DNA of 53,863 nt. Origin: Acidimicrobiia bacterium. GTDB lineage: Bacteria > Actinomycetota > Acidimicrobiia > Spongiisociales > UBA5794. Under the pieces are notes generated by a model. The model saw only the letters and a program-made list of their open reading frames with translations. It did no database searches and was not told the origin of the DNA. The stretch covers positions 1-53,863 of the forward strand of contig JASJEG010000004.1 in NCBI GenBank assembly GCA_030064765.1. The letters are read 5' to 3'. A program made the position numbers and the translations under genes. Of this stretch, positions 1 through 53,863 are shown piece after piece; the first letter of the stretch is position 1, and every line of letters starts with the position of its first letter.

Positions 1-1
1 T

Positions 2-151
2 TCGATCTTCGAGACGGACATAGACAAGTTGGCAACAGCGAAAGTGACTCTGGGCTGCAACCCGCCTGCCAACGATCACTTCTGCCCTGACGACCCGGTG
101 ACCCGCGGACAGATGGCGGCGTTCTTGGTACGGGCACTGGCTCTCGGATAG
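2..151 (+). CDS. C-terminal fragment of an SLH-like repeat protein (5' truncated by window edge)
   Basis: Open frame from window start, ...LGCNPPANDHFCPDDPVTRGQMAAFLVRALALG*, typical of actinobacterial SLH-like repeats. Confidence 0.75.
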   Translation, partial: SIFETDIDKLATAKVTLGCNPPANDHFCPDDPVTRGQMAAFLVRALALG

Positions 152-250
152 AGAGACGCCTATTGCCTATTGCGTGGCTTCCGGTGCGCTCAGCTCAGCC
201 GGGCGCACCGGTCGGGCTGCGCCGGCGCCAAGAAGCGGAGCTGTGCTGAG

Positions 251-742
251 CTAGGCCATCGCGGCCAGCAAATCGGGAACCTGGCTGAGTGAGCCCTTCA
301 TGCCCTCCTCGGCGCCCATCTCGATGAGTTGCTCCATTGCCTCGAGCGAGGGGAACATGGTCGTGATGACCATTCGGGTGGCGTCGCCGATGTCTGAGAT
401 GTCGACGCGACTGGTCATCGTCGGCATTCCCTCGACCTCGTTGCCGTCGTCGTCGAGGAAGCCGTCGCCGAGCTCGAGTGCCTTGGGCGGGTCGATGGCG
501 ATGAACTCGGAGAACCCGTGGTACTTCTCACCCTCAGGCCCGGTCATGTAGTAGCGCACCTTGCCGCCCGGGGTGAACTCGTGCTCGACAACCGTTGCCG
601 GATACTCGGGCGGGCCCCACCACTTCTCGAACAGGCGAGGGTCGGCCCACAACTGCCATACCCGTTCCGGGGTGGAGTCGAACTCCGCCGTGAACGACAT
701 GGTCAGCTTCTCGGGGTCCTTGTGGATAGCGGTGATGGTCAT
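251..742 (-). CDS. SRPBCC / AHSA1-type domain protein
   Basis: Motifs FDSTPERVWQLWADPRLFEKWWGP...; start taken at internal ATG 742, giving an ATGA overlap with the upstream arsR-like gene. Confidence 0.85.
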   Translation of the reverse strand: MTITAIHKDPEKLTMSFTAEFDSTPERVWQLWADPRLFEKWWGPPEYPATVVEHEFTPGGKVRYYMTGPEGEKYHGFSEFIAIDPPKALELGDGFLDDDGNEVEGMPTMTSRVDISDIGDATRMVITTMFPSLEAMEQLIEMGAEEGMKGSLSQVPDLLAAMA

Positions 743-1086
743 CGTGATTCTCCGGTTTCTAGAGCGAGAAGCTCGCCCATTCTGTTGACTCGCTGACGCC
801 ACAGCTCCTCGAACTGGTCGAGCAGCTGTGCCGCCTGGTTGATGGTTGCGATATCGGTGGTGACCAGCCGTTCCCGGCCGCGCCGGGTCTTGGTCACCAA
901 TCCGGCCCGCTCCAGGACCGAGACGTGCTTCTGCACAGCCGCAAAGCTCATCGCATAACCGGCGGCCAGCTCGGACACCGAGTGCTCGCCGGCAATGGCG
1001 CGCTTGACGATATCCCGCCGGGTCGCATCGGCCAGGGCGTGAAAGAGCAGATCAACTTGCTCGTCGGTCATCGTATCTACAACCAT
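739..1086 (-). CDS. ArsR-family winged-helix transcriptional regulator
   Basis: LLFHALADATRRDIVKRAIAGEHSVSELAAGYAMSFAAVQKHVSVLERAGLV; start at 1086 or 1071 rather than 1143. Confidence 0.88.
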   Translation of the reverse strand: MVVDTMTDEQVDLLFHALADATRRDIVKRAIAGEHSVSELAAGYAMSFAAVQKHVSVLERAGLVTKTRRGRERLVTTDIATINQAAQLLDQFEELWRQRVNRMGELLALETGESR

Positions 1087-1095
1087 ATGGTTGTA
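1078..1095. promoter_or_regulatory. Perfect 18-bp palindrome TACAACCATATGGTTGTA, probable ArsR operator
   Basis: Self-complementary sequence overlapping/just upstream of the arsR-like start codon. Confidence 0.7.
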
Positions 1096-1137
1096 TGTTA
1101 GCCGGGATCGGCGGCTTGGCAAGGGTGTCTCCCATCG

Positions 1138-2301
1138 GTGCATCCTCGTAGAGTGATCGTCGTGATCAGCCGTCCCCTCACGAAGCGACAGCTCAACCGC
1201 ACCACGCTGGCCCGACAGCTACTGCTGCAACGCAAGCCGCTCGGCGCTGTCGATGCGGTTCGTCGCGTGGTTGCCCTGCAAGCGCAGGAGCCCGCCTCGC
1301 CCTACATCGCACTGTGGAACCGGGTGGAGGGCTTCGACCCGGCGGAACTCGATGGGGCCTATGCCGATCGTTCGGTCATCAAGGCATCGTTGATGCGGAT
1401 CACACTCCACGCCGTTGCCGCCACCGACTACGCGACCTTCCAGCTTGGGATGTTGCGCACGCTGCGGGCTGCCCGGCTGAACGATCGCCGCTTCGAGTCA
1501 ACTGGTTTGTCGATATCGGAAGCCGATGCGCTGGTGCCGATCTTGCTCCAACTCCTCGCCGAGCCCCGCTCCCGCCAACAGATCGAGGAGATGCTCGAGA
1601 GCGAGCTTGGTGAAACTCCGGACAGGCACGTGTTCTGGGCGCTGCGCACCTTTTCCCCTCTGCTGCATGCTCCCACCGGTGGGCCGTGGTCGTTCACGAG
1701 CAATGCTCCCTCGTACCAGGCCGCGCCTTTCGACCGGACCGAGACGGATCAGGCGGCGGCACTGCAGCACCTCATCTGGCGCTACCTCGAGGGGTTCGGT
1801 CCGGCTTCGCCTGCCGACTTCGCCCAGTTTGCGTTGCATCGGCAGGCGGAGATTCGCCCCGCACTGGCGGGCCTGGCCGATCGCCTCGTCACCATCGACG
1901 GGCCCAACGGGAAACTGCTCGACATCCCCAACGGTCACGTTGCCGATAGCGACGCCGCCGCTCCGCCCCGCTTGCTCCCGATGTGGGACAGCACGCTGCT
2001 CGCCTATAGGGACAGAAGCCGAATCATCCCCGAGGAGCACCGCCGGACGGTCATTCGGCGCAACGGTGATGTGCTTCCCACCGTGCTGGTCGATGGCTAC
2101 GTCGCCGGTGTGTGGAGATCGATCGAGGACGGAATCGAAGTCACAGCGTTCCGCCGATTGAGCGATGCTGAGTGGACCGGGCTGGCTGAGGAGGCCGCCG
2201 GCCTCGTCGCATTCCTGTCCGCTCGCGAGCCCCTGGTGTACTCCCGCTACGGCAACTGGTGGAAGGACATGCCGGGGGAGCGGCGGCTTCTGGCGGCGTG
2301 A
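1138..2301 (+). CDS. Winged helix DNA-binding domain-containing protein (HTH_42-type)
   Basis: N-terminal LTKRQLNRTTLARQLLLQRKPLGAVDAVRRVVALQAQEPASPYIALWNR is characteristic; start uncertain (1138 or GTG near 1162). Confidence 0.8.
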   Translation: MHPRRVIVVISRPLTKRQLNRTTLARQLLLQRKPLGAVDAVRRVVALQAQEPASPYIALWNRVEGFDPAELDGAYADRSVIKASLMRITLHAVAATDYATFQLGMLRTLRAARLNDRRFESTGLSISEADALVPILLQLLAEPRSRQQIEEMLESELGETPDRHVFWALRTFSPLLHAPTGGPWSFTSNAPSYQAAPFDRTETDQAAALQHLIWRYLEGFGPASPADFAQFALHRQAEIRPALAGLADRLVTIDGPNGKLLDIPNGHVADSDAAAPPRLLPMWDSTLLAYRDRSRIIPEEHRRTVIRRNGDVLPTVLVDGYVAGVWRSIEDGIEVTAFRRLSDAEWTGLAEEAAGLVAFLSAREPLVYSRYGNWWKDMPGERRLLAA

Positions 2302-2322
2302 GTTCTCCCGCCGTCGCCTTCT

Positions 2323-2375
2323 CCGTTCTTGCGTAGAAACGTCGCCTATACAGCTACGGATGTACGCAAGAACGG
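2323..2375. repeat. 13-bp perfect inverted repeat with 27-nt loop between convergent genes
   Basis: CCGTTCTTGCGTA (2323-2335) / TACGCAAGAACGG (2363-2375). Confidence 0.8.
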
Positions 2376-2380
2376 TTGGG

Positions 2381-3334
2381 CTACCTCTGTTCGCGGAAGT
2401 AGGGGAGACCCAATGCTGCCGGGGCACCGAGGAACCTGGCTCGCTTGCCGCTGGTGAGGGCCAGCATGGCGACGATGGCCAGGATGAACGGCAGCATCGC
2501 CAGCAGATTCGACGGCACGTTGGACCATGGCTCACCGAGGGTTTGCAGGGTGAACTGGATCCGCTCGGCAGCTCCGAACAGGTAGGCAGCAAACAGGGCT
2601 CGCGACGGTCTCCAACTGGCCAGGATGACCAGGGCGATACAAATCCAGCCTGCCTGACCGATGGGCTCGTTCTGCCAGGTCGGCACCAGGGCCAGCGAGT
2701 AGTAGGCCCCGCCCAGACCGGCGAACGCGCCGCCAATCATGATGTGGATGTAGCGCACCCGAGCCACGTTGACACCGGCCGATTCTGCGCTGGCGGGATC
2801 TTCGCCGACGGCGCGGAGTGAAAGCCCCATGCGGGTCCGGAAGACGTAGAAGCTCGCCGCCGCCACCGTGATCCAGGACACGTAGACCATGATGTCGTGA
2901 CCGAACACCAGCGGTCCCAGGATCGGAATGTCGGCGAGGCCACCCTCGAGGATCGGCTCGAACGTCGCCTTCGACGGCTCGCCGACCAGCGGCTCGGACC
3001 CGGTCTCACCGAGGAAGCTCGACAAGCCGGTGCCGAAGATCGTGAGGGCAAGACCAGACACGATCTGACTCACCCGTAGCGTTACCGAGGCAAACGCATG
3101 AACCACCGACAGCGCGGCTCCGGCGAGCATGGCCACGATGACGCCGAGCAGCAGGTTCTCCGTGTTGAACGTCGCCCAGAAGCCGGCGACAGCCCCGACC
3201 AGCATCATGCCCTGCACACCGAGGTTCAAGTTGCCGGCGCGTTCCGTGATGATCTCGCCGACCGTTCCGAAGACCAGCGGTGTGCCCAGGCCGATCGCAG
3301 CGAACAAGGTGAGGATCAACGTTGACTCGTTCAT
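2381..3334 (-). CDS. ABC transporter permease, BMP/nucleoside family
   Basis: LNLGVQGMMLVGAVAGFW and related membrane motifs; adjacent to second permease, ATPase and BMP protein. Confidence 0.9.
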   Translation of the reverse strand: MNESTLILTLFAAIGLGTPLVFGTVGEIITERAGNLNLGVQGMMLVGAVAGFWATFNTENLLLGVIVAMLAGAALSVVHAFASVTLRVSQIVSGLALTIFGTGLSSFLGETGSEPLVGEPSKATFEPILEGGLADIPILGPLVFGHDIMVYVSWITVAAASFYVFRTRMGLSLRAVGEDPASAESAGVNVARVRYIHIMIGGAFAGLGGAYYSLALVPTWQNEPIGQAGWICIALVILASWRPSRALFAAYLFGAAERIQFTLQTLGEPWSNVPSNLLAMLPFILAIVAMLALTSGKRARFLGAPAALGLPYFREQR

Positions 3335-4452
3335 GCCTCACCTCCTTCCGCAGCCGCCACCGGCTGGGGTTTCTTCTCCGGTCTCCTGAGCCGATTGGCG
3401 ATGAAGAACTCACCGGCGACGGCAAAGATCAGGATTGCGCCCTGCAGCATCTCGACAGTTGCCGCCGGGACCCGGATCGACTGCAACGACGGGCCGGCGT
3501 TGTTGAGCGCACCCATCAGGATGCCAACAGGGACGACGGCGACCGGGTTCAATCGGGCCAGCGCGGCCACGATGATGCCGGTGAAGCCGAGGCCGAGGTC
3601 CAACGACCGGGGGTCGAGTGCCCCGACCGGCCCGGCGACGTACAGCGAGCCGGCCAGACCGGCGAATGCGCCAGACATCAGGAACACACCGAGGAACTTC
3701 CGGGGCACTGCGATGCCTGCATAGCGGGCCGTGTCGGACGAGTCACCGACGACTCGTACCTCGAATCCCCACTTCGTCTTGCTGATCAGGAACCAGGCGA
3801 GGATGGCGAACGCCACCGCAATGAAGAACCCGTAGTCGAGGCGCTGGGAATCGAGGATCTCCGGAATTCGCCCGCTGTCGGGGATGGGCCGGCCGCTCGG
3901 GAATTGGCTCACCTCGGGATCGCGCCACGGGCTGCTGCTCCCGAAGATCAGGTAGTACATGAAGTTGAGTGCGATGAAGTTCAACATCAGCGTGGTGATG
4001 ATCTCGTTCACACCCAGGTACACCTTGGGAACGGCCGAGACCGAAGCCCAGAAGGCGCCACCGACGGCACCGGCCAAGATGACCACCGGGATGGCAATCA
4101 GGGCCGGAGTCCCCGAGCCGAGGGCGATGCCGACACCGGCAGCAAAGACCGCGCCCATGATGAACTGACCTTCAGCACCGATGTTCCAGACCAGCATCTT
4201 GAACGCAACGGCCGCTGCGACGCCGGTGAGGATCAGCGGTGTTGCTGAGATGAGGGTCTCGCTGAGCCCGCGCTGCGAACCGAATGCGGTATCGACCATC
4301 TTGACGTACACCTCGCCGGGGCTGTTCCCGGTCAGGGCGAGGAAGATCGCTCCCACGATGAGAGCGAGTAGCACCGACGCAGCCGGAACGGCGAGGGTGA
4401 GACCCAGCGACGCGAGCCCGCGCGGTTCGACGATGATGCGACGTGTCGTCAT
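3331..4452 (-). CDS. ABC transporter permease, BMP/nucleoside family
   Basis: Permease with WNIGAEGQFIMGAVFA motif; 4-nt overlap with neighbour. Confidence 0.9.
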   Translation of the reverse strand: MTTRRIIVEPRGLASLGLTLAVPAASVLLALIVGAIFLALTGNSPGEVYVKMVDTAFGSQRGLSETLISATPLILTGVAAAVAFKMLVWNIGAEGQFIMGAVFAAGVGIALGSGTPALIAIPVVILAGAVGGAFWASVSAVPKVYLGVNEIITTLMLNFIALNFMYYLIFGSSSPWRDPEVSQFPSGRPIPDSGRIPEILDSQRLDYGFFIAVAFAILAWFLISKTKWGFEVRVVGDSSDTARYAGIAVPRKFLGVFLMSGAFAGLAGSLYVAGPVGALDPRSLDLGLGFTGIIVAALARLNPVAVVPVGILMGALNNAGPSLQSIRVPAATVEMLQGAILIFAVAGEFFIANRLRRPEKKPQPVAAAEGGEA

Positions 4453-5975
4453 GTCGCTGCCTCCTCCTTGTGCCCGGCCATTAGTAGGCCGAGGCGCTCG
4501 GGTGTCGCCTCCTCGGCCGGCATCCTTCCGGCGACTTGACCTTCGTAGAGAACGAGTACGCGGTCGGACAGAGCGAGCAACTCGTCGAGGTCTTCGGAGA
4601 TGAGCAGAACCGCCGTGCCTTTGGCCCGTTCCGCCAGTACCAGATTGCGGACCGCTTCGGTTGCTCCCACGTCGAGGCCGCGAGTCGGGGAGCGGGCGAT
4701 GAGCACTTTGGGGTTGAGCTCAACCTCGCGGGCCAGCAGTGCCTTCTGTAGGTTGCCGCCTGATAGCAGTCGGATCGGCAGGCCGGGACGGACCCCGCGG
4801 ATGTCGTACTTCTCGATCCACTTCTGGCCGCGCTCCTTGAAGACGCTCGCCGCCAGCATCAATCCCTTTGAGTAGGGCGGCTTGCGGTAAGCCTTGAGCC
4901 CGAGGTTGTCCTCGGTTGTCAGCCCGGGGGCAAGCCCCATACCGAGTCGGCTCTGCGGCACGTACGCAACACCGCGGTCGATCTTGTCGGCGACACTCAA
5001 GCTGGTTACGTCTTCACCATCGACGGTGACGGTGCCGGAGGTTGGGGTGCGCAGCCCGACGATCCCGTATGCGAGCTCGCGTTGCCCGTTGCCGGAGACC
5101 CCGGAGATCCCGAGGACTTCCCCGCCGCGAACTTCGAAGCTGATCCCGCGCACGGCTTCGAGCCCGCGGTCTCCGGCGACACGCACGTCGTCGACGATGA
5201 GCATGGCGTCGCCGACGTCGTGTTGGGCGTCGCGGGTGGGCAGCTCGAGATCGCGGCCCACCATCATGCGGGCCAGGTCGCGCGGTTCGGCGTCTGCCGT
5301 ATCGGCACCGCCGACGGTTGTCCCGTCACGAAGGACAGTGACACGATCCGACACCTGTTTGACTTCGTGCAGCTTGTGGGACACGAAGATCACCGAGCGT
5401 CCCTCGGACGCAAGCTGTCGCATCGTCTTGAACAGCTGCTGTGCTTCCTGCGGAGTCAGCACCGCAGTTGGCTCGTCGAGGATGAGGATCTTGGCCTGCC
5501 GGTACAGCAGCTTCAGGATCTCGACCCGCTGCTGCTCGCCAACCGAGAGCTGCCAGATGCGCGCCGCCGGATCAACGGGAAGCCCGTACTCCTCGCCGAG
5601 CTGACGGGCATCATCCTCCAATTCGGCTTGCGAGATGCTCATCCCGAGCTTGGGATGGCCGAGAGCGAGGTTCTCTGCCACAGTGAGGTTGGATACCAGA
5701 CGGAAGTGCTGATACACCATTCCGACACCGGCGGCGAGGGCGTCCTTTGGCGTCTTGAACACGGTGGGCGTGCCTTCGAAAAGGAACTCCCCGGCGTCGG
5801 GCCGGTAGAGGCCGGCGAGGATGGAGCACAGGGTGGATTTACCGGCGCCGTTCTCTCCGAGCAGGGCGTGCACTTCGCCCTTGCGTAACTGGAAGTTGAC
5901 GTTGTCGTTGGCCTTTACTCCGTAGAAGGCCTTGTCGATGTTCCGGAACTCAACTGCAAGGGTGCTATCGGCCAT
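4449..5975 (-). CDS. ABC transporter ATP-binding protein (two nucleotide-binding domains)
   Basis: GENGAGKSTL, LSVGEQQRVEILK, LILDEPTAVLTP and a second half with LLSGGNLQKALLAREV. Confidence 0.93.
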   Translation of the reverse strand: MADSTLAVEFRNIDKAFYGVKANDNVNFQLRKGEVHALLGENGAGKSTLCSILAGLYRPDAGEFLFEGTPTVFKTPKDALAAGVGMVYQHFRLVSNLTVAENLALGHPKLGMSISQAELEDDARQLGEEYGLPVDPAARIWQLSVGEQQRVEILKLLYRQAKILILDEPTAVLTPQEAQQLFKTMRQLASEGRSVIFVSHKLHEVKQVSDRVTVLRDGTTVGGADTADAEPRDLARMMVGRDLELPTRDAQHDVGDAMLIVDDVRVAGDRGLEAVRGISFEVRGGEVLGISGVSGNGQRELAYGIVGLRTPTSGTVTVDGEDVTSLSVADKIDRGVAYVPQSRLGMGLAPGLTTEDNLGLKAYRKPPYSKGLMLAASVFKERGQKWIEKYDIRGVRPGLPIRLLSGGNLQKALLAREVELNPKVLIARSPTRGLDVGATEAVRNLVLAERAKGTAVLLISEDLDELLALSDRVLVLYEGQVAGRMPAEEATPERLGLLMAGHKEEAAT

Positions 5976-6021
5976 TGCCGTAGCCTAGCGATTCGGATCG
6001 GAGCGCACCCTGGCAAAGAAG

Positions 6022-6047
6022 CGGGGCCCCGCATCCGCGGAGCCCCG
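6022..6047 (-). terminator. Hairpin with T-rich tail between BMP protein gene and ATPase gene
   Basis: Minus strand CGGGGCTCCGC-GGAT-GCGGGGCCCCG followed by CTTCTTTG. Confidence 0.65.
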
Positions 6048-6070
6048 ACTTGCTTCAGGTTGGGAGCGGA

Positions 6071-7195
6071 TCAGCCGGTCGGGCTGCCGATGACGCCCTC
6101 GACAAAGAAGTCCATCGAGAAGATGTCACCAAGCGGCTGCTCGGCGCCGTCCTGGTTCATGATCGGATCTGGGAAGACACTGAACGAACCATCGATGATC
6201 TGCGCCTTGCGCTCCTCGATCAGGTCGATCGTCGCCTGGTCGACCGAATCGCCGTATGGAGCGATGTCGACCATGCCGTCTGCCATGTTGCCGTAGTAGG
6301 CGGTGGCCTCCCAATTACCGGCGACGAAGTCCTCGACCGTCTTGAGGTAGTACGGGCCCCAGTCCCAGATGGCTGCTGTCAGCCATGCCGACGGTGCGAA
6401 CTCGGTCATGTCGGTGTTGTAGCCAACCCACTTGGCTCCCGCTGCCTCGGCCTCCTGGCCGGGTGCTGCGGAGTCCTGGTGCATGGCGATGACGTCTGCG
6501 CCCGCGTCGAGCAGCGACTTGGCCGCTGCGCCTTCCTTGGGCGGATCGAACCAGGTAGAGGTCCAGACGACCTGCACCTGTGCATCCGGGTTCACTTCCT
6601 GGGCGCCGAGAGTGAAGGCGTTGATGCCGCGCAGCACCTCGGGGATCGGGAAGGCAGCGACGTAACCGATGAGGTTGCTATCAGTGGCAGCGCCGGCGGC
6701 CATCCCGCTCAGGTAGCGGCCCTCTTCGGCGGCGCCGAAGTAGTTGCCCATGCCCGGGCCGGTCTTGAAGCCGGTCGCGTGCAAGAAGGCAACATCCGGG
6801 AAGTTCTCGGATGCGGCCAGCATCGGATCCATGTAGCCGAACGATGTGCCGAAGATGACCTGGTTGCCTGCGGCAGCGAGATCCTCGAACACGCGCTGCG
6901 AGTCAGAGCCCTCGGGGATGCTCTCCAGCGTTGTGATTTCGACGTTGGCGTTGGCTTCGAGGTACTGAGCGCCCTGGTCATGTGCCCAGGACCAGCCCTT
7001 GTCCGCTACCGGTCCGACGTGAACGAACGCAACCTTGATTGCTTCTGCGTCGTCCGCAGCTGCTGTCGTTTCGGTGTCGCCTGATGGCGCCGCGGTGGTG
7101 GCCGCGTCGCCCTCATCGTCGCCACCGCACGCGGCGGCGAGCAGCGACAGGGCGAGGACGAGAATGGCGATCAGCCGCCAGTTCCTTAGATTCAT
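6071..7195 (-). CDS. BMP-family ABC transporter substrate-binding lipoprotein
   Basis: Signal peptide with lipobox (LSLLAAACGG); IKVAFVHVGPVADKGWSWAHDQGAQYLE. Confidence 0.93.
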   Translation of the reverse strand: MNLRNWRLIAILVLALSLLAAACGGDDEGDAATTAAPSGDTETTAAADDAEAIKVAFVHVGPVADKGWSWAHDQGAQYLEANANVEITTLESIPEGSDSQRVFEDLAAAGNQVIFGTSFGYMDPMLAASENFPDVAFLHATGFKTGPGMGNYFGAAEEGRYLSGMAAGAATDSNLIGYVAAFPIPEVLRGINAFTLGAQEVNPDAQVQVVWTSTWFDPPKEGAAAKSLLDAGADVIAMHQDSAAPGQEAEAAGAKWVGYNTDMTEFAPSAWLTAAIWDWGPYYLKTVEDFVAGNWEATAYYGNMADGMVDIAPYGDSVDQATIDLIEERKAQIIDGSFSVFPDPIMNQDGAEQPLGDIFSMDFFVEGVIGSPTG

Positions 7196-7273
7196 AGAGT
7201 CTCCTTCTCCGCGATCGTTCCCGTTGCCGGGAAGGATCGATTGCGCTCTCATTTGGGGAGTGCGGCCCCCACT

Positions 7274-8281
7274 CTAGGAAGAGATCAGAGAAATGGCTCC
7301 ATCGGCGGCTTCGGGCGAGTGATCTTCCGGCGTCTCGGTGATGTCGATCAGTCGGGGTGAAGCCATCTGCTCAACCCGGCCTTCAGTGTCGACCACGCGG
7401 CCGACCATTCGCCAATGGCCCGCCGGTCGTCGCTTCCCGCGATACATCAGATCGTCGGCAGTATGGATCATCTCCTCGACTGATCCCGGCGGGACCCGGA
7501 AGGTAACAAATCCGGCCGTTGCCGTCACTACGGGAATGTCGGTCCTCGCCGCCAGGCTATGCCTGATTCGGTTCAGGACGGCAGTCGCCTCATGTGGTCC
7601 GGTATTGGGGAGAATGAGCGTGAACTCGTCCCCGCCGACACGGCCGGCGATGTCGGTCGATCGAATCGATTTACTGATTACTTCGCCGAATGCGCTCAGG
7701 ACGTTGTCGCCGACGATGTGTCCATGAACGTCGTTGACCCCCTTGAAATCGTCGAGGTCGAGGAATGCGATCGTCATCGGCAACCTGCTTGTCGCCGCGC
7801 CGACCCGGGCATGTTCCCCAGTCCGCTGCAGCGCTCCGGTGTTGAGCAAGCCGGTTAGCGAGTCACGACGAGTTGCCTCGTCCAACTCCAGCACAAGCCG
7901 CCGGAAAGTCTTGGTGAGGGCGATTCCGATTCCCAGCAGAATCGATCCCGACATGGCGGCCAGGATCACCCGGGATCCTTGTGTTGCGTTTGCGGCCTCG
8001 AGCTGTCGGATGGCCCACAGCCCCATGATCGCCACCCCGATGAACGATGCCTCGTAGGTGCGGCCCGCCCAGGTCACCGCCGCCACGATGACGTAGGCCC
8101 CGAGCAGAACGTGGGCGTCTGATCCGATGATCGTGTCGACCACCAGCAATCCGGCGGCGGCAACGATGGCGGAAACCAGCACCACCCAGCGGGGAGGGCA
8201 GATCCCGCGCGCCAGCACACCCCATGCTGGGACTTCGCTGTACGTCGGCGCCTGGCTGAGCCGTTCCCGGTGTAGAACCAT
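7274..8281 (-). CDS. Membrane-anchored diguanylate cyclase (GGDEF)
   Basis: N-terminal hydrophobic segments; DSLTGLLNTGALQR...IAGRVGGDEFTLILP. Confidence 0.92.
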   Translation of the reverse strand: MVLHRERLSQAPTYSEVPAWGVLARGICPPRWVVLVSAIVAAAGLLVVDTIIGSDAHVLLGAYVIVAAVTWAGRTYEASFIGVAIMGLWAIRQLEAANATQGSRVILAAMSGSILLGIGIALTKTFRRLVLELDEATRRDSLTGLLNTGALQRTGEHARVGAATSRLPMTIAFLDLDDFKGVNDVHGHIVGDNVLSAFGEVISKSIRSTDIAGRVGGDEFTLILPNTGPHEATAVLNRIRHSLAARTDIPVVTATAGFVTFRVPPGSVEEMIHTADDLMYRGKRRPAGHWRMVGRVVDTEGRVEQMASPRLIDITETPEDHSPEAADGAISLISS

Positions 8282-8288
8282 GGCAACG

Positions 8289-8315
8289 TAATCGGAAGGT
8301 CAACTGCCGGCTTTA
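8289..8315 (-). promoter_or_regulatory. Candidate sigma28-like promoter of the diguanylate cyclase (variant -10)
   Basis: Minus strand TAAA-N15-TCCGATTA-N7-ATG; -10 begins T instead of G. Confidence 0.5.
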
Positions 8316-8380
8316 GCCTGTTTCTACCAGGCGGAGGTAGGCAGGACAGGGCGAATAGGCGGAGAAGAGGCCGGCCTGGC

Positions 8381-9118
8381 TCAGAACACAACCGGTACCG
8401 ACAGCGCCATTGGCTTGTCGAGCCGACCGGCGAGCACGAGGCAGAACTCGATTGCGTCCATCTCGATCTTCACGCCATCGTCGCCGACCCGGTAACCGCC
8501 GCCCGCCGGGCCGTCGAGCAGCAACTGGAACGGCTCACCGTGGCGTTCGGCCCACTCGACAACAACATCCTCGACGATGCGCCCATCATGCCCGCGGGTC
8601 AGCACCAGCTCGCGGCCGGTTGCCGCAGCTATGTCGATGCGGTGCATCCACTGGTCCCGGGTGTAGACCCGATCGACGAGGTGGCCCATGGTCATCCGAT
8701 AGCCGACGCCGGTTGGAATCGGGATCCGCCGTGCGAGTGCTGGTGTTCGCTGGCGTCCCTTGATGGCTGCCGGGGCGACCTCTTGCAGCTGAGCGATGAG
8801 CTCGGAGGGGGAGTGGTGTCTCCGGGCGTCCACCTGTACCGCATTGATGCCGTCGATGTCCTCGACGTCCTCCCGGATAGCTATCCGCTTCCCCTTGACG
8901 AGCTGGCGAACACTCTCGGCAACCGATGCGTTGGCCTCGGCGGCTCCCAGTAGGTGGGCCACCATGAGGTGTACGTCCCAGTCGTCGCAGACCGTCTGCG
9001 TCGCCCAATCGTCAGGGGTCAGCTCGCCGAGCAGCTCGAACAGGCGTTGGTACTCGGTGTTCGCCAGCCCGGCCATCTCGGTGCGGTCTATTGGTTCAAT
9101 CGTTGTTGCGTCCTTCAC
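8381..9118 (-). CDS. Maleylpyruvate isomerase family mycothiol-dependent enzyme
   Basis: LANTEYQRLFELLGELTPDDWATQTVCDDWDVHLMVAHLLGAAEAN; GTG start with GTGA overlap to tetR-like gene. Confidence 0.85.
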   Translation of the reverse strand: MKDATTIEPIDRTEMAGLANTEYQRLFELLGELTPDDWATQTVCDDWDVHLMVAHLLGAAEANASVAESVRQLVKGKRIAIREDVEDIDGINAVQVDARRHHSPSELIAQLQEVAPAAIKGRQRTPALARRIPIPTGVGYRMTMGHLVDRVYTRDQWMHRIDIAAATGRELVLTRGHDGRIVEDVVVEWAERHGEPFQLLLDGPAGGGYRVGDDGVKIEMDAIEFCLVLAGRLDKPMALSVPVVF

Positions 9119-9687
9119 GTGCTCTCCCTCCTCAGGAACATGTCTACTGCGGTTTCGATGAGGCGCAGCCAACGGTCGCCTCCGTGGTCATTGGCCACCT
9201 GCTGGCTCGCCAGGCCGCTGGTGAGCGCGGTCCACAGATCAAGCGACGGGCCATCACTGATGCCGACCCGACCCATGACCGAGCGCATATGCTCGTAGTT
9301 GTCGACTGCGGACGAATAGGCATCGGGCGACGGTTCCCATCCGGGTACCGCGTGCTGAAAGAGCAGCTGGAACCGCGCCGGGTCCTCGTCGCAGAACGCA
9401 ACAAAGTGACGGGCCGTCTCGATCAGCATGCTTCGTCGGTCGAGATCGGTCGGGAGGGATTCAAAGCGCACGCTCAGCTCGTGATTGCCCGCGATGAACA
9501 TGGCGTCGTGAATGGCGTCGTTGCCGGCGAAGTAGCCGTATAGCGAGCTCGGCGCCATCTCGAGGTGTGCCGCTATCTCCCTGACTCCCACCCGGCCCCA
9601 GCCCTGGGTCCTAGCGATCTCCCAGGCTGTTTCGATGATCGTGGCGCGAGTAGCCGCCCGACGGGATTCGACTCTTGCGGTGGCCAA
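9115..9687 (-). CDS. TetR/AcrR-family transcriptional regulator
   Basis: ATIIETAWEIARTQGWGRVGVREIAAHLEMAPSSLYGYFAGNDAI; TTG start preceded by AAGGAG. Confidence 0.85.
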   Translation of the reverse strand: MATARVESRRAATRATIIETAWEIARTQGWGRVGVREIAAHLEMAPSSLYGYFAGNDAIHDAMFIAGNHELSVRFESLPTDLDRRSMLIETARHFVAFCDEDPARFQLLFQHAVPGWEPSPDAYSSAVDNYEHMRSVMGRVGISDGPSLDLWTALTSGLASQQVANDHGGDRWLRLIETAVDMFLRREST

Positions 9688-9707
9688 GGCGCTCTCCTTA
9701 CTAACGG

Positions 9708-9733
9708 TGTTCGGTTTTCCGAACAGTGTTCGG
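9708..9733. promoter_or_regulatory. Three alternating half-sites, probable TetR operator
   Basis: GTTCGG-TTTT-CCGAAC-AGT-GTTCGG in the divergent tetR/SDR intergenic region. Confidence 0.6.
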
Positions 9734-9834
9734 TATTCTGGCTGTCCCGGGTCCAAATGTCAAGACTTCTGCAAACGAGCGGGCCCAATCGTGGGCCGGT
9801 AGCCTGGCGGGAGCGACTGCACGGAGGGTGTGCA

Positions 9835-10596
9835 ATGGATATCGCAGGAGCGTCGGCAATCGTCACAGGAGGCGCATCAGGTCTGGGGGCGGCCACAGCG
9901 CGCCGGCTGTCTGCGGAAGGCGTGCGCCTGGTTCTCGTCGACCTCCAGGATGATCTCGGAGGCGTGGTCGCCGATCAGGTAGGCGGTACGTACGTGCACG
10001 CCGATGTGACCGACGTCGAGCAGGTGCAAGCCGCAGTGGACGCAGCGGCGCAGGCGGGTCCGCTGCGAATTCTGGTCAACTGCGCCGGGATCGCCCCGCC
10101 GGCGCGGACCCTGAATCGGGACGGAGAGCCGCATCCAATGTCACTCTTCGAGAAGGTTATCGCAGTCAACCTCGTCGGTTCCTTCAACTGCATTCGCCTG
10201 GCTGCGGCGGCGATGGCGGCAACCGAGCCCCTCGAAGACGGTGAGCGCGGTGCGATTGTCAATACGGCGTCGGTGGCGGCGTTTGATGGACAGATCGGTC
10301 AGGCGGCGTATTCGGCCTCGAAGGGTGGCATCGTCGGCATGACCTTGCCGATTGCCCGTGACCTCTCTGCAATCGGTGTCCGGGTCAACACGATTGCGCC
10401 GGGAATCATGGACACGCCACTACTGGCCGGGTTGCCGGAGCCGGCGAAGGAGTCGTTGGGCCAGCAGGTGCTCTATCCGAAGCGCCTCGGCACAACCGAC
10501 GAGTACGCCGAGACCGCCCAATTCCTGCTGACCCACTCATACATGAACGGGGAAACCGTCCGGATGGATGGCGGCATAAGGATGGCGCCGAAGTAG
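9835..10596 (+). CDS. SDR-family oxidoreductase (3-hydroxyacyl-CoA dehydrogenase type-2-like)
   Basis: IVTGGASGLGAATARRL, NCAGIAPPARTLNRDG, YSASKGGIVGMTLPIARDL; internal ATG start. Confidence 0.88.
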   Translation: MDIAGASAIVTGGASGLGAATARRLSAEGVRLVLVDLQDDLGGVVADQVGGTYVHADVTDVEQVQAAVDAAAQAGPLRILVNCAGIAPPARTLNRDGEPHPMSLFEKVIAVNLVGSFNCIRLAAAAMAATEPLEDGERGAIVNTASVAAFDGQIGQAAYSASKGGIVGMTLPIARDLSAIGVRVNTIAPGIMDTPLLAGLPEPAKESLGQQVLYPKRLGTTDEYAETAQFLLTHSYMNGETVRMDGGIRMAPK

Positions 10597-10711
10597 CCCA
10601 CAGCGTCGATCGTGACCGATTTCGGGCATACGGCCGACTGACATCATCTAGAGTTCCGCGGATGTTGTCCAAGATGCTCAATCCGTGGCGTTGCCTGCCG
10701 ACTGGTAGTGC

Positions 10712-11500
10712 ATGAAGCCGGTCATTGCCGTTTCGGCTCAGCAGGCGGTCTCGACGACCAAGCACTACGGGGATCAGCGGATCACCAGTCTGTACGACCT
10801 GTACGTCACCGCCATTCAGCAAGCGGGGGGGCTACCGGTCGTGCTCGCGCATGGGGAACCGGTTGACGTACCGCGCCTGCTCGATCGGTTCGACGCCCTT
10901 GTGCTGCCCGGTGGCGGCGACATTGACCCCACTTCGTACGGGGACGTTCCGCAGACCGACACCCTGTACGGCATGCGACCGGAATCCGACCTGTTCGAGG
11001 TTGCGCTAGTACGCGAGGCGGCGAAGCGCCAGATGCCCATCCTCGGGATCTGCCGCGGTCTGCAGGTCATCAACGTTGCCTTCGGGGGGACTCTCCATCA
11101 GGATCTGCCGGAGCATCCGCAAGATCTCGCCGGACGCGCATTTGCCCCGCACTATCGCACCGACGTTGCCCCCGGTTCCCGGCTGCACGAGGTGGTGGGT
11201 CGGAACGAGATTGTCGTCAACTCGCTACACCATCAGGGAGTCAAGGATGTCGGCGAAGGGTTGCAGGTGGTCGCAACCGCCAACGACGGCGTTGTCGAGT
11301 CGCTCGAGCCCGAGAACCCGGCGTGGGACATGCTGGCCGTGCAATGGCATCCCGAGTGTCTGCACAAGGATCACGCCACCGCCCTGTTCAATTGGCTCGT
11401 TGCCGCTGCTGCGATGAAGGCGACCCAACACGATCTGCACTCGCTCACCGAGTCGGTTCGTGTCATTCCGGTCAAGAGGAAGACCGCAGCAGCTTCGTAG
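10712..11500 (+). CDS. Gamma-glutamyl-gamma-aminobutyrate hydrolase-family class I amidotransferase
   Basis: LPGGGDIDPTSYG, PILGICRGLQVINVAFGGTLHQDL, VQWHPE. Confidence 0.92.
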   Translation: MKPVIAVSAQQAVSTTKHYGDQRITSLYDLYVTAIQQAGGLPVVLAHGEPVDVPRLLDRFDALVLPGGGDIDPTSYGDVPQTDTLYGMRPESDLFEVALVREAAKRQMPILGICRGLQVINVAFGGTLHQDLPEHPQDLAGRAFAPHYRTDVAPGSRLHEVVGRNEIVVNSLHHQGVKDVGEGLQVVATANDGVVESLEPENPAWDMLAVQWHPECLHKDHATALFNWLVAAAAMKATQHDLHSLTESVRVIPVKRKTAAAS

Positions 11501-11539
11501 ATCGAGCCGCATTCGATTCAGAACGCTAACTTTGCTCCT

Positions 11540-12907
11540 ATGAGCACTCTTCTGATCAAGCATGCGCAAGTAGTAGCGACGATGGATGGGGAGCGGCGGG
11601 AGATCCCGGATGGTGCGATGCTCGTTGAGGAGGGATTCATCTCCCGGGTTGGTCCGAGCGAGGACCTTCCCGACACAGCCGACGAGGTGCTCGATCTCTC
11701 TGGGCACCTGGTCTTGCCCGGGTTCATCAACACCCACCATCACTTCTATCAGACTCTGACCCGTGCCGTTCCCGGTGCCCAGGACGCCGGGCTCTTCGAC
11801 TGGCTGCGCACCCTGTATCCGATATGGGCCCGCATGACTGCCGAGCATGTCTGGGTTTCGACCCAGGTGGCCCTTGCCGAGTTGGCTCTCTCCGGGTGCA
11901 CGACCGCCTTCGATCACCTCTATCTGTTCCCCAACGATTCCCGGCTCGACGACGAGATCGAAGCGGCTCGGGAGATAGGTCTGCGCCTCCACGCCTCCCG
12001 CGGCTCGATGTCGTTGGGGGAGAGCGACGGAGGCCTCCCGCCCGACTCAGTTGTGGAAACCGATTCGGCGATCCTCGCAGATACCCAGCGGCTGATTGAG
12101 ACGTATCACGATGGTCGGCCGGGTTCGATGACTCAGGTCGTAGTTGCCCCCTGTTCGCCCTTCAGCGTCACCACCGAAATCATGCGGGACAGCGCCGCGC
12201 TGGCACGCCAGTTCGGAGTCACGATGCATACCCATCTCGCCGAAACGATGGATGAGGAGGAGTTCTGCATCTCGACGTACGGTCGTCGACCTATCGAGCT
12301 CATGGAAGACCTCGATTGGATGGGCGACGACGTCTGGTTTGCCCACAGCGTCTTCATCAACGACTCCGAGATCCAGCGCATGTCCGGAACTCGGACCGGA
12401 GTTGCCCACTGTCCATCCTCGAACATGCGCCTCGCCTCCGGGATTGCCCCGGTGCGCAAGTACCTCGAAGCCGGAGTGCCGACCGGCTTGGGGGTCGACG
12501 GATCGGCAAGCAACGATGGCAGCCACCTCCTCGGCGAAGCGAGGATGGCGATGTTGCTCGCCCGCCTCGATGCGGCGCCCAATCAGAGCGGCGGCGGGCT
12601 CATGACCGCCCGGACCGCAATCGAGCTCGCCACCCGGGGCGGTGCCGAGGTGCTGCGGCGCTCCGATCTCGGTTCGCTCGAGCCGGGCAAGGCGGCCGAC
12701 TTCATCGCCATTGACCTGAGCCGCCTCGAGTACGCAGGAGCACTGCACGATCCGGTTGCGGCGGCCATGCTGGCCGCTCCGGTCAACGTTGATTTCAACT
12801 ATGTCGGTGGTCGTCCGGTTGTCGTGAACGGCGAGCTCGTCACCATGGAGCTCGAGCCGCTGATCGAGCGGCACAATCAGCTGGCTGCGACGCTGCTCGA
12901 CAGCTGA
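11540..12907 (+). CDS. Amidohydrolase, 8-oxoguanine deaminase-like
   Basis: LPGFINTHHHFYQTLTRAVPGAQDAGLFDWLRTLYPIW, MHTHLAETMDEEEFC, GVDGSASNDGSHLL. Confidence 0.85.
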   Translation: MSTLLIKHAQVVATMDGERREIPDGAMLVEEGFISRVGPSEDLPDTADEVLDLSGHLVLPGFINTHHHFYQTLTRAVPGAQDAGLFDWLRTLYPIWARMTAEHVWVSTQVALAELALSGCTTAFDHLYLFPNDSRLDDEIEAAREIGLRLHASRGSMSLGESDGGLPPDSVVETDSAILADTQRLIETYHDGRPGSMTQVVVAPCSPFSVTTEIMRDSAALARQFGVTMHTHLAETMDEEEFCISTYGRRPIELMEDLDWMGDDVWFAHSVFINDSEIQRMSGTRTGVAHCPSSNMRLASGIAPVRKYLEAGVPTGLGVDGSASNDGSHLLGEARMAMLLARLDAAPNQSGGGLMTARTAIELATRGGAEVLRRSDLGSLEPGKAADFIAIDLSRLEYAGALHDPVAAAMLAAPVNVDFNYVGGRPVVVNGELVTMELEPLIERHNQLAATLLDS

Positions 12908-12953
12908 GTAGCCCGATGCCCACCGTTTACAATCAGTAAAGAGGAGGTGCCGA

Positions 12954-13760
12954 GTGGAGATCACCCGTCCGACAAGTCTCAGTGAAGCCCTCGATGCACG
13001 AGCGCAGGATCCCGGTGCCGATTTGCTCGCCGGTGGTACGGATCTGATGGTCGAGGTCAATTTTGGTCTCGCCAAGCCCGAGCACGTTATCGCTCTCCGG
13101 CGCATTGATGAGATAGGCGAAGTCGAGGACCGGCGCATCGGCGCCGGCGTTACCTGGGCCCGACTGGAGGAGAGCGACCATCGCGCGCTCGCCCAGCTGT
13201 CGCGAACGGTCGGCTCACCGCAGATCAGGGCTGCAGGCACCATTGGCGGGAACATCGGCACGGCGAGCCCCGCCGGAGACGGGTTGCCCTGGCTGGCTGC
13301 CGTCGATGCCGAGATCGAAGTGGCCTCGCAGGCACGCGGTACCCGTCGCCTGCGCTGGGATGAGTTCTTCACCGGCGTGAAGCGAAATGCGCTCGAACCG
13401 GACGAGGTGATTGTGGCCGCAGTCCTGCCTGAGCGTGTTCCTTCCAACCAGCACTTCGCCAAGATCGGGCAACGCAGTGCGATGGTCATCTCTACAGTCT
13501 CCGCAGTCGTTGTTCGCGACGATGACGGTTCGGTTCGTGTCGCTCTCGGATCGGTGGCTCCGACCCCAATCCGAGCGCTTGCAGCGGAGCAGTTGATCAA
13601 CGAGAACCCGCAACCCACCGACGAGGTGCTGGCGGAGTTTGCGCGGACGGTGTCTGCCGAAGTCACTCCTATTACCGATCACCGCTCTACCGAGTCCTAT
13701 CGACGGCATGCCGCCGGTGTTCTAGCGCGGAGGCTTCTCGAAAGGTGCCTTGCATCATGA
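12954..13760 (+). CDS. FAD-binding (medium) subunit of xanthine dehydrogenase-family enzyme
   Basis: LLAGGTDLMVEVNFGLAKPEHVIALRRI, RAAGTIGGNIGTASPAGD. Confidence 0.9.
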   Translation: MEITRPTSLSEALDARAQDPGADLLAGGTDLMVEVNFGLAKPEHVIALRRIDEIGEVEDRRIGAGVTWARLEESDHRALAQLSRTVGSPQIRAAGTIGGNIGTASPAGDGLPWLAAVDAEIEVASQARGTRRLRWDEFFTGVKRNALEPDEVIVAAVLPERVPSNQHFAKIGQRSAMVISTVSAVVVRDDDGSVRVALGSVAPTPIRALAAEQLINENPQPTDEVLAEFARTVSAEVTPITDHRSTESYRRHAAGVLARRLLERCLAS

Positions 13761-14218
13761 TTGTGAGCTTCACTGTCAACGGAGAAGAGCGGATCGCCAA
13801 CGTCTCCGGCCCCGAAAGCCTGCTCACGGTGCTGCGTGAGGAACTGGGCCTACCCGGCTCCAAGAACGCGTGTGAGCAGGGGGAATGCGGGTCGTGCGCC
13901 GTGGTTCTCGACGGGGCCGTTGTCACCTCGTGTCTCGTGATGGCCGCCGACTGCGAGGGCTCCGAGGTCACAACTGTCGAAGGCATCGGCAGCGATCGGG
14001 AGCTTCATGCGGTTCAGCAGGCGCTGCTCGATCACGGCGCGGTGCAATGCGGCTTCTGCACCCCCGGGTTTGTCGTAACGGCAGCCCATTTGTTCGAAGA
14101 GAACCCACACCCGTCCTCTGATGAGATCAAGGAAGCGCTCTCCGGCAACATCTGCCGCTGTACCGGGTACGGCGCCATCGCCAGAGCGCTGGAGGAACTA
14201 GCGGAGGGGACAGCATGA
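13757..14218 (+). CDS. (2Fe-2S)-binding small subunit of xanthine dehydrogenase-family enzyme
   Basis: CEQGECGSCAVVLDG...QCGFCTPG...NICRCTGYGAI; ATGA overlaps on both sides. Confidence 0.95.
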   Translation: MIVSFTVNGEERIANVSGPESLLTVLREELGLPGSKNACEQGECGSCAVVLDGAVVTSCLVMAADCEGSEVTTVEGIGSDRELHAVQQALLDHGAVQCGFCTPGFVVTAAHLFEENPHPSSDEIKEALSGNICRCTGYGAIARALEELAEGTA

Positions 14219-16440
14219 CCACTTCTCCCATCACCAGGAAGAGGGTCCGTGGCGGTGTCGGCGATTCGCCGCTCCGTATCGACGGCATCCCCAAGGTCAC
14301 GGGCAACTTCGCCTACGCCTCCGACCTGTACGCAGACGGGATGCTCTGGGCCGCGACGCTACGCAGCCCACATGCCCGAGCCCGGATCACGAAGTTGGAC
14401 ACCGCCCCCGCCTATGCGGTTGGTGGTGTCGTGCTGGTGCTCACTCAGGAGGACGTCGTCGGTCGCCCCGGTTTTGGCATGCATGTTCCCGATCAACCGG
14501 TATTTGCCGACGGCGAGTGCAACTACTGGGGCGAGCCCATCGCCGTGGTTGTTGCGTCCGATCTTCCCACCGCCAAGCTGGGTGTTGAGGCGATCGATGT
14601 CGAGTTCGAGGAACTCGAACCGCTTACCGACATGGAGGAAGCCGATGCCCGCGACTCGCAGACACGGCGGATGAAGATCCGTCGGGGTGATCGTGATGTT
14701 GAAGGCGCGGTTGTTGTCGAGGGGTACTACGAAGTGGGGCAGCAGGATCAGGCGCCGCTCGGCAATGAGGCCGGTCTTGCCATACCCGATGGTGATGGCG
14801 GTGTTGACCTGTATGCGGTCTCGCAATGGGTGCACAGCGACCATTGGCAGATCTACCCGTGTCTCGACATCGAACCGGAACAGGTCCGTTGCCATCCGGT
14901 GGGGATGGGCGGCGCCTTTGGTGCGCGCGAGGACGTGAGCATGCACATCCACCTGTGCATGGCCGCGTTGCGCACCGGTCGTCCCATCAAGATGATGTAC
15001 GACCGCGCTGAGTCGTTCGTCGGTCATGTGCATCGCCATCCGGCCCGTATGTGGTACCGGCATGAAGCCGATAACCAAGGCAGGCTGGTCAAGGTCGAGG
15101 CCCGTCTGATCCTCGATGGCGGCGCCTACGAGTCCTCGTCAAATGCGGTCATCGCCAATGCTGCGTACTTTGCGGTCGGCCCGTACCGTTGCGACAACGT
15201 TTTCGTCGATGCCGTAGCCGCCAAGACCAACAACCCGCCCGCCGGGGCGATGCGTGGATTTGGTGGTGTGCAGACTGCGTTCGCACACGAATCTCAGATG
15301 GACAAGCTGGCCGCCGAGCTAGGGCTTGACCCGTTGGAGATCAGGCTGCGCAATGCACTTGGCCGCGGCGATGCCCTGAATACCTCCGGTCAACTGATTG
15401 AGGGCTCGCTACCGACTGCCGAACTCATCAACGAGCTCGACGCCATGCCATTGGCGGAGCCACTCGATTCGGATGATGCTCGTCACCTTCCGGGCGGGAC
15501 CGGGCTGACCACCGATCCCCGACACGTCCGGCGCGGCGTTGGCTACGGAGTCACCCTCAAGAACCTGGCGTTCTCCGAAGCCTTCGATGACTACAGCGAC
15601 GTGCGGATCGTGCTCAGCCCGATCGGTGTCGAGGTGTACACCGCCGCAGCCGAGGTCGGTCAGGGAATGGTGACCATCATTCAGCAGCTCGCCCGTGAGG
15701 TGCTGCAGATCGAGCAAGTCGCAGTGGTGTGGGCCGACACCGGTGTTATCGGGTCCGCAGGTTCCACTTCGGCGTCACGGCAGACCCAGATGACCGGGGG
15801 CGCCACCCACCAGTGCGCCATCGAACTGCGGGAACAGATTCTCGCCGAGTTCGGTGGTGACGACCTCTCCGGCGAGGGCGTGTGGAAGGACGGTGAGCTG
15901 ATAGTCACCCTCCACGAGGTCTGCGAATCGGGCCCGCGCGAGCACGAGATCCGCTACCGACATCCCGAGACCTTCGCCACCGACGAGAACGGTCAGGGAG
16001 ATGCTCATCCCGCCTGGGCGGTGGCCGCCCACCGGGCCGTAGTTGATGTGGATCCCGAGCTCGGGCTGGTGCGGGTGGTGCAGATCGACGCGGTGCACGA
16101 TGTCGGCCGGCTGCTGAATCCCGTCGCCGCGCTCGGGCAGATCGAGGGTGGGACCCTGCAGGGCGTGGGTCTGGCGACGCTCGAGGAGTTGGTTCTCGAT
16201 AGGGGTGTCATCAAGAACGCCAACTTCACCGACTACCTGCTGCCTACCTTCCTCGATGCTCCGCACGTGGAGGTGAAGTGGGTCGAAGAACCGGAGCGCT
16301 GGGGGCCGCTGGGCGCCAAGGGAATCGGGGAACCACCCACCATCTCAGCGGGACCTGCAGTTGCCGCCGCGATCAGAAATGCCATCGGGGCCGATCTGAT
16401 CCGGGTGCCGATCCTGCCGCAGCACATCGTGGGCGCATAG
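14215..16440 (+). CDS. Molybdopterin-binding large subunit of xanthine dehydrogenase-family enzyme
   Basis: GMGGAFGAREDVSMHIH, PAGAMRGFGGVQ, EVGQGMVTIIQQLA, GPLGAKGIGEPPTI. Confidence 0.94.
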   Translation: MTTSPITRKRVRGGVGDSPLRIDGIPKVTGNFAYASDLYADGMLWAATLRSPHARARITKLDTAPAYAVGGVVLVLTQEDVVGRPGFGMHVPDQPVFADGECNYWGEPIAVVVASDLPTAKLGVEAIDVEFEELEPLTDMEEADARDSQTRRMKIRRGDRDVEGAVVVEGYYEVGQQDQAPLGNEAGLAIPDGDGGVDLYAVSQWVHSDHWQIYPCLDIEPEQVRCHPVGMGGAFGAREDVSMHIHLCMAALRTGRPIKMMYDRAESFVGHVHRHPARMWYRHEADNQGRLVKVEARLILDGGAYESSSNAVIANAAYFAVGPYRCDNVFVDAVAAKTNNPPAGAMRGFGGVQTAFAHESQMDKLAAELGLDPLEIRLRNALGRGDALNTSGQLIEGSLPTAELINELDAMPLAEPLDSDDARHLPGGTGLTTDPRHVRRGVGYGVTLKNLAFSEAFDDYSDVRIVLSPIGVEVYTAAAEVGQGMVTIIQQLAREVLQIEQVAVVWADTGVIGSAGSTSASRQTQMTGGATHQCAIELREQILAEFGGDDLSGEGVWKDGELIVTLHEVCESGPREHEIRYRHPETFATDENGQGDAHPAWAVAAHRAVVDVDPELGLVRVVQIDAVHDVGRLLNPVAALGQIEGGTLQGVGLATLEELVLDRGVIKNANFTDYLLPTFLDAPHVEVKWVEEPERWGPLGAKGIGEPPTISAGPAVAAAIRNAIGADLIRVPILPQHIVGA

Positions 16441-16446
16441 GCGAGG

Positions 16447-18189
16447 TCAGCCGGTCTGGGCGATCACGGCGTCGCCGGATTCGTTGCCGGCGCACGGAGG
16501 TTCACCCTGTTTCCGCTGTGCGGTCGGCGCATTGGGGAGACGGAGCCGGAAGTGGCTCCACTCTCCGTCATAGGCGTACTCGAGCTCGCCTCCCATGGCG
16601 CGAGCGAGGTTGCGCGATATGTAGAGCCCCAGGCCAACCGACTCGACGTTCGTGGTGGGCGCATGAGCGGACTCGTATGGCTCGAACACCGATCGTCGTT
16701 TCTGCACGGGGATGCCCATGCCATCATCGGCGACTGACACTTCGGTCCAACCCGCGCCCTCGGCGAAGTCGATCCGCACCTTTGACCCTCCGTACCGCTT
16801 GGCGTTGGTGAGCAGGTTGCGCAGGATCTGACGGACCCGTTGTGGGTCGGCCAGCGCGTGACCGGGGTCACCCCGGGTCGATGCCTCGATCCCCGTCGAT
16901 TCCATGACCTGTTCGACCAGGCAACGAAGGTCGACTTCCTGGCGGTGGACGGTAACGCTCCCGATGTCGCTGCGGGCCGCGACCAGGAGATCCTCGACGA
17001 TCCCGGTGAGCTCGTCGGTCTGTTCCACCAGCATGTCCATCAGACCTTCGCGCTCCACGGGGGTGAACTGGCTGAGCTTGTCGTGGAGCTCGTATGCCAA
17101 CCCGGATACCACCGTCAAGGGGGTGCGCAACTCGTGAGAGACCGATGCCAGGAACCGGTCCTTGTCCTCAGCCCGTCTGCGCAGCCGGTCCAGTCTCTTG
17201 CGCTCCCGCTGTCGCTCGATGAGTAGCCAGCCGGCCAGGACAACGAGGAAGACCACGGCTGCGGCGATCGCCGGAGTAACCCACCAAGCTGCCCCGGTCA
17301 GTTCGGCCAGCGCTTCTTCAGTTGGCGCAATCGCCAGCGACCAGGTTGTGCCCGGTAGTTCCAGTGGATAGAGACGGGTGTTGGGCCCGGTGACGTGAGC
17401 GACCTCGGCACCGGGTGGGATGGCCTCCCAGGAGACGTTGTCGAGGATCGTTCTGTCGAGCTCCGGCAGCACCAGTTGCTCGACCATCATCGCTACAACT
17501 AGGCCCCGGGGCCTCTCATCTGATGGAGCAACGGGGACAGATGCGAAGAACACGCGGTCGAGCGTGACGAAGGCAAGATCGAGGGTGGTGAAGCCGCTGA
17601 AAGTAGGTATGTCGACGTCGAGCGCCCGCGCAATGTCCGCTCGCCACGCTGGATCGAATCCGGCATCCAGGCCCGGTCCGATGTTGGCGATCTCCGGATC
17701 GTTGGCGATGGCGCTGCGGATCGTGCTGCCGAGAGCGAAGTATCGGACCGGGTAGAAGGCCTCCCTTCCGTCTCGCTCCACTGGCGCCGGCTCCGCTTGC
17801 TCGTCGATCCCGAACACGTAGTAGTCGTCGTCCAGCGACTGTTGTGTTGCAGCTGTGTGGGCGTCAAAATCGGCGGACTTCAGCTCGGTCAGATAGCCAA
17901 CGCCAACAGCGCTGGCGGTGCCATCGATACGGTCGACAAACGCCTCAAACTGAGTCTTGTCCGGGTTCGATTGCTCGACAAACGCGGCCACCGCTTCGAG
18001 GTCGGTAGTCACGCCACCCAGCGACTCCGTTACCACCTCGGTGACCAGCTCGGCCTGGCTGTCGGTCCACTCTGCAACGCGGTCGCTCCTGGAGTTGACT
18101 TCGAAGGCCGATGCAATGGCGAACGCCAGCAACACAACACAGATCAGGATGAGAACTGTGAGCGGACGTCGTCGCACCTGTGGCTTCAT
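16447..18189 (-). CDS. CHASE-domain sensor histidine kinase (paralogue 1)
   Basis: N-terminal TM, CHASE-like FEAFVDRIDGTASAVGVGYLTE, H-box FLASVSHELRTPLTVVSG, ATPase VGLGLYISRNLARAMGG. Confidence 0.9.
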   Translation of the reverse strand: MKPQVRRRPLTVLILICVVLLAFAIASAFEVNSRSDRVAEWTDSQAELVTEVVTESLGGVTTDLEAVAAFVEQSNPDKTQFEAFVDRIDGTASAVGVGYLTELKSADFDAHTAATQQSLDDDYYVFGIDEQAEPAPVERDGREAFYPVRYFALGSTIRSAIANDPEIANIGPGLDAGFDPAWRADIARALDVDIPTFSGFTTLDLAFVTLDRVFFASVPVAPSDERPRGLVVAMMVEQLVLPELDRTILDNVSWEAIPPGAEVAHVTGPNTRLYPLELPGTTWSLAIAPTEEALAELTGAAWWVTPAIAAAVVFLVVLAGWLLIERQRERKRLDRLRRRAEDKDRFLASVSHELRTPLTVVSGLAYELHDKLSQFTPVEREGLMDMLVEQTDELTGIVEDLLVAARSDIGSVTVHRQEVDLRCLVEQVMESTGIEASTRGDPGHALADPQRVRQILRNLLTNAKRYGGSKVRIDFAEGAGWTEVSVADDGMGIPVQKRRSVFEPYESAHAPTTNVESVGLGLYISRNLARAMGGELEYAYDGEWSHFRLRLPNAPTAQRKQGEPPCAGNESGDAVIAQTG

Positions 18190-18196
18190 TACTCAT

Positions 18197-18224
18197 GTGT
18201 CGGCACAAGAGGTACCGAGGTAAA
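18197..18224 (-). promoter_or_regulatory. Sigma28-like promoter of CHASE kinase 1
   Basis: Minus strand T-TTAC-N15-GCCGACAC-N7-ATG. Confidence 0.6.
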
Positions 18225-18256
18225 CCAACAAATGGATGACGGTGCGGCGTGAGGGT

Positions 18257-20020
18257 CTACTTGACGGCCACTGCAGGTGCCGCGCCCGATCCCCCGCGGG
18301 TTTGGCCAATGCTGACCCGATCACCGGTGGGTAGCGGCCTCAGCCGGAGGCGGAAGTGGCTCCACTCCCCGTCATATACGTATTCCAGATCTCCCCCCAT
18401 GGCCTGCGCCAGGTTGCGCGAGATGTACAGGCCGAGGCCAACTGAGCGCACGTCGCTACTCGGTCGATGTGCCGAGCGATAGGGGTCGAAGATCACATCG
18501 CGCATCTCTCTGGGCACACCATCTCCATTGTCGGACACGGTCACTTCGACCCAGTCTGTTCCCTCCGAGAAGCCGACCCGCACCTCTGGCCCGCCGTACC
18601 GCTTTGCATTGGTGAACAGGTTGCGCAGGATCTGCCGGACCCGCTGCGGATCTCCGTAGGCCGGAACGGGATCACCACGACGGCGCACGGTGAGGTCCGA
18701 TGTCTGGGCTGCATTGTCCACCTCGGCACCAACGTCGACCTCGCCGTAGTGAATGGCCACCTTGCCGATGTCGCTGCGGGCGGCGACCAGAAGGTCTTCA
18801 ACGATCGCGGCGAGCTCTTCGGTCTGGTCCATGAGCATCGTCATCAGTTCGACGCGCTCCTCGTCACCGAACGATTCGGGTTGGTCTGTGAGCTCGTGGG
18901 CGAGACCCGAAACAACCGTGAGCGGGGTGCGCAACTCGTGCGACACGGAAGCAAGGAAGCGGTCCTTGTCGTCTGCAATCTGGCGGAACTGGACCGCACG
19001 GTTGTGTTCGGTACGGCGGTCGATCAGGAGCCATACCGCCAGGATCGCAAGTCCCACGAGAGTCGCTGCGATCGATGCGATGGCCCACCACGGCAGTCCT
19101 TGCAGGTCCGAGAATGCTTCGTCGGTGGGGGCAACCGCAACGGACCAGGTGGAACCCGGCAGCGCCACCGGGAAGATGCCGGCATGCTCCGAGTCGACGA
19201 ATGCCGGTGTGTCGCCCTCGGCGATGATCTCCCACTCGACCTGCTGGAGAGCTGATGTGGTCAGCTCCGCCACGAGAAGCGGTTCGAGCATCATCGCCAT
19301 GACCATGCCTTGCTTGGATCCGTCATCATCTTCGACAGGTACCGAGACGAAGAAGACGCGGTCCAGGGCGAGGTCGCCAACTCGGAGCGATATGAACTGC
19401 GAGATCGATGGGCCATCACGGGCAATGGCGGAGGTGATATCTGAACGCCATCTCGGGTCGAAGCCGGCATCGAGACCTAGCACCAGCTCGCTCCCGATCG
19501 GTTCGTCTGGCACCGCTGCCCTGATCAGGTTTCCAACTGCAAAGGCCTGGACCGGGTAGAAGACATCGCGACTGGTCAGATCTGTGGGTGCGGCATCCAT
19601 GAAGAACAGGTTGTCATCTGAGCTCTCGTCATCTGGGAATCCCCAGATCTCGTACCAATCGCCGTGGACGGCCCTTTGTGAATCGACGAAGTCGTAGATC
19701 TCGCTTGCGGAGACCTCGGTCAAGTAGCCATACCCCACCGCGCTGTCGGTTCCCTCGATGCGATTGGTGAAGCTCTCGAACGTACCCGGGTCGGAGCCGA
19801 TCTCCTCAACGAACGCAGCTACCGCTTCGACGTCGGCGATGACGCCATCGACGGCCTCTTGCATCACCTGCTCGATCACAGCCGCCTGCTCAGCCGTCCA
19901 GTTGGTCACGGCGGTGCGCGTGGAGATAGATTCCACCGCCGCAGCGACCACAAAGGCAACCACGACGAGGAGAATCAAGCCCATCAGTAGGATCCTGCGC
20001 GACCCCTTCGGTGATTCCAT
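18257..20020 (-). CDS. CHASE-domain sensor histidine kinase (paralogue 2)
   Basis: FESFTNRIEGTDSAVGYGYLTEV; FLASVSHELRTPLTVVSGLAHEL; VGLGLYISRNLAQAMGG. Confidence 0.9.
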   Translation of the reverse strand: MESPKGSRRILLMGLILLVVVAFVVAAAVESISTRTAVTNWTAEQAAVIEQVMQEAVDGVIADVEAVAAFVEEIGSDPGTFESFTNRIEGTDSAVGYGYLTEVSASEIYDFVDSQRAVHGDWYEIWGFPDDESSDDNLFFMDAAPTDLTSRDVFYPVQAFAVGNLIRAAVPDEPIGSELVLGLDAGFDPRWRSDITSAIARDGPSISQFISLRVGDLALDRVFFVSVPVEDDDGSKQGMVMAMMLEPLLVAELTTSALQQVEWEIIAEGDTPAFVDSEHAGIFPVALPGSTWSVAVAPTDEAFSDLQGLPWWAIASIAATLVGLAILAVWLLIDRRTEHNRAVQFRQIADDKDRFLASVSHELRTPLTVVSGLAHELTDQPESFGDEERVELMTMLMDQTEELAAIVEDLLVAARSDIGKVAIHYGEVDVGAEVDNAAQTSDLTVRRRGDPVPAYGDPQRVRQILRNLFTNAKRYGGPEVRVGFSEGTDWVEVTVSDNGDGVPREMRDVIFDPYRSAHRPSSDVRSVGLGLYISRNLAQAMGGDLEYVYDGEWSHFRLRLRPLPTGDRVSIGQTRGGSGAAPAVAVK

Positions 20021-20027
20021 TACCTAA

Positions 20028-20054
20028 CTATCGGCAGCCCATTCGAGCGGTAAA
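20028..20054 (-). promoter_or_regulatory. Sigma28-like promoter of CHASE kinase 2
   Basis: Minus strand TTTA-N15-GCCGATAG-N7-ATG. Confidence 0.65.
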
Positions 20055-20067
20055 GGCTGGCTGCCGG

Positions 20068-21786
20068 TTAGCCGGGTATCGACGCAACCGGTCGCGGCGA
20101 GTCCTGCTGCTCGGTTCTCGAATCGACCGCCGGGAGGCGAAGCCGGAAGTGGCTCCATTGGTCGCGACGGGTGTAGTCGAGATCGCCGTTCATCGCCCGG
20201 GCGAGGGCGCGGGACACGTAGAGGCCCAAACCGACCGATCCCGTCCCGTTCCTCGAGGCGTGGGCCGACTCGTATGGTTCGAAGACCAACTCACGCTTCG
20301 CCGCCGGGATCCCCTCCCCGTTGTCCGAGACGATGGTCTCGACCCAGGGGCCTGCGACGCTGACTTCGACCCGGACCTCGTCTCCGCCGTAGCGGATTGC
20401 GTTGGTGAAGAGATTGCGCAGGATCTGTCGCACCCGTTGCGGGTCGGCAAGAGCGATGGCGGGATCGCCGCTGACTTTGGGCACGGCATCGACAACGCGA
20501 AGGGCTACCTCGAGCTCGGCCATCACATCGACAGGCTGGCTCGCCACTGTCACGCTGCTGATGTCGCTCCTCGCAGCAATAAGCAGGTCCTCGACTATTG
20601 CACTGAGCTCGTCGGTTTCGTCAACGATCATTGAATGCAGAGTTCCGATTTCGTCCGGTTCGAAGTCCAACGGTCGGTCCCGTATCTCATTTGCCAGGCC
20701 GGAGACCACAGTCAACGGTGTTCGTAGCTCATGAGAAACGGTGGCAAGGAACCGGTCCTTCTCCTCGGCCAGCGCTTTCAAGTTGACCGAGCGGTTCCGC
20801 TCGCGACGTCTATCGACGAACAGCCACAGTGACACTGCGGCGAGGGTCATGGCTACCGCCACCGCGAGCCCGGTGGTCCACGGTGGCCGCCCCTCCAGTT
20901 CGGCGAGCGCCTCGTCCGTCGGCGCCACTGCGAGTCGCCACGGCGCGTTGGGGACGTCCAGGTCGAAGAAGCTGACATTGGCGGACTGGATCCGTTCGGG
21001 CGCACCGCCAATGGGCACAACCTCCCATTGCACATCGTCGAGGATGCGAGTTTCGGCGTTAGCGAGTAGCAGCGGTTCCAGCATCACGGAGGCGACGACT
21101 CCTATCGGCTCGCCACCGTCTGGGCCGACCGGAACCGACGCAAAGAACAAGCGGTCAAATCTGAAGGAGGCGGCCTCGATCCCGAAGAAGGACGAGAGGT
21201 TGCGCCCATCGGCCTTGATCGCAGTAGTCACCAGAGCTCGCCAGGCAGGGTTGTAGCCGGCATCGAGTCCCAGTCCCAGTTCGGGGATCGATACATCGTC
21301 ACCCAGCAGGGGACGAATCAGGTCGCCGAATGCAAACAACTGGATCGGGTAGAACTCAGTACGTCCGGTGCGGTCGAGGGGCTCAGGGAAGGCGGTCTCC
21401 GGAGCGAGGCCGAGGAAGTCGTAGAACTCGCCAAGTGTTGCCCGCCGTTCCGCAATGTGAGCTTCGGCCTGGTCCGCTGGCACATAGTCGAGGTATCCGA
21501 TGCCGATCGAGTTTGACGTTCCCTCAATGTGATCGACGAAGCTCTGGAAGGATGCGGGGGAGGGGCTGCCGTAGGTTATGTACGCAGCCATTGCCTCGAG
21601 ATCGTCAAACGCGTCGTCGAGAAGATCCTGCACGACCGATTCCACGACTTCGGATCGTCCCTGAGTCCACGTAGCGACTTCGGCGCGGTAACTGGCAGCG
21701 TCTAGGAGCGCAGCAGCAACCCCCGAGCCCACCACGAGGATGACGAGCGCGAGTACGAAGAGACGCCGCTTCGCTGGATTGTCCAC
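20068..21786 (-). CDS. CHASE-domain sensor histidine kinase (paralogue 3)
   Basis: FQSFVDHIEGTSNSIGIGYLDYV; FLATVSHELRTPLTVVSGLANEI; VGLGLYVSRALARAMNG; GTG start. Confidence 0.9.
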   Translation of the reverse strand: MDNPAKRRLFVLALVILVVGSGVAAALLDAASYRAEVATWTQGRSEVVESVVQDLLDDAFDDLEAMAAYITYGSPSPASFQSFVDHIEGTSNSIGIGYLDYVPADQAEAHIAERRATLGEFYDFLGLAPETAFPEPLDRTGRTEFYPIQLFAFGDLIRPLLGDDVSIPELGLGLDAGYNPAWRALVTTAIKADGRNLSSFFGIEAASFRFDRLFFASVPVGPDGGEPIGVVASVMLEPLLLANAETRILDDVQWEVVPIGGAPERIQSANVSFFDLDVPNAPWRLAVAPTDEALAELEGRPPWTTGLAVAVAMTLAAVSLWLFVDRRRERNRSVNLKALAEEKDRFLATVSHELRTPLTVVSGLANEIRDRPLDFEPDEIGTLHSMIVDETDELSAIVEDLLIAARSDISSVTVASQPVDVMAELEVALRVVDAVPKVSGDPAIALADPQRVRQILRNLFTNAIRYGGDEVRVEVSVAGPWVETIVSDNGEGIPAAKRELVFEPYESAHASRNGTGSVGLGLYVSRALARAMNGDLDYTRRDQWSHFRLRLPAVDSRTEQQDSPRPVASIPG

Positions 21787-21793
21787 CCAGATA

Positions 21794-21820
21794 ATGTCGG
21801 CTCGAGGAGGTGCCCCTTAA
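21794..21820 (-). promoter_or_regulatory. Sigma28-like promoter of CHASE kinase 3
   Basis: Minus strand TTAA-N15-GCCGACAT-N7-GTG. Confidence 0.65.
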
Positions 21821-21830
21821 CGGATGAGAC

Positions 21831-22391
21831 TCACTCCGGTGCGAGGCTGCTCTGGCTCACGAGCCTTGCCCGGCTGGCGTAATCAAACCCCGGTTGGATC
21901 ATCCACATGAAGGCAAGCCCGGATAGGGCAGCAAGGATGATCTCGGCACGGGCCACCGCCGCTTCCTCGTCCATTTCGGGGTGCTCCCGGCCGATGGCGG
22001 CGGCAAAGCGCGCCACCCGACGCTGATGATGGCCGATGATCTGATCGCCCAGCGAACCGTTGGTGGCCCCGGAAATGGCGATCTTGAGATAGACCCGTGC
22101 AACTTCGGGTTGTCCGGTGATGAAGAGGATGAAGGCCTCGATCAGTTCGCGCAGGGAATCAGGGACGTCTTTGTCCGGGTGGGGGTCGACAGCCCGGATC
22201 GCGTCCTTCACCACCTGCATCACTGCGTCGTCCTTGGACTCGAACAGGTTGTAGAAACTGCCCGCACGCACGCCGGCTCGATCACAGATTGCCTTCAGGG
22301 TGGTGCCTTCGAGCCCCACCTCGCCCAGCAACTCGCGAGTCGCCTCGAGGATGCGCTCCTCGGTGCGAATGCCCGCCTGATATCGAGCCAA
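21831..22391 (-). CDS. TetR/AcrR-family transcriptional regulator
   Basis: EERILEATRELLGEVGLEGTTLKAICDRAGVRAGSFYNLFESKDDAV; TTG start with AAAGGAAGGG upstream. Confidence 0.87.
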   Translation of the reverse strand: MARYQAGIRTEERILEATRELLGEVGLEGTTLKAICDRAGVRAGSFYNLFESKDDAVMQVVKDAIRAVDPHPDKDVPDSLRELIEAFILFITGQPEVARVYLKIAISGATNGSLGDQIIGHHQRRVARFAAAIGREHPEMDEEAAVARAEIILAALSGLAFMWMIQPGFDYASRARLVSQSSLAPE

Positions 22392-22515
22392 GATCCCTTC
22401 CTTTCCTTTTCCACCATAGCCGGATCGAGCCAAACTTAGAGCATTCACTCAAAATAGAGTGTATAGTCAAAATCGAATGCGGTGAGTCCGCGTCCGGCTA
22501 GCCACGGGGTCTGTC

Positions 22516-24321
22516 ATGAGCCACTACAAGACGAACCTGCGAGACATCAAGTTCAACCTCTTCGAGGCATATAACACTCAGAACTACATGGGTGAGGAGC
22601 CGTTCACCGACATGGACGAGGAGACCGCCCGTCACATGCTCGACGAGATTGGCCGGTTTGCGGTCGAGGAGTTCGCCGCCAGCTTCGAGGACGCCGATCG
22701 GAACCCGCCCGTGTTCGAAGACGGCGAGATCAAGCTTCCGCAGAGCCTCAAGGATTCACTCAACGCGTACTTCGAGGCGGGCTGGGACAGCCTGTTCCGC
22801 CCGCAGGAACTCGACGGCGTTGCCGCTCCCTCCTCACTGCGGTGGGCCGTGCAGGAGATCCTGGTTGGAGCAAACCCCTCGGCGTTTCTGTTCATCGGCA
22901 CCCTGATGGCGGTCGTTCTCAACGAAGTTGGCACGCCGGAACAGATCGAGCGCTTCGTCAGGCCGGCGCTGGACAACAACTGGGGTGGGACGATGGTGCT
23001 CACCGAGCCCGATGCCGGCTCGGACGTCGGCGCCGGAACGACGAAGGCCATCCCGGTCGATGAGGACGCAGGGGTTTACCACCTGGAGGGAGTGAAGCGG
23101 TTCATAACCTCTGGAGACCACGACGCATTCGAGAACATCATTCACCTGGTGCTGGCGCGTCCCGTCGGTGCCGGTCCGGGCACCAAGGGCCTATCGATGT
23201 TCATTGTTCCCAAGTTCCTGGTCAACGAGGACGGCTCGATTGGCGAGCGGAACGGTGTTGTTGCCACCAATCTCGAGAAGAAGATGGGTATCAAGGCGTC
23301 GACCACGACCGAGCTGACCTTTGGAATGGATGATCCGTGCGTTGGTTATCTGGTCGGCAACTCGCACGACGGGATTCGGCAGATGTTCCAGGTCATCGAG
23401 CGCGCCCGCATGTTGATTGGGACCAAGGCAGTCGCAACTCTCTCAACCGGCTACCTGAACTCCCTGGAGTATGCCAAGGAGCGCGTGCAGGGCGCCGATC
23501 TCACCCAGATGCTGGACAAGACGGCGCCGCGGGTCGAGATCATCCGGCACCCCGACGTACGCCGCATGCTGATGCTGCAGAAGTCCCATGTCGAGGGCTT
23601 GCGGGCTCTCCTGTACTACACCGCCTGGGTGCAGGACCAGAAAGAGCGGTTCCCCGACGATGACATGTGGGCCAAGCGCGACGACCTGCTACTGCCGCTC
23701 GTCAAGGGCTATTCATCGGAGAAGGCCTACGAGCTGCTGTCGACTTCGCTTCAGGTGTACGGGGGATCCGGGTTCACTACCGACTACCCGATCGAGCAGT
23801 ACATCCGGGACACCAAGATCGACACCCTGTATGAGGGGACGACTGCGATCCAGGCGCTCGATCTGTTCTTCCGCAAGATTGCCCGAGATCAGGGTCAGGC
23901 CCTCATGGCGCTTGCCGGCGAAATGCTGGAGACGGTCAAGGGTGGTCCCGAGGAGCTGGCCGTCGAGCGCGAGCTGCTCGGTAAGGCTCTCGAAGCGACC
24001 CAGGAGCACGTGGGCGCGATGGTCGGCCACCTGATGGGCGCGGCGCAGGATCCCGGCGGCATGTACAAGCTCGCGCTTCATGCCAATGCGCTGCTGGAGA
24101 GCGCATCCGAGGTCACGATTGGCTGGCTGCTGCTGCGGCACGCCGAGGTCGCGCTGGACGCGCTGCCCGAAGCCGAGGCTCGCGACAAGGCGTTCTACGA
24201 AGGCAAGATCGCATCGGCGCGGTTCTTCGCCCGTCATGCGCTACCCAAGGCCAAGACCCGCCAGCTCGAAGCGACTCGGGAAGACGGTGCGTTGATGGAG
24301 ATGGCCGACGAAGCGTTCTAG
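22516..24321 (+). CDS. Acyl-CoA dehydrogenase, large (DmdC-like) subfamily
   Basis: GTMVLTEPDAGSDVGAGTTKA, KRFITSGDHD, GGSGFTTDYPIEQYIRDTKIDTLYEGTTAIQALDL. Confidence 0.92.
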   Translation: MSHYKTNLRDIKFNLFEAYNTQNYMGEEPFTDMDEETARHMLDEIGRFAVEEFAASFEDADRNPPVFEDGEIKLPQSLKDSLNAYFEAGWDSLFRPQELDGVAAPSSLRWAVQEILVGANPSAFLFIGTLMAVVLNEVGTPEQIERFVRPALDNNWGGTMVLTEPDAGSDVGAGTTKAIPVDEDAGVYHLEGVKRFITSGDHDAFENIIHLVLARPVGAGPGTKGLSMFIVPKFLVNEDGSIGERNGVVATNLEKKMGIKASTTTELTFGMDDPCVGYLVGNSHDGIRQMFQVIERARMLIGTKAVATLSTGYLNSLEYAKERVQGADLTQMLDKTAPRVEIIRHPDVRRMLMLQKSHVEGLRALLYYTAWVQDQKERFPDDDMWAKRDDLLLPLVKGYSSEKAYELLSTSLQVYGGSGFTTDYPIEQYIRDTKIDTLYEGTTAIQALDLFFRKIARDQGQALMALAGEMLETVKGGPEELAVERELLGKALEATQEHVGAMVGHLMGAAQDPGGMYKLALHANALLESASEVTIGWLLLRHAEVALDALPEAEARDKAFYEGKIASARFFARHALPKAKTRQLEATREDGALMEMADEAF

Positions 24322-24334
24322 GTAATGCTTCGGC

Positions 24335-25504
24335 CTAGAGGCTGATCAGCGGCCCGAATACCGAGACCAGCCCGATACTGACAACGCCGACGGACGCAGC
24401 GGCAGCAATCCCGACGACAAAGGGTTTCAAACCGAGACCCTTCAACTGCGCCAGCGAAGTACCGAGTCCGACGGCCGCCATTGCCGTTGCCAGGGTGTAC
24501 TCGGCGGCTGTGCGAATCCAATGAGTCAGATCTCCCCATGTTTCGGCTCCCCAGAGACCGAATGCGTTGCCTCCCCCATCAACCGCGGCATCGCCGATCG
24601 AGCGGATTGCGGCCATGACGACGAATCCGATGATGAAGACCGGGAACATGTCACGCATCCGTGTGCCGGTGCCGGCATCCTCACCGTTGCGGGCAAGGTT
24701 GCGGGCATAGAGATAGGTGACTCCGGGGATCACCAGGATCATCATCACGTTGCGAACGAGCTTGGCGACGACGGCGACGTCGGCGACGCTCGGCGTAGCT
24801 GTGACGTTGAAGGACTGGTCGTAGATGAGGCCGGCTCCGGCTACCTGTGCGGTTTCGTGGATTGACGTCCCCAGGAACAGACCGGTGTTGGCGATGTCCC
24901 CAGCGAAGATCAGATCGCCGAGGAAGGGATAGAGAAGCATGGCGGCGATGCCAAAGATGGTGATGTTGGCAACGGCATAGGCCACCTCCTCTTCCTTGGC
25001 TCGCAATCCCGGGGCAGCGGCGACGATGGCGGTTGCCCCACAGATGCCTGTGCCGATGGCGATAAGCGCTCCGAGCCGATCGGACAGCCCGAGGCGGCGG
25101 GTCGCAGCGATGGCAACGATGAGCCCCGTGGCCACCGCACCAACTACGACCGGGATTCCAAACCCTCCGATCTCGAGCACGTCGCCAAGGCTGAGCCGGA
25201 TGCCGAGCAGGATGATGCCCAGCCGCAGCACCTTCTTGAGAGAGAACTGAAGCCCGGGGGAGAAACGGTCTCCGAGCCCGACGGTATTGCGGATGAGCAT
25301 GCCGAGCACGATGGCAACCAGGATGAATGAGATGAGCCCGTCGAACCCGAGCGCGGCATTGACCAACTCGGCCAGTACGGCGGAAGCGACGACCACAGCC
25401 AGAGCAAGAAGAACCCCGGGGATCAGGCTGGGGATCTGATCGCGGGTTGTTCCCAGCAGCAGGTTCTCGATGAACCCGGGTTGTCGGTCGCTGGTTGTCT
25501 TCAT
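24335..25504 (-). CDS. YeiH-family putative sulfate exporter / membrane protein
   Basis: LGIILLGIRLSLGDVLEIGGFGIPVV, IGTGICGATAIVAAAPG, GTSIHETAQVAGAG. Confidence 0.88.
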   Translation of the reverse strand: MKTTSDRQPGFIENLLLGTTRDQIPSLIPGVLLALAVVVASAVLAELVNAALGFDGLISFILVAIVLGMLIRNTVGLGDRFSPGLQFSLKKVLRLGIILLGIRLSLGDVLEIGGFGIPVVVGAVATGLIVAIAATRRLGLSDRLGALIAIGTGICGATAIVAAAPGLRAKEEEVAYAVANITIFGIAAMLLYPFLGDLIFAGDIANTGLFLGTSIHETAQVAGAGLIYDQSFNVTATPSVADVAVVAKLVRNVMMILVIPGVTYLYARNLARNGEDAGTGTRMRDMFPVFIIGFVVMAAIRSIGDAAVDGGGNAFGLWGAETWGDLTHWIRTAAEYTLATAMAAVGLGTSLAQLKGLGLKPFVVGIAAAASVGVVSIGLVSVFGPLISL

Positions 25505-25570
25505 GGGATCTCCGCTGGAAGGGGTTCCATTCTTGCAGACGACGACGCCGTGAACCCAATCAGGGTGGGG

Positions 25571-25933
25571 CTAGGTGCGCTTGGCCAGTGCGGACTCTGC
25601 GGCACGACGGAGATCGTCGGGCCGGAAAGGCATCTTGACTACCGCATCGACGCCTGCTTCTTCGATCGTCTGAATGGACTTCTCGCGAGTGTCGGTCGTG
25701 ATCGCCACGATCGCCGGCCGGTTGGACCGGGCAAGCAGTCGCTCCACAATGCCGAGACCAATTGTGAATGGCTGATACATGCCGATCACTACGAGATCGG
25801 CTTCCTTGAATCCACCCAGTCGCTGTGGGCTGTGGGGTAGCCGCTGGCTCTCGAACTCGCTGCCGAGATCGCGGAAACACGTCTCGATGAGACGTCCCAG
25901 CACAGCGGAGTCTTCGATTATCAGCACACGCAT
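25571..25933 (-). CDS. Stand-alone receiver-like domain lacking the conserved phospho-acceptor Asp
   Basis: MRVLIIEDSAVLGRLIE..., ADLVVIGMYQP where D is expected at the G, AITTDT, VVKMPFRPDDL; start 25933 or 25945. Confidence 0.75.
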   Translation of the reverse strand: MRVLIIEDSAVLGRLIETCFRDLGSEFESQRLPHSPQRLGGFKEADLVVIGMYQPFTIGLGIVERLLARSNRPAIVAITTDTREKSIQTIEEAGVDAVVKMPFRPDDLRRAAESALAKRT

Positions 25934-26157
25934 CTGATATTCCATCCGTGGAAACTGACACCTTCTTGGTGTAGATAGCTTCCCTAAATCAAGCACACTC
26001 CGTTGCATTCTTATAGTCGAATGTATGCATTATGCCCGGAAAATGGCCATGTTGCACTTATCTGCGAGCTACAAATGACCAGGCAAAATGTGGCTTCCTC
26101 ATTGCATATTCTGTCAGTTCTTCGTCCCGACGGGTGAGCGGCAGTACTCTTATATGC

Positions 26158-26661
26158 ATGAGTAACTATGACTTCGTCTTGGGTCTGCGTGCGATACGTG
26201 GCTACGGAGAGCAGCCAGTTTCTTCCGAGCACATGACCGCAATCCTGGAAGCAGCCCGCTGGACCGGCTCCGCGAAGAACCGACAGGACTGGGCGTTTGT
26301 GGTCGTGACCGAACGCGAGCAACTCGAGAGGGTTGCCACCTGTGGCCACTACACCGACCCGGTCAGGAACTCGGCCGCCACCATCGTGATCGTGGAAGAG
26401 CCCGGCGGATACGAGTTCGACTCCGGCCGGGTTGCCCAGAACATCATGCTGGCCGCCAAGGCGTTGGGTGTTGCCTCGTGCCCGATCACGCTCCACCACA
26501 GCGATCGGGTGAGCGAGGTGCTCCACCTGGCTGAGGGTCGATCGTGCCGTTACGCGGTAGCGCTCGGCTACCCGCTACCGGGAGCTGAGCCGGCAGTCCT
26601 GGGGGGTCGCAAACCTCTCGCCGACCTGGTGCACTGGCAGACCTACGGGGGTAGCCGCTAG
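26158..26661 (+). CDS. Nitroreductase-family protein
   Basis: LRAIRGYGEQPVSSEHMTAILEAARWTGSAKNRQDWAFVVV; internal ATG start. Confidence 0.85.
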   Translation: MSNYDFVLGLRAIRGYGEQPVSSEHMTAILEAARWTGSAKNRQDWAFVVVTEREQLERVATCGHYTDPVRNSAATIVIVEEPGGYEFDSGRVAQNIMLAAKALGVASCPITLHHSDRVSEVLHLAEGRSCRYAVALGYPLPGAEPAVLGGRKPLADLVHWQTYGGSR

Positions 26662-26710
26662 CTCTCGTAGCAACGGCCCGATTCTGCCGTTCGTCGCCCC
26701 GAATCAACCC

Positions 26711-26737
26711 TTACCTCTGCCGCTTCTCTGCCGACAG
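26711..26737 (+). promoter_or_regulatory. Sigma28-like promoter upstream of flhB
   Basis: TTAC-N15-GCCGACAG. Confidence 0.6.
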
Positions 26738-26803
26738 TGACCCAGGCCGAAGGAACGGCTGCATCGCCAATGGAATGGCTTGGATTGACGACCGGAGTCG
26801 GAA

Positions 26804-27850
26804 TTGAGCCGTTCCCAGGATCGGACAGAGAAGCCAACTGAGCGACGGAAGCGAGAAGCGCGTCGCGAAGGTCGTGTTGCCAAGTCCCAAGAGGTAGGCG
26901 TTGCCCTCTCCATGGTCATGCTCGTGTTGGCACTGCGCTTCCTGGCTCCCGCAGCAGCCGCCCAGATCGCAGATCGAGCGCGAGCCATCTTCGCCATTTC
27001 CGGAAGAGCCACCTTCAGCCCCGAAATCGGCTCTCACGTCATCGGGATGATCATGGTCGGGCTCGTGCCGGTTCTGCTCGCTGCGACCGTCTTCGGAGTT
27101 GCGGGTGGCGTTGGCCAGGTCGGCTTGACGCTGGCCCCGAAAGCCGCCAAGCCCAAGCTCTCCAACCTTTCGCTGAAGAAGGGCCTCAATCGATTCAAGC
27201 CGTCGGTGTTCATGTGGGAGCTGGTCAAGGCTGTGGGCAAGGTGGGTTTGCTCGTTGCCTTCATCTGGGGCCCGCTCATGGCCTGGATGGATCGTCTCGG
27301 CGAGCCGCTTGGCATCGTCGATGCGATCAGCTTCACCGGTGACCAGGTCTGGCAGATCGTGTTGCGGGCTGCGGGTTTGGCGGTCGTGATTGCCGGTTCT
27401 GACTATGCGGTCAATCGAATCCGGCACAACAAAGAGATGAAGATGACCAAGCAAGAAATGCGCGAGGAGTTCAAGAGCTCCGAGGGTGACCCGATGGTCC
27501 GCGCCGCTCGCCGGCAGCGTGCTCGGGAGATGAGCCGCAACCGCATGATCTTCGACGTTGCGCACGCCGACGTAGTAGTCACCAACCCGACCCGACTCGC
27601 GATTGCCCTCAAGTACGACCCGGATGAGGTCGCCCCCCGGATTGTCGCTAAGGGAGCAGGCAAGATCGCCGCCAAGATTCGCCGTGAGGCTCGCCGCAAC
27701 GGGGTGCCTCTCATCGAGAACAAGCCGCTGGCCCGCACGCTCTACCGCAAAGTCAAGGTCGGCGGGTTTGTGCCGGCCAACCTGTTCGAGGCCGTTGCCG
27801 CCGTGCTGGCCGTCGCCTACCGCCGTCGTCCACGTAGGAGAGTCGCATGA
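26804..27850 (+). CDS. flhB: Flagellar type III secretion protein FlhB
   Basis: QDRTEKPTERRKREARREGRVAKSQEV; VVVTNPTRLAIALKYD; TTG start with GGAG upstream. Confidence 0.95.
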   Translation: MSRSQDRTEKPTERRKREARREGRVAKSQEVGVALSMVMLVLALRFLAPAAAAQIADRARAIFAISGRATFSPEIGSHVIGMIMVGLVPVLLAATVFGVAGGVGQVGLTLAPKAAKPKLSNLSLKKGLNRFKPSVFMWELVKAVGKVGLLVAFIWGPLMAWMDRLGEPLGIVDAISFTGDQVWQIVLRAAGLAVVIAGSDYAVNRIRHNKEMKMTKQEMREEFKSSEGDPMVRAARRQRAREMSRNRMIFDVAHADVVVTNPTRLAIALKYDPDEVAPRIVAKGAGKIAAKIRREARRNGVPLIENKPLARTLYRKVKVGGFVPANLFEAVAAVLAVAYRRRPRRRVA

Positions 27851-29892
27851 GGCGCTCGTCGATAGTCGTCCCGCTTTCGCTCATTGGAGTGATCATGATG
27901 ATGATCATTCCGATCTCGGCGACTGTTCTCGACACGATGCTGGCTGCGAACATCACGATCGCCGTGCTCGTGCTGCTCGGAGTCATCCTGCTCTCCGACA
28001 GTCTCGACTTCTCGGTCTTTCCGTCGCTGCTGCTCGTCACCACGCTGGCCCGACTGGCTCTCAACGTGTCCTCCACCCGGCTGATCCTGCTCGACGGCAA
28101 CGCCGGCAAAGTCATTGATACCTTCGGCAACTTCGTCATCGGCAGTTCGGTCATAGTTGGTCTCGTCGTATTCCTGATCCTGATCGTGATCCAGTTCGTC
28201 GTCATCACCAACGGTGCCACCAGGGTGGCCGAGGTCGCTGCCCGGTTCACATTGGACGCCATGCCCGGCAAGCAGATGGCGATCGATGCCGATCTCGGTG
28301 CGGGGCTGATCGACGAGGCGCAGGCCAAGGAGCAGCGGAAGCGCATCGCCACCGAGGCAGACTTCTACGGGGCGATGGACGGTGCCGCCAAGTTCGTCAA
28401 GGGCGATGCCATCGCCAGCATCATCATCGTTGTGATCAACCTATTCGGCGGCCTCGCCGTCGGCATGGGCTCCCTCGGCATGAACTTCTCCGAGGCCGTC
28501 AACACGTTCTCCCTACTGTCGGTCGGCGACGGTCTGGTCAGCCAGATCCCGGCACTGCTGATCTCCATCTCCACCGGTCTGCTGGTCACCAGGGTCGGAG
28601 CCGAAGAGGACATCGGCGCAGAGATCGGGTCCCAGCTGCTCGGCAACGCCCGCGCCCTTCGCTTCGGCGGGCTCGCCGTGGCCGGTCTCGGCATGCTCCC
28701 GGGGCTTCCCAAGATCCCGTTCCTCACTCTGGCGGCAATTCTGTTCTTCGCCGGCAGCCGCCGGGCGGCGCTCGACGATCGTGATCGAGAGAAGCCGGAG
28801 GAGGCTCCTGAGGTCACGCTCGATCCTGATGACCCCGAAGCCCTCATGGGCGAGATGCGGGTCGAACCTCTCGAGCTCAGGCTCTCCTACGACATCCTCG
28901 ATCTGATTGATCCGAGCAAGAACGGTGACCTCCTCGACCGGGTCAAGTCATTGCGCAGGCAGATAGCAATGGAACTAGGTGTGGTCATGCCGTTCGTCCG
29001 AACGCGTGACGACGTTTCGCTCCCTCCGGCCACGTACAGCATCGTGCTGCGCGGCACCGAGGTGGGGCGGGGCACCGCTCCACAGGATCAGATCCTGGCC
29101 CTGCCGCTGGGCGACGGCGAAGAATTGCGCGCCCTGGGCGGGACCGAGACCATTGAGCCGGTCTTTGGCCTCAAGGCCTTCTGGGTTCCCGAGTCGGCCC
29201 GTGCCTCGGCAGCCGCCACCGGAGCCACTGCAGTGGATCGGTCGTCGGTCATCGTCACCCACATCGCCGAGGTCGTTCGCGCCAATGCCGCTTCTCTGCT
29301 CAGCCGCCAGGATGTCCAGTCACTCGTCGACGGACTGCGGTACGAGGAGCCCATCCTCGCCAACGAGGTTTCCACCGAGGCGCTGCCACTCGGCCTGCTT
29401 CACAGCGTCCTCCGCAAACTGCTCGAGGACAGGGTTTCGATCCGGGACCTGGGTCCCATCGTCGAGTCCGTTTCCAACCGGGCTGCCGAAACCCGCTCCG
29501 CCGAACAGCTGGCCACCGCCGCCCGGGTTGCCGTGGGAAGGTCGATTGTCGCCCGGATTTCCCCAGACGGCCGGCTCATGGTGATGACGCTGGCCCCGAG
29601 CCTGGAAGCCGCCATGCACGAATCGCTGCGCGAGGTGGATGGAACAACCTTCATCGTCATGGATCCCGCCAAGCTCGATGTTGTCCGCATCGACGTCGAT
29701 CACCTGGCGGGCGAAGCCGCCCGCGCCCAGCGCCCCGCCGCCCTCGTCGTCGGTCAGGCCCTGCGCGGCCCGCTGACCAAGACCCTCCGCGGTATGGGGC
29801 TCGATGTACCCGTACTTGCCTATCCGGAATTGCCCCCCGATGTTGAACTCGAACCAATTGGAGTCATAGGAGCCGCCCTTGCCAATGCTTGA
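27847..29892 (+). CDS. flhA: Flagellar biosynthesis protein FlhA
   Basis: LARLALNVSSTRLIL, DAMPGKQMAIDADL, EADFYGAMDGAAKFVKGDAIA; ATGA overlap with flhB. Confidence 0.97.
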   Translation: MRRSSIVVPLSLIGVIMMMIIPISATVLDTMLAANITIAVLVLLGVILLSDSLDFSVFPSLLLVTTLARLALNVSSTRLILLDGNAGKVIDTFGNFVIGSSVIVGLVVFLILIVIQFVVITNGATRVAEVAARFTLDAMPGKQMAIDADLGAGLIDEAQAKEQRKRIATEADFYGAMDGAAKFVKGDAIASIIIVVINLFGGLAVGMGSLGMNFSEAVNTFSLLSVGDGLVSQIPALLISISTGLLVTRVGAEEDIGAEIGSQLLGNARALRFGGLAVAGLGMLPGLPKIPFLTLAAILFFAGSRRAALDDRDREKPEEAPEVTLDPDDPEALMGEMRVEPLELRLSYDILDLIDPSKNGDLLDRVKSLRRQIAMELGVVMPFVRTRDDVSLPPATYSIVLRGTEVGRGTAPQDQILALPLGDGEELRALGGTETIEPVFGLKAFWVPESARASAAATGATAVDRSSVIVTHIAEVVRANAASLLSRQDVQSLVDGLRYEEPILANEVSTEALPLGLLHSVLRKLLEDRVSIRDLGPIVESVSNRAAETRSAEQLATAARVAVGRSIVARISPDGRLMVMTLAPSLEAAMHESLREVDGTTFIVMDPAKLDVVRIDVDHLAGEAARAQRPAALVVGQALRGPLTKTLRGMGLDVPVLAYPELPPDVELEPIGVIGAALANA

Positions 29893-31174
29893 CACCACCC
29901 CCAATCAATTGACAGTAGAAGCCGAGACCGTTGAGGACGCCCTAGCGGAGATCTCGATGGAGCTCGGCGAGAACGCAGAGATCATGCGTGCCCAGAAGGT
30001 GCATCGCGGTGGTGTCGGTGGCTTCTTCGCCAAGGAGATGGTCCAACTGACCGCTCGCCGCCGCCGCGGCGAGCCGGTACCTCTTCATCGCCCGATCGAG
30101 GGTGGAGGTATTGCCGACGTGCTGGAGCGGATGGCGCAGGATGCCGACGCCGAAGACTCCGACTTCCGCACCGTGCTCACACGGGAGCTGGCAGCCGGGC
30201 CGGATGACACCAGTGGCGACGGCTTTGCAGCAGCAGTCGGCTGGGAAGAGACGGTTGATCCTGCCGATGAGCCCATGTCGGTCGAGGGCCCGGCGAACAG
30301 CGACGCAACTGCCGCCGTCGATTCCGGCGAACAGACCCTGGAGCCGGTCGTCGTAGGACCGGCGCTCCGCAGCAGTGATGCGGTGGCCGTAGTCGACGCC
30401 GGTAGCCCCGCTGCTCCTCCTCTTGATGTGGTCGAGCCCGAGTGTGGCGATGTCGCAACTGCCGAGCCGATCCCGATCGAAGCGATCAGTGCGGCAGCTG
30501 AGCTGAATTGGGAACAGGTCGAACCGGCGGCCACCGTTGATCAGACCGCCTCGGCCGAATCGGCCGCTGCAGAGGAAGTGGGCGATGAGCCCGAACCCAA
30601 AGAGGTAGTTGACGCACCTCCCGGCATGGGCCCGGTGGATTGGAGCACAACTGCACTGCTCCGCCTCGGCCTGCCCGGGCCGGTGATCAGCGCCGTCACC
30701 GGGCTCGATGAGAGCAACGATCTGAGCTGGATCGAAAGAATCGCCGCAACGGTTGCTCCGCATTGCGGTCCACTTCCGAGCGGCGATGTGATCGTTGTCG
30801 GTCCCCATGCCGAGCGGCTCGCCGAGCCACTCGGTCTCCCTCTGGTGAGGGCCGGGGACATGGCTCCTTACGACGGTTCCTTCTGCGCCATGGTCGAGGA
30901 CAGTGCCGAAGACAGGAAGTGGCTCGAATTCGTCAGGGGTGGTCGCGGAATCCACCTGGTCGTTGGCGATGAGCCGTGGCAGGACCTTCTCATCGACGAG
31001 CCCGTTGCGGTCTCCTGGGTGGGCGAGAGCGCAGTCTCGGCTGCTCTCTACCTCGCATTCACCTTGGGAGCGACTCTCGGGTTCGGCACGGTAGACGGAT
31101 TTGTCTCCACGATGGTGCGAGCTCAGCCGACTGATATTGCGCTGGCGATTCGCCGGATTGTGGGGCGGCAATGA
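29885..31174 (+). CDS. FlhF-like protein with degenerate GTPase region
   Basis: FlhF position after flhA; N-terminal AETVEDALAEISMELGENAEIMRAQKVHRGG; IVVGPHAERLAEPLGLPLV in place of a P-loop. Confidence 0.6.
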   Translation: MLDTTPNQLTVEAETVEDALAEISMELGENAEIMRAQKVHRGGVGGFFAKEMVQLTARRRRGEPVPLHRPIEGGGIADVLERMAQDADAEDSDFRTVLTRELAAGPDDTSGDGFAAAVGWEETVDPADEPMSVEGPANSDATAAVDSGEQTLEPVVVGPALRSSDAVAVVDAGSPAAPPLDVVEPECGDVATAEPIPIEAISAAAELNWEQVEPAATVDQTASAESAAAEEVGDEPEPKEVVDAPPGMGPVDWSTTALLRLGLPGPVISAVTGLDESNDLSWIERIAATVAPHCGPLPSGDVIVVGPHAERLAEPLGLPLVRAGDMAPYDGSFCAMVEDSAEDRKWLEFVRGGRGIHLVVGDEPWQDLLIDEPVAVSWVGESAVSAALYLAFTLGATLGFGTVDGFVSTMVRAQPTDIALAIRRIVGRQ

Positions 31175-31416
31175 GCGGTAATCCCATCAACCGGCTGGCC
31201 GCGCTTCTCGGGTTGGTGGCCGTCGGCCTCATTGCATACGGCGTTGTGACCGGTTCCCTCGAGTTGGTCGAGGCAGCGAAACGGGCCGGACTGACCCTAT
31301 TTGCGGTGATTGTGGTCCGCGCGATCGGCAGGGTCGGTTTGTCCGCACTCGCCGGCTCCATGGAGCGAGCCTCCATCGCAGAGCAGCCGCGGCGCCGGGC
31401 AACTGATCAGGTCTAA
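31171..31416 (+). CDS. Small membrane protein of unknown function
   Basis: 81 aa with two hydrophobic segments; overlaps the preceding CDS by 4 nt. Confidence 0.7.
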   Translation: MSGNPINRLAALLGLVAVGLIAYGVVTGSLELVEAAKRAGLTLFAVIVVRAIGRVGLSALAGSMERASIAEQPRRRATDQV

Positions 31417-31429
31417 CCATTCGACAGGT

Positions 31430-31626
31430 GAGGTGCCGGGGGTCATGGTGCTCGACAACGGCGGTGAGATGCGAGTCTCCAATCGCCCCGGCTCCTCGAT
31501 CCGCTGCCTGGAACAGCCTGCATCCTCGCTCGCAGTGACAGGAGCCACCGCGGGGCAGCAGTCTGTACGGCCAACGGGTCCTGTCGGGAAGTACCTCCTT
31601 GTACCTCGCAGCCCGCATCCTTGCGG
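31430..31626. other. Intergenic region with several predicted RNA helices, possible structured RNA
   Basis: GAGGTGCCGGGG/CCCCGGCTCCTC (11 of 12 paired), GACAGGA/TCCTGTC, CCGCA-tcct-TGCGG. Confidence 0.4.
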
Positions 31627-31694
31627 ACGGACAATCACACCTGTCGACCAGTTCCGGGAGGGTCTAAGCATCCGGGACCGGACTCGCTCACCGC

Positions 31695-31721
31695 TTATTC
31701 GCTACACATCCCTGCCGACAG
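31695..31721 (+). promoter_or_regulatory. Sigma28-like promoter of the 31759 FlgN-like gene
   Basis: TTAT-N15-GCCGACAG. Confidence 0.65.
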
Positions 31722-31758
31722 ATAGGAAAGCCGCAGCCAACCGCGTGCGGAGCAAATC

Positions 31759-32283
31759 ATGACAACCTCAACGAAGCTTCTCATCAATGAGCGGTACATC
31801 GCCCTCGTGGGCGTGCTCAATCGCGAGTTGGTGATCCTGGAACGGTTGGTCTTCAAGCTCACCCAGGCCGAAATGCTGACCCGGGCCGGCGAATCCCGGT
31901 TCCTGGCGAACATCTTCGACGAGATCGACTCAGTCCGTGATGATCTTGGCGCGCTCGAGGTAGCCCGCTCCATGTTGGTCGGTGATGTGACTGCGGCGCT
32001 TGGGCTGGCCAACGACACGCTCACTCTCAGCCAGCTGATTGCGTACGCTCCCGACCTGGCGGTTGAACCGCTCGAAGGCCTGCTGCGGCGAATGGCCGAG
32101 GCCATGGAAGAGGTTGCGGAGCTCAAGGAGATGGGCTCCCGGGCCGTCATGGAGCGCCTCGATCAGATCGAAAGGGCGATGGACCGGGTAGAGCCGGGTG
32201 TGTTCGGACAGGCGGGCTACGACCAGGGTGGGTTTGTCACCGCACCGGTGACGACGTCGTCTCGCTTCGACCTCAACGTCTGA
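31759..32283 (+). CDS. FlgN-like / flagellar chaperone-like helical protein
   Basis: Similar composition and register to 35288..35788 (L.RELVILERLVFKLTQAEML); flagellar context. Confidence 0.5.
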   Translation: MTTSTKLLINERYIALVGVLNRELVILERLVFKLTQAEMLTRAGESRFLANIFDEIDSVRDDLGALEVARSMLVGDVTAALGLANDTLTLSQLIAYAPDLAVEPLEGLLRRMAEAMEEVAELKEMGSRAVMERLDQIERAMDRVEPGVFGQAGYDQGGFVTAPVTTSSRFDLNV

Positions 32284-32290
32284 TCGCCGA

Positions 32291-32524
32291 TTAGCCGGGA
32301 TCCTTGGGTGCGTCCTGAACGGCTTCGCGGATCTTCTCGACATTGGCGATTGCCGACAGGTTCTCTTGCCGGACCTGCTCGTAGATTTCCTCGCGGTAGA
32401 CCTCGACGCTGCGCGGAGCGTCGATCCCGATCCGCACCTGTCCACCCTTTATCTCGATAACGGTGATGACGATGTCTTCACCGACGACAATGGATTCTCC
32501 GGGCCTTCTGGTGAGTACAAGCAT
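32291..32524 (-). CDS. csrA: Carbon storage regulator CsrA
   Basis: [48 protein letters not shown]. Confidence 0.97.
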
Positions 32525-32958
32525 CAGGCCCCCGGCAATTCGATCGGCGTACGGGTTGAGTAGTCGGTGCCGGTGAGCACGAGCTGACGGCCCTTGCGGG
32601 TCTTGACGTTGACGACAAACGGGCCGAGCAGGTTCAGGAATATCTCCCGGGTTTCGCTGTCGATCGTGACCGGAACAAACAAGATCGCATCATCGGCCGT
32701 TTCCAGCTCCAACTCCGCTTGCTCCACATCGGACAGGACCGGCGCATAGTCGGGGAAGAACAGCCAGGGCACGCACACGATCATCGAGATATCGATGTTG
32801 TCGAGGCTCTGCAACTGCTGGAAGGCCCCGTCCTCCCGGAGTTCGACGATCACGAATCGTTCGAGATCGGGAAGGCCGGGAAGGCCGTCCGGGAAGTGGA
32901 GTGCCTTCTCGAAGAGGTCGCTCGCCTCGGCGGCGTCGGCGCTGGATTGCTCGGTCAT
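32524..32958 (-). CDS. fliW: Flagellar assembly factor FliW
   Basis: [19 protein letters not shown]..., [19 protein letters not shown]; overlaps csrA by 1 nt. Confidence 0.94.
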
Positions 32959-33033
32959 CGCTCACAGCCTAATCCAGTACGACAGCGCCCTCGTGTCAGA
33001 TACATACGTCGGGGACCACGGAAGAGGAGGCGA

Positions 33034-33918
33034 TTAGCGCAGGAAGTCGACGAGCGAGGTCTGCGCTGATCTGGAGAAGGCAGCGAGAGCCGCCTCGTAA
33101 GCGGTCTGCTGCAGCTCGAGTTCCATGACCGCTTCGGCGATGTCGACATCCTCGAGCGTGGCTAGTTGCTCAGTGATCGTTTGGATCTCGTTGGCCGTCC
33201 GCAGCGATGCGGATTCGAGTTGGTTGGTCTTGGCCCCGACGATGCCGAGCCCGCCGAGCACCGTCTGCAGGCTGGTGTCAAGACCGCCGATCCCGGACTC
33301 GATCCCTGCGGTGTCGTCCGCATAGAGGGCAGCTTCGAGATCGTCGAGAACCGTGAAGATGTCGTTGCCGCTGGAGAAGCCGAAAGCGACGTCACCGGTA
33401 ACGTTGATGGTTACGACCTCGTTCTCGCCAACACGACGGTTGATCTGGCCGGAATCGCCGGTGTAGGTCCACACTCCGCCGACCTTCTCGACCGCATCGC
33501 TCGAGCTGAAGCCGGAGAACAGGCCCCGTCCCTGGTGCTGGGCGTTGGCCTGGGCAACGATGCTGTCTCGCAGGTGGCCGATCTCGAGGGCGATTGCCTC
33601 GCGCTCCTCGGGACCGACGTAGGTCGCACCGCGGACCGCCAGTTCGCGGGCTCGTTGGATCTGAGTCACGACATCCTGCAGCTTGGTGTCGGCGAGATCC
33701 AGCCACATCTGGCCGTCCGCCGCATTGCGGCCCTCTTGCTCGCGGGCGCTGAGTGTGGCGCGGAGCTGGAGAGCCCGGTTCATTCCAATGGGGTCGTCCG
33801 AAGGCCGGGTCATCTGCCTGCCGGTAGAGAGCCGTTCTTGCGTGGCCGAGTACTCGGACAGACGGGTCGTCAGCCGGTTGAGTGCTGCATGGTGGGCGCC
33901 GAGGTGAGTGACTCTCAT
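33034..33918 (-). CDS. flgL: Flagellar hook-associated protein FlgL
   Basis: ATQERLSTGRQMTRPSDDPIGMNRALQLRA and C-terminal ELQQTAYEAALAAFSRSAQTSLVDFLR. Confidence 0.93.
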   Translation of the reverse strand: MRVTHLGAHHAALNRLTTRLSEYSATQERLSTGRQMTRPSDDPIGMNRALQLRATLSAREQEGRNAADGQMWLDLADTKLQDVVTQIQRARELAVRGATYVGPEEREAIALEIGHLRDSIVAQANAQHQGRGLFSGFSSSDAVEKVGGVWTYTGDSGQINRRVGENEVVTINVTGDVAFGFSSGNDIFTVLDDLEAALYADDTAGIESGIGGLDTSLQTVLGGLGIVGAKTNQLESASLRTANEIQTITEQLATLEDVDIAEAVMELELQQTAYEAALAAFSRSAQTSLVDFLR

Positions 33919-33920
33919 GA

Positions 33921-35288
33921 CTACCTACCCACAAGCCCGGTTCGGTTGATGAGCGTGTCGAGGCTCTCATCGACGGCGGTCATGACGCGAGCTGCGGCTT
34001 CGTATGCCCGCTGGTATGTGATGAGGTTGACCATCTCCTCATCGATCGAAACCCCGTGTGCCTGCATGCGTGCGCTCTCGGCGGCTGAGGTGAGGGCGGC
34101 CTGGCTGCGGGCACCGGAGATCGCGGAGGCGGTCATTTCGCCAACGAACGAGACGATGTTGCGCATCGCATCGTCGACGGTGAGGGTCCCGCCGTCTGCG
34201 ACCAGGCTGTCACGCAATGCCGAGAGGGCTTCGGCGTTCATCCCGTCGAACTCGGCCACGGGCGGCCCCGAGCCGGCAGCGGCGATCTCGGAATGGTGGC
34301 TCACTGCAACCACGAGCGAGGCCGCTTCGGCGCCGACCGTGTAGGACAGGAGGTCGCCTCCGGCTGAACCATCGGGGGCATAGCCGGTGGCGTGCTGGGC
34401 ATTGAGGGCATCGGCCAGTTCCCGGGCGAAGGTATTGAGAGCGGCCTCGAAGCCGGGCAGTTCGGTCTGCAGGTAACTCTGGAATCCGGAGAGCTCACCG
34501 CCGACGGTGACCGTTGCCCCCGAGGAGTGAGAAATCGCAAAGGTCGCCGGGTCGTAGGAGAGCGGGCTGACCATCGTGTCGGAAACCAGCGACAGGCCAT
34601 CGAGGCTGACCCGGGCTGCTCCGTTGTCCATGATCGTGACGGTTACGCCCGCGATGTTGGACAGGTCGTCCATTATCAGGTCCCGCTGATCCAGCAGATC
34701 GTTCGGCTCGCCGGGCAGCGAAGTGGCATCGAGGATCTGCCGATTGAGCTGAGCGATCTCGTGCAGCATGGCGTTGGTACGGTCGACGTACGCCTCGAGC
34801 GAGTTCGATGCACTCTGGCGTTCGATGTCCCACTTCTCGGCGACGCCGCGCACGTTGGTGGCCAGCTGGCCGAGCGTGGTGATCACGTGCTGCCGGGCCG
34901 AGGCGTTGGGAGGATCGAGTGTCAGTTCGTCAAAAGCGGTCCACAGGTTGGCCAAGCTCGAGGTGACCCCGGTGTCGGGCTCGCCCATCACCGACTCGGT
35001 CTTCGCCAGCAGGTCGGCAAGAACGTCGAGACGGCCCTGGGCGCTGGCGGAACGACGCACCTGGGTATCGAGACCATCGATCCGCACCCTGGAAATGTTG
35101 GCGATGTCGACCCCCTGGCCGACGGTGCCGAAGCGATGGTGGTAGGGGAGGCGGGTAGCGAGGTCGACCCGCTGCCGGCTGTATCCGGGGGTCGAGGCAT
35201 TGGCGACGTTGTGGGATGAGGTATTGATGCCGGCCTGAGCAGCGGTCAGCCCGCTGAATGCCGTGTAGAGGGAGATGAAGTCGCTCAT
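33921..35288 (-). CDS. flgK: Flagellar hook-associated protein FlgK
   Basis: LYTAFSGLTAAQAGINTSSHNVANASTPGYSRQRVDL; C-terminal INLITYQRAYEAAARVMTAVDESLDTLIN-like end. Confidence 0.96.
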   Translation of the reverse strand: MSDFISLYTAFSGLTAAQAGINTSSHNVANASTPGYSRQRVDLATRLPYHHRFGTVGQGVDIANISRVRIDGLDTQVRRSASAQGRLDVLADLLAKTESVMGEPDTGVTSSLANLWTAFDELTLDPPNASARQHVITTLGQLATNVRGVAEKWDIERQSASNSLEAYVDRTNAMLHEIAQLNRQILDATSLPGEPNDLLDQRDLIMDDLSNIAGVTVTIMDNGAARVSLDGLSLVSDTMVSPLSYDPATFAISHSSGATVTVGGELSGFQSYLQTELPGFEAALNTFARELADALNAQHATGYAPDGSAGGDLLSYTVGAEAASLVVAVSHHSEIAAAGSGPPVAEFDGMNAEALSALRDSLVADGGTLTVDDAMRNIVSFVGEMTASAISGARSQAALTSAAESARMQAHGVSIDEEMVNLITYQRAYEAAARVMTAVDESLDTLINRTGLVGR

Positions 35289-35788
35289 CAGATGATCCGA
35301 TTCACTCGTAGCGGCTGATCGGGTGTTCGGGTCGCCCGTCCGGCGGCGTCATAGATGTCGCCTCCGGCAAACCCGAGTGTCCCTTGGATACCGTCGAGGG
35401 CAACGGTTGCCAGGCGGCGGTTCTCCTTGGTGAGCACCTCGATCTCGTTGACCAGGCCCATGAATACCGCCTGGTGGTCTTCGAATGTGGGTCGCAGATG
35501 GTCCGGGGCGTTGTCGACGAGGAATCGCAGCCCGACCGACGCGGGGGGAACATTCCATTCCTGCGCTACGGCGGCGACGACTTCGCTTCGTTGATCCTCG
35601 GCTCTGCGGATCTCGGCCATGACTGCGTCGACCTCAGCGATGGCCGGGCCGACAAAGCGGCGATCATCGGCAATCAGCACGAGATTGGCCGACACGAGCT
35701 TGAACAGCAGGTACTCGAGCAGTCTGCGTTCGTACCAGAGCGTGTCGGCTAGCTGGCTCATAGGTGTAGATCCGGTTGCGGTAACCAT
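35288..35788 (-). CDS. FlgN-like flagellar chaperone
   Basis: LADTLWYERRLLEYLLFKLVSANLVLIADD; immediately upstream of and overlapping flgK. Confidence 0.7.
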   Translation of the reverse strand: MVTATGSTPMSQLADTLWYERRLLEYLLFKLVSANLVLIADDRRFVGPAIAEVDAVMAEIRRAEDQRSEVVAAVAQEWNVPPASVGLRFLVDNAPDHLRPTFEDHQAVFMGLVNEIEVLTKENRRLATVALDGIQGTLGFAGGDIYDAAGRATRTPDQPLRVNRII

Positions 35789-35796
35789 TGGGTGTT

Positions 35797-35823
35797 CAGT
35801 CGGCCCGAGCACCGCTCGATTAA
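35797..35823 (-). promoter_or_regulatory. Sigma28-like promoter of the flgN-flgK-flgL-fliW-csrA run
   Basis: Minus strand TTAA-N15-GCCGACTG. Confidence 0.7.
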
Positions 35824-35978
35824 GGCCCAGAACCGACATAAGTGAGCTCGGATAAATCGTGGCGCAAGCTGCCGGGGAGGGCGGGATTCGGATATGCTCA
35901 AGGGCAGCCGAGCAGGTGCCGAGTACTTCTCATATGGCCTTGCGGGCTGTGCCGTTTCGCCTATGAATCGGGGAAATC

Positions 35979-36599
35979 ATGAACTCAGGTGATGCCATCA
36001 AGGGAGAAAACGCCGAGGCGCGTATCGCTCATCTCGAGGCCCGCCTCGCCGAGGCGGAAGCCGACAACGGCGTACTCCGCCTCCAGCTCGACATGCTCAC
36101 CTCGACGGATATCGTCACCGGGCTCCCCAATAGCAATGGCATCGCCGCCCAGCTGCAGAAGGCGGCCGCTCGCTACTCGCGTTCCGGAGAGGCGTTCGCC
36201 CTGATGCACATCGGCTTTCCGGCCTTCGCCCGCATCGCAGAGGAACGAGGGCGGCACGCGCTCGAAGATGGCATGCGCCACGCCGGGTCCCTCGTCGGAG
36301 CCGCGGTGCGGCAACTAGACACGGTAGGTCGAATCGACGAAGAGGGCCTGGTCTGTGTCATGCCGATGATGTCTGATGACGGGGTAACGCCCGTGGTCAA
36401 CCGGGTCGAGCGGGTTCTCGAGTCAACTCCGATGCTGTTTGAGGACGATCAGGAGATCTACCTCGTCCCTGAGTTCACCATTGTGATCTGCAGCACTGCA
36501 GCCCGGGTTGATCCGCCGACCATCATGAACCGGCTTCTCGATGCCCGCGCCCAGGCGAAGCCCGGTGCCCCCGTGGTTCGTCACGCCAGCTCTTCCTAG
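35979..36599 (+). CDS. Degenerate GGDEF-domain protein with N-terminal coiled coil
   Basis: TDIVTGLPNSNGIAAQLQKA...DTVGRIDEEGLVCVMP (DEEGL in place of GGDEF). Confidence 0.7.
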   Translation: MNSGDAIKGENAEARIAHLEARLAEAEADNGVLRLQLDMLTSTDIVTGLPNSNGIAAQLQKAAARYSRSGEAFALMHIGFPAFARIAEERGRHALEDGMRHAGSLVGAAVRQLDTVGRIDEEGLVCVMPMMSDDGVTPVVNRVERVLESTPMLFEDDQEIYLVPEFTIVICSTAARVDPPTIMNRLLDARAQAKPGAPVVRHASSS

Positions 36600-36626
36600 C
36601 TTCCCGACCGCCCCGTTGCGTTCTGC

Positions 36627-36653
36627 TTAATTCGACTCCCCGCCAGCCGACGG
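36627..36653 (+). promoter_or_regulatory. Sigma28-like promoter of flgE
   Basis: TTAA-N15-GCCGACGG. Confidence 0.65.
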
Positions 36654-36768
36654 TGTCATCCGAGCGAGAGTTGTGACCGGCAATTGCGCTTGCATACGGA
36701 CGCCGCCCACGGATGTGGTGGCTCAGTCTTCTAGGGACGGAGTGACATCACGCTAGGGGTGATGAAAC

Positions 36769-37995
36769 ATGATGCGTTCGATGTTTGCCGGTGTATCCGG
36801 TCTTCGATCCCACCAAACGATGATGGATGTGGTGGGCAACAACATCGCCAACGTCAACACCGCAGGATTCAAGAGCGCCCAGATCACATTTGGTGAAGCG
36901 ATGGCGCAGACCTTGTCGGGCCCGTCCGGCGCAGGTGTCGAATCCGGTGGTACCAACCCTCTCCAGATCGGCCTCGGTGTGCAGGTCGCCTCTATCGATG
37001 GCGTCTTCACGCAGGGTGCGATCCAGATCACCGGCCGACCGACCGATATCGCCATTCAAGGCGACGGATTCTTCATTCTTGCGGACTCCAGCGGACGTGA
37101 GTACACCCGTGCCGGCACCTTCCGTTGGGACGAGTCGGGCAACCTGGTCGCCCCCGGTGGCCAGCTCGTTCAGGGCTGGCTGGCCGATCCGACCGGCGTC
37201 GTGCAGACCCAGACTTCGGTTCAGGGGATCAATCTCCCGCTGTCCCAGGTCATTCAGCCCGTGACCACGACCGAGGTCCAAGTAGGCGGGAACCTCTCCG
37301 CAGACGCGGCAGTTGGCGACGTCCACAGCACTTCGATCGTTGTTTACGACTCGCTCGGTGAGCCGCAGGAGCTGCTCGTCGACTTTGAGAAGACAGCGGC
37401 CAACACCTGGGACGTGTCGGCTTCCATGAACGGCTCGGCGCTCACGCTCAGCTCGAGCTCCGTGACCTTCGACACTGCGGGCGCCCTGACCAGCGCAGGA
37501 ACCTTGACGGTGAGCGGATACACGCCTCCCGGCGCTGCTGCGCTGAACTTCGACCTGGACCTCGCCACCGGTTCGCCGCTGGTGCAGTTCGGGGGCAGCT
37601 CCAGCGCAGAGAGCATGGATCAAGACGGCAACGCAATCGGGTTCCTGACCGACTTCTCGATTGCCGCCAACGGCACGATCAGTGGCCAGTTCTCCAACGG
37701 TGAGACCAAGGTGCTGGCGATGATCGCTACGGCAACGTTCAACAACCCGTCCGGTCTCATCCGGGCAGGCGAGACTCGTTTTGAGGCCTCGGTCAACTCC
37801 GGCCAGCCGCTGGTCGGTGAGCCGGGCAACGGCAACCGGGGCATGCTTGCCTCCGGCGCACTCGAGATGAGCAACGTTGACCTGGCTCAGGAGTTCACCA
37901 ATCTGATCATTGCCCAGCGTGGCTTCCAGGCCAACAGCCGGGTGATCACGGCCTCCGACGAAGTCCTGGCCGATCTGGTGAACCTGAAGCGTTAG
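36769..37995 (+). CDS. flgE: Flagellar hook protein FlgE
   Basis: MRSMFAGVSGLRSHQTMMDVVGNNIANVNTAGFKSAQ; C-terminal FTNLIIAQRGFQANSRVITASDEVLADLVNLKR. Confidence 0.95.
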   Translation: MMRSMFAGVSGLRSHQTMMDVVGNNIANVNTAGFKSAQITFGEAMAQTLSGPSGAGVESGGTNPLQIGLGVQVASIDGVFTQGAIQITGRPTDIAIQGDGFFILADSSGREYTRAGTFRWDESGNLVAPGGQLVQGWLADPTGVVQTQTSVQGINLPLSQVIQPVTTTEVQVGGNLSADAAVGDVHSTSIVVYDSLGEPQELLVDFEKTAANTWDVSASMNGSALTLSSSSVTFDTAGALTSAGTLTVSGYTPPGAAALNFDLDLATGSPLVQFGGSSSAESMDQDGNAIGFLTDFSIAANGTISGQFSNGETKVLAMIATATFNNPSGLIRAGETRFEASVNSGQPLVGEPGNGNRGMLASGALEMSNVDLAQEFTNLIIAQRGFQANSRVITASDEVLADLVNLKR

Positions 37996-38002
37996 TAGTT
38001 GA

Positions 38003-38078
38003 CCAACCGGGGGCTGCCAGCACGGCCCCCGAGAGGACATCGGGGGCTCCGCCGTGACGGAGCCCCCACCAGGGTTGG
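38003..38078 (+). terminator. Branched hairpin structure 3' of flgE
   Basis: CCAACC/GGTTGG enclosing GGGGGC...GCCCCC and GGGGGCTCCG-CCGTGA-CGGAGCCCCC. Confidence 0.65.
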
Positions 38079-38081
38079 CCG

Positions 38082-38108
38082 TTAAGCACAGAGCGCAACG
38101 GCCGACAT
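38082..38108 (+). promoter_or_regulatory. Sigma28-like promoter of the FlbD-like gene
   Basis: TTAA-N15-GCCGACAT. Confidence 0.6.
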
Positions 38109-38159
38109 GAGTAGTAAGCAAGCAAAGGCTGGCTGGCAGCCTGGCAAAGGAGACGACGA

Positions 38160-38393
38160 ATGATCGCCGTACATCGACTTCGAGGTGAGCCGATGTTTCT
38201 CAACGCCGACCTCGTCGAGTCCATTGAGGCAACACCGGACACGGTGCTGACGCTTGTTGACGGGCGCCGCATCGTTGTCGCCGACACACCGGAGGAAGTC
38301 GCCGAGCGGATCGTAGAGTTCCGCGCCTCGATTCTGGTGAGCGCAGCCGAGCTGCGCGGCGCAACCACACCGGTTGCCACGATCCATTCCTGA
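38160..38393 (+). CDS. Flagellar FlbD-family protein
   Basis: MIAVHRLRGEPMFLNADLVESIEATPDTVLTLVDGRRIVVADTPEEVAERIVEFRASI. Confidence 0.9.
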   Translation: MIAVHRLRGEPMFLNADLVESIEATPDTVLTLVDGRRIVVADTPEEVAERIVEFRASILVSAAELRGATTPVATIHS

Positions 38394-38457
38394 GGACCCT
38401 ATTGGCGCGACGGGCAAGACCCGGTAGCGTGATGGTGCCGCATTTGAGGAGGCAGAA

Positions 38458-39327
38458 ATGCAGCACCGGCGCGTCCTCGCGCATTCCCTGGCGTTGGTTG
38501 TCCTTCTCGCTGCCTGCAGTACCGACCTGACCGATGAGCCCGGAGCGCCGTCCAATGGTGGTTCGGATTCCGCTGCAGCAGAGGTGACGACAACCACCAG
38601 TCCGTTCTCGACCACCACCACAACGTCAACCATCCCTCCGCGACTGATCCCGCTCCTTGAGTCGCCACCAGCCTTCGAGGAAGTGGCTCTCCTCACCAGC
38701 GACGACCTCGAGCTCTACGCCAAGTACTGGCCGGGTGGCCCGGTCGCAGTGCTTGCCGGTCATGACTTCTATACGACGTCCGACGCTGACGACGGCGTCG
38801 ATCCACAGAGCTCGGACTCCATCGTCTGGTGGACAGGTGTGCTCGCGGATCAAGGATTCACGGTCCTGTCGCCGGACTATCGGGGACACGGCAGGTCTCC
38901 CGGTGAGACCAGCATCAATGACGCTCCAACCGACCTCAAGGCGGCCTACGACTTCTTGGTCGCCCGCGGTTACGAGAAGATCGTGATGGCCGGCCTGCTT
39001 GGCTCAGGCACCGCCGGGGTCGTTCTCGACGCTCAGGACCCCGATGTTGAATTCGCCGGCATCGCCATGATCTGGTCGGCTCCGCAGGAACTCGCGCTCG
39101 ATGCGCAACGTGTGCTGTACGGGATCGATGCTCCGATTTACCTGGTGTCCTTCGACAACAACCGTATCGAGCGTTGGTCGAAGCTGATGGCAGCGGAGAT
39201 CGATCATCTCTACGACCGGGTGATGTTCTACCCGGCACCCGATGGCGTGGACTGGGTACAGGCGAATGGCGAGGAGTTCGTCGGACGTCTGGTCGACTTC
39301 GTCGAGTACGTTGCTGCGGAGGGTTAG
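38458..39327 (+). CDS. Alpha/beta-hydrolase-fold lipoprotein
   Basis: Lipobox LLAACS; GGPVAVLAGHDFYT, DYRGHGRSPGE, VMAGLLGSGTAGVVLDA. Confidence 0.75.
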   Translation: MQHRRVLAHSLALVVLLAACSTDLTDEPGAPSNGGSDSAAAEVTTTTSPFSTTTTTSTIPPRLIPLLESPPAFEEVALLTSDDLELYAKYWPGGPVAVLAGHDFYTTSDADDGVDPQSSDSIVWWTGVLADQGFTVLSPDYRGHGRSPGETSINDAPTDLKAAYDFLVARGYEKIVMAGLLGSGTAGVVLDAQDPDVEFAGIAMIWSAPQELALDAQRVLYGIDAPIYLVSFDNNRIERWSKLMAAEIDHLYDRVMFYPAPDGVDWVQANGEEFVGRLVDFVEYVAAEG

Positions 39328-39427
39328 GTATCGAGTTCTGCGCAGCAGAACTCGATACCTTTCTTGGGAGCACTGGCTCCCAAGAAAGGCGAAACCCCCC
39401 TGGGAGGGGGGGAAGAGGGGTTTCGCC
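39326..39427. repeat. Three consecutive hairpins between convergent genes
   Basis: 39326-39360 (16-bp stem), 39360-39387 (12-bp stem), 39388-39427 (11-bp stem). Confidence 0.85.
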
Positions 39428-39437
39428 CTGGAGGGAT

Positions 39438-40343
39438 CTATCCGTGCAGTATCAAGGCCAGATCGGGGTCGTCGTCGGCCGCGTCGAGCCGGCTTCGCCA
39501 GTTGCTGTCTGCCGAGAGCTGCGCCACATAGGCGGCACGAGCCCGTTTGCCGGCAGCGTCGTCGCTGACATCGGGGGCGCCTTCGTATAGCGTCCCGAAC
39601 CATGCCCGCAGCGACGTGAGCGCCTCCGACCGAATCTGCGAAACCCTGGCCTGGGTAACGCCGAGGTCCTTGGCGATGTCCTGGAGCATTTCGCCGTTGA
39701 AGTAGTACCGCTCAATGACCTCGGCGTGGGTGGCGGGTAGACCGACGACTGCGGTCCGCAGTGTGCCGAGCATCTCGCGCTGCTCGAGAGCAGCTTCCGG
39801 TTGAACGGAGGTGTCCTGATCAACGATCGTGTCACGTAGCGACACGCTGTCGTCGGGACGCTGGTGATCCAGGTACAGAAGCATGGAGGCAGCCGACTGA
39901 GCCTGGGTCTTGTCGAGTTCTTCTACTGTCACGCCAAGTGCCTTGGCGAGAGTCTCCCGATCCGGCTCTCGCCCCGTCGAATCGCGCAGATCCGAGCTCG
40001 TCTCTTCCATCTCCCGATAGCGCCGCCGCACTGAGCGAGATGCCCAGTCCCGGGTGCGAGTCGAGTCGATGATGGCGCCACGAATCCGAATTGCTGCATA
40101 GCGTTCGAACGGGATACCGGAATCGGGGTTGAATCGTCTGGCCGCTTCCACCAATCCGAGCGCGCCGGCATTCCAGAGCTCTTCTCTGTCTACGTGGCGG
40201 GGATAGCGAGCGGAGACTTTGGCGACGGTGCGCCCTACCAGGTCGAGATGATCACGAACCAATTGGTTCGTCTCATGCTCCATGTCTCTCTTACCCATTT
40301 GTACTGGCCTCCATGGATTGCCCCACCCGGACAATCCGTGCAT
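39438..40343 (-). CDS. fliA: Flagellar sigma factor FliA (sigma28/WhiG family)
   Basis: LWNAGALGLVEAARRFNPDSGIPFERYAAIRIRGAIIDSTRTRDWASRSVRR; LQDIAKDLGVTQARVSQIRSEAL; start 40343 or 40298. Confidence 0.95.
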   Translation of the reverse strand: MHGLSGWGNPWRPVQMGKRDMEHETNQLVRDHLDLVGRTVAKVSARYPRHVDREELWNAGALGLVEAARRFNPDSGIPFERYAAIRIRGAIIDSTRTRDWASRSVRRRYREMEETSSDLRDSTGREPDRETLAKALGVTVEELDKTQAQSAASMLLYLDHQRPDDSVSLRDTIVDQDTSVQPEAALEQREMLGTLRTAVVGLPATHAEVIERYYFNGEMLQDIAKDLGVTQARVSQIRSEALTSLRAWFGTLYEGAPDVSDDAAGKRARAAYVAQLSADSNWRSRLDAADDDPDLALILHG

Positions 40344-40411
40344 TAGGGAGAGATCGGGATCTGGAGAACTAGCCTTGATGACCATTCTTCAAATAGTCAC
40401 TCTCTGTGGCC

Positions 40412-40438
40412 TTATGCCGGCCGCCCGACTGCCGATAG
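40412..40438 (+). promoter_or_regulatory. Sigma28-like promoter of flagellin
   Basis: TTAT-N15-GCCGATAG. Confidence 0.7.
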
Positions 40439-40456
40439 TGGTGGGTGGAAGCGTTG

Positions 40457-40501
40457 ACATGGATGTTGACGTGGAGCGAACGCACCGTCCTACAAGGAGG
40501 T
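40457..40501 (+). promoter_or_regulatory. Two candidate CsrA sites in the flagellin leader, one over the Shine-Dalgarno sequence
   Basis: ACATGGATGT (40457-40466) and TACAAGGAGGT (40491-40501), close to consensus RUACARGGAUGU. Confidence 0.6.
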
Positions 40502-40508
40502 ACTTACA

Positions 40509-41303
40509 GTGCGTATCAACCAGAACATTGCGGCATTCAACTCGTACCGCAATCTTTCCGCGACCAATATCCAGTTGGGTAAGTCGCTCGAGAAACTGTC
40601 TTCGGGTTTCCGGATCAATCGTGCCGCCGATGACGCTGCCGGTTTGGCAAAGTCTGAGTCGCTGCGGGCCGAGATCAACGGGTCGCGGCAGGCGATTCGT
40701 AACGCCCAAGACGGTGTAAGTCTTGTTCAAACTGCTGAGGGTGCCCTCAATGAGGTGCATGCGATTCTGCAGCGGATGCGTGAGCTGGCTGTTGATGCCG
40801 CTAACACCGCAACCACTACAGGTGCCGCTCAGCAGGCCGAGGTGACCCAGCTGCTCGCTGAGATCAACGCCATCGGTACCAACACCAAGTTCGCCGGACA
40901 GAGCGTATTCACCGCCAGTGCCCGGACATTCCATGTCGGCGCCGGTGCGGATCAGGTCCTCTCGGTGACCGTGGGCACGCTGACCACCGGCGGGCTGACC
41001 ATCGACTCTGTGAACCTGCAGACCGGTGCCAACGCAGCGATCGGCGCAGTTGACGGCGCCATCGGCGCAGTCTCGACTCTGCGTTCGACTTTGGGTGCTA
41101 CTCAGAATCGTCTGGAGCACACTGTGGCGAATCTGAGTGTTGCTGTGGAGAATCTGTCGGCTTCTGAGTCCCGGGTTCGTGACACGGATATGGCTGCCGA
41201 GATGGTGTCGTTCACCAGGCATCAGATCATGGTGCAGGCGGGTACGGCGATGTTGGCGCAGGCCAACCAGGTGCCGGCCTCCGTCCTCAACCTGCTCGCC
41301 TAG
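40509..41303 (+). CDS. fliC: Flagellin
   Basis: MRINQNIAAFNSYRNLSATNIQLGKSLEKLSSGFRINRAADDAAGLAKSE; C-terminal AEMVSFTRHQIMVQAGTAMLAQANQVPASVLNLLA; GTG start after AAGGAGG. Confidence 0.98.
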   Translation: MRINQNIAAFNSYRNLSATNIQLGKSLEKLSSGFRINRAADDAAGLAKSESLRAEINGSRQAIRNAQDGVSLVQTAEGALNEVHAILQRMRELAVDAANTATTTGAAQQAEVTQLLAEINAIGTNTKFAGQSVFTASARTFHVGAGADQVLSVTVGTLTTGGLTIDSVNLQTGANAAIGAVDGAIGAVSTLRSTLGATQNRLEHTVANLSVAVENLSASESRVRDTDMAAEMVSFTRHQIMVQAGTAMLAQANQVPASVLNLLA

Positions 41304-41338
41304 TCAACCAACCAAAACAACCAAGAACCTCCCTACTG

Positions 41339-41363
41339 AAGGGGGCGGCGCTGCCGCCCCCTT
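41339..41363 (+). terminator. Rho-independent terminator of flagellin
   Basis: AAGGGGGCGGC-GCT-GCCGCCCCCTT followed by CTTCTTG. Confidence 0.88.
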
Positions 41364-41367
41364 CTTC

Positions 41368-41394
41368 TTGATTCGCCCGCCGCCCGGCCGACTG
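41368..41394 (+). promoter_or_regulatory. Sigma28-like promoter of the glycosyltransferase gene
   Basis: TTGA-N15-GCCGACTG immediately after the flagellin terminator. Confidence 0.6.
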
Positions 41395-41423
41395 TCACAT
41401 GGCGTAGTTATGAAGGAGCATTG

Positions 41424-43448
41424 ATGCACATCGTCGTCTTGGCCTATGGCCCCGGCTCTCATACCAAGCGTGCTGTGCACCGGGCCCGCAAGCTGGTCGG
41501 CACCGGGCAAACGTTGTCCGTTGTCCCCGCCTCCACGGTGGGTCGGGATGCGATGGAGAACCTTGCCGGGGCGAAGAAGATCGAGACTATCGGGACTGCC
41601 GGACTGCGGACGGCGTTCGAAGGGCTCGGCACTGAATCCACACTTCTGATTCACGACGACGTTGTCCTCACGACGCGAGGATTGATGGCACTGGAGCGGG
41701 AGTTGGCCGCCGGCGCCCGTTTTGCCGTCCCCTACAGCAATGACCAGGCAATGGAGTACTTCGTCGGGTCGCTACCCGCGGGCAAGGACGCGGAGCGTTT
41801 CCTCGACCAAGTACCGGTACCGGACGAGTCAAGGCCGGTTGATGCTGTGAGATCGGCGTGCATCGCCGGCGCCGCAGAAGACCTAATCGAGCTTCTCGGA
41901 GAATCACTACCCGATCCCTACGCAGCGGTGACCTCGACAGAGCTCGGGTTTGTCGTGGCGGGCGGTGCGTTGGCGTCCCACGAGACACAGTGCGTGCATC
42001 AGCTGGCCGATCCGGAGGGCTCCGAGTCTCCGCTCCTGGTTGCTGCTCTCATCGTGAAGGATGAGGAGGAGATGCTCCCCGACTGCATCGCGTCGCTGCA
42101 GGAGGTGTGCGACCGCATTGAGATCTGCGACACCGGCTCCAGCGATAGGACGGTCAGCATCGCCGAGGCAGCGGGCGCAGTAGTCAGCCATACCGAGTGG
42201 AACGATGACTTCGGGGCGGCGAGGAACTTCGTACTGGAGCGCTGCCGCGATGCCCAATACGTGATCGTCGTCGACGCTGATGAGCGGGTGTCGTGCGCCG
42301 ACCCCGAACACACCCGCCGATATCTCGCCACCTATGCCCGCGAGCATCCGGCATTCCGGGTCGAGGTCGCCAACTTCGAATCCGATGGGACAGAGCTCTA
42401 TCGCTTCACAACCGTCCGGATATTCCAGGCGCAGGGAACCGAGTACGTCGGTTCGCTCCACGAAATGGTGCACCTGAATGGAGAAGACCTGCCGCTGGAC
42501 GGGCACCGCTTCGACCAGATCAAAATCGACCACCATGGGTATGCCGGCGACCTGATCAGCGAGAAGGACAAAGCGATCCGCAATCTCGAACTCGCCGAGG
42601 CACAGCACGAGATAGACAACGATGCCCGCTCTGCGATTCACCTAGCGAGATCGCTCACCTACGCCCACGAGTCACCCGAGCGGGCCCTCGAGCTCCTGGA
42701 GCAAGGCTTGACCGGGACCAGGAGCAAGGTAGCCGAGGCACAGATCAAGGGACTCATCGCCGATCGCCTTGTTGCACTCTCCGAGTATCGGAGGGCTTTC
42801 GATATGGCGGCCGAAGCGTTGGAGCTGCTGCCGGGCGATGACACCGCCCTCGGTGCGCTGGGCGCGGCCACCGACAAGCTCGGCAATCACCAGGAGTTCA
42901 TAGCAATTGGAGAGCGGCAGCGAGGAGCCAACTCGGCAAAACACGTGATCAAGATCGATCACAATCGACTTGTCTTCCAGGATCGCATGATTGCCGCATA
43001 TGCAGCGATAGGGCAGGTCGAGCAAGCGGTCGAAATCGCTATCGCCACCCTCACCGAGGACTCGAGCGCGCTGCGCTCGTGGCCGGAACTGATCGACGCA
43101 CTCAGCTCGCTTTACGGCGCCGCATCCACCGAATTGCTGCTGCCGATGGCACTGCTCGATGTGGGCGGAGGCTTCTTGGAACCCGCCATCAAGACCTATC
43201 CCTCCGACACGCTGGCCGGATTCTGTGCTGCCTACCTGGAGCGGGGTGGCCGGATCACCGAAGTGATCCGGGTAGGCCTGCTTGCCGCCGCCATGTCGGG
43301 CAACGACGCCGCTTTCGACGCAATGGTCCCAGCCGTACGAGATCTGGATGAAAGCACCCGCACCGGCCTTGCGCAGCGGATAGCAGCCGGCGGCCGGTCG
43401 GACCTGGCCGAGAAGCTCTCCCGGGAGCCCGTCGCAGCTAGTCACTAG
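41424..43448 (+). CDS. GT2-family glycosyltransferase with TPR-like C-terminus
   Basis: LLVAALIVKDEEEMLPDCIASLQEVCDRIEICDTGSSDRT...VIVVDADERV; helical repeat C-terminal half. Confidence 0.85.
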   Translation: MHIVVLAYGPGSHTKRAVHRARKLVGTGQTLSVVPASTVGRDAMENLAGAKKIETIGTAGLRTAFEGLGTESTLLIHDDVVLTTRGLMALERELAAGARFAVPYSNDQAMEYFVGSLPAGKDAERFLDQVPVPDESRPVDAVRSACIAGAAEDLIELLGESLPDPYAAVTSTELGFVVAGGALASHETQCVHQLADPEGSESPLLVAALIVKDEEEMLPDCIASLQEVCDRIEICDTGSSDRTVSIAEAAGAVVSHTEWNDDFGAARNFVLERCRDAQYVIVVDADERVSCADPEHTRRYLATYAREHPAFRVEVANFESDGTELYRFTTVRIFQAQGTEYVGSLHEMVHLNGEDLPLDGHRFDQIKIDHHGYAGDLISEKDKAIRNLELAEAQHEIDNDARSAIHLARSLTYAHESPERALELLEQGLTGTRSKVAEAQIKGLIADRLVALSEYRRAFDMAAEALELLPGDDTALGALGAATDKLGNHQEFIAIGERQRGANSAKHVIKIDHNRLVFQDRMIAAYAAIGQVEQAVEIAIATLTEDSSALRSWPELIDALSSLYGAASTELLLPMALLDVGGGFLEPAIKTYPSDTLAGFCAAYLERGGRITEVIRVGLLAAAMSGNDAAFDAMVPAVRDLDESTRTGLAQRIAAGGRSDLAEKLSREPVAASH

Positions 43449-43540
43449 CGAGGGCTCGCCGGTCACCCGGCTGCATCCATGGAATCCTGTCGACAGGCTC
43501 CGACAGCTAGCATCACCGAGCCATCCCCAAGGGACCTCGA

Positions 43541-44464
43541 GTGCTGCTTTCCTTCATCTACGTCGTCGTCGGGCTCATTCTGCTCATGGGCGCGTCCGAT
43601 CGCTTCGTCGAGTCGGCGGTGCGACTGTCTCGAACGCTCGGCGTATCGATCGTCCTGATCGGGGCGCTGATCGTCGGCCTCGGTACCTCACTGCCCGAGC
43701 TGCTTGTCTCGGTGATTGCCTCCGTTGACGGACAGATTGATGTGGCAATGGCCAACGTGACGGGTTCCAACGTCGCCAACGTATCGCTGGTATTGGGTAC
43801 GGCAGCGCTGGTGACACCGATCATGAGCCGCACGCTGATCCTGCGGCGCGAAGGACTGCTCATGTTCGTCGCAGTCTGCTCTCTCGCCGCTGTGCTCTGG
43901 GATGGTGAAGTGTCGCGAATCGAGGGGTTCGCACTGTTGCTGGGCATGAGCGTCACGCTCGTTCTGCTCGTGCGCTGGGCGTCGACCGACCCGGACGGCA
44001 TCATCGAGCTCGACGACCAGACAGCCCACTCCGTTCCAGGTGAGCTGCTAATCGGACTCGCTGCGTTGGCCGTCACCGTCTTTGCGGCCCGGTTGCTCCT
44101 GAACGGCGCTCTGGATCTCGGGGAGCGATTCGGGCTCGGCGCAGCGTTCCTGGGAGTGCTCCTCGGCGTCGGGACGAGCCTGCCGGAGCTGGCTACAACC
44201 CTGGCTGCGGTAAGGCGCCACGAATCCGACCTGGTTATCGGGAACGTCCTCGGCTCCAATCTCTTCAATTCCTTTGCGGTCGCGGGTACAGCAGCTGCGT
44301 TCGGTCCCGGGACGCTGATCGATCTCTCTCGCCCGTCGCTGGTATTGATGGTCATGGTTGTCGGGCTGGCCGGCTGGTTCGCCTGGCGCGATCAGAAGGT
44401 CAGTAGGCCTGAGGGTGCCGTACTGCTGGCCATTTTTGTGGCGTTCACACTGTTGAGCTACTAA
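43541..44464 (+). CDS. Calcium/sodium antiporter (CaCA superfamily)
   Basis: GLGTSLPELLVSVIASVDGQIDVAMANVTGSNVANV and GVGTSLPELATTLAAVRRHESDLVIGNVLGSNLFN repeats. Confidence 0.93.
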   Translation: MLLSFIYVVVGLILLMGASDRFVESAVRLSRTLGVSIVLIGALIVGLGTSLPELLVSVIASVDGQIDVAMANVTGSNVANVSLVLGTAALVTPIMSRTLILRREGLLMFVAVCSLAAVLWDGEVSRIEGFALLLGMSVTLVLLVRWASTDPDGIIELDDQTAHSVPGELLIGLAALAVTVFAARLLLNGALDLGERFGLGAAFLGVLLGVGTSLPELATTLAAVRRHESDLVIGNVLGSNLFNSFAVAGTAAAFGPGTLIDLSRPSLVLMVMVVGLAGWFAWRDQKVSRPEGAVLLAIFVAFTLLSY

Positions 44465-44471
44465 CCACACA

Positions 44472-46205
44472 ATGACGAGCAACCAGGAAATCGCAAGAGC
44501 TCTGCAGGAGCTCGCCGACCTACTGACCATGGCCGAAGGCAGCAGGCAGGCGTTCCGGGTGCGCGCCTACGAGAAGGCAGTCGCCGCAATTCAAGCCCTT
44601 CCCGGCGACGCGGCAGAGATGACCGAAGCTCAGCTGGTTGCCATCCCCGGAGTCGGCAAGAGCACCGCCGCCAAGATCCGTGAGTACGTCGATACCGGCG
44701 AGATTGCCCGGGTCAAAGCGTTGCGGGAGCGCTTTCCCGCCGAGATGATGGAGATGACACGGATCCCGGGATTGGGCCCCAAGACGGTCGTGCTGCTCCG
44801 GGACCAACTTGGAATCGAATCGGTTGATCAACTGAGCCAGGCCATCGCCGCCGATGAGGTACAGGGAGTGCCGGGCTTCGGGCGCAAGTCGCAGGAGAAG
44901 ATCGCGACTGCAATCGAGCGGCTCGGATTGCACGGCAAGGACCGCCGCACACCGATCGCCGAGGCGCTACCGATAGCTCGCGATCTCGTTGCCACTCTGG
45001 AGGCACTGGACGAAGTCTCCCGCGCCCAGTATTGCGGCTCGCTGCGTCGCTTCCGGGAAACGATCGCCGACATCGACATCGTTGCGGCCAGCAATAGGCC
45101 AGAGGCAGTCATGGCTGCGTTTGTGCAGTTGCCTATCGTTTCCGAGATCATCGGCAGCGGCGACACCAAGACCTCAGTGCTGACCGCAAGCGGTCTCCAG
45201 ATCGACCTCCGTGTGGTCAAGCCAAGCCAGTTCGGATCGGCCATCCTCTACTTCACCGGTTCCAAGCAACACAACATCGAACTGCGGCAGCGAGCCATCG
45301 ATCGGGGCCTGCTTCTCAACGAGTACGGACTCGAGGATGCGGAGTCGGGCAAGGTCGTGGCCGCCAAGACGGAGAACGCCGTCTACCGCAAACTCGAAAT
45401 GCCGTTCATCCCTCCCGAAATGAGGGAAGGCATCGGCGAGGTCGGGCTCGAGGACATCCCCGACCTCGTATCTGTTGAGGACCTCCGCGGGGATCTGCAT
45501 GTCCACTCCACCTGGTCCGGTGACGGTCGGAGCAGCCTCGACGACATGGTTGCCGCGGCCGCTGCGCAGGGACTCGAGTACATCGCAATGACCGAACACG
45601 CCGAGGACCTGCGGATCAATGGCTTGAGTCGCGAGCAGGTGGCAGCCGAGCAGATCGAGATCGAACGCCTCCGGGAGGAGTACCCGGAGCTCACCATCCT
45701 GCACGGTTCCGAGCTCAACATCGGGCCCGACGGCAGCGTCGACTATGACCCGGCGTTTCTTGCCCGGTACGACTGGTGCGTTGCCAGCGTCCACACCTAC
45801 TTCGATCTCTCCGAGGCGGAGCAGACCGATCGTTTCATTACCGCAATGCAGAACCCTGCGGTCAACGCCATCGGGCATCTCACCGGACGCCGCATCGGCC
45901 ATCGCCCCTCGATCGAGCTCAATGCCAGGGCGGTCTTCGAGGCCGCAGCCGCCTCGGGCACCGCTCTCGAGATCAACGGCCATTTGCACCGACTCGACGT
46001 TCCGTCCGAACTGTTGCTGCAAGCGCGAGGAATCGAAGGTTTGCGCTTCACAATCTCAACCGACAGTCATCACACCAGCGAGTTCGAGAACCTGGCATGG
46101 GGGGTGGCCAATGCCCGGCGCGGCTGGGTTACCCGGGACTCCGTGATCAACACGCTCCCCCTCGACGAACTCCTCGAGTTCGTGGCGCGGAAGCGGACCG
46201 GCTGA
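44472..46205 (+). CDS. polX: DNA polymerase/3'-5' exonuclease PolX with PHP domain
   Basis: IPGVGKSTAAKIREY, IPGLGPKTVVLL, DLHVHSTWSGDG, STDSHHTSEFENLAWGVANARRGWV. Confidence 0.94.
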   Translation: MTSNQEIARALQELADLLTMAEGSRQAFRVRAYEKAVAAIQALPGDAAEMTEAQLVAIPGVGKSTAAKIREYVDTGEIARVKALRERFPAEMMEMTRIPGLGPKTVVLLRDQLGIESVDQLSQAIAADEVQGVPGFGRKSQEKIATAIERLGLHGKDRRTPIAEALPIARDLVATLEALDEVSRAQYCGSLRRFRETIADIDIVAASNRPEAVMAAFVQLPIVSEIIGSGDTKTSVLTASGLQIDLRVVKPSQFGSAILYFTGSKQHNIELRQRAIDRGLLLNEYGLEDAESGKVVAAKTENAVYRKLEMPFIPPEMREGIGEVGLEDIPDLVSVEDLRGDLHVHSTWSGDGRSSLDDMVAAAAAQGLEYIAMTEHAEDLRINGLSREQVAAEQIEIERLREEYPELTILHGSELNIGPDGSVDYDPAFLARYDWCVASVHTYFDLSEAEQTDRFITAMQNPAVNAIGHLTGRRIGHRPSIELNARAVFEAAAASGTALEINGHLHRLDVPSELLLQARGIEGLRFTISTDSHHTSEFENLAWGVANARRGWVTRDSVINTLPLDELLEFVARKRTG

Positions 46206-46278
46206 TCCAGGCTCCGCTGAAGCGTCCGTTGTGTTAACAGTTTGGTAATGCCAGATTCGTCATCGCACCCCGATCGCC

Positions 46279-47820
46279 TTGCGTATCGTGCCGCCCATGC
46301 TGAACGCCACCAAGTCGAGCGCGGGCCTTGCCGGTGCGGTCAGCGCCGGACTGGCGCTTGGCCTCACTGAACTGATCGCGGGCCTAACGCCACTCGTCCC
46401 TTCGGCGATCGCATCGGTCGGAAGCGTCGTCATCGACTTGTCCCCGCGCTTCGTCAAGGAACTCGCCATCAGCTTGTTTGGGACCGCCGACAAAGGCGCC
46501 CTTGCCATCGGCACGGTGATTATCGGAGTGATGATCGGGTGGTTCGTCGGACAAGCGGCCCTCACCCGACCTGCCGTCCCCTGGGCCGCATTCGGCGGCT
46601 TTGCGGTCATCGGCATTCTGGCCGCAGCAGATGGGTTCGGCGGCAACCTCGCCCTGACCGTGATTGCCATTTCTGGCTCAGCTCTCGCCGGCGTGCTGGT
46701 ACTTCGCTACATGCTCAACATGAACGAGGCACCGACTGATGGGCTTGCGTCCGACCCCGCCCGGCGCAAGCTCCTAGCCCAGGCTGCCGGCGTCGGTGCC
46801 GTGGCTGCGGTCGCCGGGCTGGGCGGACGGCAGCTGATCATTGCCCGGTCGGAAGAGGTCCGCCAGGCCGTGGCAATCCCGACTGCCGACATCACCGTGC
46901 CCGCTCCGCCGCCCGAGGCGCAGTTTGCCGGCATCCCGGATCTCACCCCGATCGTGGTTCCCAACGATGAGTTCTACCGGATCGACACTGCTTTGGTGGT
47001 GCCCCGTCCGGACCCTGAGACGTGGCGCCTCCGCATCACCGGCATGGTCGACAACGAGCTTTCGCTCTCGCTCGACGACCTCACCGCCATGCCGCTGTAT
47101 GAGGACTACGTCACGATTGCCTGCGTGTCGAACGAGGTCGGGGGAGACCTCATCGGCAATGCCAAATGGACCGGCGTTCGCCTGGTGGATTTGTTGGAGC
47201 AGGCCGGGGTCCAGGACGGAGCGGAGCAGCTGTTCAGCAGGTCGGTAGATGGCTGGACATCAGGGTTTCCCGTCGAGCTCGCCTTCGACGGTCGCGATCC
47301 GCTGCTCGCCATCGGCATGAACGGAGAACCGCTCCCTCCGAACCACGGGTTCCCGGCTCGACTCATTGTTCCCGGCCTCTACGGATACGTGTCGGCGACG
47401 AAGTGGATCGAAGAAATCGAGTTGACCTCCTGGGAAGGCGTCGACGGATACTGGATTCCCCGCGGCTGGTCCAAGGAAGCTCCGATCAAGACTCAGTCAC
47501 GAATCGACCGTCCCCGACGCAACCAAAGCGTCCAGGAGGATCCGCTGGTGCTGGCCGGTGTCGCCTGGGCACCTACCAAGGGCATCGAAAAGGTCGAGAT
47601 CCAATTGGATGATGGTGAGTGGATCGAGTGCGAGTTGACCACTCCCCTGTCGAGCAAGGCCTGGGTGCAGTGGCGAGCCGAGCTTCCGGCTGCTCCGGGA
47701 CCCCACACCGCCCGCGTTCGCGCCACCGACGGTGATGGCGAGACCCAGACCTCCGCGCGCAGCCGACCGGCTCCCGACGGCGCCACCGGCTACCACGAGG
47801 TCAGCTTCGACGTCGCCTGA
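46279..47820 (+). CDS. Membrane-anchored sulfite-oxidase-like molybdopterin oxidoreductase
   Basis: Four hydrophobic N-terminal segments; TIACVSNEVGGDLIGNAKWTGVRLVDLLEQAGV; GFPARLIVPGLYGYVSATKWIEEIEL. Confidence 0.92.
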   Translation: MRIVPPMLNATKSSAGLAGAVSAGLALGLTELIAGLTPLVPSAIASVGSVVIDLSPRFVKELAISLFGTADKGALAIGTVIIGVMIGWFVGQAALTRPAVPWAAFGGFAVIGILAAADGFGGNLALTVIAISGSALAGVLVLRYMLNMNEAPTDGLASDPARRKLLAQAAGVGAVAAVAGLGGRQLIIARSEEVRQAVAIPTADITVPAPPPEAQFAGIPDLTPIVVPNDEFYRIDTALVVPRPDPETWRLRITGMVDNELSLSLDDLTAMPLYEDYVTIACVSNEVGGDLIGNAKWTGVRLVDLLEQAGVQDGAEQLFSRSVDGWTSGFPVELAFDGRDPLLAIGMNGEPLPPNHGFPARLIVPGLYGYVSATKWIEEIELTSWEGVDGYWIPRGWSKEAPIKTQSRIDRPRRNQSVQEDPLVLAGVAWAPTKGIEKVEIQLDDGEWIECELTTPLSSKAWVQWRAELPAAPGPHTARVRATDGDGETQTSARSRPAPDGATGYHEVSFDVA

Positions 47821-47836
47821 CCGCCTCCTTCCCTCG

Positions 47837-47954
47837 GTTTTGGCGTACACCAGGCCCATATGTGGGCCTCAGATCCGCCAAAACGAACGCATTCCCACTC
47901 GACCCGGTTCTGGCGTACACCAGACCCATATTTGGGCCTCAGATCCGCCAAAAC
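47837..47954. repeat. Two tandem 48-nt palindromic elements, 70-bp period
   Basis: 47837-47884 and 47907-47954: GTTYTGGCGTACACCAGRCCCATATKTGGGCCTCAGATCCGCCAAAAC. Confidence 0.92.
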
Positions 47955-48001
47955 GGTTGGGGGGCGCGGGGCACGGTCCGTAGGAGTCGTATGATTGAGG
48001 T

Positions 48002-48517
48002 ATGACGACACACGACGACAGCAACGAAACCGAGTCCCGCCCGCCGGAGCTTCCCCTCCAGGCGCAGGTTGTCGAGAACGGCGAGCCCGTCGAAGCAGTG
48101 GAGGAGGACAGCGGTAGCTTCATTACTGAGCCCTCCAAACTGATTCGGATCGCTTCGATGACCAGGGCCATGCTGGATGAGGTACGCCAGGCAGGCCTCG
48201 ACGAGGCCGGTCGCGGGCGATTGGCGGAGATCTATGCCAACTCGCTCGAGCAGCTCCACGATTCCCTGAGCGATGATCTCCAAGAGGAGTTGCAGTCGAT
48301 CTTCCAGCCCCTCCATAAAGAGGAGACGTCCGAATCCGAGCTGCGCATCGTCCAGGCCCAGCTCGTTGGATGGCTGGAGGGTCTATTCCACGGTATCCAG
48401 GCCTCACTGTTCAGCCAGCAGGCCGCAGCCGCCGCCCAGCTCGATGAGATGCGTCGGCGTCGTGCCCTCGAGGCGGCCTCGGACGAAGCAATGGGTTCCC
48501 CCGGCCAGTACCTCTAG
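48002..48517 (+). CDS. Bacterial proteasome activator (Bpa/PafE-like)
   Basis: PSKLIRIASMTRAMLDEVRQAGLDEAGRGRLAEIYANSLEQL; C-terminal GQYL (HbYX-type). Confidence 0.88.
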   Translation: MTTHDDSNETESRPPELPLQAQVVENGEPVEAVEEDSGSFITEPSKLIRIASMTRAMLDEVRQAGLDEAGRGRLAEIYANSLEQLHDSLSDDLQEELQSIFQPLHKEETSESELRIVQAQLVGWLEGLFHGIQASLFSQQAAAAAQLDEMRRRRALEAASDEAMGSPGQYL

Positions 48518-48721
48518 AAGCATCGGCGTCAGGGCCGCTATCCATCGCCAACGCTCCGCACATCCGATTCGGTCCCCGCGTCCGAACTAAATGAACAGAA
48601 CGTGAAAATCCCTTGACCGGGCCCGGAACGACAGGCATTATCCGCACTCGGCTCTCCCGGTTAGGAATAAGTCACTGCCCTGGCTGGTTCCAAGAGCGAA
48701 CGCCCAGAAGGGGGTGTGAAA

Positions 48722-49009
48722 ATGGTGATGGCACTAGAAGAGCAGATTTGGGAACCCGAGCACGAATGGCGGGAACTCTCAGCTTGCGCCGGTGCGGACT
48801 CCGACGTCTTCTTCCCTCCCGGGGAAGACGAGGCGGCCGCCATGCAGGCCAAGAAGATCTGCGCCCTCTGTCCGGTCCAAGAGCAATGTCTCCAGTACGC
48901 CCTGGCTACCAATCAGACCGAAGGCGTCTGGGGCGGCATGAGCTCCGGCGACCGTCGTCGGCTCCGCCGCCGGCTGCGCGACCGAGCCCGGCGAGCCCGA
49001 GCCAGCTAG
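48722..49009 (+). CDS. WhiB-family transcriptional regulator
   Basis: ACAGADSDVFFPP...AKKICALCPVQEQCLQYALATNQTEGVWGGMSSGDRRRLRR. Confidence 0.95.
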   Translation: MVMALEEQIWEPEHEWRELSACAGADSDVFFPPGEDEAAAMQAKKICALCPVQEQCLQYALATNQTEGVWGGMSSGDRRRLRRRLRDRARRARAS

Positions 49010-49020
49010 CCGGGCGCTGG

Positions 49021-49070
49021 CGAACTCACCTCGTGAGTTCGTTGCCTTAGAGTTCGATGCAATCGAACTC
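49021..49070. repeat. Two adjacent 9-bp-stem hairpins with GAGTTCG/CGAACTC core
   Basis: CGAACTCAC-CTC-GTGAGTTCG and GAGTTCGAT-GCA-ATCGAACTC. Confidence 0.8.
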
Positions 49071-49080
49071 CACCGGTAGA

Positions 49081-49587
49081 TCAGGACTCGTTCACCGTCA
49101 CTGACTCTATGACACAGTCGTCAAGCGGCTTGTCTTGCGCCCCGGTAGATGTGTTTGCGATTGCATCGACCACATCGAGCCCTTCGGTGACGTGTCCGAA
49201 GATCGAGTAGTTGTGGGGCAACCCGTAGTCCGTGTGCATGATGAAGAACTGCGACCCGTTGGTGTTGGGACCGGCGTTCGCCATCGCAACGGTGCCCCGG
49301 GAGTACCGACCCGGACCGTCCAACTCGTCACGGAACCGGTAGCCCGGGCCACCCATTCCGGTGCCGGTCGGATCGCCGCCCTGAATCATGAATCCCTTGA
49401 TCACACGGTGGAAGATCACCCCGTTGTAGAAGCCGTCGCGAGCCAGGAACACGAAGTTATTGACTGTTAGCGGCGAGTTTGTCGCGTCGAACGCAATGCT
49501 GATGTCGCCGTGGTTGGTATGGAGCGTTGCGGAGTAGCTCTTGTCGAGGTCGATGCTCATCTCGGGTGGGGCGGTGTACTGCGTCAT
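49081..49587 (-). CDS. Cyclophilin-type peptidylprolyl isomerase
   Basis: NNFVFLARDGFYNGVIFHRVIKGFMIQGGDPTGTGMGGPGYRF; NGSQFFIMHTD; internal ATG start. Confidence 0.95.
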   Translation of the reverse strand: MTQYTAPPEMSIDLDKSYSATLHTNHGDISIAFDATNSPLTVNNFVFLARDGFYNGVIFHRVIKGFMIQGGDPTGTGMGGPGYRFRDELDGPGRYSRGTVAMANAGPNTNGSQFFIMHTDYGLPHNYSIFGHVTEGLDVVDAIANTSTGAQDKPLDDCVIESVTVNES

Positions 49588-49636
49588 GGGATTCTCCTCC
49601 TGATCTGGGTCGAAGAGTAATGCTGATTGGATGGGT

Positions 49637-50860
49637 TCACCGGCGCCGGCGACCCCGTGACATGGGATGAGAACGTCGACCCTTGAATGGGGCCAGCTCC
49701 GGATCGGGGCGCCAGCTAGACAGATCCCGGATCCGGTCGTCGTTTGAGAACATCTTGATGATGGGGACGTTGAGGCCGGCGCGCCGCTGAATGCCGAGAA
49801 CCTCGTTGACCTGATCCCACTCGACAAAGGTCACAACAAGGCCTGTCTCCCCGGCCCGCGCCGTTCTCCCGGAGCGGTGGAGATAGGTCTTTGGATCATC
49901 CGGGGGGTCGTAGTGGATCACCACATCAACGTCATCGATGTGCAGCCCCCGGGCGGCAACGTTGGTGGCGACCAATACCGGTGAGGTACCGTCGGCGAAC
50001 CCGGCCAGAGCTCGATCACGCTGGCGCTGGTGGAGGTCGCCATGAATGGCACGAGCCTCGACACCCGCTTCTCTGAGGTTCTTGGCAACCCGATCACACT
50101 CGATCTTGGTGCGGACGAACACAAGGGTCCGACCCGACGAGTCGGCGATGGCCGCCGCCATCTTCACCTTGTCCATGTGATGCACCTTGAGGAAGCGATG
50201 CTCCATGGTGTCAACGGTCTCGCCATCAGGCTCAGCGTCATGACGGGCCGGCTGTTCCATATAGGCGCTCACGAGCGTACCGACCTGACCGTCGAGAGTT
50301 GCCGAGAAGAGGAAAGTCTGATGCTCAACGGAGATCCCACTCATGATCCGCCTCACCTGAGGCAAGAAGCCCATGTCCGCCATCTGGTCTGCCTCATCGA
50401 TCGCCACCATGCGCACTTCGTCGAGTTGCAGTTCTCTGCGGTCGATCAGGTCGATGAGCCTTCCCGGTGTGGCGATAACCACCTCAACACCACGTCGCAG
50501 CGCCTTGATCTGCACCCCCATCGGAGCGCCGCCGTAGACCGCTACTGTGCGGAAATCGCGAAGGGCAGCAAGCGGCTCGAGTACTGCGGTCACCTGCTGG
50601 GCGAGCTCGCGGGTGGGAACCAGTACAAGGGCCAACGGGCGCTTCACCGGCGCCCGCTCGAGTTGCTGAATGATGGGCAGTCCGAACGCCAGGGTCTTCC
50701 CTGAACCGGTCTTCGCCTTGCCGCACACATCCCTTCCCTCGAGGGCGTCCGGAATCGTCAGCTGCTGAATCGGAAAGGGTTCGCCGATGCCGTCAGAGAC
50801 GAGAGCGTTGGCGAGATCGTCGGCAACGCCGAGCTCGCGGAATGTGGGTGTAGTTGGCAT
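49637..50860 (-). CDS. DEAD-box RNA helicase
   Basis: GKAKTGSGKTLAF, VLVPTRELAQQV, IDEADQMADMGF, FSATLDG, HRSGRTARAGETG. Confidence 0.95.
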   Translation of the reverse strand: MPTTPTFRELGVADDLANALVSDGIGEPFPIQQLTIPDALEGRDVCGKAKTGSGKTLAFGLPIIQQLERAPVKRPLALVLVPTRELAQQVTAVLEPLAALRDFRTVAVYGGAPMGVQIKALRRGVEVVIATPGRLIDLIDRRELQLDEVRMVAIDEADQMADMGFLPQVRRIMSGISVEHQTFLFSATLDGQVGTLVSAYMEQPARHDAEPDGETVDTMEHRFLKVHHMDKVKMAAAIADSSGRTLVFVRTKIECDRVAKNLREAGVEARAIHGDLHQRQRDRALAGFADGTSPVLVATNVAARGLHIDDVDVVIHYDPPDDPKTYLHRSGRTARAGETGLVVTFVEWDQVNEVLGIQRRAGLNVPIIKMFSNDDRIRDLSSWRPDPELAPFKGRRSHPMSRGRRRR

Positions 50861-50936
50861 GAGCCCTGAAGGAATCGGTGGGCGGACTCGTCCAACCTAG
50901 TCGCCGATCACCGTCCGTCCGCCGTTTCCAGGCCGG

Positions 50937-51917
50937 CTAGGTGCTGCGACGACCGTTGCGTGTGTGCATATGGGCGAGGTTTCGAGCCTCTAGCTCAGCA
51001 TTGAGCTCGGCCCCGGTCAGCACAATCAAGCCCGAGATGAAGAACCAGAGCAGCAGCACGATGACGGCCGACAGCGTCCCGTAGGCAGCTCCCAGCGAAG
51101 GCACCCGATTGGCGAAGGCGGAGAATCCGACCGTGGCCAGCAACCAGAGGACGGCCACGACAAGCGAGCCTATGGAGATCCAGGGTGACTCCCTGGCGGG
51201 ACGATTGGGGGCGATCTTATAAAGCATGCCCAGCCCAGCAATCACCATGACGAAGATGAATGGCCATCTGCCGTACTCAACGAGCCCGATCAGATCGTCG
51301 GCACCGACGGCGCCCAGCAGATTCGGGAGGAAGGTAACCGCGGAGGCAGCCACGGAAACGAAGACGATCAGTGATACGGTGATCCCGAGTGCCATGCCAC
51401 GCAGGACCACAAAGGAGCGGTTCTCGGGGGTCTCATATGCGATGTCGATTCCCATGATCAGGGCCTTGGTACCCGCCGATGCCGACCAGAAAGCAGCGAG
51501 GATGCTGAGCACTGCGGCAGCTCCGAGGCCGGAGCTCGATGACTCAACGATCGTGGTCAGCTCGGAGGAGAGGAATCCTGCCGTCTTCTCTGGAAGTGCG
51601 TCTGTGATGCTCTCAATCTGATTGGCGAGATCGGCCGGATCGAGAACCAGGCCGTAGATGGAGATCGCTGCGATTGCGGTGGGGAATAGCGCCAGGAGTG
51701 CGTAGTACGCCAGGCTGCCCGCAATCATCGGCATGTGGTGCTCCCGCAACCGAAACACCACCGCTTTGGCAACGGACAGGGTTTCGTCGAACCACGTCCC
51801 GTCCTCTGGCTCAGGCTCGGGCTCCTCCGGTTCGGGTATCTCAGTCCGCGGGCGCAGCGCCGCGACGGCGGTAATGCCGGCAAGCGCCCCCAGGACCCAG
51901 TTGAGATACCTCTGCAT
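50937..51917 (-). CDS. YihY/BrkB-family membrane protein
   Basis: MIAGSLAYYALLALFPTAIAAISIYG; multiple TM segments; internal ATG start. Confidence 0.87.
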   Translation of the reverse strand: MQRYLNWVLGALAGITAVAALRPRTEIPEPEEPEPEPEDGTWFDETLSVAKAVVFRLREHHMPMIAGSLAYYALLALFPTAIAAISIYGLVLDPADLANQIESITDALPEKTAGFLSSELTTIVESSSSGLGAAAVLSILAAFWSASAGTKALIMGIDIAYETPENRSFVVLRGMALGITVSLIVFVSVAASAVTFLPNLLGAVGADDLIGLVEYGRWPFIFVMVIAGLGMLYKIAPNRPARESPWISIGSLVVAVLWLLATVGFSAFANRVPSLGAAYGTLSAVIVLLLWFFISGLIVLTGAELNAELEARNLAHMHTRNGRRST

Positions 51918-51933
51918 GGTGATGACGGTAGCG

Positions 51934-53715
51934 CTAGTCCAACAGGTCGTCGGTGATCGAGTAGAGCTGGTCAACACCGGCGATGACCGCCGGGCGCAGG
52001 CCGGCACCCTGGGGCAGGATCTGCTCGATGTAGAAGCGAGCTGTCTCGATCTTCGCCTGGAGCCAGGGGTCGTCCGCCGCAGCAAGCTCCCGATGGGCAG
52101 CAAGGGCGAGACGAGCCAGGTAGTAACCGCCGGCAACTACTCCGAACTGGCGCAAGTACGGACTTGCCCCGGCCAGGGCATCCTCCGGCGTCGCACCGCG
52201 CAGCCACTCAGTTGAATCGCGCAGCGCGGCGACGGCGGTGCGCAGGGCGCCGGCCATGCTGTCGAGGCCACCCGCTGATTCGAGATCGGCTGCAGTGCCT
52301 TCCATCTCGGCGAGGTAACCCTCGACCACTGAGCCGTCGCCAAGGGACAACTTGCGCATCACGAGGTCAATCGCCTGGATCCCGTTGGTTCCCTCGTAGA
52401 TGGGGGCAATACGGGAGTCGCGCCAGTGCTGGGCGGCACCCGTTTCCTCAACGTACCCGGCTCCACCGTGGATCTGGATGCCGAGCGAGGTCAGCTCAAC
52501 CCCGAGATCGGTCGCCCACGCTTTGGCAACGGGGGTCAGCAGGGCAACACGATTCGCCGCAGCTGCGCGCTCGGCGCCGTCTGCCGCATGCCTGCTGCGA
52601 TCGGCCGCAGCCGACGTGTCGAACACGAGGGCACGTATGGCCTCGATATTCGCCTTCATTGTCATCAGCATCCGCCGGACGTCCGGATGGTCGATGATCG
52701 GAGATGACTCACCCTTGGCGGCACCGGGGGCGCGACCCTGACGGCGTTCCTTCGCGTAGTCGAGCGATTGCTGATACGAGCGAACGGAGAGCCCGAGCCC
52801 CTCGAGCCCAACGTGTAGGCGAGCATCGTTCATCATCGTGAACATGCAGCGCATCCCGGCGTTCACCTCGCCCACTAGGTAGGCCACCGCACCCTCCTGC
52901 TCGCCGTACTCCATCACACAGGTCGGGCTGGCATGAATCCCGAGCTTGTGCTCGATGCTCAGGCACTCGACATCGTTCTTCTCCCCGAGAGTGCCATCGT
53001 CGTTGACCAGATACTTGGGGATGAGGAAGAGCGAAATGCCCTTGGTTCCCGGGGGTGCTTCGGGGGCCCGCGCCAGCACGAAATGGATGATGTTCTCGGC
53101 CATCTCGTGGTCGCCCCAGGTGATGTAGATCTTGGTGCCTTTGACCCGCCAGGTTCCGTCGGTTTCGGGCCAAGCCTTGGCCCGCAGCGCGCCTACATCC
53201 GAACCGGCCTGCGGCTCGGTGAGATCCATGGTGCCCGCCCATTCCCCGCTGATCAGCTTCTCGAGGTAAACGGCCTTGAGCTCATCACTGCCGTGATGTT
53301 GGAACGCCTCGACTGCGCTGATGGTCAACATGGGACAGAGCGAGAAGGCCATGTTCGAGGAGGTCAGCATCTCCTGGAAGGCTGTCGCCATCACGCCAGG
53401 GAATCCGTGGCCCCCGAACTCGGGGTCCCCGGAAACGGCCAACCAGCCCGCCTCGACGAGCTGCTCGTAAGCGGAGACCATTGGCTCGGGAACGGTCACC
53501 GAACCGTCGGCATTGTGAGTCAGGCCTTCTGTGTCACCAATTACGTTGGTCGGGGCGACGACCTCAGCAAGGAAGCGCCCGGCCTCGGCCAGGGCGTCGT
53601 GGACGTCCTCAGCTTCGACATGCTCATATCCCGGCAGCCCGGCGATGCTCTCGAGATCGGCAATGTGGTCTAGGACAAACCTGATATCACGCAATGGGGG
53701 GCGGTAGTCACTCAT
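51934..53715 (-). CDS. Acyl-CoA dehydrogenase, large (DmdC-like) subfamily
   Basis: YRPPLRDIRFVLDHI, GTMDLTEPQAGSDVGALRAKA, IYEGTNGIQAIDLVMRKL. Confidence 0.94.
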   Translation of the reverse strand: MSDYRPPLRDIRFVLDHIADLESIAGLPGYEHVEAEDVHDALAEAGRFLAEVVAPTNVIGDTEGLTHNADGSVTVPEPMVSAYEQLVEAGWLAVSGDPEFGGHGFPGVMATAFQEMLTSSNMAFSLCPMLTISAVEAFQHHGSDELKAVYLEKLISGEWAGTMDLTEPQAGSDVGALRAKAWPETDGTWRVKGTKIYITWGDHEMAENIIHFVLARAPEAPPGTKGISLFLIPKYLVNDDGTLGEKNDVECLSIEHKLGIHASPTCVMEYGEQEGAVAYLVGEVNAGMRCMFTMMNDARLHVGLEGLGLSVRSYQQSLDYAKERRQGRAPGAAKGESSPIIDHPDVRRMLMTMKANIEAIRALVFDTSAAADRSRHAADGAERAAAANRVALLTPVAKAWATDLGVELTSLGIQIHGGAGYVEETGAAQHWRDSRIAPIYEGTNGIQAIDLVMRKLSLGDGSVVEGYLAEMEGTAADLESAGGLDSMAGALRTAVAALRDSTEWLRGATPEDALAGASPYLRQFGVVAGGYYLARLALAAHRELAAADDPWLQAKIETARFYIEQILPQGAGLRPAVIAGVDQLYSITDDLLD

Positions 53716-53791
53716 GTGCCCAGGATAGGTTGGAGGGCGCTATCGATGCCCTGAATCGCAGAGCTTGGACGACGGCGGCGTACAGGGCATC

Positions 53792-53863
53792 ATGGCCGCC
53801 ATGCTTGTTGACATCCGCAACACGCCGCCGCCCGCTGAGTGGGGCGTGACTATCTCCTCCAGA
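53792..53863 (+). CDS. Start of an unidentified CDS truncated by window end
   Basis: Open frame MAAMLVDIRNTPPPAEWGVTISSR to window edge. Confidence 0.35.
   Translation, partial: MAAMLVDIRNTPPPAEWGVTISSR

Follow-up and report, generated by a model that had tools for sequence, protein, structure and literature searches.

Four sensory genes of an uncultured, flagellated member of the Acidimicrobiia, one diguanylate cyclase and three sensor kinases, carry a flagellar-type -10 box that ends exactly 7 nt upstream of the start codon. They are probably members of the FliA (sigma-28) regulon with leaderless or nearly leaderless mRNAs, and the regulon would then be split into two translation-initiation classes. 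We propose that FliA RNA polymerase binds a clade-specific pair of boxes, about T[TA]AtgCC, N11, GCCGA[CT]A[GT]. With only 7 nt between the end of the -10 octamer and the start codon, transcription would begin at that codon or 1-2 nt before it. On the resulting mRNAs, without a Shine-Dalgarno (SD) sequence, ribosomes would initiate directly at the start codon at the 5' end, as on other actinobacterial leaderless mRNAs. For most flagellar structural genes the same sigma factor would make leadered mRNAs, about half of them with an SD-like sequence, and sensor kinases would be over-represented in the leaderless class.

Four sensory genes and their predicted promoters

The window, that is, the whole stretch of 53,863 nucleotides that was analysed, is contig C210 of a flagellated Acidimicrobiia MAG (3.16 Mb, 242 contigs, 78% complete). 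It carries a partial flagellar cluster with flhB, flhA, flgN, flgL, flgK, flbD, fliA and flagellin, together with a FlgE-type hook gene that was judged by sequence, not by a domain scan. A search of the window against Rfam gave no match. The near-identical contig JASJDZ010000016.1 belongs to another Acidimicrobiia MAG. Genome G003 has a near-identical copy of the window contig, and in G000 a second fliA (90% identical), a flagellin and an flhB are also found elsewhere in the genome (the contigs concerned are G003:C42, G000:C135 and G000:C12). The duplicate contig and the second fliA set possibly reflect mis-binning or a mixture of strains.

The first-pass annotation had quoted four -10/N7/start strings, and each of them is present once, on the minus strand, where it had been placed: TCCGATTA-CGTTGCC-ATG at 8296-8279 (cyclase), GCCGACAC-ATGAGTA-ATG at 18204-18187 (kinase 1), GCCGATAG-TTAGGTA-ATG at 20035-20018 (kinase 2) and GCCGACAT-TATCTGG-GTG at 21801-21784 (kinase 3). 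The strings open ORFs of 335, 580, 587 and 572 aa, respectively, which encode GGDEF or HisKA/HATPase domains. Upstream of each -10 box, at a distance of 10-11 nt, lies a T/A-rich -35 element (TAAAGCCG, TTACCTCG, TTACCGCT and TTAAGGGG). Each of the genes starts with ATG or GTG, and the 15 bases before the start hold the -10 box and no SD sequence. Within the window, the arrangement TWA-N15..17-[GT]CCGA[CT]-N9-RTG was found only at these four genes (5 raw matches, one counted twice), and 100 dinucleotide shuffles of the window yielded 0.15 matches on average and never more than 3. Up to 40 nt upstream of the 35 listed window gene starts, [GT]CCGA[CT] was at -15 in five cases, at -16 in one and elsewhere in only two.

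The promoters of kinase 1 and kinase 3 (N11) and of kinase 2 (N10), with GCCGATAA-like -10 boxes, received scores of 16.0-19.3 with a PWM that was trained partly on the very sites scored. The cyclase promoter is a weak match, its score being marginal and within the range of likely chance matches. Kinases 1-3 are tandem paralogues (46-47% identity) and thus count as about one event. The gaps of 47 nt between kinases 3 and 2 and of 67 nt between kinases 2 and 1 each hold a predicted promoter, which fits separate transcripts. Between the kinases, a consensus scan detected neither a sigma-70-like promoter nor a terminator on the minus strand. Given the short gaps and the lack of a visible terminator, read-through may carry transcription from kinase 3 on into kinases 2 and 1. 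On the plus strand, a Peptidase_C26 / class I glutamine amidotransferase gene (10678-11500) is preceded by GCCGACTG-N7-ATG with a weak -35 element, TCAATCCG; it is possibly a fifth leaderless FliA gene, or a chance match.

How long the leader would be can be estimated from two known promoters. The transcript of E. coli aer, which shares the -10 box GCCGACAT with kinase 3, starts 6 bp past the octamer (PMC2859248), and Streptomyces coelicolor whiH, documented as leaderless and sigma-WhiG-dependent, reads GCCGACAA-AGGATGC-GTG (PMC3160421 Table 1). From this geometry we infer a leader of 0-2 nt. The start site previously proposed, at the start codon or 1 nt before it, agrees with this near-leaderless geometry but was drawn too narrowly, as the aer geometry allows 0-2 nt. 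Purine frequencies 6 and 7 nt past the box picked out no single start site.

Table 1. Genes and predicted FliA-type promoters in the window.
Feature	Position	Strand	Evidence
Diguanylate cyclase gene (GGDEF), ATG start	7274..8281	-	PF00990 E=2.2e-30
Predicted promoter TAAAGCCG-N11-TCCGATTA, 7 nt before cyclase ATG	8289..8315	-	sequence; PWM score 12.1
Sensor kinase 1: HisKA, HATPase, CHASE-like N-terminal region by homology	16447..18189	-	domain matches; N-terminal alignment, M1 invariant
Predicted promoter TTACCTCG-N11-GCCGACAC, 7 nt before kinase 1 ATG	18197..18223	-	sequence; PWM
Sensor kinase 2: weak CHASE, HisKA, HATPase	18257..20020	-	domain matches
Predicted promoter TTACCGCT-N10-GCCGATAG, 7 nt before kinase 2 ATG	20028..20053	-	sequence; PWM
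Sensor kinase 3: HisKA, HATPase, GTG start	20068..21786	-	domain matches
Predicted promoter TTAAGGGG-N11-GCCGACAT, 7 nt before kinase 3 GTG	21794..21820	-	sequence; PWM
Predicted flhB promoter TTACCTCT-N11-GCCGACAG, 66 nt to TTG at 26804	26711..26737	+	PWM
Predicted second flgN promoter, 37 nt to ATG at 31759	31695..31721	+	PWM
flgN, first gene of flgN-flgK-flgL, ATG 8 nt after -10 box	35288..35788	-	PF05130 E=3.8e-9
Predicted promoter TTAATCGA-N11-GCCGACTG of flgN-flgK-flgL	35797..35823	-	PWM score 16.9
Predicted flbD promoter TTAAGCAC-N11-GCCGACAT, start at 38160 after AAAGGAG	38082..38108	+	PWM
FliA sigma factor gene	39438..40385	-	TIGR02479 E=7.8e-55
Predicted flagellin promoter TTATGCCG-N11-GCCGATAG, 70-nt gap to GTG at 40509	40412..40438	+	PWM 22.2; flagellin PF00669

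Spacing to the start codon and the genes that share it

Sites in related genomes were picked with promoter sequence as the only criterion, and each was then assigned the next start of the best-coding ORF. The first ATG or GTG at a distance of at least 3 nt was taken, which favours short spacings generally, not 7 nt specifically. The -10/N7/start rule first read from the window recurs in these genomes: 12 of the 80 unique sites before a coding ORF are exactly 7 nt from the start codon, against a background of 0.85 per spacing at 9-70 nt (Poisson p 1.4e-10, the genomes being MAGs and related sites not fully independent). The site on G021:C178, which belongs to these twelve, is probably spurious. 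One further site stands at 6 nt, two at 8 nt and two at 5 nt, which brings the 6-8 nt class to 15. In the four window genes and at the N7 sites, the -10 element has the distance of 6-7 nt from the start codon that is expected of leaderless genes. At 60 of the 80 sites the leader is 15 nt or longer, mostly about 15-110 nt, with an SD-like sequence in half of them (30/60). The N7 pattern including the start codon occurs at 0.48 per Mb in flagellated genomes vs 0.13 per Mb in the others, a 3.6-fold difference, where two of the 28 matches in flagellated genomes stem from one contig that was counted for both G000 and G003.

Histidine kinases account for 7 of the 15 promoter-chosen sites at 6-8 nt and for 5 of the 60 leadered ones (p=0.0015), and the genes on G000:C90 (cut by the contig end) and G013:C13 (cut in the enrichment analysis) are likely additional kinases. 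The flgN-flgK-flgL operon also has a short spacing, N8 in the window (Table 1) and, in two other genera, N8 in G017 and N7 in G007, as do TadE and TadG genes and a PKD protein gene, so that the class is sensor-enriched, not sensor-only. The first-pass annotation had seen a distinct leaderless class of FliA-controlled signalling genes set apart from leadered structural genes. The recurrence of the N7 class and its enrichment in kinases bear this out, but the class has to admit one structural operon and pilus genes, and while most flagellar structural genes do have leaders, of 37-115 nt, flgN-flgK-flgL does not conform. Besides flagellin, flhB, the second flgN and flbD (Table 1), the leadered members of the regulon include genes for an HDOD response regulator and for a Flp-type pilin.

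Two further groups of genes were seen behind such promoters. In three genera (L156 G011:C26, L176 G023:C147, L152 G020:C88), a FliA-like N7 promoter precedes the gene of a small protein of about 65 aa with a conserved DPYRRC...C.HDL motif, and the one member scanned had no match in Pfam. Flp pilin-like and TadE/TadG pilus genes stand behind the flagellar-type motif (L230, L223, L196, L151, L158), which suggests that pili and flagella may be under joint control.

The spacing could be real and still reflect only a general leaderless habit of the Acidimicrobiia, in which any promoter at a start codon is tolerated and no sensory class exists. TANNNT boxes in the same genomes peak exactly at -12 before start codons (18/195 genes), so that leaderless translation is probably already routine there. 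Judged from box positions, leaderlessness itself is not special to FliA in these genomes, sigma-A leaderless genes being common and in the same register, and non-sensory genes are also found within the N7 set. However, the kinase enrichment of the 6-8 nt class and the retention of N7 across genera in several families speak against a mere general habit, and we consider this explanation possible but rather unlikely. Sigma-A leaderless genes are likely in the window too, with TANNNT exactly at -12 at the starts of 4449-5975, 48002-48517 and 51934-53715.

Which sigma factor reads the boxes

The E. coli-type consensus TAAA-N14..16-CCGAT was tried and rejected: it gave 12 matches in the host genome vs 10 in the reversed control. 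As it showed no excess, it does not suit this clade, and flagellin and kinase promoters served to relearn the boxes. The flagellin promoters of the window and its relatives read TTATGCCG-N11-GCCGATAG or TTATGTCG-N11-GCCGACAG, and the same type of box precedes the kinases. TWA-N16-GCCGACAG had 92 matches in the 17 genomes with flagellin (37 in the reversed control) and 13 in 30 control genomes (44 in the reversed control). The contrast is strong (Fisher p 9e-10), with a per-genome frequency about 12-fold higher in flagellated genomes, although the absence of flagellin from a MAG can stem from incompleteness. Of the controls, 26 had neither flagellin nor a close FliA, and the other four (G038, G045, G052, G058) had a FliA-like sigma factor but lacked flagellin. 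The sites thus co-occur with the flagellar system. A WhiG-like sigma factor is present in nearly all of the 60 relatives, and the motif excess, which is confined to flagellated genomes, does not track it; the motif therefore follows the flagellar system and hence, we infer, FliA. An N7 search across the class (395 genomes) returned 32 matches, of which 15 came from the 50 genomes of the host family. Matches in other orders were near background, which indicates that the exact motif is clade-bound.

It is improbable that the promoters serve a WhiG-like sigma factor instead of FliA. The host genome does encode several FliA/WhiG-family sigma factors, a WhiG-like one on contig C7 among them. WhiG reads nearly the same boxes (PMC8325347), and the Rubrobacter WhiG regulon includes pilus genes, as the motif regulon does here. 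But the contrast between flagellated and control genomes led us to reject a WhiG origin, and the flagellin, flhB and flgN promoters have the same boxes as the sensory genes.

Homologues, sensing and known systems

Fourteen kinase and cyclase genes, selected by protein similarity and not by motif, were aligned on the start codon. The information content was 0.67 bits per position in the -35 box and 0.81 in the -10 box, but only 0.19-0.25 in the flank, the spacer and the N7 stretch. The box is at N7 in 12 of the 14 genes, two of which have degraded boxes (G003:C16, GCCAACAG, and G023b). It is at N6 in the other two, G005:C232 and the cyclase homologue of G005 (65% identical, TCCGATTA-N6-ATG). 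N7 is kept in the pairs G000:C88 and G023:C90 of a 435-aa kinase, G000:C213 and G003:C43 of a 538/534-aa kinase, and G013:C13 and G030:C30 of a GAF-PAS kinase. N7 is common to unrelated kinase families and kept across genera by homologues. In G001 and G002 the kinase homologues, which are more diverged (37% identity), no longer have the arrangement, and the homologue of the non-flagellated G015 is without it. Loss of the spacing at orthologous loci, which the first-pass annotation had named as evidence against its own proposal, thus holds for the diverged homologues but not for the closer ones.

The start codons could be misassigned, such that the transcript starts near the N7 codon and translation begins downstream on a short leader, and several genes do have an in-frame ATG, GTG or TTG 12-60 nt downstream. 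We consider this very improbable, since Met-1 is invariant in ten homologues and protein similarity reaches the N7 codon (for example MTHLARMRRS, MTHLARMRRS and MAHLARMRRS in three G023 paralogues with differing upstream DNA). It is hardly credible that one accidental arrangement was copied by tandem duplication, with the cyclase a coincidence: the paralogy of the kinases and the weak cyclase boxes would fit, but at least six unrelated N7 gene families among independently chosen sites, and four window sites vs a shuffled mean of 0.15, already contradict it.

What these genes might sense for can be viewed against the chemotaxis genes of the clade. A search for MCPs found none in 59 of 60 relatives. 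The exception, G005, has four MCP chemoreceptors (L127-L130), on contigs that are possibly contamination. A CheW-domain ORF is found in most genomes, flagellated or not, and so is not motility-specific. Members of the CHASE-kinase family are present in 9 of the 17 flagellated genomes and in none of the 43 others (p 1.6e-6, or 6.7e-5 when two weaker homologues are counted as present in the latter). That CHASE kinases stand in for chemoreceptors is offered as a hypothesis only. Rather doubtful is a wider scheme in which FliA, in flagellated Acidimicrobiia without chemoreceptors, makes leaderless sensor kinases and a cyclase that are translated apart from the leadered structural genes, the leader split being a regulatory means of timing or tuning sensing relative to flagellar assembly.

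Leaderless genes are a known kind; what is new is the regulon scale. Beyond housekeeping promoters and isolated cases like whiH, leaderless expression would take in a conserved portion of a flagellar sigma regulon that is enriched in sensors. The FliA reading makes a sharp prediction, that under one sigma factor 5' ends fall at the start codon for one gene set and leaders precede another. It would also provide a sequence rule for locating FliA-controlled sensors in uncultured actinobacteria, and it hints at what may do the sensing in flagellated Acidimicrobiia without a detected chemoreceptor. A literature search, in which subscription journals were thinly covered, found no report of a FliA leaderless class.

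Among known systems, the WhiG-RsiG regulon of Rubrobacter is an actinobacterial case in which a flagellar-type consensus controls pili and dgc/pde genes, but it is driven by WhiG, and the available text of PMC8325347 makes no mention of leaderlessness. In Actinobacteria, leaderless genes read by sigma-A have TANNNT about 12 nt upstream of the start codon, which likewise places the transcript start at that codon, whereas the sigma factor and the boxes are different and there is no tie to flagellation. The E. coli FliA class III regulon, with aer reading TAAAGATA-n11-GCCGACAT, has the same -10 octamer and N11 spacer (PMC2859248); here, in contrast, the -35 box is clade-specific (TTATGCC-like) and the start codon lies 0-2 nt from the predicted transcription start. 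S. coelicolor whiH has the same -10 family and spacing (GCCGACAA-N7-GTG; PMC3160421), but it is a single developmental regulator under WhiG, whereas many sensor genes would here be placed under the flagellar sigma factor.
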